From contig CAMCKZ010000015.1 in the NCBI GenBank assembly GCA_945875545.1, positions 1 to 47,729 of the forward strand: a stretch of 47,729 bases of DNA, written 5' to 3'. The position numbers and the translations under genes are program-made. The notes under the pieces were generated by a model that was not told where the DNA came from, did no database searches, and saw only the letters and a program-made list of their open reading frames with translations. Source of the DNA: Polyangium aurulentum (lineage in GTDB: Bacteria; Myxococcota_A; Polyangia; Polyangiales; Polyangiaceae). Below, piece by piece: positions 1 through 47,729 of this stretch (positions are counted from its first letter, which is position 1; every line of letters starts with the position of its first letter).

Positions 1-1107
1 TCCAGCGATTTCGACGGCGTGCTTTTGGACGTCATGATGCCGAACATGACCGGGCCCGAGGCCGCACGAATCATGCGTGTGGATCATCCGCACGGAACCT
101 TGCCGATTGTGATGGTCACAGCGAAAAGCAGGCCCGAAGACGCGGCGATCGGCCTCGAAGCCGGCGCGAGCGATTACGTCGGAAAGCCTTTTCATCGCGA
201 AGAACTGCTCCAACGACTGGACGGTCAAATCCGATCTGTGCGCACGGCGCGGGCGTTTCGTCGCTTTGTACCGGAGGACTTTTTGGCGTTGCTCGGTGTG
301 AGCGACTTCGCGGAGCTCAAGGCCGGCGTTGGGATTGAAAAACACCTGACCATCCTCTTCACGGACATTCGCAATTTCACCACTTTGAGTGAGCGCCTGG
401 GCCCCGAGGCCACCTTTCGCTTTGTGAACGGCTGTTTCAGTCGGTTTGAGCCGGTTATTCGCGCCCACGGCGGTTTTATTGATAAGTTTATCGGAGATGC
501 GGTCATGGCCATCTTTCCCGGCGACGCGGAAAACGCCGTGCACGCGGCGGCGGATTTGCAAAAAGAGGTTGCCAACTACAATGCCGCCAAAGCCGGCGCG
601 AAGTCGCCGTTGGCCATTGGCATTGGCGTGCACCGAGGGCCCGTCATGATTGGCACCGTCGGCGATGCGGATCGGATGGAGGTGACGGCTATCGGCGACA
701 CGGTCAATGTGTCCGCGCGGCTCGAATCGCTGACGAAAGCCCTCGGCGTCGTGGCGCTGGTGAGCGAAGAAACGCTGGAACATGCCCCGCGGGAACTTCG
801 CCGCGCGCTGCGGCGTGTGGGAGCTGTACGGGTCAAAGGGCGAGAAGTGCCCATCGATCTTTTCGAGATTTTGGACTGCGTGGCAAGTGCGGACGAGCGG
901 GACCAAAAAGAGGCAACCCGCGACCGTTTTCAAACGGGATTAATCGCTTATATGCAGGGCGACCTGGGCCGCGCGCAGGTGCATTTTGAGGCAATTTGCG
1001 AGGCCGCGCCCCTCGATAAGGTTGCAAAGGTCTATCTCGCGCGGGTGAAAGCGTACCAAATCACCGGGCTGCCGCCGCACTTCGACGGCGACCTCGGGCA
1101 GATGTAG
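1..1107 (+). CDS. Response regulator fused to class III adenylate/guanylate cyclase (5' end missing)
   Basis: Partial: the reading frame is open from base 1, so the start lies outside the window. The N-terminal part is a receiver domain: LLDVMMPNMTG carries the likely phospho-acceptor Asp and SDYVGKPF the conserved Lys. A class III nucleotide cyclase domain follows, with both metal-binding Asp motifs (FTDIRNFT near base 358 and IGDAVMAIF near 495) and the transition-state Asn/Arg pair in GDTVNVSARLE. The Lys in IDKFIGD favours ATP over GTP by family knowledge, so cAMP synthesis is the likely output. About 80 C-terminal residues look helical and TPR-like. It is a one-component fusion of phosphorylation input and second-messenger output, probably soluble. 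A partner kinase would be upstream, outside the window. Confidence 0.9.
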   Translation, partial: SSDFDGVLLDVMMPNMTGPEAARIMRVDHPHGTLPIVMVTAKSRPEDAAIGLEAGASDYVGKPFHREELLQRLDGQIRSVRTARAFRRFVPEDFLALLGVSDFAELKAGVGIEKHLTILFTDIRNFTTLSERLGPEATFRFVNGCFSRFEPVIRAHGGFIDKFIGDAVMAIFPGDAENAVHAAADLQKEVANYNAAKAGAKSPLAIGIGVHRGPVMIGTVGDADRMEVTAIGDTVNVSARLESLTKALGVVALVSEETLEHAPRELRRALRRVGAVRVKGREVPIDLFEILDCVASADERDQKEATRDRFQTGLIAYMQGDLGRAQVHFEAICEAAPLDKVAKVYLARVKAYQITGLPPHFDGDLGQM

Positions 1108-1109
1108 GG

Positions 1110-1286
1110 CGCGGCAACGCTGAACACGCTGCCATCCGGCGCGACGCGCTGCAGGAATGCGCGCGGCTCGACGCGGAGATCGCCCGCCTGCGTGCCACCG
1201 CCGCGAAGCAGATGGCGCGGCGTGTGGAGTTGAACCTCCAGTTGAAACAACTCGAATCCCGCCTCGCCGAAGCCGCAGAAGCATGA
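1110..1286 (+). pseudogene. Remnant of DUF4391-like gene (C-terminal end only)
   Basis: This stretch has no start of its own, but the frame ending at TGA 1284-1286 reads as a Leu/Arg/Glu-rich helical tail including LDAEIARLRATAAKQ and RRVELNLQLKQLE. I recognise this as resembling the C-terminus of DUF4391 proteins, which by my recollection sit beside helicase and DNA-methyltransferase genes in defence loci. Only about 58 codons remain after the cyclase stop at 1107, so the gene is 5'-deleted. The stop overlaps the next gene's ATG in an ATGA arrangement, as expected for an old operon. The family assignment is from memory of the motif and is moderately sure. Confidence 0.5.
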
Positions 1287-1687
1287 TGAACCACGAAATA
1301 CACGAACCACACGAAAAACTCCTGTTTAAGGATGAGGTGTATGCCATTCAAGGTGCAGTCTTTGAGGTTTACCGGGAGATGGGCCGCGGCTTCTTGGAAG
1401 CGGTTTATCAAGAGTGTTTGGAAAAAGAACTGCGCCTTCGTGGCATTCCATTTGTCGCCCAGCAGGAACTGAAGCTCACCTACAAAGGCGAGGCGCTGGA
1501 GCAGACCTACAAGCCGGACATCATCTGCTACGGGCAAATCATTCTGGAACTCAAAGCCGTAAAGGCCCTCGCACCGGAGCATCAGGCACAGATGCTGAAC
1601 TATCTCAATGCCACGGGACACCGGCTCGGCCTTATCATCAACTTCGGCCATCACCCCAAGGTGGAAATCGAACGCTTCGCCCGCTAG
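1283..1687 (+). CDS. GxxExxY protein (PD-(D/E)XK-like family)
   Basis: 134 residues from the ATG at 1283, which overlaps the TGA of the upstream remnant (ATGA). An in-frame ORF reaches further upstream, but that part is the DUF4391 tail in another frame. The name-giving signature is visible (GRGFLEAVYQECLEKEL), followed by the Asp/Glu/Lys core YKPDIICYGQIILELKAVKAL, typical of the PF13366 family, which has a nuclease-like fold. The molecular role of these proteins is not established; they are often found in mobile or defence contexts. The first codons (NHEIHEPHEK) are encoded by the same CACGAA repeat that lies downstream, which suggests the gene travels with the repeat. It is the only intact gene of this small decayed locus. 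Confidence 0.85.
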   Translation: MMNHEIHEPHEKLLFKDEVYAIQGAVFEVYREMGRGFLEAVYQECLEKELRLRGIPFVAQQELKLTYKGEALEQTYKPDIICYGQIILELKAVKALAPEHQAQMLNYLNATGHRLGLIINFGHHPKVEIERFAR

Positions 1688-1698
1688 AGAAAAGATTA

Positions 1699-1816
1699 GA
1701 ACCACGAAATACACGAAATACACGAAAACGGAAGGAGAGGGAAAGGAAGGTCTGTTTCCCCAATCTAAAGCAAAACTTTCTGATCCCCTTTCGTGTATTT
1801 CGTGCCTTTCGTGGTT
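1699..1816. repeat. Inverted CACGAAATA-type repeat downstream of the GxxExxY gene
   Basis: AACCACGAAATACACGAAA at 1700-1718 (continuing to 1728) faces its near-perfect inverse, TTTCGTGTATTTCGTG ... TTTCGTGGTT, at 1789-1816, with about 60 bp between. A third copy of the same repeat (1288-1318) forms the first codons of the GxxExxY gene. The elements thus frame the gene on both sides and could form a long stem after it. They look like the end sequences of a small mobile cassette; no transposase is present. Confidence 0.75.
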
Positions 1817-1832
1817 AAAAAAGGAAATCACC

Positions 1833-2168
1833 ATGAAGAACCTGACCGCCAACGACCCCGAAACTCAATGGCCCGACATCGTCTCTGCGAACCTCGCCGC
1901 GCTCCGGGCCGTCTTCCCCGAACTCATCACCGAGGGGCTTGCTGACCTTAAACGGCCCGCACAGAGCCAGCATCGCCCGAATCGTTGCTCGCGGTCAATA
2001 TTCTTTCGTGGCGGCGGGCCTCGGTGTGGGGCCTCTCGCCACGCGTCCCAAGGTCCGAACAGAACTGCACCGCGCACACGTACAGCACACGTGCAACACA
2101 CGTGCAACACACGTGCAACACACGTAGCACACCCGTCACACCGACCTCCCACGGACCGAGTGTCTTAA
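1833..2168 (+). pseudogene. Truncated type III-like DNA methyltransferase (N-terminal ~35 codons)
   Basis: The ATG at 1833 has an AAAGGAA ribosome site. The first ~35 residues (MKNLTANDPETQ, SANLAALRAVFPELITEG) match what I know as the conserved start of site-specific DNA methyltransferases of type III restriction systems. After about base 1938 the resemblance ends; the frame runs on through unrelated Arg/Ser/Pro-rich sequence and an 11-bp tandem repeat to TAA at 2166-2168. The catalytic motifs (FxGxG, DPPY) are absent, so it cannot be functional. With the DUF4391 tail and the GxxExxY gene it marks a deleted restriction-modification locus. Confidence 0.55.
2075..2130. repeat. 11-bp tandem repeat, CACACGTGCAA, about five copies
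   Basis: Three exact copies of CACACGTGCAA lie at 2086-2096, 2097-2107 and 2108-2118, flanked by degenerate copies (2075-2085 and 2119-2130). The period equals about one helical turn. It lies inside the debris after the methyltransferase fragment and about 35 bp from the end of the convergent glycosyltransferase gene. Confidence 0.9.
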
Positions 2169-3262
2169 CGGTTCAAGCGCTCGCGGCAGTGGGCCAGATT
2201 GGCCTCGACCCGCGGCCGATCGCCGGGAGGTACGACGCCCGCGAGGAGCTTTTCGCTGGCCGCGCGCGCCTCTTCGTACGCCCCCACCCAAAAAGCCGCG
2301 ACGGACACTTCGTCGAGGGCGCGCCATGCGTACACGCTTTCGTCGATGAACAAAATGTCCCCGGGCCTTCCGAGCGATGCCGCAGCCCGCGCACATACAA
2401 GGGCTGTACCAAATCGCTTCTGCCGTCGGCAAAGCGAGGCGGCCGCGTGGAGAGGTTCGGCGCGGGTTGGCCGACGGTCAAAGGCGCGCAAATACCCTGC
2501 GATTGCCTCGTCAACTTTGCCGAGGGCTTCGTCCATCGCGGCCACTTGGTACTGGGCGTACCACGCTTCTTCCTCGAAGCCGCCCATGCCCGCGCGCTGC
2601 GTGTAGAATACAAGTGCCCGCTCGGGCCGGCCGCCGTCGCGGTAGCTTTGCGCGAGGTAAAATACGTACCGCGCGCTCGTGGGCTCGTCGATGAGTGCGC
2701 TCTCCAAGACCACCGCGTCGCGCAGGTATTTCTTCGTGCCCTCGCGGTTTCGCGCCGAGTCTGCGAGCGAGCGCACGTGCCACCCGGGCAAAAGCGCCGC
2801 CTGGAAGCCGTCGCTGCATTCAAGGTACTCGTGAAGCACGCCGCACCATCGCCAGGGTTTTTCCAGGTTTACGATGCCCACGCGCGCGAAAGAAAACGAC
2901 TCGCCCACGTGAATGGTGAGGTGGTGCGCGTCGCATTCTTCGAGGCCGCGCAGAGCGATGTCGGCGCCGGAATCGACGGAGAGCACGTCGTCGGCGTCGA
3001 GAAAAAGCGCGTGGCCACCGCCAGGCTTGGCCAAGTTTAGAGCCTCGGTGCGGTTATGTGCAAAATGCACCCATGGCCGCTCGTGCAGTTCGCCGGGCAC
3101 CCCCGCGAGAAGCTCGCGAATGCGCGATTGGGTGCCGTCGGTCGAGCCCGTGTCGACGATGCACCACCTGGAAATATGCGGCCTCGCAGCCTTCAGGCAG
3201 CGCTCGATGACGTGCGCCTCGTTCTTGACAATCATGTTGAGGCACAGGCCACGGGAACTCAT
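2165..3262 (-). CDS. Family 2 glycosyltransferase with TPR-like C-terminus
   Basis: 365 residues from ATG at 3262. The open frame extends upstream to 3535, but that part is low-quality Arg/His-rich sequence, and the family fold starts at LCLNMIVKNEAHVIERC, so 3262 is the right start. Domains: GT-A glycosyltransferase 2 (residues ~5-200) with the nucleotide-binding VDTGSTDGT and the metal-binding LDADD motif, then helical repeats (~200-360) resembling tetratricopeptide units. Such GT2-TPR proteins transfer a sugar from a nucleotide donor, acting in the cytoplasm on glycan or protein acceptors; the acceptor cannot be told here. It is convergent with the methyltransferase fragment, with the two stop codons overlapping. 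Confidence 0.85.
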   Translation of the reverse strand: MSSRGLCLNMIVKNEAHVIERCLKAARPHISRWCIVDTGSTDGTQSRIRELLAGVPGELHERPWVHFAHNRTEALNLAKPGGGHALFLDADDVLSVDSGADIALRGLEECDAHHLTIHVGESFSFARVGIVNLEKPWRWCGVLHEYLECSDGFQAALLPGWHVRSLADSARNREGTKKYLRDAVVLESALIDEPTSARYVFYLAQSYRDGGRPERALVFYTQRAGMGGFEEEAWYAQYQVAAMDEALGKVDEAIAGYLRAFDRRPTRAEPLHAAASLCRRQKRFGTALVCARAAASLGRPGDILFIDESVYAWRALDEVSVAAFWVGAYEEARAASEKLLAGVVPPGDRPRVEANLAHCRERLNR

Positions 3263-3555
3263 GGCGCGGGACCGTACCACACCCACGGCGCGTTCAGCGC
3301 GCAGCAGTTGGGATAGCGGCTGCGTGGCGGCATGGTCACGTATAGCGTATGTATGCGCGCACTTGGCCCCGCCGCAAGATGCTCCGCGATGACCCACGCG
3401 GTGCGTGTGAGGTGTCGCACTTGTGCGTCGCTTTCGGATCACGCCGCCGGGTTGCTGCGTAACGCGGTGCGCTACTCGGGTGGGCATGTCGCGCTGGAAG
3501 GCGCTCGGCGAGGGGTTTTTCTGGGTTTTTCCCACTTTTCATCGGTTTGCGCGGG
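3263..3555. other. Intergenic region without recognisable gene
   Basis: Divergent intergenic stretch between the GT2 glycosyltransferase and the following lipoprotein gene (347 bp in total, including the promoter listed separately). Open frames crossing it have no family resemblance and are rich in Arg/His/Ser. I see no RNA gene. A GGGTTTTTCTGGGTTTTTCCC direct repeat near 3515-3535 is the only other local structure. Confidence 0.5.
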
Positions 3556-3572
3556 TTGGCCCGGCCCTTGCA
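3556..3572 (+). promoter_or_regulatory. Sigma-54 (-24/-12) promoter
   Basis: TTGGCCCGGCCCTTGCA matches the sigma-54 consensus (TTGGCACG, 4 nt, TTGCA) at all but one position; the diagnostic GG and GC are ten bases apart, as required. The expected transcription start is near 3583, then the ribosome site AAGGAA (3594-3599) and ATG at 3610, giving a compact, well-proportioned leader. It implies activation of the lipoprotein gene by an enhancer-binding protein. Confidence 0.65.
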
Positions 3573-3609
3573 CAAGTTCCATCACCCACCTCAAAAGGAA
3601 CTTACCATC

Positions 3610-4392
3610 ATGAAAACGATCACCCTCTCGACCCTCGTCCTCGCCCTCTCGATCGCCGCCTGCGGGCCCGGCGCCAAGTTGCTGGACTTCGACTTCTCGG
3701 AAGAGACGGTCGGCCAGCGCGGCGCAGTGAGCTTTTCGACGCACGAGGGGGCCTCGTGCCTCTTCGGATGCGGTGTCACAGCACCGCTCGCGGTGGGCGC
3801 CGTCGACGTCATCGCCGTACGTCCACACACAGCCGAGACCGGCCTTAGCCTCGTCTCGAGCGACCCGGCCGTGCTCGGCGCGACGGTCGAAACCAGCTTT
3901 ACCTGCTGCTCGGGCGAGGGCGAATCGAAGCGCTGCGTGGCGCTCGGCGTTGGCAGTGCGTGCTCGGGCGCGAAGGAGTCGGTGTACCGCGTGGTAACCA
4001 GCGCCAAGGGCCCGGGCTCAGCGTATTTGCGGGTTCTTCACGCCGACGGCTCGGAGCTCGATCAGGTTCGGATCGCGATTGCCGTCCCGACAAGCGTTCG
4101 CCTCGAGGAAGCCGACGACAAAGAAGTTCCCGCCGCGGGTCTCTCGCGCAAGCTCGGCTCGCAGGGGTATTACAATGTCCGCATGCTGGACGCGAACGGT
4201 GTGCACATGCGCGCACCGGGGCTGACCCTCGTGCGCAGTTCGGACGTGAGCATCGTGGCCATCGTCCCGGCCCTGAGCACCGTCAACTCGGACAGCGGCG
4301 GCCAAACGGGGGGGCTGCACGCGTTGAAGGCTGGATTTGCGCAAATCACGGTCGTCGGCGGCGCGCCGGTCACTGTCACCGTGACGCCGTAG
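3610..4392 (+). CDS. Secreted lipoprotein, beta-rich, unknown function
   Basis: 260 residues from ATG 3610, preceded by AAGGAA at good spacing; the longer in-frame start at 3547 would destroy the signal peptide. MKTITLSTLVLALSIAAC is a clear lipoprotein signal with lipobox IAAC (Cys18), so the protein should be lipid-anchored. The mature part is rich in beta strands and Ser/Thr/Val, with Cys pairs (CLFGC, FTCCSGE, CVALGVGSAC) suggesting disulfides outside the cytoplasm. The C-terminal half (VTSVRLEEAD..., LHALKAGFAQITVVGG) resembles the Ig-like/BIG_2 type repeats of surface proteins, but I cannot assign a family. It stands alone between two intergenic regions and is probably sigma-54 dependent. 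Confidence 0.85.
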   Translation: MKTITLSTLVLALSIAACGPGAKLLDFDFSEETVGQRGAVSFSTHEGASCLFGCGVTAPLAVGAVDVIAVRPHTAETGLSLVSSDPAVLGATVETSFTCCSGEGESKRCVALGVGSACSGAKESVYRVVTSAKGPGSAYLRVLHADGSELDQVRIAIAVPTSVRLEEADDKEVPAAGLSRKLGSQGYYNVRMLDANGVHMRAPGLTLVRSSDVSIVAIVPALSTVNSDSGGQTGGLHALKAGFAQITVVGGAPVTVTVTP

Positions 4393-4414
4393 GCTTACCC
4401 TCGCCGTGAAGCTC

Positions 4415-4555
4415 TAGCGCCCTTTTCAGCGGCATAGACGCCGCTGCGGCTCACGCCGCCTCGCCTTCCGCTTCGGAAAAAGGGCGCTATCTAGTCCCCG
4501 GGGCTTCGCCCCGACGCCGCTACGCGGCTCCCCAAAATCGGCTCCCGCCGATTTT
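4415..4555. repeat. Cluster of hairpins downstream of the lipoprotein gene
   Basis: TAGCGCCCTTTTC (4415-4427) pairs with GAAAAAGGGCGCTA (4476-4489), enclosing a GC-rich GCGGC/GCCGC core. It is followed by CCCCGGGGCTTCGCCCCG (4496-4513) and a clean stem AAAATCGG ... CCGATTTT (4534-4555). Three hairpins in 140 bp exceed a terminator. They could be an intergenic repeat element or a structured RNA. The rest of the 467-bp gap to 4859 holds no gene that I can support. Confidence 0.7.
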
Positions 4556-4859
4556 CTAGAGCAGTCCTCGTTCAGATACACCCCGATGGGGTCTAGCTAA
4601 ACGAAAACCGCTCTGAGCCCCGCGTGGTTGCCATCCACGCGGCGCTTTTCCGTTGCGCCAGCTGGACCCTCGCCGACAACCTTCCTGCTGCGCGCCAAAT
4701 CCCGGCATCCAGCCAGCCGAACCCCGGTGGACCGGCAGGCTAATCGTGGCGCGCGCCTTGTCGAAGGGGAAATACCGGCGAGCCGCGAGGCAACCGTGCG
4801 CGCAGGAATCGCAACTCCACGCGTGCCTTGCTTCCGATCCGCGGTAAGCTCCCGCGGCG

Positions 4860-6455
4860 ATGGCCAACGAGACCGCAGACCTGCCCTCCGCATCCGCCCC
4901 CGCGAAGGCCCGTGCCGCGCTCGTCGCCTGGAATTCCGCGAAGGCCGAGAACTATTTTACCGCCGACCCGGACCTCGAACGGGTTTTGCGACGCCACTTG
5001 GGGCCCGCCGCGTTGGACGTCGAACGCGCGGGCTTGACGGCGTTTGGTGAGGAAAGCGCCACGGTTCTCGACGGCCTAATCCGCGAAAACAACCGCGACG
5101 AAAACTTGCCCCAGCTCCGGCGATGGAATGCCGTCGGAGAGCGCACCGAAGAGGTCATCTTCCATCCGTCGTACGCCGCGATCGGCCAGCGGGTCTTTCG
5201 CACGGGTGTCATCGGGCGGTACAACATCCCGGGCCAAGACAGGGTACAGCTGGCGTATGCGTACCTTGTGGCGCACCACGGCGAGGGCGGTCACCTGTGT
5301 CCCTTGGCGTGCACCGCGGGCCTCGTCAAGCTCCTCCAAGCGCGGGCGAGCGAGGCGCTGAAGAGCCAACTGCTCCCAGGGCTTTTCAATCTTGACCGAA
5401 ATTGTCCTGAACATTTCCACGCGGCGCAGTTTCTAACGGAGATTCAAGGGGGTTCTGACGTGGGCGCCAACGCGGCCCGCGCGCGCCTCGACGGCGACAC
5501 GTGGCGCATCTCCGGCGAAAAGTGGTTCTGCTCGGTCATCGACGCGGATCTCTACCTCATGACGGCCCGGCCCGAGGGCGCGCGCGATGGCACCGCTGGC
5601 CTCGGCGCGTTCGTGGTTCCACGGCTTTTGCCAGGCGGTGAGCCCAACGGCGTCTTCGTGCGCCGCCTGAAATACAAACTCGGCACGCGCAGCATGGCCA
5701 GCGGCGAGGCCGATTTTACCGACGCGCTCGCGTGGCCCATCGGAGCCGTCGACGGAGGATTCAAGGCGGTCGTCGAGATTGTCCTCAACACGAGTCGTCT
5801 CTACAATGCCGTCGGCGCCTGCGGCATCTTGCGCCGCGCGGAACTCGAAGCGACGACCTACGCGCGCCACCGCATGGCGTTCGGCCAGCCCATCGACCAA
5901 TTTCCCCTCGTCCAGCGATCCCTGGAGTTTCTGCGCACCGAACGGCGATTGGCCGTGGCCGGCACCTTTGAACTCGTGGCGATCGCCGACCGAATCGCCC
6001 TCGGCACCGCGACCGACGATGAAAAAGACGTGTTTCGCCTCGTCGTGAACATGAACAAATACTGGACGTCCATTCGCGCAACGAAGGCCGTCCACGAGGC
6101 CATCGAGGTACTCGGCGGCAACGGCGCCATCGAAGACTTCTCCGTGCTGCCCCGGCTTTGGCGCGACTGCATCGTCCTCGAATCCTGGGAAGGTACACAC
6201 AACGTGCTTGCTATGCAGGTGTTGAAGGACTTGCACCGGTTTAATCTACACGAACCGTACTCCAGGTACATAGCCGGTATGGGTGCTAGTGCCGCGACCC
6301 GCGAGCGCGCTGCCGTCGACCGTGAAGAGACGGAACGTGTGTTGCGTTTGCCGCCCGCCGCCGCCTCGCTGGAGGTTCGCGCGCTGGTCGACCGCCTGAT
6401 GGTGACGTGGCAAACAGCGTGTTGGGACGCGGTCGAAAGCGAATCCGCGCGTTAA
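4860..6455 (+). CDS. AidB-like acyl-CoA dehydrogenase
   Basis: 531 residues, ATG at 4860. FAD-dependent acyl-CoA dehydrogenase fold of the long AidB branch (about 540 residues, versus about 380 for ordinary members). Visible family motifs: FLTEIQGGSDVGAN (~residue 193-206), GEKWFCSV, RRLKYKLGTRSMASGE, YARHRMAFGQPIDQFP (flavin contact region), LGGNGAIEDF and WEGTHNVLAMQVL near the C-terminus. AidB proteins are flavoproteins linked to alkylation damage or branched acyl-CoA oxidation; which applies cannot be decided. The N-terminal ~50 residues are Ala-rich and not conserved. It appears monocistronic; the next gene is convergent. Confidence 0.9.
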   Translation: MANETADLPSASAPAKARAALVAWNSAKAENYFTADPDLERVLRRHLGPAALDVERAGLTAFGEESATVLDGLIRENNRDENLPQLRRWNAVGERTEEVIFHPSYAAIGQRVFRTGVIGRYNIPGQDRVQLAYAYLVAHHGEGGHLCPLACTAGLVKLLQARASEALKSQLLPGLFNLDRNCPEHFHAAQFLTEIQGGSDVGANAARARLDGDTWRISGEKWFCSVIDADLYLMTARPEGARDGTAGLGAFVVPRLLPGGEPNGVFVRRLKYKLGTRSMASGEADFTDALAWPIGAVDGGFKAVVEIVLNTSRLYNAVGACGILRRAELEATTYARHRMAFGQPIDQFPLVQRSLEFLRTERRLAVAGTFELVAIADRIALGTATDDEKDVFRLVVNMNKYWTSIRATKAVHEAIEVLGGNGAIEDFSVLPRLWRDCIVLESWEGTHNVLAMQVLKDLHRFNLHEPYSRYIAGMGASAATRERAAVDREETERVLRLPPAAASLEVRALVDRLMVTWQTACWDAVESESAR

Positions 6456-6476
6456 ACAGCAGTGGCTTCGCAATAC

Positions 6477-6520
6477 TACTGCATCACTACTGCATCACTA
6501 CCGCATCACTACCGCAACCA
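6477..6520. repeat. 11-bp tandem repeat, TACTGCATCAC, four copies
   Basis: Copies at 6477-6487, 6488-6498, 6499-6509 (TACCGCATCAC) and 6510-6520 (TACCGCAACCA) fill the gap between the convergent acyl-CoA dehydrogenase and sugar kinase genes and end one base before the kinase stop. The unit length is the same as that of the repeat at 2075-2130, but the sequence differs. Confidence 0.9.
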
Positions 6521-8062
6521 TCACTGGGCGATGGCCGACGTGATTCGCCGGAGCTTCTTGAGACCAGGCACGTACACTTCGTGGAACGTTTTATCGTAGA
6601 TGCGGGCATTCGCGATGGACGGCTCCACGATTTTCGCGGTGGGGACCATGTGCAGCACGGCTTCGTCGATGCTGGCAAACGCGCCACTGCCGAACGCCGC
6701 GACGATGGCCGCACCGCGCGCCGCCAGTTCTTCTTCGTCGGGATGCTCGATGGAAATACCGAAAATATCCGCGAGTACTTGGATGATAAACCCCGACTTG
6801 GCCCCGCCGCCGCCGACCCGGACCCGTTCGATCTTTCGCCCGAGCCCCGACTCGAGCATGTCGCGGCCGCGCCGCAGGTCGAAGCCGATGCCTTCGATGA
6901 GCGAGCGGAACATGTGGGCCCGCCCGTGGCGCTCGCGGAGGCCGACGGTCATGCCCGTCTCGGTCGGAAATTGGAGCGTGGGCGACCAGCGTGGCCACGT
7001 GACGACGCCTTCACTGCCCGCGGCGACATCCGCGGCCTCCTCGCAGAGAAGAGCCTCTACAGCCACCTTGTTGGCCCGCGCTTCGTGCTCCAAATCGCGA
7101 CCGAACTCCCGGGCGAACCAGCGCACCGTCCACATGCCGCGAAAGAGCATGTACTCGTGCGTCCAGGCGTCGGGTTCGCACGCGGGCGCGCAGAACCAAT
7201 CGAAGGCCAAGCTCTCGTTCGGTTTGCGATCGATGAGGCAAATCGACGAAGCGGTGCCGAGGGACACGCCCGCGAGATTTCGCTGGGACGCGCGAACGCC
7301 GCCGCCGAGGGCCTCGGCCTGTTTGTCGCCGCCGCACGAATAAAACGGAAAGCCCTCGGGCAGGCCCGACAAACTCGCGAAGTGCGCGGTGACGCCGCCG
7401 AGGCGTTTTCCGACCTCGACGATGGTTGGAAGGCGCCGCGGATCAATTCCGACGAGACGATGAAGCAGCGTGTTCTGGGCCCAAACGCGCTTTTTGATGT
7501 CGAGGGGATACACGCCCGTGACGCCTCCCGGTGCCACGACGGGACTGCCGACCATTTTCAAATGGAGCCACGCCTCGATGGGCAGAAACCACCGCACGCG
7601 ATCGAAAAGATGCGGATCGCGCTGACGCACTTGGCGCGGGATCGAACGCGCCAAGATTTGCCCGATGGTCATGTGCCGACCGAGGATGGCGTAGAACCAA
7701 CGAACGAGGGGATCTTCGTCGATGTCAAGGCGCGCGAGACGGCGATCGAGCCAACTGATCGCGGCGCACGCGGGCTCGCCGTTTTCGAGGGTTGGCACCG
7801 TGGTCACGCGCTGCGTGGTGAGCGCGCCGCCGACGATACGCGTGCGATCGCCAATCCAACAATCGAGGCACTCGCGGATCGATTTCGCGACGGCGTCGAG
7901 GACGTCATAGGCGTTTTGTTCAAGAGCCCCCGGCGCGGGATTCGAAAGCGCGGGGTGCGCGTGTCGCCCTATGGAGTGCACCTGCCCATTGCGATCGAAG
8001 AGAATCGCGCGGGTACTTTGGGTGCCTGAATCAACAGCGAGGAATAGGGGGGAATCGATCAC
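6521..8062 (-). CDS. FGGY-family carbohydrate kinase (xylulokinase-like)
   Basis: 513 residues from GTG at 8062. Actin-like ATPase fold with two FGGY lobes: the N-terminal phosphate loop FLAVDSGTQSTRAILFD (residues ~6-22), SWLDRR, the glycerol/xylulose-kinase-like GVTGVYPLD region, GVSLGTASSICLI in the hinge and the adenosine motif VRVGGGGAKSGF with AARGAAIVAAFGSG at the C-terminus. It phosphorylates a sugar or polyol; the substrate is unclear (xylulose, gluconate and others are possible). It begins 7 bp after the stop of the sensor kinase gene, so the two are probably cotranscribed. A long plus-strand frame over it is an antisense shadow. Confidence 0.9.
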   Translation of the reverse strand: MIDSPLFLAVDSGTQSTRAILFDRNGQVHSIGRHAHPALSNPAPGALEQNAYDVLDAVAKSIRECLDCWIGDRTRIVGGALTTQRVTTVPTLENGEPACAAISWLDRRLARLDIDEDPLVRWFYAILGRHMTIGQILARSIPRQVRQRDPHLFDRVRWFLPIEAWLHLKMVGSPVVAPGGVTGVYPLDIKKRVWAQNTLLHRLVGIDPRRLPTIVEVGKRLGGVTAHFASLSGLPEGFPFYSCGGDKQAEALGGGVRASQRNLAGVSLGTASSICLIDRKPNESLAFDWFCAPACEPDAWTHEYMLFRGMWTVRWFAREFGRDLEHEARANKVAVEALLCEEAADVAAGSEGVVTWPRWSPTLQFPTETGMTVGLRERHGRAHMFRSLIEGIGFDLRRGRDMLESGLGRKIERVRVGGGGAKSGFIIQVLADIFGISIEHPDEEELAARGAAIVAAFGSGAFASIDEAVLHMVPTAKIVEPSIANARIYDKTFHEVYVPGLKKLRRITSAIAQ

Positions 8063-8069
8063 TAGTTAC

Positions 8070-10286
8070 TTACGTGGGGTCGCCCAAGAGGGCCGGTGGC
8101 AACAGCGTGAGGCGCGTCGCGCCGCGGTCACGCATGATGAACCGAGTCCCCTTCCCACGTACAGTTTCCGTAATTATTTCGTAGTTTACAGCCTCCATCT
8201 CGGCCCGCACCGCGGCCATGCCAACGCCGCGCCCGGAGATGTCGTCGATCACATCGTTGGTCGAAATTCCCGACTCCCAGATGAGATCGGCCTCTTTGCC
8301 CACGGGCCAGGACATTCCCAGGGAATCGGCCTTCTCGCGCAATCGTTGCGTGTTGATTCCGGCGCCGTCGTCTTCGACGATTACCGTCGGCCCGTGGGAG
8401 CCCACAATGCAGGATACACGCAGTTGCCCGCACTCATCTTTGCCCGCATCGGAGCGCTTCTCCGGGTCTTCAATTCCGTGCGCGATCGAGTTGCGAACCA
8501 TGTGCGTGAGCGACGCGTTGAGGGCGCTGGCAAGCTCCGGCGCGATCAAAATGTCTTTGCCTTCAATGGTCAACAGTGCCCGCTTCTCAAGCTCCGCGGC
8601 CCACCGGTCCACGCCTTCGACGAGACGCCCAATTCCCTCACCGAACGGGCGCGACGCGAGGCGGGCCGCAATCGACCGGAGATTCATCGCTTCGCCGTTG
8701 AGGTGCGGGGCCACGCGCTCCACGATCGCGAGCAACGTGACGATGTCGTCGCGCTGCACCGTGGTTTGTTTGAGAACGGCCGCACCCACCGGTGACGCCG
8801 CAATAAGCTGGTTGCGCGCGTCGATGAGAAAGCCCTTTGCCGTGCGGACGCGGGTCTCGACGTCGCCCGCGTGCGGCGTCAAAATCGCGTGCCCCATTTT
8901 GCTGCATTCTGCACGCAGTTCGCTCAGTCGCTCTTCGACGTGGTGGCACTCGTGCTCAAGCTCCGGCAGCTCGAACGCGCGCGCATCGCCCTTCACTGTA
9001 TGCGCATAGCGGAATAGAAGCTCGACGGTGCCCGCCTGAATCGTCTGAGGGCCCGTCGTGAAGGCTTCGTTAATGAGGCGAAGGCGCTCCTCGGAATCTT
9101 CGAGAAATTGGATGAACACCTGGGTGCCTGCCGACAGGCGCCGCTGCATCGCCGCCATCTCGCGCCCATGGGCTTCGGTCAGTTCGCGGGCCTGCCTTTC
9201 GAGGCGCACGCGCTCGGTTTGATCGGTGACGAGGGCCATGATGTTCACGAGCTGCCCGTCTTCGATAATCGGGCGAAAATCCAAGGCAAGGTGCCGCTCG
9301 TGGTCGGTGCCCGCACCGAGAACGCGCTCTCCGGGTGCCAATTCTTCGACCTGCGCCCACGCACTTCCGGGAACGGTGAACGCGATGGAGAGCCACTCGG
9401 CGAAGGCCTGCTTGTCCGGATCCCAGTCGCCCTCGTCTCCAAAAAGAAGCTCGTCGATGCGCTTGCCCGCAAGTTCGTTGCTGTGAAAAATGACCTCCGC
9501 CTGCTTCGAATAGCGATCGTTTACTTTGAGCTCGCGGCCGAACGCCATGACGCCTTGGCGCATGTTGTCGAACAGTTGCCGCAGGTTGTCGTTCGCGCGC
9601 TGCACCTGGCGATTTCGCTCTTCGACCATGGCCAAAGCTTCATTTTTTACGCCGTCAAAAACCTTCGTCACGGCGTACAAAAACGCGGTCACCATCACGA
9701 GGTCGACGGTCTTGAGAATCGTCAAATCCTTCGGCGGCAGCAAGGTCTTGATGATGGCCTTGTCCATGCCGACGAACTCCGTCATGGGCAGCGCCCCGCT
9801 GAGGTTCATCGCGAGGATGATGACGTAAGTAACCCCGCAAATTCCGACCCACGCCAACGCGTGGCGGGCGTCGAGGGCCAGCATCGCGACGGCGGGTATC
9901 AGCGGCAGAAACACGATGGCGCCGCTTGAAATGCCCGATTCCCAGAGAGAAGGCATCGTGAGCGCGATGTGAAACATCGCCAAACCGGTGATGCCAATCA
10001 GGTCAAGATTGGCCGTACGCTTGTAGACTGCAGGCAATACCAGGGCAATCGTCGCCGCCAATCCTTGGGCTATCGCCACGGGGTAACTGCCCTGCGCCAC
10101 ATTGATCACGGTCATGATGCCGGCGAGGGTCACGGCCACCGCGATGAAGCCCATCATGGTGCGGCCGCGGCGAAGCATTTCGGTCGGACCAAGCTTCACC
10201 GACTCGGGCACAAATCCGTCGAGGTAGTGCATCACGCGCGCAGGAATCCCGGGCTTTTCCCCGGCTGTGGTCGCTTCTTCGGTCAT
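8070..10286 (-). CDS. Membrane sensor kinase with PAS, Hpt and CheA-type ATPase domains
   Basis: 738 residues. Residues ~40-215 hold about six hydrophobic segments; a PAS-like domain follows (~230-350, LFDNMRQGVMAFG...), then an Hpt domain with phospho-His in FRYAHTVKGDARAF (~428), a helical region and a CheA-like HATPase domain (N box HMVRNSIAHGIEDP ~597, DDGAGI, ISGRGVGM). There is no classical H-box dimerisation domain and no C-terminal CheW-like P5 domain. By analogy with CheA, the ATPase phosphorylates the Hpt histidine, which then passes phosphate to a separate receiver protein not seen next to it. It lies between the EEP lipoprotein and the FGGY kinase, all on the minus strand. Confidence 0.88.
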   Translation of the reverse strand: MTEEATTAGEKPGIPARVMHYLDGFVPESVKLGPTEMLRRGRTMMGFIAVAVTLAGIMTVINVAQGSYPVAIAQGLAATIALVLPAVYKRTANLDLIGITGLAMFHIALTMPSLWESGISSGAIVFLPLIPAVAMLALDARHALAWVGICGVTYVIILAMNLSGALPMTEFVGMDKAIIKTLLPPKDLTILKTVDLVMVTAFLYAVTKVFDGVKNEALAMVEERNRQVQRANDNLRQLFDNMRQGVMAFGRELKVNDRYSKQAEVIFHSNELAGKRIDELLFGDEGDWDPDKQAFAEWLSIAFTVPGSAWAQVEELAPGERVLGAGTDHERHLALDFRPIIEDGQLVNIMALVTDQTERVRLERQARELTEAHGREMAAMQRRLSAGTQVFIQFLEDSEERLRLINEAFTTGPQTIQAGTVELLFRYAHTVKGDARAFELPELEHECHHVEERLSELRAECSKMGHAILTPHAGDVETRVRTAKGFLIDARNQLIAASPVGAAVLKQTTVQRDDIVTLLAIVERVAPHLNGEAMNLRSIAARLASRPFGEGIGRLVEGVDRWAAELEKRALLTIEGKDILIAPELASALNASLTHMVRNSIAHGIEDPEKRSDAGKDECGQLRVSCIVGSHGPTVIVEDDGAGINTQRLREKADSLGMSWPVGKEADLIWESGISTNDVIDDISGRGVGMAAVRAEMEAVNYEIITETVRGKGTRFIMRDRGATRLTLLPPALLGDPT

Positions 10287-10383
10287 GGCTTCTTTCTACG
10301 AGACGAGACTAAAAACGGAAATGCTGGGCCCGCGCGGCATAGGACTGCGCTGGAAAACAGCGAACGCCCTCGAAGCCTTCACC

Positions 10384-11742
10384 TTAAGGCGCCACGGTGA
10401 CCGTGGACTGCAGACCATAGTGGTCCGACAGCGGAACCTTTCCGGCCACCGTGTGCTTGTTGGTCGCATCGCGCCGCATGCCATCGACGGCATCTTGATC
10501 GAAGACGCGCTTCGTTGAGACCGTGGATGCTGCGGGAAATTGACTCAGGTAAATGTGATCGAGCCAGGAATTTTCATCGCCATCGGTGTTCTGGTTGCCC
10601 GAGCAAAATGTGCAAGAGGGAACGTAATTCGGCGCGACGGCCTCGGTGAATGCAGCCTCAAACGTGGCCAACGTCACAGCACCATAGGACGGCACCTTCG
10701 CGTCTCCGATGCCGTGGGGCTTGTCTTCGCGCGTCGCGTTTACGTCGCCCATAAACACCGCGCGCTTCGTGCCACTCTTGGCCTTTACAAAGGCCACGAC
10801 CTGCTTTGCTTGGAGCTCTTGCTCCGCGATCCAGCCGTTCGCCTCGCCCGCACCATATTGGCCCGTGTATGGAAAAAAGAACGTATCAGAGAAGTAAGCC
10901 GTCATATGTGTGCAGTATGTGTCCACGTCAGCGCCGTTGGGGAGCGTCGCGGTGGCCTTGAGAACGTTGCGGCGAATCCATGTGCCCGGCATGACGATTT
11001 CCTCCACGCCCTTGAGGGGATATCGCGAGAGAATCATCACGCCGTTTTGCCCCTTCGCGAAGAGGCCTCCCTGCACATTTTCCGTGCATTCTGCCTTCAT
11101 TTCCGCGAATGTTGAGCTCGGCAAGATGGCGGCAAAACACCCGTAGCAGCGCTTGTCGTCGGCCAAGAGAAGTGCCGCCGCGCTGGCCACGCATTTGTCT
11201 TTGGCGCAGGCGGTCGAAGTGGCCGTCCCGGCCATGCTTCCGGGGATCGTGGAGCAATTGGTTTTCAGGCAGTCGAGGCCGTCGTTGAGGCTCTGGGCCG
11301 CGGCCCCGCTGCACGGAGGCGTGGTGTACGCCGGCGGCACCGCTCCGTTGGCATCGCGGCCGTCCGTGAGGGGCGTGAGCAGGGTGTGCTGCGTGAACGC
11401 CGAGTGCTTCAACGCACCCCGCGCGCCCGCCGCGGCGATGGCGACTTTGTCGGACTGGTTCCACGCCTCTTGAATGCAGAGTACATCGGTATCGTAAGCC
11501 GCGAGAGCCGTCAGGAGACCCGCTTTGCGAGCCACTTCGTTGGGAATAAACGGCCCCGCGAGCCCAACGTTGTAGGTTTCAAAGCGCACAGGAATCGGTG
11601 ACGGGGCAGGCGCGGCATCGATGGTCGCCGCATCGGAACCGCCATCGACGGCGCCCGTTACGCCCGCCGGCGCGGGTGAACTGCAGCCGCCCGCGGCAAC
11701 GAAAATAGAGGCCAAGATGGCGGAAAGACAGAGGTGGCGCAT
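10384..11742 (-). CDS. Endonuclease/exonuclease/phosphatase (EEP) family lipoprotein
   Basis: 452 residues. MRHLCLSAILASIFVAAGGC is a lipoprotein signal (Cys20), followed by an Asp/Ala/Pro linker. The EEP (DNase I / sphingomyelinase-like) fold is shown by TYNVGLAG (Asn), LCIQEAW (metal Glu, ~residue 90), FMGDVNATRED (Asp and Asn, ~330) and the final LSDHYGLQS (catalytic His, ~441). Between residues ~120 and ~220 there is an insert with about ten Cys (CSGAAAQ, CLKTNCS, CAKDKC, RCYGCFA), unusual for the family and probably disulfide-bonded. It is likely an outer-membrane-anchored phosphodiesterase acting on lipid headgroups or nucleic acid outside the cell. Confidence 0.87.
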   Translation of the reverse strand: MRHLCLSAILASIFVAAGGCSSPAPAGVTGAVDGGSDAATIDAAPAPSPIPVRFETYNVGLAGPFIPNEVARKAGLLTALAAYDTDVLCIQEAWNQSDKVAIAAAGARGALKHSAFTQHTLLTPLTDGRDANGAVPPAYTTPPCSGAAAQSLNDGLDCLKTNCSTIPGSMAGTATSTACAKDKCVASAAALLLADDKRCYGCFAAILPSSTFAEMKAECTENVQGGLFAKGQNGVMILSRYPLKGVEEIVMPGTWIRRNVLKATATLPNGADVDTYCTHMTAYFSDTFFFPYTGQYGAGEANGWIAEQELQAKQVVAFVKAKSGTKRAVFMGDVNATREDKPHGIGDAKVPSYGAVTLATFEAAFTEAVAPNYVPSCTFCSGNQNTDGDENSWLDHIYLSQFPAASTVSTKRVFDQDAVDGMRRDATNKHTVAGKVPLSDHYGLQSTVTVAP

Positions 11743-11903
11743 GGCCCAATGACAACCGATGCCCGCCGCTCCGTCAAAGCATTCCTCGCGTCGCGAAACG
11801 CACGGGGACTTGAGCGATCATTGCCCGTTTCTTGCCTGAGCGTTCGTGTGGGCGATGAAATCCAGTGACGCCCCTTTGTGCCGTCCGTTACCTTCCTGCC
11901 ACC

Positions 11904-13604
11904 ATGAAACTCGCTCAAATCGGTGCCCTCACGGCCACGTTGCTTGCTTTTCCGTCGCGCGCCGAAGCGCCGCCGGACCTCCTCGCGACGGTCACCTCGA
12001 CCCACGTCCTCGGTTCGATTCGGTCCGCCGAGACTCTCGTGCGCAAGCTGTCGTCAAGCACCAGCGGCGTGAAATTTACGGCGATGGCAAGCCTGCTCCT
12101 CGGCATGGATCCCGCGATGGCCGAAGCGTTCGAGGGGCCCGTCGATCTGGCCGTGTTGGCAGGCAAAGATGGCGACACGGTTGGGGGCGGGGCCATCTCG
12201 ATTCCTTGGAAAAAACCTGATAGCCTGCCTGGTATCGGGTCAGCCCTGTTCGACGGTTCGCGCCCCGTGCCGTTGTCGGCGTCCCTCGCCTTGCAACAGC
12301 TCGCGGCACCCACCATGTTCGGCCCCACGGCTGCATGCACTCTGCACCCATCGCCCGCGCCGCCCGGCTACCGACTTGTCTGCGCGTCAACAGCCGAGGC
12401 GCTCGCATCCCTTGGGGCGTACCTGGCGACGGAGGTCGCGATGGAGGCCCGAAAGACCGACGTCACGGTTCGCGTTCCCGTGAGCCGTCTTCTCGACGTG
12501 GCCGAGCGCAGTGGCGCCCTCGCCCAGCCCGATGGCAATGCGGCAGCCCTGCGCGCCGGCGACGAGGCGAAGGCGCTCGGGCGCGACATTTCAAACGTGG
12601 CTTTGGGTCTCGGTTGGGACGCGAAAGCCCTGGGAATAAGCTTCGATTATGAGTTTCAGAGGGTTTCCGCCACGACGAGCAAACTGCTCCTGAGCGCCGC
12701 CGATCACGGGCGTTCCCTCCCGGATCTTTTTCAGCGCTTGCCCGCCGACACGCTCTTTTTTGGAACCCTCGGCGGCTTCGATCCCGGGCTCTCGCGGGCC
12801 GCAATGCAACGGGGCGTGGACTTGGCGACGGAAGACGTTCCCGCCGCCGGCCAAATGGGCGTGGCCCTGCTTCGCCCGTTGATCGATGCGTTGGCGTCCA
12901 ACGGTTTCGCCGCAAGTTTTGCGGGGGGCGTCGACGCCAAGCGGCAGCTCGCCGCAATCGCCGCGTTCGGCCAGAGGCGCAGCGATCTTGCAAGGGAAAA
13001 AGCAGCTCACACGCTGCAACCGTGGGTCGTCGTTGAGCTTGACGGATTGCAGAATGCGGGCCCGCTCGTGGGGTCGCTCCTCGCGGTTTCGGAGCTCGGC
13101 ACGCCGTACGCCGGGACCAAGGGATCGAAGTTTCCGTCGGGCACTTTGGCGTGGACGTTTTCCGACGGGTCAACCCTCGCGGCACTGCCCACGAAGGCCT
13201 CCATGGTGCTCGTCTTCGGTGCCAGCGCGGCGCTTGTGGAAGACAGGCTCAAGGTCGTCGCGACCACCGGCGGGGCGGGTCACCTTAAGCTCGACAGCGC
13301 CGTTGCGGAGGCCTTTGAAGGCGCGCCGGCGATGGTCTTTGTGGGCACGGAGAAACTGTCTGAACTCGGCGCCCTTGGGGCCGAGGGCGACGCCCTAACC
13401 GAGACCAGCGCCGCCCTGAAACGCTTGGTGAAAATGACGGAAGTAGGCCAATTTCCAATGACAGTGTCGATCAAGGGGGCGTCGAGCGCGAGCGCCTGGC
13501 TCGGCTCCGTGCGCGTGGAAGCGCAGTGCCCGATGAAGGCGCTGCAGGCCATCGTCAAGGGCGCCAAACAACAGTCCGCATCGGGGCCCCAGCTGGATTT
13601 GTAG
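11904..13604 (+). CDS. Secreted protein of unknown function
   Basis: 566 residues from the ATG at 11904; an earlier in-frame start at 11865 would put extra residues before a good signal peptide (MKLAQIGALTATLLAFPSRAEA, cleavage likely after AEA). No Cys at the cleavage site, so periplasmic or secreted rather than lipidated. The mature protein is Ala/Leu/Gly-rich with alternating beta and helical stretches, two loosely similar halves (AFEGPVDLAVLAG near the start, AFEGAPAMVFVGTEKL near the end), and one Cys near the C-terminus (EAQCPMKALQ). The two AFEG segments suggest an internal duplication. I do not recognise a family; large two-domain periplasmic proteins of this style are common in myxobacteria. 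Confidence 0.8.
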   Translation: MKLAQIGALTATLLAFPSRAEAPPDLLATVTSTHVLGSIRSAETLVRKLSSSTSGVKFTAMASLLLGMDPAMAEAFEGPVDLAVLAGKDGDTVGGGAISIPWKKPDSLPGIGSALFDGSRPVPLSASLALQQLAAPTMFGPTAACTLHPSPAPPGYRLVCASTAEALASLGAYLATEVAMEARKTDVTVRVPVSRLLDVAERSGALAQPDGNAAALRAGDEAKALGRDISNVALGLGWDAKALGISFDYEFQRVSATTSKLLLSAADHGRSLPDLFQRLPADTLFFGTLGGFDPGLSRAAMQRGVDLATEDVPAAGQMGVALLRPLIDALASNGFAASFAGGVDAKRQLAAIAAFGQRRSDLAREKAAHTLQPWVVVELDGLQNAGPLVGSLLAVSELGTPYAGTKGSKFPSGTLAWTFSDGSTLAALPTKASMVLVFGASAALVEDRLKVVATTGGAGHLKLDSAVAEAFEGAPAMVFVGTEKLSELGALGAEGDALTETSAALKRLVKMTEVGQFPMTVSIKGASSASAWLGSVRVEAQCPMKALQAIVKGAKQQSASGPQLDL

Positions 13605-13632
13605 CTGCATTCTGCATCCAATATAGACGAAA

Positions 13633-13671
13633 AAAAAGAGGCGGCACCCGCGATTGGGGCCGCCTCTTTTT
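13633..13671. terminator. Bidirectional rho-independent terminator
   Basis: AAAAAGAGGCGGC (13633-13645), a 13-nt loop and GCCGCCTCTTTTT (13659-13671) form a perfect stem with A and T runs on both sides, between the ends of the convergent secreted-protein and amt genes. It should stop transcription from both directions. Confidence 0.9.
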
Positions 13672-13692
13672 CGTGCGCGTCGTTTGCGTGAA

Positions 13693-15018
13693 CTACTTCG
13701 CGAGGAGCGGAACGAGCGACGGACTCCTGACCGGTGCCTCGTCTTCGTCGTCCTCCGGGCGCGCCTCGCTGACGGCCGTGCTTGCCATGGCGTAACCTTC
13801 TTCGCCGTGGATGACCGAGTCGAGGCCTTCGATCTCATCGTTGCGGTCTACACGCAGTCCCATGGTGGCATCGATGACCTTGAGGATCACGTAGGTGACG
13901 ACGACCGCGTAAAGGACGGACACGGAGACCGCGATAAATTGCGTCTTGAGCTGGCCTGGGTTGCCGTAAAGAAGGCCGTCTTGCCCAGCGGCATTGACCG
14001 CTTTTGTAGCGAAAACCCCCGTAATAAGCGCGCCGAAGATGCCGCCAACGCCGTGCACACCGAAGGCGTCGAGGGAGTCGTCGTAGCGGAGCTTGTCTTT
14101 GAGCAGGACGCCCGCGTAGCAAAGGCCGCCGCCGAGAAACCCGATGACGATCGATGCAAGGGGCGTGACAAAACCTGCGGCCGGGGTGATGGCCACGAGG
14201 CCCGCCACGAGACCCGAGGCGCACCCGAGGGCAGTGGCCTTTCCGCGATGCGCGGTCTCCACGACGACCCAGCCCACGCTTCCCCCGGCTGCACCAAGAT
14301 GCGTCGCCATGAAGGCCACGGACGCGAGGTCGCCGGCCGTAATCGCGCTTCCGGCGTTGAAACCAAACCACCCGAACCACAAGATGCCGGCTCCGGTCAT
14401 GGTCATCGTGAGGTTATGCGGCAGGGCCTTTTTTGTGGGGTACCCATCGCGCGCTCCGATGACGAGCGCGCACACGAGGGCCGACGCACCCGCCGTGGCG
14501 TGAACCACCGTACCCCCGGCAAAATCCAGGGCTCCAAGCTTGAAGAGCCAGCCGCCGGGGTTCCAAACCCAATGGGCTACGGGCACGTAAACGAGCAGCG
14601 ACCAGAGGGCAACAAGCGTGCAGTATGCACTAAATTTGATGCGCTCTGCAAACGCGCCGCTGATGAGGGCGGGCGTGATCACCGCGAACATCATTTGAAA
14701 AGCCGCGAACGCGAGGGCCGGGACGGTGAGTTTGAGTTCGCCCACTTGAAGCTGACCGACGAGGCCCTTCAGGCCCACGTAATCAAGACCACCAATGAGC
14801 CCGCCATGCGATGGAGCGAACGCGAGGGAGAAGCCCACGAGCGCCCAGACGATGCTGACGATGGGAATGGCCACCATGGAATGCATGATGGTCGATAGGA
14901 CGTTCTTTCGGCGAACCATGCCCCCGTAAAACAGGGCGAGGGCGGGCGTCATGAGAAGAACGAGTGCACAGCTCACGAGAAGCCATGCCGTGTCACCTGT
15001 GTCGAGCTTGGGTTCCAT
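13693..15018 (-). CDS. amt: Ammonium transporter (Amt family)
   Basis: 441 residues from ATG at 15018; the frame opens further at a TTG (15051), but the family N-terminus LDTGDTAWLLVSCALVLLMTPALALFYGG begins just after the ATG. Eleven hydrophobic helices are visible. The two pore His are present in GGTVVHATAGASAL and LDAFGVHGVGGIFGAL, as are FGWFGFNAGSA and ALISGAFAERIKF. It moves ammonium across the inner membrane. The C-terminal tail is longer than needed for gating and is acidic (SEARPEDDEDEAP). No GlnK (P-II) gene is adjacent, which is unusual for amt loci. The 178-bp upstream gap shows no clear sigma-54 site. Confidence 0.96.
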   Translation of the reverse strand: MEPKLDTGDTAWLLVSCALVLLMTPALALFYGGMVRRKNVLSTIMHSMVAIPIVSIVWALVGFSLAFAPSHGGLIGGLDYVGLKGLVGQLQVGELKLTVPALAFAAFQMMFAVITPALISGAFAERIKFSAYCTLVALWSLLVYVPVAHWVWNPGGWLFKLGALDFAGGTVVHATAGASALVCALVIGARDGYPTKKALPHNLTMTMTGAGILWFGWFGFNAGSAITAGDLASVAFMATHLGAAGGSVGWVVVETAHRGKATALGCASGLVAGLVAITPAAGFVTPLASIVIGFLGGGLCYAGVLLKDKLRYDDSLDAFGVHGVGGIFGALITGVFATKAVNAAGQDGLLYGNPGQLKTQFIAVSVSVLYAVVVTYVILKVIDATMGLRVDRNDEIEGLDSVIHGEEGYAMASTAVSEARPEDDEDEAPVRSPSLVPLLAK

Positions 15019-15196
15019 GTAGGCCAGACTGACCGACGAACCGTTTCTCAATTGTTTCGGCGAAGTCTCGTTTGACGCACGGCGTCTTTATCTTCGGAAG
15101 GCCGTATCTCCTCGAATTTACAGTGTCTTTTAGGCCGTCACCCGCAGGCTCGTGTCACTACGAAACCTGAAAACGGCGTGGTCTGCGGCGGTCGAC

Positions 15197-16048
15197 CTAA
15201 CGGGCTCGGCGCACGTCGTGACTGCGGCGCGAACCGAGATGACTCAAACCTGCGGCGCGGGCGCTGCTCAGAATTTCTTCGACTTGCGGCAACCAGGTTT
15301 CGTCGATGGTGGTGAAGCTCTCGGTGCGGAAAAGGTCGGCGAGGATGTCGAGACTGCCCGGCCCGGCATCGAGAAACCATCGGCGCGCCCGTTCTTGAAC
15401 CTCTTGGGGCCACCGCGCGCTCGCCACGATGCAGTCGTTCGGAATGAAACCAAAACGCGCGATCGCCTTCACGGGCCTTAGCTTGGTGCCCTGCGCGTCG
15501 AGCCACTCGGACTCGATCAGAGCGCCCGTCGCGTCGTGGTACGTCGCGAAACTTGCGCCCAAATCCACCGCGCGCAGGGCCACCGCGTCGACCACCGCGT
15601 TGTGACTTCCGAAGAATTGTTCCGAAGCGAAACCCGAAATGCCGGCCCCCAAAAGTCCACCGCGGGCTGCCAAATACCCCGCCGCCGACTCGGGGTCGAC
15701 CCACGCGACGCGCGGTAGCACATACGACGTAAGTGCTTCGGCTGCGTCTTCGTGGGCGATAATCACGCTCGAATAATGACCGTGGCCACCGCGCCTCGGG
15801 AGGACCAGCGGCACCACCAACTGGCGGCGAACCAGGCGCGCGGCGGTCACCGGCGGGAGCCACGCAAGCCCGAGGGAACCCCGCTCAAAGGCCGCTGTAA
15901 GTTCGCCGTAGTCGCGCGCCGTGTGCGCCGTTACCTCGACGCCAATGGCTTCGCCAAGGTGCCTGCATACTGCACTGAATCGCGTTTGGTACCCAGCGAG
16001 ATGTTGGGCCCGAAGGATTGCAAAGCCCGTGGGCAGAGACTCGCTCAT
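15197..16048 (-). CDS. PhnD/SsuA-like solute-binding-fold protein, cytoplasmic
   Basis: 283 residues from ATG 16048. Resembles the phosphonate (PhnD) type of periplasmic binding protein: an N-terminal lobe with GEAIGVEVTAHTARDYGELTAAFERGSLGLAWLPP, a second lobe with YHDATGALIESEWLDAQ and PNDCIVASARWP. It lacks a signal peptide, so it is probably not a transporter subunit, and no ABC permease or ATPase is near. The start overlaps the stop of the yggS-like gene (ATGA), so it is cotranslated with it. The ligand is unknown. Confidence 0.75.
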   Translation of the reverse strand: MSESLPTGFAILRAQHLAGYQTRFSAVCRHLGEAIGVEVTAHTARDYGELTAAFERGSLGLAWLPPVTAARLVRRQLVVPLVLPRRGGHGHYSSVIIAHEDAAEALTSYVLPRVAWVDPESAAGYLAARGGLLGAGISGFASEQFFGSHNAVVDAVALRAVDLGASFATYHDATGALIESEWLDAQGTKLRPVKAIARFGFIPNDCIVASARWPQEVQERARRWFLDAGPGSLDILADLFRTESFTTIDETWLPQVEEILSSARAAGLSHLGSRRSHDVRRAR

Positions 16049-16797
16049 TCGTCTGCGCCGCCTTCAAGCACAGCGTCGGCGCGGTGCAAGGAAGTATCTG
16101 CGACTGAGCTCGCTTCGGCGCGCGGGCCGAAGATCGCCGACCCCACCCGAACGAACGTGGCTCCCGCCGCGATCGCGGTTTCGAGGTCGTCGCTCATTCC
16201 CATGCTCAGCATTGCGGGCGCCCGAAATGCGTTTTGCGCGGTGTTGAGCAGTGCGGCCAAGCCTCTAAAACAAGCGCGTGCCTGCGCCTCATCGTCCGCC
16301 GGCGGCACCGTCATGAGGCCCCGCAGATGCAGGCAAGAAAGCGGCGCGCACGCGGTCACGAGGCCCCCAAGGCCCTCCGGGAGCACGCCGTGTTTCTGCT
16401 CCTCGCGCGCCACATTGACCTCCACAAGCACGTCGAGCGAACGCCCGAGAATTTCAAGACGCTTGTGAAGTTCGTGGGCCAACGGCGCGCTGTCGAGGGT
16501 GTGCAACGTGTGCGCGTGCGCGGCAATAATCTTGGCCTTGTTGCGCTGAAGATTGCCGATAAAATGCCACTGAATATCGTTCAGATGGGCGAGGGCTTCC
16601 GCCTTCTGCGCCAGTTCCTGCGCGTAATTTTCACCGAAATGGCGTTGCCCGCCGAGGTACGCGGCTTCGATCGCCTTGATGGTTTGCCGCTTGGAAACCG
16701 CGACCAGCGTCACACTTCCTGGGGGCCTCGACGACGCGCGCTCCGCGTTGGCGATGCGTTCGCGCACCGCAGCCAGCCCTGCGAGTACGTCACTCAT
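16045..16797 (-). CDS. YggS/PROSC family pyridoxal phosphate-binding protein
   Basis: 250 residues from ATG 16797. Alanine-racemase-like TIM barrel without a C-terminal beta domain: VTLVAVSKRQTIKAIEAAY carries the PLP-binding Lys, followed by HFGENYAQEL, IQWHFIGNLQRNKAK, VNVAREEQKHG, LRGLMTVPP, LSMGMSDDLETAIAAGATFVRVGSAIFG. These proteins keep free PLP and amino-acid pools in balance in the cytoplasm. It overlaps by 8 bp with the end of the upstream methyltransferase and by 4 bp with the downstream PhnD-like gene, making a tight three-gene operon. Confidence 0.95.
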   Translation of the reverse strand: MSDVLAGLAAVRERIANAERASSRPPGSVTLVAVSKRQTIKAIEAAYLGGQRHFGENYAQELAQKAEALAHLNDIQWHFIGNLQRNKAKIIAAHAHTLHTLDSAPLAHELHKRLEILGRSLDVLVEVNVAREEQKHGVLPEGLGGLVTACAPLSCLHLRGLMTVPPADDEAQARACFRGLAALLNTAQNAFRAPAMLSMGMSDDLETAIAAGATFVRVGSAIFGPRAEASSVADTSLHRADAVLEGGADE

Positions 16798-17632
16798 CGC
16801 GCGCTCCGTTGCCCGTCTTGACACGCCTTTCGACGTGCCAAATCATCGTGTCGCTGGCGCCGGTCAAGGGGCCGCCGCTGAAATCGCCCTCGATACCCAT
16901 GACTGCAAAGCCGTTGTAATGCAGCAGTGCTTCGAGTTCCTGGGGAAAATACATGCGCTGCGCGAGGCGCGTTTTCCACTTGCGCGAAGGGTCGTCGCGG
17001 CTCGTGAACACAAAGTCGACGTACAGGATTTGAGAGACGTGTTCATACGCGAAATACTCTTCGTATTTCACGACGCAGCCGGCGGTCGGATGGCGAAACG
17101 GGGGCACTTTGTAAGCGCGCCCCGGGTCTCGAGCGAGGTCCTCGGGGGCTGGCACCGAGACGTCGAAAACGAAGCGGCCACCGGGCGCGAGATGGCGACG
17201 AACCCGCGCGAGAAATGCCTCCGCGCTCGCCCGATCGTAGAGGTGGAGAAACGTGTTAAACGGGCAAATAATCAGGTTAAACTGCTTGCGCAGCGCGACC
17301 TCGGTCATGTCGCCGGCGCGAAGTGTGACCCGCTCGCGAACCTCGCGCGTTTCGGCCTTCAGCTTGCGCCGGAGGGCGTCGAGCATGGGGGCCGAGAGGT
17401 CGATGCCTGTGACGCGGTGACCTGCCTGCGCGAGGGGAATCGCGATGCGGCCATCTCCGACGCCGTACTCCAAAAGCGCCTCGCCGTGCTCACGCGCGAC
17501 CTGCACGTAGTAGGCGATGTCGTCGGTGCGAGCCCGGTACGCGTGCGCGTAGTACCCGGCGTCCGTAAAGTGTTCGCGGCGCCCCGCATCGAGCAGGGCG
17601 CCGGGGTCGGCGGGCTTGGAAGGCGCGTTCAT
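16790..17632 (-). CDS. Class I SAM-dependent methyltransferase
   Basis: 280 residues from ATG 17632. Rossmann methyltransferase: motif I LLEYGVGDGRIAIPLAQAG (~residue 53), motif II TGIDLSAPMLDALRRK, then AGDMTEVAL and FNLIICPFNTFLHLYD, and the post-motif RHLAPGGRFVFDVSVPAP. The C-terminal beta region (~170-270) is typical of small-molecule methyltransferases. The substrate is unknown. First gene of the methyltransferase / yggS / PhnD-like operon. Confidence 0.9.
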   Translation of the reverse strand: MNAPSKPADPGALLDAGRREHFTDAGYYAHAYRARTDDIAYYVQVAREHGEALLEYGVGDGRIAIPLAQAGHRVTGIDLSAPMLDALRRKLKAETREVRERVTLRAGDMTEVALRKQFNLIICPFNTFLHLYDRASAEAFLARVRRHLAPGGRFVFDVSVPAPEDLARDPGRAYKVPPFRHPTAGCVVKYEEYFAYEHVSQILYVDFVFTSRDDPSRKWKTRLAQRMYFPQELEALLHYNGFAVMGIEGDFSGGPLTGASDTMIWHVERRVKTGNGARDE

Positions 17633-17675
17633 CGTTGCCAGTATTACTTCGCAACTACGCTAAACAGTACGCGTG

Positions 17676-17933
17676 TTATCGGGGAATGGTTCCCGCGAGA
17701 ACTTTGGCCTTTTGCGCGTCGATCCAGCGGATGACGGCGGCCTGGGTGGACTCGCTGAACTTGACTTTGCCCGCCGCCACTTCGCGTAGGGCTGTGACTG
17801 CGAACTTGTTCCGCGAGGCAACGAGAGGGGAAGCGCCCTTGAGCAGCTCACGGGCACGGCCCGCGGCGAGGACGACGAGGGCAAAGCGATTTTCTTCGCG
17901 ATCGAGGCAGTCTTCGACAGTGACGCGCGCCAT
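17676..17933 (-). CDS. rpoZ: RNA polymerase omega subunit
   Basis: 85 residues from ATG 17933, with an AGGAGA ribosome site directly upstream. [33 protein letters not shown] fits the conserved helical omega core, and [16 protein letters not shown] corresponds to the second conserved block (N..V.ALREI..G). Omega helps fold the beta' subunit. A longer open frame to 18269 is spurious. No spoT or gmk is adjacent. Confidence 0.9.
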
Positions 17934-18053
17934 AGTTTCTCCTAAAAAGGGGGGGCCGAGAGTCCTAGTCGGTGCGAGGCCCAGGTGCAAGGGGCGTTCT
18001 TTGCGGCCTCGAAATGCCCCGCGCGCCAGCGAAAACCGCGTTACCGAGGTTGC

Positions 18054-18560
18054 GTGCCGCCGCCCCGCCGCCTTTGCCCGTGCCATTCGACCTTGCGTTT
18101 CACCGCGTGCTGCGAGCCATTTCTGTCGCGCCGGTGCCTGCCCTCGCGCCCCGAAGAATTGATGCGTTCGCGCTACGCCGGGTTTGCGTTGGGGCACGCC
18201 GATTACCTCGTGGAGACCTTGGCCGCGGGCCATCCGGACCTCCTCCAGCCGCGTGCAGAATACACGCAATCACTCGCGCAGATGCACGCGTTTCGGCGCT
18301 TCATGGGGCTTCGTGTGCACGGCGAGTGGGTCGACGGCGACGCGGGCGAGGTGCTCTTCGTGGCGCGCCTTTTTGAGGGTGGCCAGAACGTGGGCTTCGC
18401 TGAATTATCAAGCTTTATTCGCGCGGATGGCCGGTGGGGCTACGCGCGTGGCACGCTCATTCCGCTGCGCGAGTTGCCGTCGTCGGAGCTCGGCGACCAC
18501 ACGCGTGAGGGCTTTTTGGCCGAGGCCCACGCGCGCGAAAAGGATCGTCCGCGCGGCTGA
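18054..18560 (+). CDS. YchJ family protein (SEC-C-type Zn motif)
   Basis: 168 residues from GTG 18054; the frame is open from another GTG at 17985, but only the part from LCPCHS matches the family. Zn-binding motif CPCHST ... FTACC at the N-terminus (the usual Gly of CPCGS is His here), followed by the YchJ core [28 protein letters not shown] and the NTF2-like part ending in [11 protein letters not shown]. Function unknown; zinc binding is predicted. It is transcribed away from rpoZ, sharing the ~120-bp upstream region. Confidence 0.82.
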
Positions 18561-18563
18561 CGG

Positions 18564-19355
18564 TTAGTCGCTCGCGCCGCGGGAGTCCGCGCCGCTGGAG
18601 TCCGCGTCGGCGGCGCCCGCCGGGGCAGCAGCTTCGCGGGCGCGGCCCTCTTCGTAAAGCGACCGCACATAGGCGTTCAAAATGAGGGCTGCCCACGCGT
18701 CTGGGGTGACGGAGGTGAGGTCGCGGCGCCAGTCGGTGTTCCCGCCCCCGAGCTGTTCGTCCAAGTGCGTGAGGAATGCATCTACTACGGACCTCGGAAT
18801 CGCGCGCAGCGTGGACGAAGTGATCGAAAACCAGGGAAAAGGCAGGAGCCGAGCGACGTAGACAAGGCCCTCGGGAAGCTCGGGCAGGTTCGGTTCCGCC
18901 AACACGAGCGTCTCGTTGCGAAGGAGGTCGGTGACCTCAAACCCGTAACCGGCCTTTCGGGCACCGGGGATGAAGAACGCGACGCGGTGCTTAAGGGCAG
19001 CCACGAAACACTGTTGTTCGAACTTGTCTGCGCCGTCGACGACGCCCTCGATGTGCCGCTCAATCGCGGTGCGCCCGCTGGCGCGGTAATCGAAGAGCAC
19101 GCAGTCGCGCACGCAGGGAAATACGGGACCTACGCGCTGCGGTTTGCCCTTGCGCACGCCGAACCGCTTACCGACCTCGTGCCAACCTTTGTTCGCTACG
19201 CGGCCCTCAAGGGCGGGAAGAGTGCGCGCCACCCAGCGCCTTCGTTCCGAGGAAAGCAGCGCCATATCGTCGTCGCTCGGCCACAGTGGGGCCGCGTCGG
19301 CTGCCTCACTCGGGGCAGTCTCGGTAACGGCGGTTTCCTCGGTCACTTCGCTCAT
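18564..19355 (-). CDS. Conserved-looking protein of unknown function
   Basis: 263 residues from ATG 19355. Acidic Ala/Glu/Thr-rich N-terminal ~30 residues, a central globular part (residues ~35-220) with VGPVFPCVRDCVLFDYRASGR, QQCFVAALKHRVAFFIP and LLPFPWFSITSSTLRAIPRS, and a low-complexity Ala/Gly/Asp tail. No signal peptide or membrane segment. I do not recognise the family. Convergent with the YchJ gene, with a 3-bp gap. Confidence 0.75.
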   Translation of the reverse strand: MSEVTEETAVTETAPSEAADAAPLWPSDDDMALLSSERRRWVARTLPALEGRVANKGWHEVGKRFGVRKGKPQRVGPVFPCVRDCVLFDYRASGRTAIERHIEGVVDGADKFEQQCFVAALKHRVAFFIPGARKAGYGFEVTDLLRNETLVLAEPNLPELPEGLVYVARLLPFPWFSITSSTLRAIPRSVVDAFLTHLDEQLGGGNTDWRRDLTSVTPDAWAALILNAYVRSLYEEGRAREAAAPAGAADADSSGADSRGASD

Positions 19356-19531
19356 GGCGCTGAGCGTTTACCCTTGCTGGCGCGCGAGACAAGAAGATCT
19401 TCACAGAACGCACGGTGAGCGTGGCGCACGCCGAACCATTTGCATGCAGAATGCACGCTATGCCTCGACGGTGGCCGGCAGAAGTTCGTGGTGCACTGGG
19501 CTCGTATATGTGCTATGCGCGCCGGGTATTC

Positions 19532-19608
19532 GCGTCCTTAGCTCAGCTGGATAGAGCGTCGGCCTTCGAAGCCGAATGTCGCAGGTTCGAATCCTGCAGG
19601 ACGCGCCA
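19532..19608 (+). tRNA. tRNA-Arg (anticodon UCG)
   Basis: Full cloverleaf: acceptor GCGTCCT pairs with AGGACGC, D arm GCTC ... GAGC, anticodon stem TCGGC/GCCGA with loop CTTCGAA (anticodon TCG), T arm GCAGG-TTCGAAT-CCTGC, discriminator G and an encoded CCA (19606-19608). It reads CGA/CGG-type Arg codons. No integrase or repeated 3' end is seen nearby. Confidence 0.97.
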
Positions 19609-19625
19609 AAACGCCCGGAGCGGTT

Positions 19626-20345
19626 TCAAATAAGGCCGCGAGCCGCGTCGATGCGCAGCCTCCAAACCATGGAGATTGCCTCGCCAAATATTTTCGACGA
19701 CATTTTGGACTGCCCCGCGCGCCGGTCGACAAACACGATGGGAACTTCCACGATCGGCAGGTTGCGCAAGGCCGCGCGGTACGTCAGCTCGACTTGAAAC
19801 GAGTAGCCATTTGAGGTCACGGCGTCGAGGTGAATGGCCTCAAGAGCGTGGCGCGTGAAGGCCTTGTAACCGCTGGTCAGGTCGCGCACGCTGAGGCCAA
19901 GAATCGCCCGCGCGTACAGCGAACCGCCTTTCGAAATGAAGTGCCGCAGCGGCCCCCAGCCCTCAACGCCGCCTCCGGAAATGTTCCGCGATCCGATGAC
20001 CAAATGAGCGCCACCATCGAGGGCGCGCACGAAGTCTTTGAGGTATTTTGGATCGTGGCTGTGGTCCGCATCCATCTCAAAAAAACGGTCGTAACCTTGC
20101 GCGAGGCCCCATCGAAACGCTTCGAGGTAGGCCGTTCCGAGGCCAAGCTTGCCAGACCGGTGCCGAACTTTGATCTGCGAATCTGCTGACGCGAGATCAT
20201 CGGCCAGAAGGCCTGTGCCATCCGGCGACGCATCGTCGACGATCAATAGGTCGGCCTCGGGAAAAGCCACGCGCACCGACGCTACGAAGTCCGCGAGGTT
20301 ATCGCGCTCATTGTATGTCGGTGCAATGATCAGCGTGCGCAGCAT
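19626..20345 (-). CDS. Polyprenol-phosphate mannosyltransferase-like GT2 (dolichol-phosphate mannose synthase type)
   Basis: 239 residues from ATG 20345. The start is set by MLRTLIIAPTYNERDNL; the open frame upstream is unconserved. GT2 motifs: LLIVDDASPDGTG, FFEMDADHSHDPKYL (DxD), the Dpm1 family signatures GSRNISGGGVEGW and SGYKAFTR, and GYSFQVELTYRA with IVEVPIVFVDRRAGQSKM. It transfers a sugar (mannose or glucose) from a nucleotide to a polyprenol phosphate at the inner face of the membrane, giving the lipid-linked donor for glycosylation. No membrane anchor domain is fused. Divergent from the GAF kinase gene. Confidence 0.92.
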   Translation of the reverse strand: MLRTLIIAPTYNERDNLADFVASVRVAFPEADLLIVDDASPDGTGLLADDLASADSQIKVRHRSGKLGLGTAYLEAFRWGLAQGYDRFFEMDADHSHDPKYLKDFVRALDGGAHLVIGSRNISGGGVEGWGPLRHFISKGGSLYARAILGLSVRDLTSGYKAFTRHALEAIHLDAVTSNGYSFQVELTYRAALRNLPIVEVPIVFVDRRAGQSKMSSKIFGEAISMVWRLRIDAARGLI

Positions 20346-20422
20346 ATTCCCGGCTCCGTAGCCCGATTTCGCAGGTCTCGCAAGGAACCCCCGCCGGCGG
20401 CATTCACCTGTAACCTTGCCCG

Positions 20423-22291
20423 GTGGCCCCCCGCGCATCCCGCCTCCCTGGCCTGTCTGACCCCACTACGCCTCCGAGGCGCCGGCGCGCACTCACGTCT
20501 GTCTCACGCGCGGCCCTTGAGCGTGAACTGCGGCACGAGCGCCGCGTTACGAACGCGTTGTCCGTCGTGAGCATTGCCCTCGGCGCATCCCTTCCCCTCG
20601 ACGAACTGGTCGATTTGGTGATCGCAAAATTGGCCGATGCCGTCGACGCCGATCGCGCGATGCTTTTTCTTCTCGACGCGCGAAAAGAGGGTTTGGAAGC
20701 GCGGGTTCTTGACGAACAAGGGCGCCTTCGAACGCTCTCGGTTCCCATCGATCGCGGCCTCGTCGGGGCGGCCGTTCAACGGGGCGAGGCGGTCACCGGC
20801 GACGACGAACTTTTTGACTACGACCGCGAGGTGGTTCGCACGGTTGGCCGTGGTGCGCGGCCGTCGATCGCTACGCCGCTCACACGCCACGATGGCGAGG
20901 TTGTCGGCGCCGTTCAACTGTTTCGTCGGCCCGGAAAAAAGGCCTTCGACGGCGAGGCGCGCGAGGTGCTGGCGGCCCTCGCAACGCAGGTGGGCGTGGC
21001 CCTTGAGAATGCATTTTTGGTCGATTCTCTTCGCAAGCAGACGGTCGAACTGGCGGAGGCCAACAGCGAAATCGAGCGTCAATTTTCGGCCCGCGGCACG
21101 CTGCTGAATCTGGAGCGAGCGATGGCCCGGGCGTCAAGTCTCGAGGAGCTTGTCCATGTTGTGCTGACCGAGGCCATGCGATCGTCCAACGCCGAAGTTG
21201 CCGCCATGGCCCTCGAAGACGAGGACGTGGGGCGGCATGTGCTCTGGGTTTTGCGGCTTCAAGACTCCGCCCCCGAGACATTCGAATTGCGCGCCGGCCA
21301 GGGCATTATTGGCAGCGTAATCGCAGCCGGGGCGACCATCGTCGCGAACCGCGCAAACGATCCGCGCTCCGATCCGTCGCTCGATGAAGCGGTCGGTGTT
21401 CGCACGCGCAACGCCTTGGCGGTGCCCCTCGAGGGCAGTCACGCCGCAGAGTGTTTGGGGGCAGTTGCAGTCTACAACAAAGCGGACAAAAAGGGTTTCG
21501 ATCGGCAAGACATCGCCTCGATGGAACTCATCACGGCAAACGCCTCGACGGCCGTCCGTCTGCGCCTTGCACGCGAGGGTAAAGAGCGCGAAAATCGCCT
21601 GGCAACGATCGGCGGTCTTCTTTCCGGGGTGCTCCACGACATGCGCACGCCGCTCGCGGTCGTGAGAACAAGCCTCGATCTCCTCGCTTCGGAGCCGAGC
21701 GAAGAGAGCCGTCGCGAACGGTCAAAAAAGGCGAAATTGCAGCTCGACGCCCTCGGGCGCATGGAGGCCGACGTCCTTAGTTTTGTGCGCGGCGATTCGA
21801 GCGTCTTGGTGCGCAAGGTGTACCTCGACCCCTTCGTGCAAAAAATTCGCGAGAACATTGCGCCGTGGTTGGAGAGGCGAAAGATCGCATTTGTTGTCGC
21901 AAGCGACGAGCGCGGCACGCATCGTTTCGACGAGTCCAAGATCGAGCGAGTGCTTCACAACTTGGTGAAGAACGCCGCCGAGGCCATCGGAACCAAGCGC
22001 GGAAAAATCACGTTTGGTCTGTCCCGCGATGGGGCTGGATCTCTGGTATTTTCCGTAACAGACACGGGGCCCGGCATTCCTTCGGAGGTTCGCGCGAGTC
22101 TTTTTCGAACCTTCGTCAGCGCCGGAAAAGAGGGCGGGACGGGCCTGGGTCTCGCGATGGCGAAACGTTTCGTCGATGAGCATCGCGGCGTGATTTCTTT
22201 TTCCACGAGCCCCGACGGAACAACTTTTCGCGTGGTGCTTCCGCCCCCGGATCCGTCGCTTCCGGGGTTGCCCTCGCTGCCACCGCCGTAG
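20423..22291 (+). CDS. Double-GAF sensor histidine kinase
   Basis: 622 residues from GTG 20423. Two GAF domains (residues ~40-200 and ~225-385), a short HisKA dimerisation segment with the phospho-accepting His in GVLHDMRTPLAVV (~405) and an HATPase domain (N box HNLVKNAAEAIG, G1 VTDTGPGIP, G2 GGTGLGLAMAKRF). There is no transmembrane segment, so it is a cytoplasmic sensor. It ends with a Pro-rich tail. No response regulator is next to it (orphan kinase). It lies 115 bp before the T6SS locus in the same direction, so a regulatory link is possible but unproved. Confidence 0.92.
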   Translation: MAPRASRLPGLSDPTTPPRRRRALTSVSRAALERELRHERRVTNALSVVSIALGASLPLDELVDLVIAKLADAVDADRAMLFLLDARKEGLEARVLDEQGRLRTLSVPIDRGLVGAAVQRGEAVTGDDELFDYDREVVRTVGRGARPSIATPLTRHDGEVVGAVQLFRRPGKKAFDGEAREVLAALATQVGVALENAFLVDSLRKQTVELAEANSEIERQFSARGTLLNLERAMARASSLEELVHVVLTEAMRSSNAEVAAMALEDEDVGRHVLWVLRLQDSAPETFELRAGQGIIGSVIAAGATIVANRANDPRSDPSLDEAVGVRTRNALAVPLEGSHAAECLGAVAVYNKADKKGFDRQDIASMELITANASTAVRLRLAREGKERENRLATIGGLLSGVLHDMRTPLAVVRTSLDLLASEPSEESRRERSKKAKLQLDALGRMEADVLSFVRGDSSVLVRKVYLDPFVQKIRENIAPWLERRKIAFVVASDERGTHRFDESKIERVLHNLVKNAAEAIGTKRGKITFGLSRDGAGSLVFSVTDTGPGIPSEVRASLFRTFVSAGKEGGTGLGLAMAKRFVDEHRGVISFSTSPDGTTFRVVLPPPDPSLPGLPSLPPP

Positions 22292-22406
22292 TCGCACGGG
22301 CAGGCGGCCCGCGCGTCGCCTCGTTCGCGCCCGGCAAAAAAAGCATGTGGATTTACGACCTCGCAGGCGTTGACACGAACCACTTTAGGCCGCAGATTGC
22401 CTAGCC

Positions 22407-23015
22407 ATGGCCGGCCTAAGCTTCGAGTGTGATTGGCGTTTCGCGATGAACGTGTCCGGGCGTCAGAAGGCTCGCGCCGGGTATCTTCTGTCGTGGTCCG
22501 GCGTCGGCGGCCTCAATCTCGCCGCCGATCTCACGGTGCGAAATCCGCATACTTCGACGGGTGCATCTTCGCTCACGGGCCCCACGGTGAAGTGCGTCGG
22601 GCTGATCGAAAAATTCTCTTTCGCCGGTGGCCAAGAAGACCCCATTCGCATCGTCGCGTACGTCACCACGGGCACAGCAGCCGCGCTCCGCGTGAAGCTT
22701 GCAAGCGGCATCACCACAACGAAGTTCACGTTTTCATTCGCGATTTGCGACTTTGATCTTGACGCACGAAAGTGGTTCGAAAGCGCTTTTGTGCAGGGTA
22801 AAGCGAAGGCCGCAGGCGTGGTCGATACAACCGACGGCATCCTTCAGCTGCTGATCGACGCAACCCCCACGCGCGTAAACCCCGACCTCGACCTCGTGCT
22901 TTGCCGCATGGAATTTCAGGCCGCAGCCTCCGACGCCACCTCGGTGAATTTGCAGTTTGCCACCGGCGCAGGCGAGCGAGTCGTCAAGGCTTGGGGCGGC
23001 GAAGACGGCGCGTAG
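22407..23015 (+). CDS. Hcp-like T6SS protein, copy 1
   Basis: 202 residues, ATG 22407. Beta-rich, no signal peptide. It is clearly paralogous to the protein at 25449-26087: VKCVGLIEKFSFAGGQEDP here against VNCVGIIESMNFGGGVGDP there, then the shared DFDLDARKWFESAF / NFDEEEKAWYEEAF segment. Because copy 2 sits in the hcp position right after tssC, I infer that both are tube-type (TssD) proteins. They are longer than classical Hcp (~160) and not obviously alike in sequence. Copy 1 could be a variant tube ring or effector carrier. A 12-bp inverted match (22346-22357 and 23143-23154) flanks the gene. Confidence 0.65.
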   Translation: MAGLSFECDWRFAMNVSGRQKARAGYLLSWSGVGGLNLAADLTVRNPHTSTGASSLTGPTVKCVGLIEKFSFAGGQEDPIRIVAYVTTGTAAALRVKLASGITTTKFTFSFAICDFDLDARKWFESAFVQGKAKAAGVVDTTDGILQLLIDATPTRVNPDLDLVLCRMEFQAAASDATSVNLQFATGAGERVVKAWGGEDGA

Positions 23016-23331
23016 CCGAGCGTTTCGCGCGCTTGCTTTGCGGCGCAAGAACGGCATGGCGCGGCGTCTTGCTCGTCAGCGCGGGCTCTCGGCCTCGCCC
23101 GTGACCACAAAAGACGTCCGTTTGCCGCCGCCGGCATGAAGCCGTAAATCCACAGCAATATCAGTCGGTTACAGACAATCGGCGAGGATGTGTGAAAGGC
23201 ACTTGCGGTCCGCCTTCGCCTAGGCGACGTTCCATCGCCCAACGATCAGCTCGACTTGTGTGCTGCTCGGCCGGGAGGGGTGTCGACAGATTTTCGGTCG
23301 CGCCTGCAGAACAACATCAGGAGGTTTGGCC
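23016..23331. other. Intergenic region upstream of tssB
   Basis: 316 bp without a supportable gene. It holds one arm of an inverted match (CGTAAATCCACA, 23143-23154), a perfect 12-bp palindrome TCGCCTAGGCGA at 23216-23227 that could be an operator, and the strong AGGAGG ribosome site (23319-23324) of tssB. No sigma-54 site with correct spacing was found here. Confidence 0.5.
23216..23227. promoter_or_regulatory. 12-bp perfect palindrome, possible operator
   Basis: TCGCCTAGGCGA is fully self-complementary and lies about 105 bp upstream of the tssB start, in the promoter region of the main T6SS operon. A binding protein is not known; the call is by position and symmetry only. Confidence 0.3.
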
Positions 23332-23859
23332 GTGGCCATCAACGACGAGATCCCGAAGTCGCGTCTCACTCTCACTTACCGCACAAATGTTAGCGGTCAG
23401 CCCGAAGACGTGACGCTCCCCCTACGCCTGCTCATCCTTGGAGACCTTTCGCTGGGTTCCTCCAAAGACCGCGCGGCCGAGCTCGACCAGCGAGGCATTC
23501 GAAACCTCGACGGCCGTAACCTCGATCACGTCATGTCCGATATGGGCATTGTCATCCGCACCACGGTTGCCAACAAGATCGACCCCGACAAGAGCGAAGA
23601 AGTCGCGGTCGAACTGCCGATCCGCAACATGAAGTCGTTCACGCCCGCCGAAATCGCCAAGGCGATGCCAAAGGTAAAGGCACTCCTTCTCCTCAAGCAA
23701 ACGCTGCTGGAGATGCAGGGTAACATCGACAACCGTAAGGAGTTCCGCAACCTCCTTCGCTCGGTTGCTTCAGACGACAAGGCGCTCTCGGCCCTTTCGG
23801 ATGAACTCAAGGGCTTTGAAACGTTGAAGCTCCCCAAGAAGCCCGAAGCGGCCTCCTGA
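23332..23859 (+). CDS. tssB: T6SS contractile sheath small subunit TssB (VipA)
   Basis: 175 residues. The GTG at 23332 is chosen because AGGAGG lies 7 bp upstream; the frame runs back to 23260 without a ribosome site. Family features: SRLTLTYRTNV near the start, the hallmark LPLRLLILGDLSLGS, then NMKSFTPAEIAKAMPKVKALL and the C-terminal helix with NRKEFRNLLRSV. TssB interleaves with TssC to build the sheath whose contraction fires the tube. Followed by tssC after 28 bp. Confidence 0.95.
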   Translation: MAINDEIPKSRLTLTYRTNVSGQPEDVTLPLRLLILGDLSLGSSKDRAAELDQRGIRNLDGRNLDHVMSDMGIVIRTTVANKIDPDKSEEVAVELPIRNMKSFTPAEIAKAMPKVKALLLLKQTLLEMQGNIDNRKEFRNLLRSVASDDKALSALSDELKGFETLKLPKKPEAAS

Positions 23860-23887
23860 GCCTGCTCCCAATTACGAGGAATAGATC

Positions 23888-25366
23888 ATGTCGACCGCCA
23901 CGGAAGTGAACCTCCAGTCCCTGCTCTCGAGCGTTAAGCTCGGCGCCGCGACAACGGCCCTCGCGCCAGTTGTTTCGGGCAATTTTGACTTCATCAACGA
24001 AGCCCACTCGATCGAAGACCGCTTCGCATCGGGCCTCGCCGCGCTCGTGCTCAACTCCGACCTTACGGAGACCAAGCTCGACAAGGCAGCCATCCAAAGC
24101 CTCGTTGCCCGCATCGACGAAATGGTCTCTGACCAGATCAACGAAGTGTTGCATAATACAACCTTCAAGCAGGTCGAAGCTTCTTGGTCCGGCATTGCCG
24201 ACCTCGTTCGCAACACGAACTTCAAAGCGAACATTCAGCTCAGTCTCCTCGACGTCTCCAAAGACGAAGCGCTCGAAGACCTCGAACTGAACTTCGCTGA
24301 CATCGCCGGTTCGGCCTTCTTCAAGAAGGTCTACATCGGCGAGTACGACCAGTTCGGCGGGCACCCGTTCGGCGGCATGGTCGGCCTGTTCGACTTCGCG
24401 AACACCCCCAACGACCTGCTCTTGCTCCAGGGCTTCGGCAAGGTTGCCACCGCGTCGCACGCGCCGTTTGTTGCCTCCGCTTCGCCAGCGTTTTTCGGGT
24501 GCGAAAGCTACGCCGAAGTCGCTCAGCTGCGCGACGTCACGGGCCTTCTCAACGGCCCGCGCTTTGCCCGCTGGAACCAACTTCGCGAGAGCGAAGAAGC
24601 GGCGTACATCGGCCTCACGTTGCCGCGCGCCCTCGCGCGTTCACCGTACAACGCCGAAAGCAACCCTGCCTACGGCATCAACTTCGTTGAGACTGTTCGC
24701 GGCGACAACGACGACGACTACCTGTGGGCCAGCGCGTCGCTGCTCTTCGCGCGCAACATGGTGAAGTCCTTCGAAACCAGCGGTTGGTGCCAGCACATTC
24801 GCGGCGTCAAAGCCGGCGGTCGCGTGGCGGGTCTTCCCGTTCACACGTACAACCTGCGCGGCGAAGACCTCACGCGCAACCCCACGGAAATCACCATTCC
24901 AGACTTCCGCGAACTTGAGTTCGCGAACGGCGGATTCATTCCACTGATCCAGAAGAAAGGCTCGCCAGAAGCGGTCTTCTTCTCGGCCCAGTCGATCAAG
25001 AAGTCCTTCAAGTTTAGCGATGCAAAAGACAGCGAGAACTCCCAGCTGGTCACGAACCTTTCGTACACGCTGTCGATCACCCGCATCGCTCACTACTTGA
25101 AGTGCATCATGCGCGACAACATCGGCTCCACCGCCGACGCCGCGTACATCAAGGGCCAAATCGAAGGCTGGATGAACCGTTACGTCACGACCCTCGTGAA
25201 CCCGGACGACCTCACCCTTCGTTATTACCCCTTCAAGGCCTTCAGCCTCACCGTGGATCCAATCCCCGGCAAGGCCGGCTGGTACCACGCGGCACTCTCC
25301 GTGCTCCCTCATATTCAGTTTGAGGGCATGGATGTCGATCTACGGGTTGACGCGCGCCTCGGGTGA
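23888..25366 (+). CDS. tssC: T6SS contractile sheath large subunit TssC (VipB)
   Basis: 492 residues, ATG 23888 with a GAGGA site. Conserved features: EASWSGIADLVRNTN (~100), EYDQFGGHPFGGMVGLFDF (~155), ATASHAPFVASASPAFFG, the NPTEITIPDFRELEFANGGFIPL block and the C-terminal YVTTLVNPDD. Length is as expected for the family. With TssB it forms the sheath. A terminator-like hairpin follows at 25382. Confidence 0.97.
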   Translation: MSTATEVNLQSLLSSVKLGAATTALAPVVSGNFDFINEAHSIEDRFASGLAALVLNSDLTETKLDKAAIQSLVARIDEMVSDQINEVLHNTTFKQVEASWSGIADLVRNTNFKANIQLSLLDVSKDEALEDLELNFADIAGSAFFKKVYIGEYDQFGGHPFGGMVGLFDFANTPNDLLLLQGFGKVATASHAPFVASASPAFFGCESYAEVAQLRDVTGLLNGPRFARWNQLRESEEAAYIGLTLPRALARSPYNAESNPAYGINFVETVRGDNDDDYLWASASLLFARNMVKSFETSGWCQHIRGVKAGGRVAGLPVHTYNLRGEDLTRNPTEITIPDFRELEFANGGFIPLIQKKGSPEAVFFSAQSIKKSFKFSDAKDSENSQLVTNLSYTLSITRIAHYLKCIMRDNIGSTADAAYIKGQIEGWMNRYVTTLVNPDDLTLRYYPFKAFSLTVDPIPGKAGWYHAALSVLPHIQFEGMDVDLRVDARLG

Positions 25367-25381
25367 CTTATTAGTGTGAGT

Positions 25382-25411
25382 GGGCGCCCCCGAACAGGGG
25401 GTGCCCTTTTT
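25382..25411 (+). terminator. Terminator-like hairpin between tssC and hcp-like 2
   Basis: GGGCGCCCCC (25382-25391), loop GAACA, GGGGGTGCCC (25397-25406) and a T5 run. The stem pairs completely, with one G-U. It sits 15 bp after tssC. Either a partial terminator or a 3'/5' end processing signal that would let hcp accumulate at a level different from tssBC. Confidence 0.8.
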
Positions 25412-25448
25412 CTTTCCTCGCAACACAATTTCTCGGAGACAACACAAA

Positions 25449-26087
25449 ATGGCAGCTCACAATTACCCGTGCGATTACAAATCTGGGTTCATCATGGACT
25501 CGTCGAAGAAGCAGCGCGTGGGTTACCTCACCGCCTTCACCGGCCTCGGCAAGCAGGTTCAGGCCCTCGACCAAGACATCCAAGTATGGTGCCCCGTCAC
25601 CGGCATTGCAGCGCCTAAATACGGCGGCATTGCCATCACCGAAGCCAAGGTCAACTGCGTCGGTATCATCGAGAGCATGAACTTCGGCGGCGGCGTCGGC
25701 GACCCCTTCTGCTTCAACGTTTACATCTCCGGCAACAACTCCAAGAAGTTGGCCGCGGCGATGCAGAACACCTTCGACAGCACCACGATCGACATCTGCT
25801 CCTGGTGGATTGCGAACTTCGACGAAGAAGAAAAAGCTTGGTACGAAGAGGCGTTCCCAGCAGACGACGCGATGAAGGGCATGCTCAACGCGGTTGGCGG
25901 CAAAGATCTCAAGATCGCCGTCGACACCACGGGCGTCAAAATCAGCCCCACCGTCGATGTCAAGGTCTTTAGCTGGTACTTCGAGATCGTTCCTGCAGCG
26001 AACTACATGTCCACGGTAAACTTTGCCGTCGGCGTGAAGAAGAACTCGGTCAAGTACTGGGGTCTCGATATCGCCGGCAACACCTGA
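25449..26087 (+). CDS. Hcp-like T6SS tube protein, copy 2
   Basis: 212 residues, ATG 25449. Located in the classical hcp position after tssBC and before tssK. Beta-rich, with MNFGGGVGDPFCFNVYIS and STVNFAVGVKKNSVKYWGLDI. No signal peptide. Paralogous to copy 1 (22407-23015), but longer than textbook Hcp; by position I infer it is the main tube subunit (TssD), while direct sequence resemblance to classical Hcp is weak by eye. It is framed by terminator-like hairpins on both sides, so its mRNA may be separately stable and abundant. Confidence 0.7.
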   Translation: MAAHNYPCDYKSGFIMDSSKKQRVGYLTAFTGLGKQVQALDQDIQVWCPVTGIAAPKYGGIAITEAKVNCVGIIESMNFGGGVGDPFCFNVYISGNNSKKLAAAMQNTFDSTTIDICSWWIANFDEEEKAWYEEAFPADDAMKGMLNAVGGKDLKIAVDTTGVKISPTVDVKVFSWYFEIVPAANYMSTVNFAVGVKKNSVKYWGLDIAGNT

Positions 26088-26196
26088 TGAACGGGCGGGC
26101 GAGCCACTTGAGCCAAATTGGCGAGGGGCTTCCCGTCATTCTTTGGTTTCGCCACAAATGGCGGTAGTGTTTCGGTGCCGAGTAGCGATACCATTT

Positions 26197-26229
26197 CCCC
26201 CTCGCCGGATACGGCGGGTGGGGTTTTTT
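26197..26229 (+). terminator. Rho-independent terminator after hcp-like 2
   Basis: CCCCCTCGCCG (26197-26207), a 4-nt loop GATA and CGGCGGGTGGGG followed by T6 (26224-26229). It lies 15 bp before the tssK start, so tssK and later genes would need read-through, or a promoter not apparent here. Confidence 0.82.
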
Positions 26230-26244
26230 CCTTTGAGGTGATGC

Positions 26245-27480
26245 GTGAAGCGAGTTCCACGGCAGACGGCACGGGTTAACTGGCGCCTTGGGCAGCCATT
26301 GCTCCCAGACCACTTTCTTACGCAGGAGTCCGTACTTCGCCGTGAGATCCACGAGCGATTCGGCGGAAATTCCGTTCCAAACTGGGGGCTGGGGTCGCTG
26401 CGCCTCGACGGCTTTCAGCTGGTGCGCGGAATCGTGTCGATACAGGAACTTGTGCTCACCACCGAAGGCGGGGCTCTGATCGACGTGCCCGGCAACTGTT
26501 CGGCGCTGTCGTTCAACCTGGCCTCCGTTGGCGGAGCCCGGGTGTCGGTTTACTTGCAGCTTTTTGGTGCACCGATTGTCGTTGAGGGTGAAGGCCAAGA
26601 CCCCGTCGAGCGAGCGATTGTGCGCGCAGAGCTGGGGAGCGAGCCTTTTTCCGAGGGCGTCGTCGAGTCTTTTCACTTCGCGAACTTTGATCTCTCGCCC
26701 GAAGGTGCCTGGACGTTCGCCGCGGATTATTTGCCCCCGGCGCTGCACGTCACGGGAATTCCCCACTTCGACGACGTACTATCGCGCCTTGAGACCTTCT
26801 CGCGGTCGCTTTTGCGGGTCATCGAAGACGGCCTTCACGAAGAGTACCTCGCCGCCGAAGCGCAGTCTTCTGCGAGCGACGCGTACCGCGAATCTCTGCA
26901 TTTTGCCTCGTTTTTGGTCAACATGCGCGGCGACTATTTCCCGCATCCCTTCGAGCTGCACCGCGAGCTTCAGCGTCTTTGCACGCAGATGTCGATCTTT
27001 CGCGCGGTCGCCGTTCCTGAATTGCGGCCGTACCTCCACGACGACTCCGCGGCGTCGATTCTCCCGCTCGTCGAGCGCCTCGAAGACCTCTTGCAGATGC
27101 CGCGCACGCCCACGGCCTACGCGCCGTTTCGTCCGACCGGCGGCCTTCTCGTGTGCGAAATGCCCAAAGAAGTGCGCCGGGCCCGCCAAGTTTACCTGCT
27201 CATTCAGAAGCCCCACGTCTCGACGAAACTCGAGCTTCAGCGCACGAAGCTCGGGGCCAAGTCGCGCATTCAGCTTATTCACGAAAAGGCGCTGCGCGGC
27301 ATTGCCTTCGAGCCCCTTACCCGGCCGCCGTTCCATCACACGTTCACCTCCACTGTCGATTTTTTCACGGTCGGTTCCGGCGAAGAATGGGACCACGCCA
27401 TCCGTGACGCAGCCGTTGCCCTGTTCGACGAGCCAACCCTCGACGGCTGCCGGCTCTTCATTCACTGGCGCACAGACTGA
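26245..27480 (+). CDS. tssK: T6SS baseplate protein TssK
   Basis: 411 residues from GTG 26245 with GAGGTGAT just upstream. Family opening VNWRLGQPLLPDHFLTQESVLRREI (the conserved W..G..L.P.HF segment), then YLPPALHVTGIPHF and LRPYLHDDSAAS. TssK is the trimeric receptor-like adaptor that joins the baseplate to the TssJLM membrane complex; length fits (~440). Separated from tssM by 225 bp without a gene. Confidence 0.93.
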   Translation: MKRVPRQTARVNWRLGQPLLPDHFLTQESVLRREIHERFGGNSVPNWGLGSLRLDGFQLVRGIVSIQELVLTTEGGALIDVPGNCSALSFNLASVGGARVSVYLQLFGAPIVVEGEGQDPVERAIVRAELGSEPFSEGVVESFHFANFDLSPEGAWTFAADYLPPALHVTGIPHFDDVLSRLETFSRSLLRVIEDGLHEEYLAAEAQSSASDAYRESLHFASFLVNMRGDYFPHPFELHRELQRLCTQMSIFRAVAVPELRPYLHDDSAASILPLVERLEDLLQMPRTPTAYAPFRPTGGLLVCEMPKEVRRARQVYLLIQKPHVSTKLELQRTKLGAKSRIQLIHEKALRGIAFEPLTRPPFHHTFTSTVDFFTVGSGEEWDHAIRDAAVALFDEPTLDGCRLFIHWRTD

Positions 27481-27705
27481 CCCCGCCCGGGCTCCGACGG
27501 CCCCCCACGGGCCCGCCAGGGCCCCGCGTTGAGCTGTTTGGACTAGGGGCGCGCGCCTCGGCCCGGTGCCCGCAAGTAAGGCAAACGCCGGGCGCTATAG
27601 TTAAAGATAAGAAAAGGTGCCCTAAAGTTGGAGGCAGTAGGCACGACGCCTACATTGTCGGAATGCCGCCCGATCGTTGTGATCGTGCCGCGCTGAGAAT
27701 CTGCC

Positions 27706-30700
27706 ATGCCCGCACAAAAACTCCCCGACGCAAAGGCCCTCGCGACCGCCGCAACGGCTGCGATTCCGCCCTCGGTTCTCTTGGCCGGGGTCGTATTGGT
27801 GCCTCTCGCCATCGCGGGATTCGCCCTGTGGAAGAAGCGCCGGGACGCAAAAGCAGCCCAAACCGGTGTCGTGGTGGCCCCTGCTTCCGAGGATTTGAAG
27901 CCGCGGCAGCTCGCCCAGGTGTGGAATCGCTTTTTGAAGAAGCAGCCGCCGAACGTGCGTCGGTCGATTCTGCATTTCGAGCCCGTCGTGGTCATCGGTG
28001 CGCCGGGTTCTGGAAAAAGCCGCATCATCGACACGGGCTCCGACTGGCGGCGCGCGGAGCGTCAGTTTCTCGAGTCGGACACGACGGACGCCGAGTTGCA
28101 AATTTACCTCGGGTCGAACGAGCTAACGCTCGAACTTTCGGGCAAGGCATCTCTCGGCACTTCCCGCGATTGCCGCGATGCGCTCACGAGGCTTCTCGGG
28201 CCCATCGCGCGCCGGCGCTCGCCGCTGGCGGTGGTCGCCGTTGACGGCAGCAAGCTCCTGCGGCAGCTACCCGATGCCATTGAAACCACTGCGGAAACCC
28301 TGCGAGGCAAGCTCACCTTGCTGTCGACGCTGGCGCGAAAACCGGTGCTCGCCCGGGTCGTTGTCACGCACGTCGACGAAATCGAGGGCTTCGATGCCTT
28401 CGTGAAGTTTTGTGTTTCCCAGGGTCTCCCCACGGCATTGCCCCTTCGCACGCCGAAAAAAGGTGAGAGCACGGGCCGCGAATTGCTCGACGCGCTGGCC
28501 ACCTACGAAAATCATTTGCCGCGCGCGCTGACGACCATGGCGTCCAGCGACTACCGCAAGCTCATCGTTTTTTTGCGCGAGATGCCCACGTGGTTGCCCG
28601 CCCTCCAACAGTTCTGCGACGTGATGCTGGCAGCCGATGGCCTCACCCTGGGCATTACGCCCGATGGCCTGTATTTTGCCTCGGAAGATCGCGACGCATC
28701 GAATCCGCTTCGTCGTCGTACGCCCCTCGGCGCGGGGCCCGATCCGCATGCGCGGCACCGCTTTCTAGCATTGGCGGCAGCGGGCACCGGCGTCTTCTAT
28801 CTTTCGACGGGCTGGGCGATGCAGCGGCAGTCGTGGAGCAACGCCGATCACGCCCTCGCGAGCTACCACTCGAGCTCCGGGCAAGAGCCAAACCTGCGTG
28901 AAGAAGTCGCTCAATTCACGAGCCGCGACAAATCCCGATGGCACTTTTTTCATCCCCGTTTTTTTGAGCCTGCGCGCTTGAAAATGCGTGCGCGGTTCTC
29001 GCAGCAAGTGCGCGACGAGTACGTGGGCCCAAGGCTTCAGCGCGCTGAAAGCGGGAAGGATCCCTTTCGCGAAGCCCTCATGCTCCTTGCACTTATCCAC
29101 GCCGATAAGAACGACGTGCTCCACGTCACGAGCCCCGAAAAGCTCGCTCTGTGGTCAAAAGTTCTCGGTTTCGATCCGACGATCGTTCAAGATTACATCG
29201 AGAACATCGACCACCGTTTTGTCGCGCAGATCGATTTTCCTATCGCCAAAGCGGGCGAATCTCGCGTGTCGGAAATGGATCGTTGGGGCGCACTGGCCCG
29301 CGCGGCCATGCGTGCGCAACAGGCCGGAGACGTGACCGTCGACGAACTCGACGAGCTCCACAAAATCGGTCGGTCGCTGGGGCTGACGCTCAAAGACGAC
29401 GGTGAAAACGAGAACGCCTCGGAAATTCTCGACTGGCTCGACGGTCGCCGGCGCGATGAAGGCACGACGGTCGGCTTCGACATCGTTAAGAAAAACTACA
29501 TGCAACGCTTCGCGAGCTTTGCGGACGTCGTGCGCGATCGCGAAGGTCTCAAGACCGTCGTCGATGCGATTCAACGGGCGAACATCGCGGTGAGCCAGCC
29601 TCCCCTGCTGCTGTCAGACCTGTCGACGCGCATGCGTGGCGAGTGTGCGGCACCGGCGCCCGATGCCCTGAAAGGCGGCAGCGTCCTTCGCTTCGACTTC
29701 GGCGGAACTGAACTCAAGTTTGATGCAAACCTCTGGGAATCCACTGTCCGTTCTTCGCGCGTTCGGGAGCTCGTACGCTCATTCCACGAGGCCCACGAGT
29801 CGGGCGATGCGGAGTCGTCGATCTTTTTTTCACCGGAGGTCGAACGCGGTTTGGCACCGGTTCAATGGAACCGTTTCGGCGATGCCAACGCGATTTTCAC
29901 GGGCTCCGGCGTACTCGAAGGCCGTGCCACGCGGCCGGCGTTTAGCGAGTACGTGAAGAGGCCGATCGTCGATTTTGCCAAGAGCGTGGGCTGCGTTGCC
30001 CTCACACCGTTCGAGAAGCAGCAGCTCGTTCGTTACGTGGCCGAGCGAACCGACGAATACGCCGAGCGTATGCGCAAGCAACTCGGGGTTTTTTGGAACG
30101 AATTCGGCATTCGCGCCAACTCCGGCGAGGCCCTCCGCGTGGCCTTGTCTCAGATGACAAAGCCATCTTCGCCCTTCGCCGAATTTCTCGACGACGTGCG
30201 CACGAACGCATCGGTGGCCCAAGAGGCAACCGAATCAGCACCCGGAAAAGACGCGACCGGCCCGCAGCAGAACGAGGCCGAGGCCGCGGCGATTGCCTCC
30301 ATGCTGCAACCCATTCACGAGCGGCTTCAAGAGTTCGACGTCGTGCAGACGATGTTTGCGGGCACCGAAGGCGCCACCGAGATCGAGAAATACAAGGCGA
30401 TCCTCGGTCAAATGTTGGCGGACCTTAGCGCGCTCGATACGAGCGATTCTCCTGGTGTCGCTAGGCAACTCTCAAGCCGCGTGGCGCCCGCCGGAAGGCT
30501 CTCGCTGTCCGTCTTGCAGTCGCAACAGGGCTCCTACTTGCGCCTCGTCGACGAGTGGCTCACGAACCTTCACGTGCCTCGCTCACTCTCGATGCCATTC
30601 CTCCTTCCGGTCATCGAAGTTTACAAAGTTGGCACCTCCGATCTTCAGCGCGGCTTCGACGGTAATCGCTGCGAATTTGCTCGCGAACCAGGCATCGAGG

Positions 30701-31539
30701 CTCTCGCTCGACGGTTTCCATTTTCAGACCCCGCGCAGGTCGCAGCCAAGGCGAAAGAGCAGGGCCTCGACGTGCCTGCAGTCGATGACGCCACGCCGCA
30801 AGATCTCGCCTCGCTCTTTCACCCGGCCAATGGCCGCATGGCCGATTTCTTTCGCGGCAACGTCGATCCATTCGCCCTTACAAAGAGTGCAAAATACATC
30901 GATGCCGACGAGTGCTATGTGTCGGACGCGATGCCTCAGTCGTTCCTGAAGCGCCGCTGCGACGTGAAAGTTCCCAGGGAACTCGTAGCCATGCGCGACG
31001 ACGTCGCGTTTCTCGCGAGCATGCTCTGGGACAGCGCCGGCAACCCGGTCGCAATGCCCGTGAGCGTGGAGCCAATGCCCGCGGCGAAGACAAGCGAGGT
31101 CAACGAAGTCGCGACGCTCGTGTATGCCAACATCGCCGACGCGAGCCTTTATTACTTCAACCAGCAGCCCACGCGAACCACCGTCGGCTTCGATTGGACG
31201 AAGCGCAGCGTGTCGCAAGTGGGCATCCAGCTCACGGATCTCATCTCCCGCGTGAACCTTTACCCCGAGCCCGTCGTCGCCCAGGGTTACTGGTCGGTGC
31301 TTCGACTCCTGCAAGCCGCCCAAGACCCACGCGACAAAAAGGCACCGCCAAAAGATCAACTATTTCAACGCTATACGTGGGACGTGCGCCACTCCGCCGA
31401 CGAAGACGTGACCTCAAAAGTATCGTTCAAGGTCTACGGAGATCCCTGGAAACTTCGCACCGTTGGGCAGTCCGTGCTCGATCGCGTGCGGCACCAAGCT
31501 GCGGTGTGCCGTGACGTGCAACTCGCCGCGAATCCTTGA
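27706..31539 (+). CDS. tssM: T6SS inner-membrane protein TssM (IcmF family)
   Basis: 1277 residues, ATG 27706. A membrane helix at residues ~22-42, then a cytoplasmic NTPase-like part with P-loop GAPGSGKS (98-105) and a putative Walker B around VVAVDGSKLL, a second hydrophobic segment near residue 350 (RFLALAAAGTGVFYLSTGW), and a large periplasmic domain ending in VSFKVYGDPWKLRTVGQ. Classical TssM has a two-helix hairpin before the P-loop; here only one helix is visible, so the topology may differ. With TssJ and TssL it makes the trans-envelope channel. Confidence 0.9.
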   Translation: MPAQKLPDAKALATAATAAIPPSVLLAGVVLVPLAIAGFALWKKRRDAKAAQTGVVVAPASEDLKPRQLAQVWNRFLKKQPPNVRRSILHFEPVVVIGAPGSGKSRIIDTGSDWRRAERQFLESDTTDAELQIYLGSNELTLELSGKASLGTSRDCRDALTRLLGPIARRRSPLAVVAVDGSKLLRQLPDAIETTAETLRGKLTLLSTLARKPVLARVVVTHVDEIEGFDAFVKFCVSQGLPTALPLRTPKKGESTGRELLDALATYENHLPRALTTMASSDYRKLIVFLREMPTWLPALQQFCDVMLAADGLTLGITPDGLYFASEDRDASNPLRRRTPLGAGPDPHARHRFLALAAAGTGVFYLSTGWAMQRQSWSNADHALASYHSSSGQEPNLREEVAQFTSRDKSRWHFFHPRFFEPARLKMRARFSQQVRDEYVGPRLQRAESGKDPFREALMLLALIHADKNDVLHVTSPEKLALWSKVLGFDPTIVQDYIENIDHRFVAQIDFPIAKAGESRVSEMDRWGALARAAMRAQQAGDVTVDELDELHKIGRSLGLTLKDDGENENASEILDWLDGRRRDEGTTVGFDIVKKNYMQRFASFADVVRDREGLKTVVDAIQRANIAVSQPPLLLSDLSTRMRGECAAPAPDALKGGSVLRFDFGGTELKFDANLWESTVRSSRVRELVRSFHEAHESGDAESSIFFSPEVERGLAPVQWNRFGDANAIFTGSGVLEGRATRPAFSEYVKRPIVDFAKSVGCVALTPFEKQQLVRYVAERTDEYAERMRKQLGVFWNEFGIRANSGEALRVALSQMTKPSSPFAEFLDDVRTNASVAQEATESAPGKDATGPQQNEAEAAAIASMLQPIHERLQEFDVVQTMFAGTEGATEIEKYKAILGQMLADLSALDTSDSPGVARQLSSRVAPAGRLSLSVLQSQQGSYLRLVDEWLTNLHVPRSLSMPFLLPVIEVYKVGTSDLQRGFDGNRCEFAREPGIEALARRFPFSDPAQVAAKAKEQGLDVPAVDDATPQDLASLFHPANGRMADFFRGNVDPFALTKSAKYIDADECYVSDAMPQSFLKRRCDVKVPRELVAMRDDVAFLASMLWDSAGNPVAMPVSVEPMPAAKTSEVNEVATLVYANIADASLYYFNQQPTRTTVGFDWTKRSVSQVGIQLTDLISRVNLYPEPVVAQGYWSVLRLLQAAQDPRDKKAPPKDQLFQRYTWDVRHSADEDVTSKVSFKVYGDPWKLRTVGQSVLDRVRHQAAVCRDVQLAANP

Positions 31540-31546
31540 GGGCTCC

Positions 31547-31972
31547 ATGAAACACCTGTCTCAAATTGTTTGCGTGTTGTGCCTGTGGTTCGGTGCGATG
31601 ACGACCGGCTGCGCGACGACCACGCGCATTTCTGTGGAGTCGAAGAAGGACACCAACGGGGGCGAGCCGCTGTACATGGTCGTGCGCACGACGGACGGAA
31701 AGTCGTTTGTCAGCGAGCGTTACCAAGACGTCGCGGCCAAACTTTTCTCGAAAACAGACGACCCACAAACCATTCGCCAAGAGCCTATTTTTCCAGGGAA
31801 ACCCTTCACTCTTACCTTGGAAGAGGGCGACAAAAAAGACCTCGTGGTCTACTTCTTTTTCACCAAGCCGGGCACCAACTGGCGCGTGCCGCTGCGCAAG
31901 CCTCTGCCCGCTGAAGTGATCGTGGAGCTCGGCCCCAACGACATCCAAAAGGTTCAGGTTCGCAAGCGGTGA
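31547..31972 (+). CDS. tssJ: T6SS outer-membrane lipoprotein TssJ-like
   Basis: 141 residues from ATG 31547; the open frame upstream is an antisense artefact of tssM. Lipoprotein signal with Cys22 (MKHLSQIVCVLCLWFGAMTTGC). The mature part is a small beta sandwich: LYMVVRTTDGKSF, ERYQDVAAKLF and PGKPFTLTLEE match the TssJ pattern (neutral/positive loops and a PG...F block). It binds the periplasmic tip of TssM at the outer membrane. It starts 7 bp after tssM; its stop overlaps the GTG of the next gene (GTGA). Confidence 0.85.
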   Translation: MKHLSQIVCVLCLWFGAMTTGCATTTRISVESKKDTNGGEPLYMVVRTTDGKSFVSERYQDVAAKLFSKTDDPQTIRQEPIFPGKPFTLTLEEGDKKDLVVYFFFTKPGTNWRVPLRKPLPAEVIVELGPNDIQKVQVRKR

Positions 31973-33699
31973 CACCTCCCTCTGCATCGGCCCCGCCCCC
32001 GCAGCACCTTGCCATCGGCCCTTTGGTCGAGAGGCTTCGTGTGGCGCGTGGCGAGGCTGCGATCGTCGCGCCGTGGATCGCGACCTGCGCAGAGAGTCCC
32101 GACGCGATGGAACATGCGCTCCTGCGGCATCTCGGAGGTCGTCGCGGTCAGGCCCTGGAGAGCACCCCCGGGCGACTCGAAGCGTACCAAGATGTGGTCG
32201 TGGGCCAGCTCGCAAAACGCGGCTTTGCCCTGGTAGAACGCTCGCCAACCGCGAGCAAGGCCATGGGCTACACAGACCTCCACGCGCAGGCTTCGCGCCT
32301 CGCCGCAACGTGGGCTGACCGGGGTGTGGCCGCCGCATCAACGATCGCCATCGTGATGACCCCGGGCATCGATAGCACCGTGGCGCTCCTGGCAGCCCTG
32401 CGCCTCGGGGCGATCGTGAGCTTCATTCCCCCTCGGGGCCGCAGCTTTGTTGTTCATCGCCTCATCGTGCTGACCCCGGATTTTTTGGTGGCGTCGCCGG
32501 AACTGAACGCGCTTCTCGGCGTATTTTCTGAGCTCAATCTCCCGCTGACTCCGACGCGCAGTGCCATCGACGGTCCCCCGCGGGGTCACTCGTACGAGGG
32601 GAGCGAGAGCGTGTTTCGCCTGTTTTCTCCCTACGCGCGTGAGTCGTTTGATCTCTTCGACCTGACCGCCTCCGACGTGCTGTCGGCACTTTTGCGCGGC
32701 GCTTTTTTTGGTGTGGCCGCCGATACAAGCGACGTCGTCGCGTGGCCGGAGCTCGACGATCTCACCCACGAACCGCTCTTCACACTGGCCACAATGTTGT
32801 GCGGTGCAACACGTGTATTCTGCAAGACCGCAGACTTGCTGGTGCACCCCGAGTGGCTAGCGGACTTGAAGGTGACTCTGGTCGGCATTGGCCCTGAGCT
32901 TCGCGAATACTTTCTTCGCGTGGGGCCTGAGGCCGCCCCAACTATTCGAGGTTGGCTCCGCGACAGCACGGAGCCTATGGCGGTTGAACGCACGCACGCC
33001 CTGGAAAAACGCGTCACATCTGCGCGTTGGCGGCGCAGCGATCTCTTTCACGTGGCTGCCGCGGGCGGCTTGTTGTCTTTCGGAACTACGGGCCAAACGG
33101 CGTCCGAAAACTTGGCAATGCCGGGACCAGGCATGCGGTGGATTCTCCTCGACCTCGTGGGCACCGGAAAGCCCGCGGTGGGCACTGCGGGCCTTTTTTC
33201 GCGGCTCACAAACGATGGTCCCGACCGGGCGGCTTCCGGCTTTTCCTACGTCAAGCAAGGCGACGGGTGGGTGCTCGGCGGGGCCGCGGCTCCTTGGCGT
33301 TATGGCCGCACGTACCCGCGCTTCGAGGTCTGCAAGGCGGTGCGAAGTTTGCCTTTCGTCGAAGAGGTCGACGTCGTTTTGAGGGGCACGGGCGGCAACG
33401 ACGGCCTCGCCACAGTGGTCGTTTTCGTCGATCCCTCCCTGGGTTCTGTGAGTCAATACCGAGGAAAATGGCTCAGACTCATTCGCGAAACCATCGCCTA
33501 CGAGTTGGGTGAAATGTACCTCCCCGACGACATCGCGCTACTGCCGCTTCGGCCTCGCTACACGAACAAAGGGCAGTTCGATTCGGCGTGGCTTTCCAGT
33601 GAATGGTCGAGCGGCGCGCTGGACCAAAAAGCGGCCGATCCAATATTTGTGCTGTTTGCACGCATCGCCCGTATGTTTGCGCCCCCGAGAGGAGACTAG
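31969..33699 (+). CDS. Degenerate acyl-CoA synthetase / AMP-binding (ANL) fold protein in the T6SS operon
   Basis: 576 residues from GTG 31969, overlapping the tssJ stop by 4 bp. ANL fold signs: YTDLHAQASRLAATWADRGV (101-120) and LAALRLGAIVSFIPP (141-155) match the A1-A2 region of adenylate-forming enzymes; LLSFGTTGQ with PGPGMRWILLD (368-396) fits the A5-A6 region; WVLGGAAAPWRYG and YPRFEVCKAVRSLPFVEEVDVV (434-470) the C-domain; LLPLRPRYTNKGQFD (524-538) the A10 lysine region. The ATP P-loop (A3, S/T-S-G-T-T-G-x-P-K) is missing: the aligned stretch near 212-235 has no Gly-rich loop. The A5 Glu is Gly, and the hinge Asp/Arg of A8 is lost. It may therefore be a pseudoenzyme with a structural or ligand-sensing role in secretion. 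I know of no T6SS core part of this family. Confidence 0.8.
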   Translation: MTPPSASAPPPQHLAIGPLVERLRVARGEAAIVAPWIATCAESPDAMEHALLRHLGGRRGQALESTPGRLEAYQDVVVGQLAKRGFALVERSPTASKAMGYTDLHAQASRLAATWADRGVAAASTIAIVMTPGIDSTVALLAALRLGAIVSFIPPRGRSFVVHRLIVLTPDFLVASPELNALLGVFSELNLPLTPTRSAIDGPPRGHSYEGSESVFRLFSPYARESFDLFDLTASDVLSALLRGAFFGVAADTSDVVAWPELDDLTHEPLFTLATMLCGATRVFCKTADLLVHPEWLADLKVTLVGIGPELREYFLRVGPEAAPTIRGWLRDSTEPMAVERTHALEKRVTSARWRRSDLFHVAAAGGLLSFGTTGQTASENLAMPGPGMRWILLDLVGTGKPAVGTAGLFSRLTNDGPDRAASGFSYVKQGDGWVLGGAAAPWRYGRTYPRFEVCKAVRSLPFVEEVDVVLRGTGGNDGLATVVVFVDPSLGSVSQYRGKWLRLIRETIAYELGEMYLPDDIALLPLRPRYTNKGQFDSAWLSSEWSSGALDQKAADPIFVLFARIARMFAPPRGD

Positions 33700-33704
33700 G
33701 CAAC

Positions 33705-34736
33705 ATGGCGGCCAGCGATCTACTTGCATACTACAATGAAATGGCCGACCTGCTTTCGGCCGAGGGTCTTGATACGAGCGATCCTCGCCTCATCGCCGCG
33801 GTGAAGTCCGTCGAAAAGATGGACTGGGCGGACCTCTTGCAGCGCCTGGAAGACCTCCATGCGGAGCGGGTCTACGACGTGCGCGTCTTTGCGTTTTCCA
33901 TGTATTTGGCCTGGCGAGATGGGGGTCTCGCGGCGGTGCCGGGTATTCAGGCAGCGAGCCTAAAAGCGGTTGGGCACAACCTCGAAAAATTTGGGCCGGC
34001 CCGCAAACGCGAGGCCCACATGGATGCGCGCCTCGGATGGGCTTTCGCGACCATGAACGACGACGTTGTCTACCACGAAAAGCGAAAAACGCCCGAGTGG
34101 ACGACCTGGAGCCGCGGGCTTGTGGAGGCCACGATCAGCGAGGTGACGAGCACGCGGTCCGCATTGTACGCCGAGCTGGGCAAGCGAAACTTCACCCGTT
34201 GCTCCGAGGGTTTGGCCCGCTTTTCTCAGACCTTTGAGCAGCACGCGAGCGCCTTTCGCTTGGTCGCCAACCAGGCAAAAGAGAAGGCCGCGGAGGCCGA
34301 TGCGAAGAAGGCCGCCGAGGCCACATCTGCCCGATCTTTCAGTGATAAAACCAAGCTCGTCCCCAGCGGCACCACCAGAGAAGAGACGATGTCGATCGAA
34401 CCGCGATCCAGGTCAGAAGTATCCGCAGGCACGCAGCATCTGGACTTGAAAGTGTCGCCGGCTTTCGTGGAGCTGTGCCACAAGCTGCAGGCCTTTGAGT
34501 CGCTCATAGAAAAGCGCAAATTTCTGAAGGCCGCCCTCGTCGCCGACGACCTGACCTCGGTGGTTTCAAACTTCGACCCACGCACGTACTTCCCTGATTT
34601 GTTTGCAGATTTTGGGAAACTGCTGGCCGAAAATGTGGAGGTCTTGGCCGAGCACTGGACGCAACGCGACACGCTGTCGTGGAAGGCTCTTGAGCAATAT
34701 TACCGCGTCGACCTCCAGCGTTTCGTAGACGGCTGA
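33705..34736 (+). CDS. tssA: T6SS TssA-like protein (ImpA_N type)
   Basis: 343 residues, ATG 33705. The N-terminal ImpA_N-like region includes RVYDVRVFAFSMYLAWRDGGLAAVPG (conserved R.v..f...L.w..GL..v.G) and is followed by a Lys/Glu/Ala-rich helical linker (~200-245) and a C-terminal helical domain (~275-343). TssA proteins cap the growing sheath and interact with the baseplate. Sequence match is moderate; the position between tssJ and tssG supports it. Confidence 0.75.
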   Translation: MAASDLLAYYNEMADLLSAEGLDTSDPRLIAAVKSVEKMDWADLLQRLEDLHAERVYDVRVFAFSMYLAWRDGGLAAVPGIQAASLKAVGHNLEKFGPARKREAHMDARLGWAFATMNDDVVYHEKRKTPEWTTWSRGLVEATISEVTSTRSALYAELGKRNFTRCSEGLARFSQTFEQHASAFRLVANQAKEKAAEADAKKAAEATSARSFSDKTKLVPSGTTREETMSIEPRSRSEVSAGTQHLDLKVSPAFVELCHKLQAFESLIEKRKFLKAALVADDLTSVVSNFDPRTYFPDLFADFGKLLAENVEVLAEHWTQRDTLSWKALEQYYRVDLQRFVDG

Positions 34737-34740
34737 CGCG

Positions 34741-35649
34741 ATGAACGACCGCAGCGAGAGCACGGATAGCGCGATTGCCAGGGGCATTTTGACGGGCGAA
34801 GTGAAGGCCCTGATTCAGGCGCGCGCGTATAGCTTTGATCCTGCGCGGCTCATCGATTTGTTGGCTTATTACGGGGTTCCCCGCGAAGACATCACGTTCG
34901 AGAGCAACCCGGATCGCGCCTCCGCTTCCACGATAGACAGCATTCGTTTCCAAGACGACGGCCGCGTTTTGGTGCGCGTGAACATGGGCCTCTTGGGCGA
35001 CACGGGCACACTTCCAAGCTACTTTCAACTCGTCGTCGAGCGAAGCGGAACCATCGAGAGTTTTCGAGATTTCGTTCGCTTCTTTGACGACCGACTCATC
35101 TCGAGCTTGATTCGGGCCACCTATCCTGAGCGCGATCCCACGCTCTTTGGGCACTGGCCGAGCGCCGTGGTGAACTTTCGCCGCCTTTCCGTCGTGGGTT
35201 CCGGCGCGCTTCTGCAATCGCTTCTTGCGAAGACGTTTCCCGAGCTCCGCGTTCACGTGCAACGCACGTCGATCTTTCGCTCGGATGCGGGCGCTTCCCT
35301 CGTCATGGGCGAAAATCTCCTCGACGGCGGGGGTCTGTTGGGCGAAGGGCGCATGGCCGATCCCAATGGTTTTGCGGTAACGCTTGTCGCCTTCGAGCCC
35401 ACCGCGAGCGGGGGTCGTCGGTGGCCTGGGCTCATTGCCCGGCGATTTGTGGAGCGCGTGGAGCCTGTGCTTGCGGCCCAGCGCCTCGCCTTCGATATGG
35501 AGCTTGTGGTTGTGGACCACGAAGAACGAGCCGGCCTTCAGAAAGCCGGATTCCTAGGCTATGAACGCATGGGCGGTGCCAGTGAGTCGGTTCACCGTGT
35601 TCGCCTTTACCGTGGGGTCGTGGGTCACGACGCCATTCAATGTACGTGA
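34741..35649 (+). CDS. tssG: T6SS baseplate protein TssG
   Basis: 302 residues, ATG 34741, 4 bp after tssA. The diagnostic GLLGDTGTLPSYFQLVVERSG block (family GLxGpnGpLP) and the following FRDFVRFFDDRLISSLIRA (family FlDlFhhR..sLfyRa) are present. TssG forms the wedge with TssE, TssF and TssK. Its usual partner tssF lies in the other arm (45781-47433), so the wedge genes are split between operons. Confidence 0.9.
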   Translation: MNDRSESTDSAIARGILTGEVKALIQARAYSFDPARLIDLLAYYGVPREDITFESNPDRASASTIDSIRFQDDGRVLVRVNMGLLGDTGTLPSYFQLVVERSGTIESFRDFVRFFDDRLISSLIRATYPERDPTLFGHWPSAVVNFRRLSVVGSGALLQSLLAKTFPELRVHVQRTSIFRSDAGASLVMGENLLDGGGLLGEGRMADPNGFAVTLVAFEPTASGGRRWPGLIARRFVERVEPVLAAQRLAFDMELVVVDHEERAGLQKAGFLGYERMGGASESVHRVRLYRGVVGHDAIQCT

Positions 35650-35656
35650 GGACTGC

Positions 35657-36016
35657 ATGTTTCTTCAGCGACACTTCGTAAAGGAAGAAGTCTCCGAGAT
35701 TGACGACATCGAGCAGAACCTCGCGTTCGCCCTGAAGTCCAAGCGCGGGGCAAGCCACGACTTCAACCAGATGGGGCTCCCGGACCTCTTTTTTCGCACG
35801 GCGGCCGAGGCCGTTTCCACGCTGAAAAGCGCCGTTCCCGCGCTGATTGAACGCCACGAGCCGCGGCTTGAATTCATCTCAGTGACCGACGACTACGACG
35901 ACAACGGGCGCCCGTATATCACGGTGAAATGCAGGCAACGCAGCACGGGTTACCGCGTCGATTTGGTCATCGATGGTAGCACGAGCATCGTCCAGTTCAA
36001 ACTGCGCGCGACATAA
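35657..36016 (+). CDS. tssE: T6SS baseplate wedge protein TssE (gp25-like)
   Basis: 119 residues from ATG 35657; the frame extends upstream to 35561 into tssG sequence. Pattern IDDIEQNLAFALKSKRG, DFNQMGLPDLF and FISVTDDYDDNGRPYITVKC fits the GPW/gp25 family (~130-170 residues; this one is short at the N-terminus). gp25-like proteins start sheath polymerisation at the baseplate. Its position between tssG and the vgrG-like gene supports the call. Confidence 0.85.
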   Translation: MFLQRHFVKEEVSEIDDIEQNLAFALKSKRGASHDFNQMGLPDLFFRTAAEAVSTLKSAVPALIERHEPRLEFISVTDDYDDNGRPYITVKCRQRSTGYRVDLVIDGSTSIVQFKLRAT

Positions 36017-36019
36017 TCC

Positions 36020-39000
36020 GTGGCCTACATCCCCGACCCCATTGGTTTCGACGAGATCGTCACGTGCTCGCTGTCGATCAAGGTCGGCACGGGCGAGGCC
36101 GTCGTTGTGCCCGCGGGCAACATCAAGCGCTTCAAAGTGGTGCTGAAAGACCACGGATTTGAAGCCAATTTTGACTTCTGGATCGTAAGCCAAGCCCTCT
36201 CGAGCGAAGACACGCTGCATCCCGAAATGAAGAAAGATGACCCCATCGAGGTCACCTTCACAATGGAGCCGCTGTATTCGCAGGCCGCCGCTGCACCGGT
36301 GATGACGTGCAAGGGTCTCGTCACCGTGCGTAGCGTGCTCGAACGCGCCTTCACCGACATCGACGGAGCACCGGTTTTGCACCGGCGTTACCTCGTGCAG
36401 GTCGTCGATGCCGGGGAAAAACTCTGGGGAGAACACCGGCCAACAAAGCTGTACGTCGACAAAAAACTCCAAGACGTCTTCGACGACAACAAGCCCGCGG
36501 GCATCGCGGTCACCTACGACTGGCCGCCGGTTACCGTCGTCATGCCGATTTTTGCGCTTGGTCTTGGGGCCAACGGAACAGCGTCTTTTCGCGATTTTCT
36601 TTGGTGGCAACTCGACACAAAAAACGGTGCCCTCGCCTACACGCTGGCAACCGGTGCTTACAAAATCGTGGCCACCAAAACCGTGGCGACGACGGCGATC
36701 GAGGTTGTGTTCGACGAGGTGGGCCTGGTCGAAACGCTCTTTACGTCGCCCGCGCGCGCAACCCCCACGGTGCTCAACGCCTCGACGCTGGCGGCCACCA
36801 AGAAGTCGACGATAACCAACGAAAAAAAGACAGTCGGGATCGACCAGGCCTTCTTGATCCGGTCTTCCGTCGCAGACGATCAAACGAAGCGCACGACCCT
36901 CGAGACGGCTCGCGCAACGATGCCGAAGGCCGAGATATCGATCCAGTTTCGAAAATACCCGACGATCGTGCTGCACCCAACCACGCTCGTAAAGTTTGGC
37001 GACGACTGGTCCGCCGATGCCTTTCAGAAGGCCGGCGAGTACCGCATTAGCGAGAGCTGTTACGAGGGAATTGCCAAGAAAACAGAAGCGACCGATAACA
37101 CCGACGAAGACACGAATGGGTACTCGCTGAACTTTCGAGTTCGCGCGGAGCTTAAGACAGATACAGTCATACGAAGGCCAGCCTACGTATGCCCAACGTA
37201 TCCCTTTGAGGTCGAAGCAAAAGTCGTCAGCACCCTCGGTGAAGACGACGAAGGCACGTATCAATCTGCGGCCGATGCCACGACGTCGATTGATTTTTAC
37301 ACCGTGTCGGTGAGCGTCTTCACGGACCTGAAGATCATCGTGGCCTACGAGCCCTTGTACATGCCGGGGCACTTCTACTTTCCGCTCTACAAAGATGAAC
37401 GTGTACTCCTCACGCTTTCGTTGAACGAAGCTCGCATCACCCGGTTTCTCGACTGGCGCCCGACCGCGCGCCTCGCTGCCGCGACCCTCGGCGACAACAT
37501 CGTTTGGGGGAAAAAAGAGGGCAACCAAACGACCCTCGGGCACACCTACGTGGCGGACAAACCGGAGCTCCAGCTCAAACGCACGAATGCCAAAGATCAT
37601 CAACGAATTCATGTACTTGAGGGCACGCTTTTCATCGAGGTGATGGAAGACAAAGAGGGCAAAGAAGAAAAGAAGGCCGCCAAGAAAGAAGAGAAAAAGG
37701 ACGACGCCGCCGCCAAGAAAGATACGGAAAAAAAGGCGGCAGATCCGGCTGCCGCGAAGGCCGACGCGGCACCTGCAGCGGCGGGTGGTGCAGCGGCGGC
37801 AGGTGGTGCAGCGGCGGCAGGTGGTGCAGCAGCGGCGGCAGGTGGTGCAGCAGCGGCGGCAGGTGGTGCGGCAGCGGCGGCAGGTGGTGCGGCAGCGGCG
37901 GCCGCTGGAATGGCCGCCAGCGCCGCGTCAAAGGCGGCCGCGGCTGCGGACATGGCCAAGTCCGCCACAGCGAAGCTCGACGCCGCCAAGGCCGCAGCAG
38001 GGGCCGCTGCGGCCAAGGTTACGGCGGCCCAAGCGGCCGTGGCCGGCGCTCAGGGCGCGATGCAGGCCCAGGCCGACGCCGCTAAGGCCAAGGTTGCCGA
38101 CGTCCAGGCGAAGATTGCGGGCGCTCAGGCCGAACTGCTGGCCAAAGCCGATGCCGCCAAGGCCCAGGTTGCCGACATCCAGGCGAAGGTGGCCGGCGCC
38201 CAGGCCGAGCTGCAGGCCAAGGCCGACGCCGCGATGGCCAAAGTTGCCGAGGTGCAGGCCAAAGCAGCCGCGGTCCAATCGCAGATCGCGGCGGTAAAAT
38301 CCGGGGGGCTGTCGCAAATCGCGGGGGCACAATCGGGGCTGCTGTCGCCTATCGCGGGGGCACAGTCGGGGCTGCTGTCGCAGCTGGCGGGTGCAAGTTT
38401 GGAGAGCCAGGCCGCGGGTTCGGTGGCCGCGGCCCGATCAAAATTGGCGGAGGCCCAAAGCCGCGCGAGCCTGATCAAACAGGGCGGAACCGATGCTTTG
38501 TCGCAGGCCAAAACGGCCGTCGACAGCGCGAAGGGAAAGGCCGCGGGGCTCGTGAGCGGAGCGGCTTCGGCGCAAGCAAAATCGCCGTCGGCCGCGGCCT
38601 CGTCCCAGGGCGTGGCGGCCGCCGGGGGCACAGTGAGCGAGGCCGAAGCTCTCGTTCGCGGTGCCGAAAAAGACGCGCAGCTGGCGGAGCTTTTTGCCGC
38701 CGCCGCCGCGACCCATCAGTCGTCGACGCAGCTTAACTGGACGATGAAAGTTGGAGATGCCGCGGCAAAAGCCAAGGAAAATCTAGCGACCGAACAAATG
38801 TCCGCCGTCGTCGCCAAGGCCCCACCCGCGTCCACCGGTTCCGGCGTGGCACCCGTTCCAGATGCGCACGAGACCGAACTTCGCTCCCGCGCAGCCGCCG
38901 TATCCACCGATGCCGCGGGCGTTCAAACCCGTGTCAAACAAACGAACACCGCGGGCACGTCGAGCGGAGATCGGCCCGGTCCCGAGCCTACACCCAAGAC

Positions 39001-39124
39001 CGTCCGGCGAAAGAGCGCGCCCCGAGCGCCCCGTCCCGAGGCAAGTCCCGAGGCAAGTCCTGAGGCACCGCCGCCGCCCCCGAGGCGCAGACCCCGCCGC
39101 AAGAGGAGCGCACCGAAACCGTAG
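36020..39124 (+). CDS. VgrG-like spike base protein with long Ala-rich coiled-coil extension
   Basis: 1034 residues from GTG 36020, 3 bp after tssE. Residues 1-~400 look like the gp27-type hub (IKRFKVVLKDHGFEANFDFWI; RRYLVQVVDAGEKLWG with KLYVDKKLQDVFDD; FLWWQLDTKNGALAYTL), and ~420-530 like an OB-type domain (LYMPGHFYFPLYKDERVLLTL). A Lys/Glu linker follows (~545-590), then seven Gly-Gly-(Ala)4-6 repeats (~590-630; nucleotide repeat about 37783-37905), Ala-rich heptads with a 25-residue repeat (about 38080-38290, ADAAKAQVADIQAKVAGAQ), a 10-residue repeat (IAGAQSGLLS) and a basic Pro/Arg tail (PPPPPRRRPRRKRSAPKP). The beta-helix needle of normal VgrG was not found. The call as TssI is by domain pattern and position. 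Confidence 0.7.
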   Translation: MAYIPDPIGFDEIVTCSLSIKVGTGEAVVVPAGNIKRFKVVLKDHGFEANFDFWIVSQALSSEDTLHPEMKKDDPIEVTFTMEPLYSQAAAAPVMTCKGLVTVRSVLERAFTDIDGAPVLHRRYLVQVVDAGEKLWGEHRPTKLYVDKKLQDVFDDNKPAGIAVTYDWPPVTVVMPIFALGLGANGTASFRDFLWWQLDTKNGALAYTLATGAYKIVATKTVATTAIEVVFDEVGLVETLFTSPARATPTVLNASTLAATKKSTITNEKKTVGIDQAFLIRSSVADDQTKRTTLETARATMPKAEISIQFRKYPTIVLHPTTLVKFGDDWSADAFQKAGEYRISESCYEGIAKKTEATDNTDEDTNGYSLNFRVRAELKTDTVIRRPAYVCPTYPFEVEAKVVSTLGEDDEGTYQSAADATTSIDFYTVSVSVFTDLKIIVAYEPLYMPGHFYFPLYKDERVLLTLSLNEARITRFLDWRPTARLAAATLGDNIVWGKKEGNQTTLGHTYVADKPELQLKRTNAKDHQRIHVLEGTLFIEVMEDKEGKEEKKAAKKEEKKDDAAAKKDTEKKAADPAAAKADAAPAAAGGAAAAGGAAAAGGAAAAAGGAAAAAGGAAAAAGGAAAAAAGMAASAASKAAAAADMAKSATAKLDAAKAAAGAAAAKVTAAQAAVAGAQGAMQAQADAAKAKVADVQAKIAGAQAELLAKADAAKAQVADIQAKVAGAQAELQAKADAAMAKVAEVQAKAAAVQSQIAAVKSGGLSQIAGAQSGLLSPIAGAQSGLLSQLAGASLESQAAGSVAAARSKLAEAQSRASLIKQGGTDALSQAKTAVDSAKGKAAGLVSGAASAQAKSPSAAASSQGVAAAGGTVSEAEALVRGAEKDAQLAELFAAAAATHQSSTQLNWTMKVGDAAAKAKENLATEQMSAVVAKAPPASTGSGVAPVPDAHETELRSRAAAVSTDAAGVQTRVKQTNTAGTSSGDRPGPEPTPKTVRRKSAPRAPRPEASPEASPEAPPPPPRRRPRRKRSAPKP

Positions 39125-39158
39125 CCATGATGCCGCTCTCGCCGCAATCCAAGGCCCT

Positions 39159-39310
39159 GCGCATACGCCCAAGACTGCATGGCTGTAGAACACATGCTTG
39201 CAATCCGCGTGCGTGTAATATGCAACGTATTACCTCGCGCATACGCCAAGGACTGCATGGCTGTAGAATACATGCGTGCAGTATGCAACGTATTACGTCG
39301 CGCATACACC
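39159..39310. repeat. Direct repeats with palindromic TGYA-N3-TRCA boxes
   Basis: Unit 1 (39159-39236) and unit 2 (39237-39299) share GCGCATACGCC, a CTGCATGGCTGTAGAA core and GCAACGTATTAC; a third start is seen at 39300-39310. Unit 1 has about 15 extra bases. The units carry palindromes at 39214-39224 (TGTAATATGCA), 39262-39272 (TGTAGAATACA) and 39277-39287 (TGCAGTATGCA), plus a near copy at 39184. Together they fill the gap before the gene at 39357 and may be a tandem protein-binding site. Confidence 0.85.
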
Positions 39311-39356
39311 GTCGCACGCGTTCCTTCTGCGGTGCCCCAACGTCGTCGGGCCACCT

Positions 39357-40730
39357 GTGAGCGCCCCCACGATCACCGACCTGCGGGTCCACGTGCAGGG
39401 GCAAATTGATGCGCAGGTTTCCCGTGCCGGCGACAAGCGCGCGGCCGGCGTGATTCTTGCGCTCTTGGACGACACGGGCGTCATCGATGTGGCTGCACTG
39501 CTGGAAATCGCCCACGAACAGTTGGCACTGAGTCTCATCGCTGCACCGGGAGGCAAGGACACCGCGCTGCTGGCGGGGCTTGCGTTCATGGCGGGCGAAG
39601 ATGCAACGGCCGCGAGCGAGGCCCTCCACCGCGTGGTCGGCGAGGACCTATCGCACGAACTTCGGTCAGCGGTCGGCGACGCCGTGACACGCCTTGACGG
39701 GGTGCTTCAGGCCGTCGGTCACTTGCAGCGAACGCTTCGCGACGACGCTCTTATGAACCCCGCCCTCGGGCCGGCGCTGCTCCAGATCAAAGCGGGCGGA
39801 GAGTCGCTGCGGGCAGGCGCAATCTTGGCGATATCCCACGGCTGCAACGTGCCGTTGGCGACGCGAATCGTTTCCTTTCTTGAACTCGCGCCGCCTGCAT
39901 TTCCCCTCGGTCCCACCCTCGCAGACCAGCTGCTTCAGCAGGCCGCGGCCGCGTGGAAATCGATGTATTTTGCACACGCCAAAATGCTCCTCGATCGGGT
40001 GCTCGGGCGCGACGTGCTCCACGAAGAGCGTGATCGCGTGGTGCGGCTTCTGGGCCTCATGGAGTCCCGCGTCATCCCCCCACTCTCGTGGGCCCGAGAG
40101 GCGCGCCGCGAACTTTTTGTGGTCACGATTGCCAAGCTCGCTGCCGTGCCCGTGACCGACGCCCGGCAGTTGCTCGACCTCTTTCATCGCTGCAGCCCGG
40201 TGGGCGTGGCGTCCCGTGATCGGTCCGAACTTTTGGGCCTCCAGGCCACGTGGAACGCCTGCGATCCAAGGGTCGTGGAGCTGGCCGACGAGGCCCTCGA
40301 AGACCTCGACGCCCGTAAATACGCAGTACTTGCGGCGAGGTATGGAGTTTCCGTTGCGTTTCTAAAAAGTGCCCGCGCGCAGCTTGAACGCTTTGAGTCG
40401 AGCCCCGTCAGTCGCCTCGTCCTCGGGCTTGATCCTGAATCGACGGACCTCGTCTTTGAGCGCAAGGGTTCGGAACTTGTGCTCACGGGAGGCATGATGG
40501 GCGCGCTGCCCGCCGAGCCCACCGACGAACTGTTCGCCGTCGCCCAAGCCATCCTCGACAAGAGCGGGGAATTCATGCGCTACGGGTCCGCGCACTTGGT
40601 GCCCATCGCCCTCGCCGAGGCCGCGCACGCCGCCGAACTCACGCAAGGGCAAGTGCTCCAGGTGACCGAAAATGTTCTCGTGGAAACGCCTTGGGGAATC
40701 ATGGCGCTCAATCATTTCATCAGGCAATAA
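39357..40730 (+). CDS. All-helical protein of unknown function in the T6SS cluster
   Basis: 457 residues from GTG 39357 (VSAPTITDLRVHVQG); an ATG at 39276 starts inside the repeat element and is not favoured. No clear ribosome site. Sequence is Ala/Leu-rich, nearly all helix, with no signal peptide or membrane segment. Features are DTGVIDVAALLEIAHEQLALSL, LLDRVLGRDVLHEERDRVVRLLG and FERKGSELVLTGGMMG. The pattern of short helices resembles HEAT/TPR-type repeats, though no motif is convincing. It lies downstream of the vgrG-like gene, a usual place for effectors, adaptors or immunity proteins, but I cannot assign a role. Confidence 0.72.
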   Translation: MSAPTITDLRVHVQGQIDAQVSRAGDKRAAGVILALLDDTGVIDVAALLEIAHEQLALSLIAAPGGKDTALLAGLAFMAGEDATAASEALHRVVGEDLSHELRSAVGDAVTRLDGVLQAVGHLQRTLRDDALMNPALGPALLQIKAGGESLRAGAILAISHGCNVPLATRIVSFLELAPPAFPLGPTLADQLLQQAAAAWKSMYFAHAKMLLDRVLGRDVLHEERDRVVRLLGLMESRVIPPLSWAREARRELFVVTIAKLAAVPVTDARQLLDLFHRCSPVGVASRDRSELLGLQATWNACDPRVVELADEALEDLDARKYAVLAARYGVSVAFLKSARAQLERFESSPVSRLVLGLDPESTDLVFERKGSELVLTGGMMGALPAEPTDELFAVAQAILDKSGEFMRYGSAHLVPIALAEAAHAAELTQGQVLQVTENVLVETPWGIMALNHFIRQ

Positions 40731-40748
40731 CCTCGGGCACGAACCACG

Positions 40749-41810
40749 ATGAGCACACAGCATTCGCCGCCAGCGACCCCGCGGCACCTCCTTCCTATTC
40801 GCCTCTTTTTGGTGACCGCGGCCCTCGCGGCAACATCGGCAACGGCGTTCGTGGCGTGCACCACCGGCGACGGGCGAACGGCGGCGGACGCGGGCTACGG
40901 CGATGATGCAGGCGACCTCGCCGCGGACGCCGGGGCGTTTGACGCCCAAGGATGCCGAGACAACGTCTCGCTGTGCAAGGCCGCGAATCTCGTGTGCGGA
41001 ACGGCGCTGCTGTTCGACGACGGGTGCGGGAGAGACCGCGAGGTGAACTGCGGTCACTGCATTCCGGGGTCGGCACCTGTAGGGATGAGCGTCATGGCGG
41101 GGTCGACGGTATTTCGAATGGGGAACGCCCTGCCAACGGGGTCGCCCACCGAAAAGCCACAGCATGTGGAGACCATCGGTGGATTTTGGATCGACATCCA
41201 CGAGGTGTCGACCTCGGCCTACACCGCGTGCGTCGCGGCGAAAGCGTGCACGCCTGCCCGCACCGGCGGCACGTGCAATTACGGCATTCGAACGCGCTCG
41301 ACCCACCCCATCAACTGCGTCGACTGGTACCAAGCGAATGCATACTGCAGCTACCGCGGGCTTCGTCTCCCCACCGAGCCCGAGTGGGAATACGCCGCCC
41401 GTGGAGGCGTGGCTGGCCGCGCGTACCCGTGGGGAAACCAGTCGCCGGTGGGCCTCCGCTCCGACGCGGGAGATCTGCCCGTTTGCTGGAGCGGGAACCC
41501 GGACGCGGGCGCGCTCAAGTCGACATGCCCGACGGACCGCGGCGCCGAAAATTTGGACAAAAGTTCCACCGGGGTTTTTGATCTCGCCGCGAACGTTCGC
41601 GAGTGGACCCTGGACGGCTGGTCGCCCAACTACGCTTCGCCGCGCGCGTCAGTTTTTCGCGTGCAGCGCGGGGGCGGATGGTTTGCCGACGTCACAGCCG
41701 AGAGCTTGAACGGCCTTCATCGCAGCTCAAATCTCCCGACCGGCACCGCCGCAGACGTGGGATTTCGCTGCCTTTTGCCCCTGGTTGCGCGCGACGGCGG
41801 AACACTTTAA
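40749..41810 (+). CDS. FGE-sulfatase (SUMF1) domain lipoprotein
   Basis: 353 residues, ATG 40749. A signal with a likely lipobox at Cys37 (ATAFVAC), then an Asp/Ala/Gly-rich linker and a Cys-rich segment (residues ~69-100). The FGE-sulfatase domain starts near 110: HVETIGGFWIDIHEVSTSAY, NCVDWYQANAYCSYRGLRLPTEPEWEYAARGG, AYPWGN, FDLAANVREWT, RVQRGGGWF and VGFRCLLP. Such secreted domains often act as binding or regulatory modules, not true formylglycine enzymes. In the Pseudomonas T6SS, TagR, a protein with this domain, helps control threonine phosphorylation (established knowledge); a similar periplasmic signalling role here is inference. Last gene of the plus arm. Confidence 0.87.
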   Translation: MSTQHSPPATPRHLLPIRLFLVTAALAATSATAFVACTTGDGRTAADAGYGDDAGDLAADAGAFDAQGCRDNVSLCKAANLVCGTALLFDDGCGRDREVNCGHCIPGSAPVGMSVMAGSTVFRMGNALPTGSPTEKPQHVETIGGFWIDIHEVSTSAYTACVAAKACTPARTGGTCNYGIRTRSTHPINCVDWYQANAYCSYRGLRLPTEPEWEYAARGGVAGRAYPWGNQSPVGLRSDAGDLPVCWSGNPDAGALKSTCPTDRGAENLDKSSTGVFDLAANVREWTLDGWSPNYASPRASVFRVQRGGGWFADVTAESLNGLHRSSNLPTGTAADVGFRCLLPLVARDGGTL

Positions 41811-41852
41811 CCATACGCGGTATTGGCTACGGCTATACTTACTCTCTCCCGC

Positions 41853-44600
41853 TCACTGCTCGAAACCGAGCGTGAAGAGGATCGTTCGTCGCGGTTGCGG
41901 GAGCATGGAGCTGTCCATGCCGAGGCTCCCGGCATAGCCACCGTTCGGAAGAAATAGTCCCGGCCCGATGCCCGCATCGGCTCGCCCAATTCCGGGTTGC
42001 GCGTACTGCGTATCGAGAATGTTGGTCGTGCGAAGGCCGTAGCTCAAACCCTGAAAGGGCAGATTTCGAAGCACAATGTTCGCATCAAGCGTGCAGTATG
42101 CAGGCAGTTCCGCGACAGGATTTGTGGGGATGGTGGTGCGGGCACCGATGCATCGCCCATGAACCGAGGCCGAAAAGGGGCCGTCGGAGTAAGTGGCACC
42201 GATCAGCGTTTTACGCAGGGCGATGTCGCCGAGCGAGCGCTCCATTCCGGCACCGGCTGCATCGGTACCCGACTCGCGGGCCATGAAAATGTGCGAATAG
42301 ACTGCATATCCTCTGACCGGGCCCGCAGCGAAACGCACGGAGAGGTCGCTCGAGAGAACTTGACGGCTCGTCAGTTTGGCGTCGTCGAAGGTGGACCGCG
42401 GATCGCTCACTTGCTGGAAGTAGCCGCCCGCGTGAACCGACAGGGCCTCGCCGTTTGTATCGAGGTGAACCTCCATCGTGTGGCTCTTTTCTGCGAGCAG
42501 CGTGCGCCCAGCCACCACCGTGTTCGCCGTGTTGCCGAACCGCGAGTTCATGCGCTCAAGACTGCTCGGGTCGAAGGAGGCGCGCGAATACAAAAACTTG
42601 ATTATGTAAGGCGGAAACTCCCCCACGTATGCGAACCGGCCGTTGGGGGAAATGGAGGCACCGGGCAGCGTGATGCCGTCCAGGCGCACGCCCGCGTGAA
42701 CAAAATGGCGGCCCGAAAACTCGTAGCGCGCGCTGACGTAGCTGCCGAATTGATCCGGGTGCATCACGCTGCGGGCATCTTGGCCGAGCGAGCCTGCACC
42801 GGGCTCGCCCCCGAGCGCGCACCCGATGTATTCAAGATTTTGCCCCGCGGGAATGGCCGAGGGTTGCGGCGGAACGGTTGCCGCTTCGTCGCGCGCGGGA
42901 ACCGCCAGCGGTGACGTGATGCAATCGGTTGACGACGGCGACGGGTGGCGAATGGGGAAGCCGACGGCGTTCGACGTGGCGTAATCCGTGGCGATTCGCA
43001 GCATGGAATAGCGGAGGCCCGCGGAGAACGAGAGCTCGTCTTTTCGCAAAAAGAGACCCCGCGCCAAGACCGTTGTCAGGTCGGTCTGCAAACTCGTGGC
43101 GCTCGACTCTTGCCCCATTTGATAGAAGACCGGGCCCTCGTTGGGGTTTCGCGAGAAGTCGTATGACGGCGAAGCTTGGCCGTCGCGGCGCAGCAAAACG
43201 GACGAATTCGGCCCCAGGCTGCTTGCCCGGTAACGAATGATGCTCTCGGCCTTGGCGTCGCGCGACAAGTGCAACGTGTGCCGCAAATAGCCAGCCTTCT
43301 CGTCTTGAAAAATAGAAGGTGTAGTCTGCACGCGATCGCCCGGCGACGACAGCCCCTGCCCTGTTTCTCGGGCGTAGTACTGAACGCCTACTTCGAGGTC
43401 TTTGAACTCGAGTCGCGCATCGATGGAGCGCTTGTTGTCGGGCGATTCAAAGCGCCCTCCGATCGTTGGGTAGGCATCAAAAAGGCGTCGCCCCCAGAGA
43501 CGCGGATCGGAATAGTACGTGTCGCCGAGGTAGCTGTATCCCTCACTCGTTCCCCGATCGAGCACGGCGGCTTCCATGCGCGCCGCCGCACGAAAAACGA
43601 AGTCGTGGCCGATGTACGCGGCGGTGGCGTCGATGATTTTTGTTGCCAAAGCGCGGAACGGCATGTTCGCGCTGGAACCGCCGTAAGACATGCGCGCATC
43701 GACATGCGTGCCGTAGTCGCCGAGAAGCTGGCGCTTTCCGTAGGTGCGCGTCGTGATGTTGATGACCGCTCCGACCGCGTTCGGACCCCAGTAGATCGGC
43801 GACGGCCCGTAAGAGACCTCGACGCGCTCAACGTTCGTGATCGGGATCGCCGCAAGGGTGTGCGCATCGCCGGAAAAAAGATTGTTCAGCGGGAGGCCAT
43901 CGACCGCGACGATGTACGGAGCCGTAGCGCTCCCCGTGCGAACACCCCGGAACGATGCGTTGGCGTAACTCGGCCCGAAGGATCGCGAGACGTCGACACC
44001 GGGCAGGTCGTCGAGGAGTTCGCTGAGGTTCGCGTAGCCCCGCGCTCGCAGCGTCGCGGCAGAAAAAACGAGCGTCCACGCGGGCGCTGTTTTGACGCTC
44101 TCTTGGCGATTGACCGCGCCCGACAACATCGATGTGCTAACGTCTTCGGCGCCGACCGTTGTGGCCCCGGTTTCGTCTTCGTCTTCGCCGCCGTGCACCG
44201 AACGCCGAACGCCCGTGGGCAGCGTATTCGGCAACCCGTTCTCATCGGGCTTTCCCAAATCGGTGCGAGTGGCACCCTCGTCGCCGTTGCTCGACTCGGT
44301 GCTCACCGCCGTGCCCGCGCCGTCGGTTGTGGGGCTCATCGTGGCCGCAGGAGGCGCAGGGGCCGCGGTAGCCGCTGGTGCCGCCGCTGGGGGTGCTTTG
44401 CCCGCGGGGGCCGCGCCAGGGAGGCCAGGGAGGCCAGGAAGCCCAGTAACCTTGGGGAGGCTGGGTATGGCGGGCAGCTTGGGCATCGCGGGAAGGCCCG
44501 GAATCGCGGGCCCGGCGGCGGGCGGTGGGGCCGCGTGCGCGAGGGTCGTAACGAGCGCGATGGATGCGCAGCCACCGTAATACATGCATCGCAAGCTCAT
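41853..44600 (-). CDS. TonB-dependent outer-membrane receptor
   Basis: 915 residues. ATG 44600 overlaps the stop of the upstream gene (ATGA); an internal ATG at 44585 lies closer to the signal peptide. Signal sequence (YYGGCASIALVTTLAHAA), then a Pro/Gly/Ala-rich linker with collagen-like GLPGLPGLPG, then the plug domain (LVFSAATLRARGYANLSELLDDLPGV; SFRGVRTGSATAPYIVAVDGLPLNN; VERVEVSYGPSPIYWGPNAVGAVINITT) and a long beta barrel ending in RRTILFTLGFEQ with the terminal aromatic/hydrophobic end expected for barrel assembly. No obvious TonB box. It imports a siderophore, vitamin or glycan, or acts as a surface receptor. Placement in the T6SS minus arm is unusual. Confidence 0.93.
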   Translation of the reverse strand: MSLRCMYYGGCASIALVTTLAHAAPPPAAGPAIPGLPAMPKLPAIPSLPKVTGLPGLPGLPGAAPAGKAPPAAAPAATAAPAPPAATMSPTTDGAGTAVSTESSNGDEGATRTDLGKPDENGLPNTLPTGVRRSVHGGEDEDETGATTVGAEDVSTSMLSGAVNRQESVKTAPAWTLVFSAATLRARGYANLSELLDDLPGVDVSRSFGPSYANASFRGVRTGSATAPYIVAVDGLPLNNLFSGDAHTLAAIPITNVERVEVSYGPSPIYWGPNAVGAVINITTRTYGKRQLLGDYGTHVDARMSYGGSSANMPFRALATKIIDATAAYIGHDFVFRAAARMEAAVLDRGTSEGYSYLGDTYYSDPRLWGRRLFDAYPTIGGRFESPDNKRSIDARLEFKDLEVGVQYYARETGQGLSSPGDRVQTTPSIFQDEKAGYLRHTLHLSRDAKAESIIRYRASSLGPNSSVLLRRDGQASPSYDFSRNPNEGPVFYQMGQESSATSLQTDLTTVLARGLFLRKDELSFSAGLRYSMLRIATDYATSNAVGFPIRHPSPSSTDCITSPLAVPARDEAATVPPQPSAIPAGQNLEYIGCALGGEPGAGSLGQDARSVMHPDQFGSYVSARYEFSGRHFVHAGVRLDGITLPGASISPNGRFAYVGEFPPYIIKFLYSRASFDPSSLERMNSRFGNTANTVVAGRTLLAEKSHTMEVHLDTNGEALSVHAGGYFQQVSDPRSTFDDAKLTSRQVLSSDLSVRFAAGPVRGYAVYSHIFMARESGTDAAGAGMERSLGDIALRKTLIGATYSDGPFSASVHGRCIGARTTIPTNPVAELPAYCTLDANIVLRNLPFQGLSYGLRTTNILDTQYAQPGIGRADAGIGPGLFLPNGGYAGSLGMDSSMLPQPRRTILFTLGFEQ

Positions 44601-45046
44601 TGAGGAAATCCGTAGCGAAGAAGGACGGCGACGACGTCTTCGAAGTCGCCAATGGCACCGAGGAGCTGGCCTGCGAGGGCGATATCGACCGGGCTCGTAG
44701 GGTGAGAAGGGAGGCGTGCGCGCTCCGAGAAATAGTCGCAGTTCGGCGCGTATTGAAAGAGGTCGAGGGGGCGCCCCTCGTCGTCAAGTTTCGGAGCTCC
44801 GGCGATCGCGTCGATCATGTATTCTACACGCGCTGCCATGGCCTCGATCTGGACGACTTCGGCGGGCAGGGCCAAGAACGCGCGCTGGCGAATGGCATGC
44901 AACATGATGCGCGCGGTGGCACCTGGATCGCTTGCTGGCAGCACCGCGGCGAACACTTCGGAGCCCGGATGCTTGTCGAGCTCCGTGGCCTTAACCCAGC
45001 GACTTTTCAGGCGCCTGGGGTCGAGGTCTTCGTCGATGAGCTTCAT
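44597..45046 (-). CDS. Small protein of unknown function between tssL and the TonB receptor
   Basis: 149 residues from ATG 45046, whose ATGA overlaps the tssL stop; the open frame above is the tssL tail. It opens MKLIDEDLDPRRLKSRWVKATELDK and is mainly helical, with LPASDPGATARIMLHAIRQRAFLALPAEVVQIE and a DFEDVVAVLLRYGFPQ end. No signal peptide. I do not recognise a family. The overlaps on both sides imply cotranslation with TssL and the TonB receptor, so a role with the secretion system is likely. Confidence 0.72.
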   Translation of the reverse strand: MKLIDEDLDPRRLKSRWVKATELDKHPGSEVFAAVLPASDPGATARIMLHAIRQRAFLALPAEVVQIEAMAARVEYMIDAIAGAPKLDDEGRPLDLFQYAPNCDYFSERARLPSHPTSPVDIALAGQLLGAIGDFEDVVAVLLRYGFPQ

Positions 45047-45774
45047 GAGGGCGATGACCACCAGAGCGCGAGAAGTGTTCCAAGAACGGCGCACGCAGCC
45101 GCCGCGTAGTAACGCCACGGCGATCCAGAAAGCTCGATCGTGGGGCGCTCACCGACGGACTCTTGCTGCACCGCGGGGGTCGGAATGCGGAGGCGAAGCC
45201 GGCCCCGCACGTCGTCGAGGCGCATGGGGCTACCGGCGTACATGCCCTTGAAGCCGTCGTTGAGGCAGAAATAGAACGACTCAAAAACGACCGGGTGCGT
45301 ATCGGCTTTGACCAGGAGTTGGTCGAGATACGTGAAAAAAAGCTCACCGCCGTCGGTCACGTCGTAGAGTTCGCTCTGCAGCGGCTCCCACCGGGTGACC
45401 TGCGCGCGCGCCACGGTGCGCACGAGCTCGTCGGAGTACACGACGATCGGAAAGAGTGTAAAGTACACCTCTCGTTCCGTCAGTACGTCGGCGAGGGTTG
45501 AGCGCAGCCCCAACAGCTGTTTTCGTATTTCAGAGCGCAGCCCCACGAGATCGGCCCCTTGCGGGTAGGCCTCTCCGATGGCTGGATCGTCGGCCAACTT
45601 TTCAACGGTCGGGAACCGCGGCTCGATGGCCTCGGGTACGGCCGTGGTGTCGAAGGGATCGCGGCTGCGGCGCGCGTGGGCGAGCTCGGCGGCATACGCG
45701 CGCAGGCACTCGGATTCGATGGCCGCGAAAGCGCGTTCGATGGGAAACCACAGGCGATTGGCTGGCGTCGGCAT
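45043..45774 (-). CDS. tssL: T6SS inner-membrane protein TssL (DotU family)
   Basis: 243 residues. DotU features: FPIVVYSDELVRT, WEPLQSELYDVTDGGELFFTYLDQLL, FYFCLNDGFKGMYAG, then RGRLRLRIP and a single C-terminal membrane helix (YYAAAACAVLGTLLALWW) that anchors it with the bulk in the cytoplasm. No OmpA-like peptidoglycan domain. It sits 6 bp after tssF. It forms the cytoplasmic hook of the TssJLM complex. The tssM and tssJ partners are in the other arm. Confidence 0.93.
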   Translation of the reverse strand: MPTPANRLWFPIERAFAAIESECLRAYAAELAHARRSRDPFDTTAVPEAIEPRFPTVEKLADDPAIGEAYPQGADLVGLRSEIRKQLLGLRSTLADVLTEREVYFTLFPIVVYSDELVRTVARAQVTRWEPLQSELYDVTDGGELFFTYLDQLLVKADTHPVVFESFYFCLNDGFKGMYAGSPMRLDDVRGRLRLRIPTPAVQQESVGERPTIELSGSPWRYYAAAACAVLGTLLALWWSSPS

Positions 45775-45780
45775 GGATGT

Positions 45781-47433
45781 CTACGGGGCGTAGGAGCGAC
45801 GAATTTCGAGGTTGCGAAGGCACACATTTACCTCGACAACTTCTTGGGGAGTCCAGGCGCGAAGGACGCGTGTGAGCGCGCGGCCAAACGTATCTAGAAA
45901 AGGAATCGAGGTGCCATCAAGGCCATCGAAATTGACGGTGACAACTTGTTTAAGACCGCTCGCATGGCGGGCAAAGGGCTTCACGGCGGTGACCACAGAA
46001 GAAAGACCCTCGACGAAGCGCGCGAACGCGGGTTGGGCATCAGCAGACAAGAAGCGGAGCAAGAAACGCAAATCTTCTGTTCGGATTTCGGGATCTTGGC
46101 GCATCGCGATGAGGCGCAAAACAGCCTCGCGATCTCTCTCGAATGGAGACAGAGTGGCCTTGGTTATCGTTGAAAGCAAACTCCAGTCGAGACCCTCAAT
46201 GAAGCGCGATGCTGGGGAAACTTCTAGGTCCAGACTATTGATGTCGTTTAGTTCCGGTTGAAACCAAAATGCGTCTACGGCCAGTCTCTCGGGGGCTTCG
46301 AAGGCCCCTGGAATCGCGACCTCCACGAAGGCGCGGCGGTCGCCGAGGCCGCCCGAGAACATGCTCTCCCAGCCGCCCGCTGCCGCGCGGATGGAGCCGT
46401 GTTCGAGGGGAGCGAAACCATCTTTCGTGATGCGGTTTACGGACAACACGGCCTGCGGGCGCAGGCCCGGGAGCGACACCGGCGCCATGACCGGGTGACG
46501 AAGCTGCGTTCCGTTTTCGTCGATCATGCCCGCGAAGTCGTGGATGCGGTTCACCGTGGCGACGACACCCATGTGAATCATTTCCAAGGAAAGTCTCAGG
46601 CTGGAAGGCCACTTGGGACTCACGTCGATGCAGATGGTGAAGCGCGTCCAGCGGGGAGGCGTGCGCGGAACCGTGACCTCGATGAACTGGGCCTGCTGCG
46701 GAAAACGAAAATAGAGGCGCTCGCGCTCGAGGGAGTTCGCGACAGCCTCGCCGCGGGCGTCGTCGAGGGTGGGCTCGCCGAAGTGATGGCCGCATGCGAC
46801 GCCGACGCTGGCCTCTGTAACCCGCTCGTCGAAGACCACCGAGACGCCGACGAGGTTGGTTTCGATGGCGTGCAGAATCGTGGTGGACGCGGCAAAATCG
46901 CCCAAATGATTGATATGAATTGGAATGCGGCCAAGACTCTCCTGGCGAGGAAATCTGCTCTCAAAACGAAGGGCAATGCGCGAACCGGCGGGCCCTCGGC
47001 GGATGGTCTCGACACCGACAAGCGACGCGGGTAAAATGCGCATGCCGCGCAGGCTCGTGAATCTGTAAAAAGAGTCTTCACCGATGGGGCCTTGGCCCGG
47101 GCGACGCAGGACGAAGTCGGTCTCGCTCGGCAGCTCGACGACCTCAACGTGCCGCGTGTTCGATGCGCCCTTCAAGAGGCATGTGGACGGAATGGGGCGA
47201 AGCAGTTCGTCGAAGGTGGCGCGAAAAAGACGAAGCAGCGCGTCGTCCAAGCGTCCGCCGGCGGCGATGCGTGAACGGGCGGAAAAAAACGCGATGGCCT
47301 CCAAGAGGCGCGCCACATCGGGATCGTCGCGGTGCAGCGGAACGAGGGGATGCGCGCCCGCATACGCGATGCGAAAACGCTCGAGCGCCTGCATTTCGTC
47401 GAGGTAAGTGGCTTCGAGTTCTTTGTCGTCCAT
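45781..47433 (-). CDS. tssF: T6SS baseplate protein TssF
   Basis: 550 residues from ATG 47433. Family features: an N-terminal helical region with YLDEMQALERFRIAYAGAHP, DDPDVARLLEAIAFFSARSR (family DPdVERLLEafAFL.AR) and LLRPIPS, then VEVVELPSETDFVLRR; the C-terminal third has LRFLLRFLSADAQP. Length is close to the usual ~580. TssF partners TssG in the wedge. It follows the partial spike gene by 5 bp. Confidence 0.92.
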   Translation of the reverse strand: MDDKELEATYLDEMQALERFRIAYAGAHPLVPLHRDDPDVARLLEAIAFFSARSRIAAGGRLDDALLRLFRATFDELLRPIPSTCLLKGASNTRHVEVVELPSETDFVLRRPGQGPIGEDSFYRFTSLRGMRILPASLVGVETIRRGPAGSRIALRFESRFPRQESLGRIPIHINHLGDFAASTTILHAIETNLVGVSVVFDERVTEASVGVACGHHFGEPTLDDARGEAVANSLERERLYFRFPQQAQFIEVTVPRTPPRWTRFTICIDVSPKWPSSLRLSLEMIHMGVVATVNRIHDFAGMIDENGTQLRHPVMAPVSLPGLRPQAVLSVNRITKDGFAPLEHGSIRAAAGGWESMFSGGLGDRRAFVEVAIPGAFEAPERLAVDAFWFQPELNDINSLDLEVSPASRFIEGLDWSLLSTITKATLSPFERDREAVLRLIAMRQDPEIRTEDLRFLLRFLSADAQPAFARFVEGLSSVVTAVKPFARHASGLKQVVTVNFDGLDGTSIPFLDTFGRALTRVLRAWTPQEVVEVNVCLRNLEIRRSYAP

Positions 47434-47438
47434 GAGGG

Positions 47439-47729
47439 TCAGCCGAGGTCGATCTTGGCGCCGTCAAGCTTGATGCTGGCGCCTTTGATGGTCGTCGTGG
47501 TGTCGCCAACATTCGTGGCGGGTGCAACCAGCTCGGCTTTCGCATCGCCCTTGATGGAGATCTGAGAGCCCTTCACAACAACCTTTTGTGTGCCTTCGAT
47601 CGTCGCAGTGGCGCTCGCCGTCATGGTCGAATTCTTCGCCTCGGCGGTGAAGTCTTTCGTCGCCTTCAACGCCATGTTCGCGCTGCTCGTCACCGACGTA
47701 TCTTTCGTCGAGGTCACGGTGAGCGTGTC
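47439..47729 (-). CDS. VgrG/gp5-type beta-helix spike segment (5' end outside window)
   Basis: The frame is open to the window end (first codon GAC), so the start is missing; a GTG at 47717 is only an internal Val. The visible 96 residues are alternating-strand repeats rich in Thr/Ser/Ala/Lys: SVTSSANMALKATKDFTAEA, TMTASATATIEGTQKVVVKG, ISIKGDAKAELVAP, TTTIKGASIKLDGAKIDLG. This is the triple-beta-helix needle pattern seen at the end of VgrG and phage gp5. It may be the end of a second VgrG, or a separate needle completing the VgrG-like protein of the plus arm. First gene of the minus arm in view. Confidence 0.75.
   Translation of the reverse strand, partial: DTLTVTSTKDTSVTSSANMALKATKDFTAEAKNSTMTASATATIEGTQKVVVKGSQISIKGDAKAELVAPATNVGDTTTTIKGASIKLDGAKIDLG

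What the first reader, a model, noticed from the sequence alone, without database searches (positions are those of the whole stretch)
31969..33699. Degenerate ANL (acyl-CoA-synthetase-like) protein as part of a T6SS operon
A 576-residue adenylate-forming-fold protein is translationally coupled to tssJ (4-bp overlap) and followed by tssA. Its N- and C-domain outlines are intact, but the ATP P-loop (A3), the A5 glutamate and the A8 hinge Asp/Arg are missing. No core T6SS part of this family is known to me. A catalytically dead ligand-binding protein in the assembly operon could be a sensor, a scaffold or an acyl-handling factor for the trans-envelope complex.
Basis: partly seen in the sequence, partly recalled or inferred. 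Interest (0 to 1): 0.8.

Follow-up and report, generated by a model that had tools for sequence, protein, structure and literature searches.

The report
Dead acyl-CoA-synthetase-like protein in T6SS
A protein shaped like an acyl-CoA synthetase, but stripped of its ATP-binding and catalytic residues, is a fixed part of one type of bacterial 'molecular crossbow' (type VI secretion system) in myxobacteria, where it probably helps to assemble the machine instead of acting as an enzyme.

Summary
ORF 31969-33699 (576 aa) overlaps tssJ by 4 bp and is followed 5 bp later by an IglI-family gene whose predicted N-terminal fold best matches TssA. AlphaFold gives a two-domain ANL fold (pTM 0.83; VIA Z 29 to NRPS adenylation domains, Z 27 over 456-468 residues to 4CBL/4CL). 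The P-loop, A5 Glu, A8 hinge Asp and A10 Lys are gone: the PROSITE P-loop matches 0 of 26 relatives against 5 of 6 acyl-CoA synthetases of the same genome. In 379 Myxococcota genomes the protein occurs in exactly the 17 that carry IglI, and in none of the 51 other T6SS-positive genomes. It is next to IglI in 21 of 24 assessable loci and next to tssJ in 13, and also sits in a T6SS cluster of a Desulfobacterota MAG. dN/dS (0.18-0.29) is close to that of the sheath gene. It has no signal or TM segment. No paper found describes it. Best explanation: a cytosolic pseudo-ANL scaffold/assembly factor of an IglE/IglI-type T6SS, most likely acting with the TssA-like IglI. The role is inferred; membership of the machine's gene set is well supported. 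Interest 0.72.

The parts
31969..33699 (+). pseudo-ANL protein (576 aa), catalytically degenerate acyl-CoA-synthetase fold
32254..32436 (+). retained A1-A2 region of the ANL fold (residues 96-156)
   Evidence: PF00501 match 4.7e-9
32608..32664 (+). position of the lost A3 P-loop (residues 214-232, family consensus LFSP...P..L.A)
33040..33084 (+). position of the lost A5 motif (residues 358-372, family consensus AA.GG; low pLDDT in the model)
33274..33336 (+). degenerate A8 hinge region (residues 436-456)
33523..33654 (+). lost A10 Lys and the family-specific C-terminal motif PR...D..WC..QY.SG.L..KA..P.F (residues 519-562)
31547..31972 (+). tssJ, IglE-type lipoprotein; overlaps the pseudo-ANL gene by 4 bp
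   Evidence: PF22361 3e-19; NF041245 7e-11, below cut-off
33705..34736 (+). IglI-family protein, TssA-like N-terminal domain
   Evidence: NF041244 2e-61 over cut-off; model best match 6hs5 TssA ImpA_N Z 10.7
27706..31539 (+). tssM
   Evidence: PF14331 over cut-off; TIGR03348 2e-13 below cut-off
26245..27480 (+). tssK
   Evidence: TIGR03353 7e-71 over cut-off
23260..23859 (+). tssB
   Evidence: TIGR03358 2e-39 over cut-off
23888..25366 (+). tssC
   Evidence: TIGR03355 1e-147 over cut-off
34741..35649 (+). tssG
   Evidence: PF06996 3e-6 over cut-off
35561..36016 (+). tssE candidate
   Evidence: PF04965 2e-5, just below cut-off; TIGR03357 1e-5
45043..45774 (-). tssL (DotU)
   Evidence: PF09850 3e-16 over cut-off
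45781..47433 (-). tssF
   Evidence: PF05947 1e-13 over cut-off

Best explanation
The gene encodes a cytosolic pseudoenzyme of the ANL (acyl-CoA synthetase/adenylation-domain) superfamily that has been recruited as a dedicated, non-catalytic part of an IglE/IglI-type T6SS. SHOWN here: ANL fold (predicted structure and profile alignment), loss of the ATP- and catalysis-defining motifs in all 26 relatives, identical presence/absence with IglI in 379 Myxococcota genomes, conserved order tssJ - pseudo-ANL - iglI, selective constraint like the sheath gene, no export signal. INFERRED: it acts as a scaffold or assembly chaperone that binds the TssA-like IglI, and through it (or the cytosolic part of TssM, or TssK) helps to bring membrane complex and baseplate together before the sheath grows. 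Canonical TssA acts at that step (binding TssJM before TssL is recruited, per the review PMC5924787), and IglI is needed for sheath assembly in F. novicida (PMC5481754). The family-specific C-terminal motif and the conserved segment before A1 are the likeliest contact surfaces.
For: Same 17 of 379 genomes for pseudo-ANL and IglI, none of 51 other TssC-positive genomes (Fisher 7e-30, not corrected for kinship). Adjacent to IglI, same strand, in 21 of 24 assessable loci from several families and classes. tssJ directly upstream in 13 loci. Tree distances of pseudo-ANL and IglI correlate (r 0.78, permutation p 5e-5). Conserved in a Desulfobacterota MAG cluster next to tssM-tssJ. dN/dS 0.18-0.29 against 0.17-0.23 for TssC and 0.16-0.26 for IglI (four congeneric genomes, the ANL range also includes the window's genus). 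P-loop 0/26. No TM segment or signal peptide apparent by hydropathy. IglI N-terminus resembles TssA.
Against: No physical interaction was tested, and complexes could not be modelled. The mirror-tree correlation also reflects shared species history. One genome (G045) carries the protein away from recognisable T6SS genes, with IglI on another contig. In the Desulfobacterota MAG the two genes lie 12 kb apart in the cluster. Francisella makes an IglI-type T6SS without a reported ANL protein, so it is not needed for every IglI system.
Confidence: 0.55

Rival explanations
1. Ligand-binding sensor: the protein no longer turns over substrate but still binds a small molecule (acyl group, amino acid, acyl-CoA or nucleotide) and gates T6SS assembly by it.
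For: The two-domain ANL fold is kept, and ANL enzymes change domain orientation on ligand binding (general knowledge). The conserved AA.GG at the A5 site could line a pocket.
Against: The nucleotide-binding motifs are gone and the positions at the P-loop site are no more conserved than the rest of the protein (A3 region mean 0.47 against 0.47 overall). The model is least certain around A5.
Confidence: 0.22
2. Effector, effector adaptor or cargo-loading protein delivered by the T6SS.
For: Encoded inside the cluster; effectors and adaptors often are (general knowledge).
Against: It occurs in every IglI-type genome over large distances, mostly next to structural genes, and has no toxic-domain match. 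Effectors normally vary between strains (general knowledge).
Confidence: 0.1
3. Acyl-handling factor or enzyme with altered chemistry, for example acyl transfer from preformed acyl-CoA to a T6SS lipoprotein.
For: ANL ancestry; the neighbouring tssJ encodes a lipoprotein.
Against: The conserved catalytic elements of the superfamily are lost in all 26 members. TssJ is lipidated outside the cytosol by the general Lgt/Lsp/Lnt route (general knowledge), and this protein has no export signal.
Confidence: 0.07
4. Decaying metabolic gene that happens to sit in the operon.
For: Degenerate motifs.
Against: Purifying selection, open frames in the relatives, the same place in distant genomes, and absence from genomes without IglI.
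Confidence: 0.02

Closest known systems
ANL superfamily enzymes (acetyl-CoA synthetase, 4-chlorobenzoyl-CoA ligase, 4-coumarate:CoA ligase, NRPS adenylation domains)
   Same: Two-domain fold, A1-A2 sequence region, colinear profile alignment.
   Different: No P-loop, no A5 Glu, no A8 hinge Asp, no A10 Lys; extra conserved C-terminal motif; encoded in a T6SS cluster.
Francisella-type T6SS (T6SSii)
   Same: IglE-type TssJ, IglI, and the order tssB-tssC-x-tssK (like iglA-B-C-D, order recalled from general knowledge).
   Different: Occurs in Myxococcota and one Desulfobacterota MAG and carries the pseudo-ANL gene; a 2023 review states that T6SSii is found only in Francisella (PMC10433429).
TssA / ImpA_N proteins
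   Same: The IglI neighbour has a TssA-like N-terminal domain by fold and weak sequence match.
   Different: IglI is shorter than most TssA; the pseudo-ANL protein itself is not a TssA.

Membership tests
ANL superfamily (by descent) | ANL fold, large N-domain plus small C-domain | tested here: met
   AF2 pTM 0.83; Z 27.3-27.6 over 456-468 residues to 4CL/4CBL
ANL superfamily (by descent) | sequence match to PF00501 | tested here: met
   36.0 bits against cut-off 29.9; 26/26 relatives at E<=1
ANL enzyme (active adenylating ligase) | A3 P-loop (PS00455) | tested here: not met
   0/26 relatives, 5/6 own-genome synthetases
ANL enzyme (active adenylating ligase) | A5 Glu and A8 hinge Asp | tested here: not met
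   no conserved equivalents in the profile alignment
ANL enzyme (active adenylating ligase) | A10 catalytic Lys | tested here: not met
   Lys in 7% at that column
ANL enzyme (active adenylating ligase) | ATP-dependent adenylation activity | not testable with these tools
   needs purified protein
Component of the IglI-type T6SS | co-occurrence with the system | tested here: met
   identical 17 of 379 genomes; 51 other TssC-positive genomes lack both
Component of the IglI-type T6SS | conserved position in the cluster | tested here: met
   IglI adjacent in 21/24 loci, tssJ adjacent in 13
Component of the IglI-type T6SS | needed for sheath assembly or binds a subunit | not testable with these tools
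   needs mutants or pull-downs
IglI neighbour as TssA | ImpA_N-like N-terminal domain | tested here: inconclusive
   best match 6hs5 Z 10.7, next 8.2, but helical proteins can reach such Z; 4/15 relatives hit TIGR03362, best 4e-7
T6SSii (Francisella type) | IglE-type TssJ and IglI present | tested here: met
T6SSii (Francisella type) | common ancestry of the sheath and other core genes with Francisella | not tested
   no tree with Francisella sequences was built

The most novel reading that the evidence does not exclude
The pseudo-ANL protein is a true core subunit of an undescribed T6SS subtype (IglE/IglI type of Myxococcota and some Desulfobacterota): together with IglI it forms the functional counterpart of the multi-domain TssA ring, so that an enzyme fold has been turned into a structural part of a contractile injection machine.
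Probability: 0.3. Interest if true: 0.85.

Novelty: new variant of a known kind. Interest (0 to 1): 0.72.

Why it matters
No ANL-fold protein is described as a T6SS part in the papers searched. If confirmed, it adds a constant subunit to one T6SS type, shows a metabolic enzyme fold recruited into a contractile machine, and offers non-pathogenic myxobacteria as a model for the little-understood IglI-type system, whose TssA equivalent in Francisella was reported as unidentified (PMC5924787).

Tried and rejected
The search for related loci with broad alignments failed for lack of conserved stretches and worked with A2 (six loci). Plasmids: no relative of the protein. Foldseek alone gave no significant match for the IglI model; only the VIA second look put TssA first. 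Two ORFs in G045 next to IglI were suspected to be a broken pseudo-ANL gene; they are not: no profile match, and one of them is an ABC-transporter ATPase. The stretch before IglI in G376 C413 showed no C-terminal ANL piece in the frame tested, so that contig join is unproven. ORF 36020-39124 is not a relative of the long ORFs downstream in L036. Papers on T6SS plus ANL terms, IglI plus TssA, and myxobacterial T6SS gave no prior description. The idea that Francisella IglF is the counterpart was not tested by sequence; the literature treats it as a putative secreted protein bound by IglG (PMC5014421).

Full report
OBSERVATION. The ORF at 31969-33699 (+, GTG, 576 aa) is present. Its first four bases (GTGA) overlap the stop of tssJ (31547-31972), and the next gene begins five bases after its stop. 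Gene calls around it: tssB 23260, tssC 23888, tssK 26245, tssM 27706, tssJ 31547 (IglE type), pseudo-ANL 31969, IglI family 33705, tssG 34741, tssE candidate 35561; further right on the other strand tssL (DotU) 45043 and tssF 45781.

FOLD. Pfam sees only the A1-A2 part (residues 96-156, above cut-off). An AlphaFold model made from the window protein and six relatives found in public genomes has pLDDT 78.6 and pTM 0.83. Foldseek's best matches are acetyl-CoA synthetases (E 4e-24, TM about 0.66). VIA-align gives Z 29.0 over 357 residues to the TycA adenylation domain, and Z 27.3-27.6 over 456-468 residues (rmsd 4.2-4.5) to 4CBL and 4CL, thus spanning both domains. A profile of 26 relatives aligned with six acyl-CoA synthetases of the same genome is colinear over 501 columns (prob 99.3-99.8). 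Every relative matches PF00501 and 11 match the C-terminal AMP-binding_C family.

LOST CATALYSIS. PROSITE PS00455 (the ATP-binding signature, A3) matches 0 of 26 relatives and 5 of 6 own-genome synthetases (a looser form: 0 of 26 against 6 of 6); the A10 Lys column holds Lys in 7%. The A5 TE and the A8 Asp align to unrelated residues. In their place the family has its own conserved positions: a YHD-like segment before A1 (Y73, D75), S220-P221 at the P-loop site, AA.GG at A5, and a C-terminal PR...D..WC..QY.SG.L..KA..P.F. The protein is not decaying: dN/dS is 0.18-0.29, and in four congeneric genomes IglI has 0.16-0.26 and TssC 0.17-0.23.

DISTRIBUTION. In 379 Myxococcota genomes the profile search is bimodal: 21 full-length members in 17 genomes with E of 5e-85 or better, then a gap to 4e-21 and weaker, where ordinary synthetases match only around A1-A2. 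IglI_fam above its cut-off is found in 16 genomes plus G002, where it is split over contig ends. These are the same 17 genomes. TssC is found in 68 genomes, so 51 T6SS carriers have neither gene. Fisher's test gives 7e-30, or 2e-16 within T6SS carriers; related genomes are not independent, so these numbers overstate the case, but the set spans several families, orders and classes. Twenty-six members are known in all. Of 24 that can be judged, 21 are directly followed by IglI on the same strand. The three others: G020 (2.4 kb away), the Desulfobacterota MAG G423 (same contig, 12 kb), G045 (different contigs, with no recognised T6SS gene beside the pseudo-ANL gene). IglE-type tssJ lies directly upstream in 13 loci and elsewhere in the cluster in most others. 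Some genomes hold two or three such clusters (G323, G400, G376). Distance matrices of pseudo-ANL and IglI correlate at r 0.78, as expected if they are inherited together, though species history contributes.

BEYOND MYXOCOCCOTA. A MAG labelled Desulfobacteraceae (JABZFQ010000050) has clpB/clpV-tssM-tssJ-pseudoANL-tssB-tssC-x-tssK...tssF and IglI on the same contig. In 247 genomes of that phylum it is the only carrier. The cultured carrier found is Paraliomyxa miuraensis SMH-27-4.

THE NEIGHBOUR IglI. NCBIfam places it in IglI_fam. Its model (pLDDT 76, pTM 0.53) has as best VIA match 6hs5, the ImpA_N domain of a TssA (Z 10.7, 181 residues; next match 8.2), which for a helical protein is suggestive but not proof. 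Four of 15 relatives also hit the TssA model TIGR03362 (best 4e-7). This bears on a known gap: the review PMC5924787 lists no TssA for Francisella, while PMC5481754 found iglI essential for sheath assembly.

MECHANISM. Shown: fold, loss of motifs, linkage, constraint, lack of export signal or TM segment. Inferred: since TssJ is in the periplasm and this protein is cytosolic, it cannot act on TssJ directly; the candidates are IglI/TssA, the cytosolic part of TssM, TssK and the baseplate. The strongest genetic tie is IglI. I therefore favour a scaffold/chaperone role with IglI at the start of assembly (0.55). A ligand-gated sensor is the main rival (0.22).

NOVELTY. No paper found by seven full-text searches reports an ANL protein as a T6SS part (open-access papers only). 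The review PMC10433429 restricts T6SSii to Francisella; the IglE/IglI-type clusters here show a wider spread of at least these genes, although no tree with Francisella was built.

Noticed in passing
33705-34736: IglI-family protein whose predicted N-terminal domain best matches TssA ImpA_N (Z 10.7); may be the unidentified TssA of Francisella-type T6SS.
   Followed up: partly
22407-23015 and 25380-26087: Two paralogues (27% identity, E 3e-25) flanking tssB-tssC without any family match; the second sits where iglC (Hcp) lies in iglABCD, so both may be tube (Hcp-like) proteins.
   Followed up: partly
39276-40730: Divergent sigma-54-like protein with core-binding and DNA-binding domains next to the T6SS genes; possibly a dedicated regulator.
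   Followed up: no
36020-39124: 1034-aa ORF with an Ala-rich repeated coiled-coil-like segment and no family match, directly after the tssE candidate.
   Followed up: no
40749-41810: FGE-sulfatase/GldK-like protein beside the sigma-54-like gene.
   Followed up: no
20423-22291: GAF-domain histidine kinase just upstream of the T6SS genes.
   Followed up: no
L094-L100, L106: Single genomes with two or three separate pseudo-ANL/IglI clusters (G323, G400, G376).
   Followed up: partly
L037, L103: G045 keeps intact pseudo-ANL and IglI genes on different contigs, neither next to the usual T6SS neighbours.
   Followed up: partly

What the first reader, a model, noticed from the sequence alone, without database searches (positions are those of the whole stretch)
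41853..45774. TonB-dependent receptor translationally coupled to tssL
tssL, a 149-residue unknown and a 915-residue TonB-dependent receptor are joined by two ATGA overlaps, implying cotranslation. T6SS loci that serve metal acquisition secrete metal-binding proteins that dock on TonB receptors (established for some Pseudomonas, Burkholderia and Yersinia systems). A receptor hard-wired to the structural genes suggests this system may exchange a nutrient-binding effector, or need a receptor for self or prey recognition.
Basis: partly seen in the sequence, partly recalled or inferred. Interest (0 to 1): 0.7.

Follow-up and report, generated by a model that had tools for sequence, protein, structure and literature searches.

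The report
Nutrient-type surface receptor inside T6SS cluster
In a small-genome myxobacterium, the gene for a TonB-dependent surface receptor is built into the operon of a type VI secretion machine, and the same receptor family turns up in the corresponding gene cluster of two other myxobacterial lineages, which suggests that the injection machine and an uptake receptor work together.

Summary
tssL (45043-45774), a 149-aa gene (44597-45046) and a 915-aa TonB-dependent receptor (41853-44600) lie on the minus strand, joined by two ATGA overlaps. All 3 genomes held of the genus show the same order and both overlaps.

The 149-aa protein is not receptor-specific: it is a divergent member of a small family that follows tssL in related clusters. 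There the next gene is a lytic transglycosylase, not a receptor, in 4 of 4 loci long enough to show it.

The receptor-T6SS link goes beyond the overlap. The receptor clade occurs in 6 of 144 genomes, all among the 9 that carry this T6SS type. It lies inside the T6SS cluster in three lineages, in different arrangements. Receptor-less clusters of this type exist, for example in a complete Sorangium genome, so it is accessory, not core.

Most likely it is a co-expressed uptake receptor for something the T6SS makes available (secreted carrier or prey contents). Ligand unknown; no secreted partner found. New variant of a known kind.

The parts
41853..44600 (-). TonB-dependent receptor, 915 aa: hydrophobic N-terminus (by eye a signal peptide), Pro/Ala-rich spacer to about residue 90, plug, barrel; genus-specific insertion with Cys560 and Cys594
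   Evidence: Pfam PF07715 and PF00593; orthologues aligned in A3; Cys positions
44597..45046 (-). 149-aa member of a small protein family that follows tssL in related clusters; ATGA overlap with both neighbours
   Evidence: alignment A2, profile comparison A7 vs A8 probability 96.6, E 6.9e-10; junctions
45043..45774 (-). tssL (DotU)
   Evidence: PF09850, 60 bits
45781..47433 (-). tssF (baseplate)
   Evidence: PF05947, 51.2 bits
47439..47729 (-). 3' part of a spike-like gene (gp5-like beta-repeat), cut by the contig end; 218 aa in G002
   Evidence: ORF; position and repeats, inference; no Pfam family over cut-off
36020..39124 (+). VgrG/gp27-like core of about 540 aa with a long Ala/Lys-rich tail; other arm of the cluster
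   Evidence: homologues in related clusters; tail printed; VgrG name is inference (no Pfam hit)
35561..36016 (+). tssE-like (GPW_gp25)
   Evidence: PF04965, 24.7 bits, just under cut-off 27.2
34741..35649 (+). tssG
   Evidence: PF06996, 27.2 bits
31463..31972 (+). IglE-type lipoprotein (TssJ counterpart)
   Evidence: PF22361, 68.9 bits
27706..31539 (+). tssM (IcmF)
   Evidence: PF14331 33.3 bits, TIGR03348 below cut-off
26245..27480 (+). tssK
   Evidence: PF05936, 105.7 bits
23888..25366 (+). tssC (VipB sheath)
   Evidence: PF05943, 354.7 bits
23260..23859 (+). tssB (VipA sheath)
   Evidence: PF05591, 126.8 bits

Best explanation
The receptor is an accessory uptake part of an IglE-type T6SS in some Polyangiales. 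It is translated with the machine's genes as the last gene of the spike-tssF-tssL-U149 operon, so receptor and machine appear on the cell together. It then imports, with TonB energy, a ligand that T6SS activity makes available: either a T6SS-exported ligand carrier or small molecules (iron, cobalamin or heme type) freed from attacked cells. Shown: gene order, overlaps, conservation in the genus, co-occurrence and repeated linkage, TonB domains in the genome. Inferred: co-expression, import function, ligand source.
For: Conserved coupled order in 3 of 3 genomes of the genus. The receptor clade is in 6 of 144 genomes, all within the 9 with this tssL type; by genus 4 of 4 inside 7 of 80 (2e-5 if genera were independent). 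It sits inside the cluster in three lineages: after tssL-U149; 43 bp after tssE in G027; divergent from the spike-tssF-tssL-U block in G096. Flanking control genes (sigma-54-like, FGE-like) match none of 21 T6SS-region loci from other genera, while the receptor matches 2 of the 21. The reading frame is open, with no stops, in all matches. TonB_C domains are present in G000 (4 matches, 3 over cut-off). T6SS cargo delivering metals to such receptors is published (passages).
Against: No secreted ligand carrier was found. G077, G011 and nine distant clusters have no such receptor. In G045 neither of two receptor copies is seen near T6SS genes, although one is cut by a contig end. In the genus the TonB-box region is altered relative to other lineages. 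No expression data. Thresholds for the 9 and the 6 were set after seeing the scores.
Confidence: 0.45

Rival explanations
1. Passenger: an ordinary siderophore- or cofactor-type receptor that sits at the edge of the T6SS cluster by history. A single inversion of the spike-tssF-tssL-U block fused it to the operon end; it shares a promoter but not a task.
For: Inverting that block of G096 would give the window's order exactly, so the ATGA junction may be a by-product. The receptor lies at an arm end in all three arrangements. Receptor-less clusters exist. G045 copies look unlinked.
Against: Presence is nested inside T6SS-positive genomes (6 of 6); the overlap has been kept through 32-45% receptor divergence in the genus; other flanking genes are not shared.
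Confidence: 0.27
2. Recognition or sensing: the receptor binds a surface or soluble cue of prey or kin and gates the T6SS, or works as a transducer without import.
For: Genus-specific insertion with two conserved Cys, probably a surface loop; altered TonB-box region in the genus; a histidine kinase gene lies at the far end of the other arm.
Against: No signalling domain was seen in the receptor, and no FecR/ECF sigma pair among the genes scanned.
Confidence: 0.12
3. Entry portal for a T6SS-released toxin that acts through the receptor on kin, with immunity elsewhere (as in the TepC-TdsR case).
For: TepC of Yersinia enters through a TonB-dependent receptor (passages).
Against: No toxin-immunity pair was recognised in the genes scanned.
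Confidence: 0.06
4. Structural part of the machine: an outer-membrane element that replaces the lost lytic transglycosylase or the TssJ anchor.
For: In the genus the receptor holds the slot that a lytic transglycosylase holds elsewhere, and none of that type is matched on the contig.
Against: An IglE-type TssJ counterpart is present; G027 has both the transglycosylase and the receptor.
Confidence: 0.04

Closest known systems
T6SS metallophore-receptor pairs (TseM-MnoT, TseZ-HmuR, Azu-OprC, TseF-FptA, TepC-TdsR, TeoL-CubA/CstR)
   Same: T6SS plus TonB-dependent receptor; proposed uptake function
   Different: Here the receptor gene is the last gene of the machine's own operon. In the passages read, TdsR, CubA and CstR were found by pull-down, and TdsR (YPK_0815) is numbered far from the T6SS-1 effector TepC (YPK_0405). 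No carrier protein is known here
Francisella pathogenicity island T6SS (IglE-DotU-PdpB)
   Same: IglE-type lipoprotein instead of TssJ; no ClpV match on this contig (in Francisella ClpB, coded outside the island, does that job; passages)
   Different: Clear TssK, TssF, TssG and sheath families; receptor present; relative G027 does have a Clp ATPase in the cluster
BtuB/CirA-like TonB-dependent receptors
   Same: Plug region resembles colicin I receptor and BtuB (PDB profile hits, residues 154-310 only)
   Different: Barrel not assignable to any named family; all NCBIfam hits far below cut-off
T6SS-associated orthologous groups with TonB-dependent receptors in Serratia (PMC12165300)
   Same: Co-occurrence of such receptors with a T6SS
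   Different: In the passage read it is a statistical association, not a gene in the machine's operon

Membership tests
TonB-dependent receptor | Plug domain | tested here: met
   PF07715 60.2 bits, cut-off 23.9
TonB-dependent receptor | C-terminal beta-barrel | tested here: met
   PF00593 28.8 bits, cut-off 27, marginal; structure model failed, pLDDT 32.1
TonB-dependent receptor | TonB box before the plug | tested here: inconclusive
   VVSASR-like stretch in other lineages, changed in the genus; judged by eye from recalled motifs
TonB-dependent receptor | TonB protein in the genome | tested here: met
   PF03544 in G000, 4 matches, 3 over cut-off; C132 match in a 248-aa frame
Type VI secretion system | TssB, TssC, TssK, TssL, TssF, TssG, TssM | tested here: met
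   Pfam hits over cut-off
Type VI secretion system | TssE | tested here: inconclusive
   gp25 24.7 bits, below cut-off 27.2
Type VI secretion system | TssJ or IglE lipoprotein | tested here: met
   PF22361 68.9 bits
Type VI secretion system | Hcp, VgrG, ClpV | tested here: inconclusive
   Two related small genes (22407, 25380) and spike-like genes by position; no Pfam hit; ClpV of G027 has no tblastn match in the window at E 0.01
T6SS metallophore-receptor pair | T6SS-secreted ligand-binding protein | not tested
   No candidate recognised; no secretion data
T6SS metallophore-receptor pair | Receptor binds the secreted protein and uptake depends on both | not testable with these tools
   Needs experiments

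The most novel reading that the evidence does not exclude
A closed loop coded in one operon: this T6SS exports (or frees from prey) a ligand carrier that its own co-translated receptor re-imports, making the machine a dedicated feeding device of these small-genome myxobacteria, with the receptor having taken the operon slot of the wall-cutting enzyme.
Probability: 0.18. Interest if true: 0.75.

Novelty: new variant of a known kind. Interest (0 to 1): 0.5.

Why it matters
Known T6SS-receptor partnerships were mostly found by biochemistry. A receptor fixed in the machine's operon, and recurring in three lineages in different arrangements, gives genomic evidence that uptake can be part of a T6SS's job and names a concrete receptor to test. 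It also shows that the small gene after tssL is a T6SS family of its own.

Tried and rejected
Structure of the receptor: AlphaFold2 on 4 sequences gave mean pLDDT 32.1 and was not used. U149 model 69.1; Foldseek against PDB found nothing at E <= 0.001, and a sequence-profile search gave only weak hits, the best to coiled-coil nucleoporins. So U149's fold and role remain unknown.

Sigma-54 promoters for the sigma-54-like gene in the cluster: 6 sites with up to 1 mismatch in the window against a shuffle mean of 1.65, 1 of 100 shuffles reaching 6; none in a convincing place before the operon, so not used. Sigma-70 and terminator scans: nothing clearly above shuffles. Rfam: one tRNA only.

Idea that the receptor replaces the outer-membrane anchor: rejected because an IglE-type gene is present. 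Idea that the 149-aa protein is a receptor partner: rejected because its relatives follow tssL without a receptor. Idea that the receptor is core: rejected.

Literature: searches listed no paper that I could see describing a TonB-dependent receptor gene inside a T6SS operon (listings read; passages read only in the papers cited, and in PMC2827408, PMC2699552 and PMC10781749, which did not help). The library holds open-licence papers only, so this is not proof of absence.

Dropped rows: G017 (one 86-residue match, E 1.9e-8) and G248 (43.7 bits) were left out of the receptor clade; 36 of the 45 genomes with tssL at E <= 0.001 were treated as other T6SS types because they scored E > 1e-20. These cut-offs were chosen after seeing the lists. 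The G045:C185 fragment was ignored.
Full report
What is there. The window is a whole contig (C15, 47,729 bases) of a 3.5-Mb, 97.5% complete genome. The minus-strand run at its right end is a spike-like gene (cut by the contig end), tssF, tssL, a 149-aa gene and a 915-aa TonB-dependent receptor, with gaps of 5, 6, -4 and -4 bases. Both overlaps are ATGA. The plus-strand arm to the left holds tssB, tssC, tssK, tssM, an IglE-type lipoprotein, tssG, a tssE-like gene and a VgrG-like gene. It is a genuine but divergent T6SS; the two arms converge at the receptor.

Is it more than chance. ATGA overlaps are common (4 of 25 same-strand pairs by my gene choices). The two other genomes of the genus that are held, G002 and G001, keep the complete order and both overlaps. 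Receptor identity to them is 67-68% and 55-56%, against 83% and 79% for tssL, 71% and 66% for tssF, and 66% and 54-55% for the 149-aa protein.

The 149-aa protein. In six clusters of other genera a small gene of 112-186 codons follows tssL. Its start (..D..RLR.NWD..) and end (..DLEDLLEV..) match the window's protein, and profile comparison of the three genus sequences with those six gives probability 96.6 and E 6.9e-10. In 4 of the 4 clusters whose contig runs far enough (G027, G045, G011, G077), the next gene is a lytic transglycosylase (SLT); in G023 and G096 the contig ends too soon. In E. coli the transglycosylase MltE serves T6SS assembly (passage in PMC5841429). So in the window's genus the receptor holds the slot of a wall-cutting enzyme, and no tblastn match to that enzyme is on the contig. 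The rest of the genome was not searched for it.

Receptor and T6SS in relatives. A search of 144 genomes (own genome included) with tssL gave 45 matches at E <= 0.001, of which 9 score E < 1e-20. The C-terminal third of the receptor, which avoids the common plug, matched 7 of 144 at E <= 1e-6; one (G017) is a single 86-residue match that I set aside. The remaining 6 (G000, G001, G002, G027, G045, G096) are all among the 9. By genus this is 4 of 4 inside 7 of 80, probability 2e-5 under independence, which related genera do not quite satisfy. In a draw of 377 genomes of the phylum the receptor profile matched 8, five of them at over 400 bits, all five with a strong tssL match; the weaker three (G424, G182, G248) had no tssL match at E <= 1e-10, and 15 of the 20 genomes with a tssL match lack the receptor profile. 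The 20-kb and 15-kb regions around the G424 and G182 receptors hold no match to the window's T6SS genes. Thus the wider receptor family is not tied to T6SS, but this subclade is.

Linkage. In G027 the receptor follows tssG-tssE on the same strand with a 43-base gap. In G096 one of two copies lies between the tssE/VgrG side and the spike-tssF-tssL-U block, transcribed away from that block. Inverting that block would produce the window's order exactly; this is inference. In G045 two copies were found, one starting 93 bases from a contig end and one with no T6SS match in 14.5 kb. So 5 of 6 receptor-bearing genomes, 3 of 4 genera, have a copy in the cluster. The receptor tree separates the lineages and pairs the copies within G045 and within G096, which fits vertical descent with local duplication. 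As a control, the sigma-54-like and FGE-like genes beside the receptor in the window match none of 21 T6SS-region loci from other genera, while the receptor matches 2 of 21; a plug profile over the same 21 loci found only those two. The 21 loci include several pieces of one cluster.

Against. G077 (a complete Sorangium genome by its contig) and G011 have the cluster, and 21 and 23 plug proteins elsewhere, but no receptor of this clade. Nine more distant cluster loci (L082-L085, L133-L137) have none. The receptor is therefore optional.

How it may work. The receptor has plug and barrel and the genome has TonB domains and 8 plug proteins in all. Its plug resembles CirA and BtuB, but the barrel fits no named family, so the ligand cannot be named. 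In the genus it has an insertion of several dozen residues with two conserved Cys (C560, C594), probably a surface loop, and an altered TonB-box region. Most likely the operon puts an uptake receptor on the cell whenever the machine is made. Published T6SS systems secrete metal binders that dock on such receptors (review passages PMC8602904; PMC10833071; PMC8776902), and in Serratia such receptors co-occur with a T6SS (passage PMC12165300). I found no carrier in the genes scanned, and many myxobacteria feed on other bacteria (recalled; abstracts agree), so import of freed prey compounds is as likely as re-import of a carrier.

Novelty. The receptor family and the idea of T6SS-assisted uptake are known. 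A receptor as the last gene of a T6SS operon, with the clade restricted to genomes carrying that T6SS, was not seen in searches. I rate it a new variant of a known kind.

Noticed in passing
window 39276-40730 +: Sigma-54-like gene (core-binding and DNA-binding domains) inside the T6SS cluster, conserved next to the FGE-like gene in the genus only; may be a dedicated sigma factor.
   Followed up: partly
window 40749-41810 +: FGE-sulfatase-domain protein with a lipoprotein-like start, convergent with the receptor; kept in G001 and G002.
   Followed up: no
window 36020-39124 +: VgrG-like core with an Ala/Lys-rich low-complexity tail of nearly 500 aa; G002 has a similar but hardly alignable tail; the G096 homologue ends at 540 aa.
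   Followed up: partly
window 22407-23015 and 25380-26087 +: Two related small genes flank tssB-tssC (27% identical) in this and related clusters; possibly two Hcp-type tube proteins, no Pfam hit.
   Followed up: no
window 31969-33699 +: Conserved 576-aa T6SS-cluster gene with only a short AMP-binding match but homologues in related clusters, including Desulfobacteraceae.
   Followed up: no
G000:C32:8181-9050: TonB_C domain and plug domain in one open frame (932 aa), a pattern repeated in G011, G077, G096 and others: apparent TonB-receptor fusions.
   Followed up: no
L088 12646-14370 +: Gene after an unlinked receptor copy in G045 joins a PH-like N-terminus (by eye) to a weak protein-kinase-like match.
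   Followed up: no
L037 7157-7882 -: 241-aa lipoprotein-like gene between the lytic transglycosylase and the Clp ATPase in G027, no Pfam hit.
   Followed up: no
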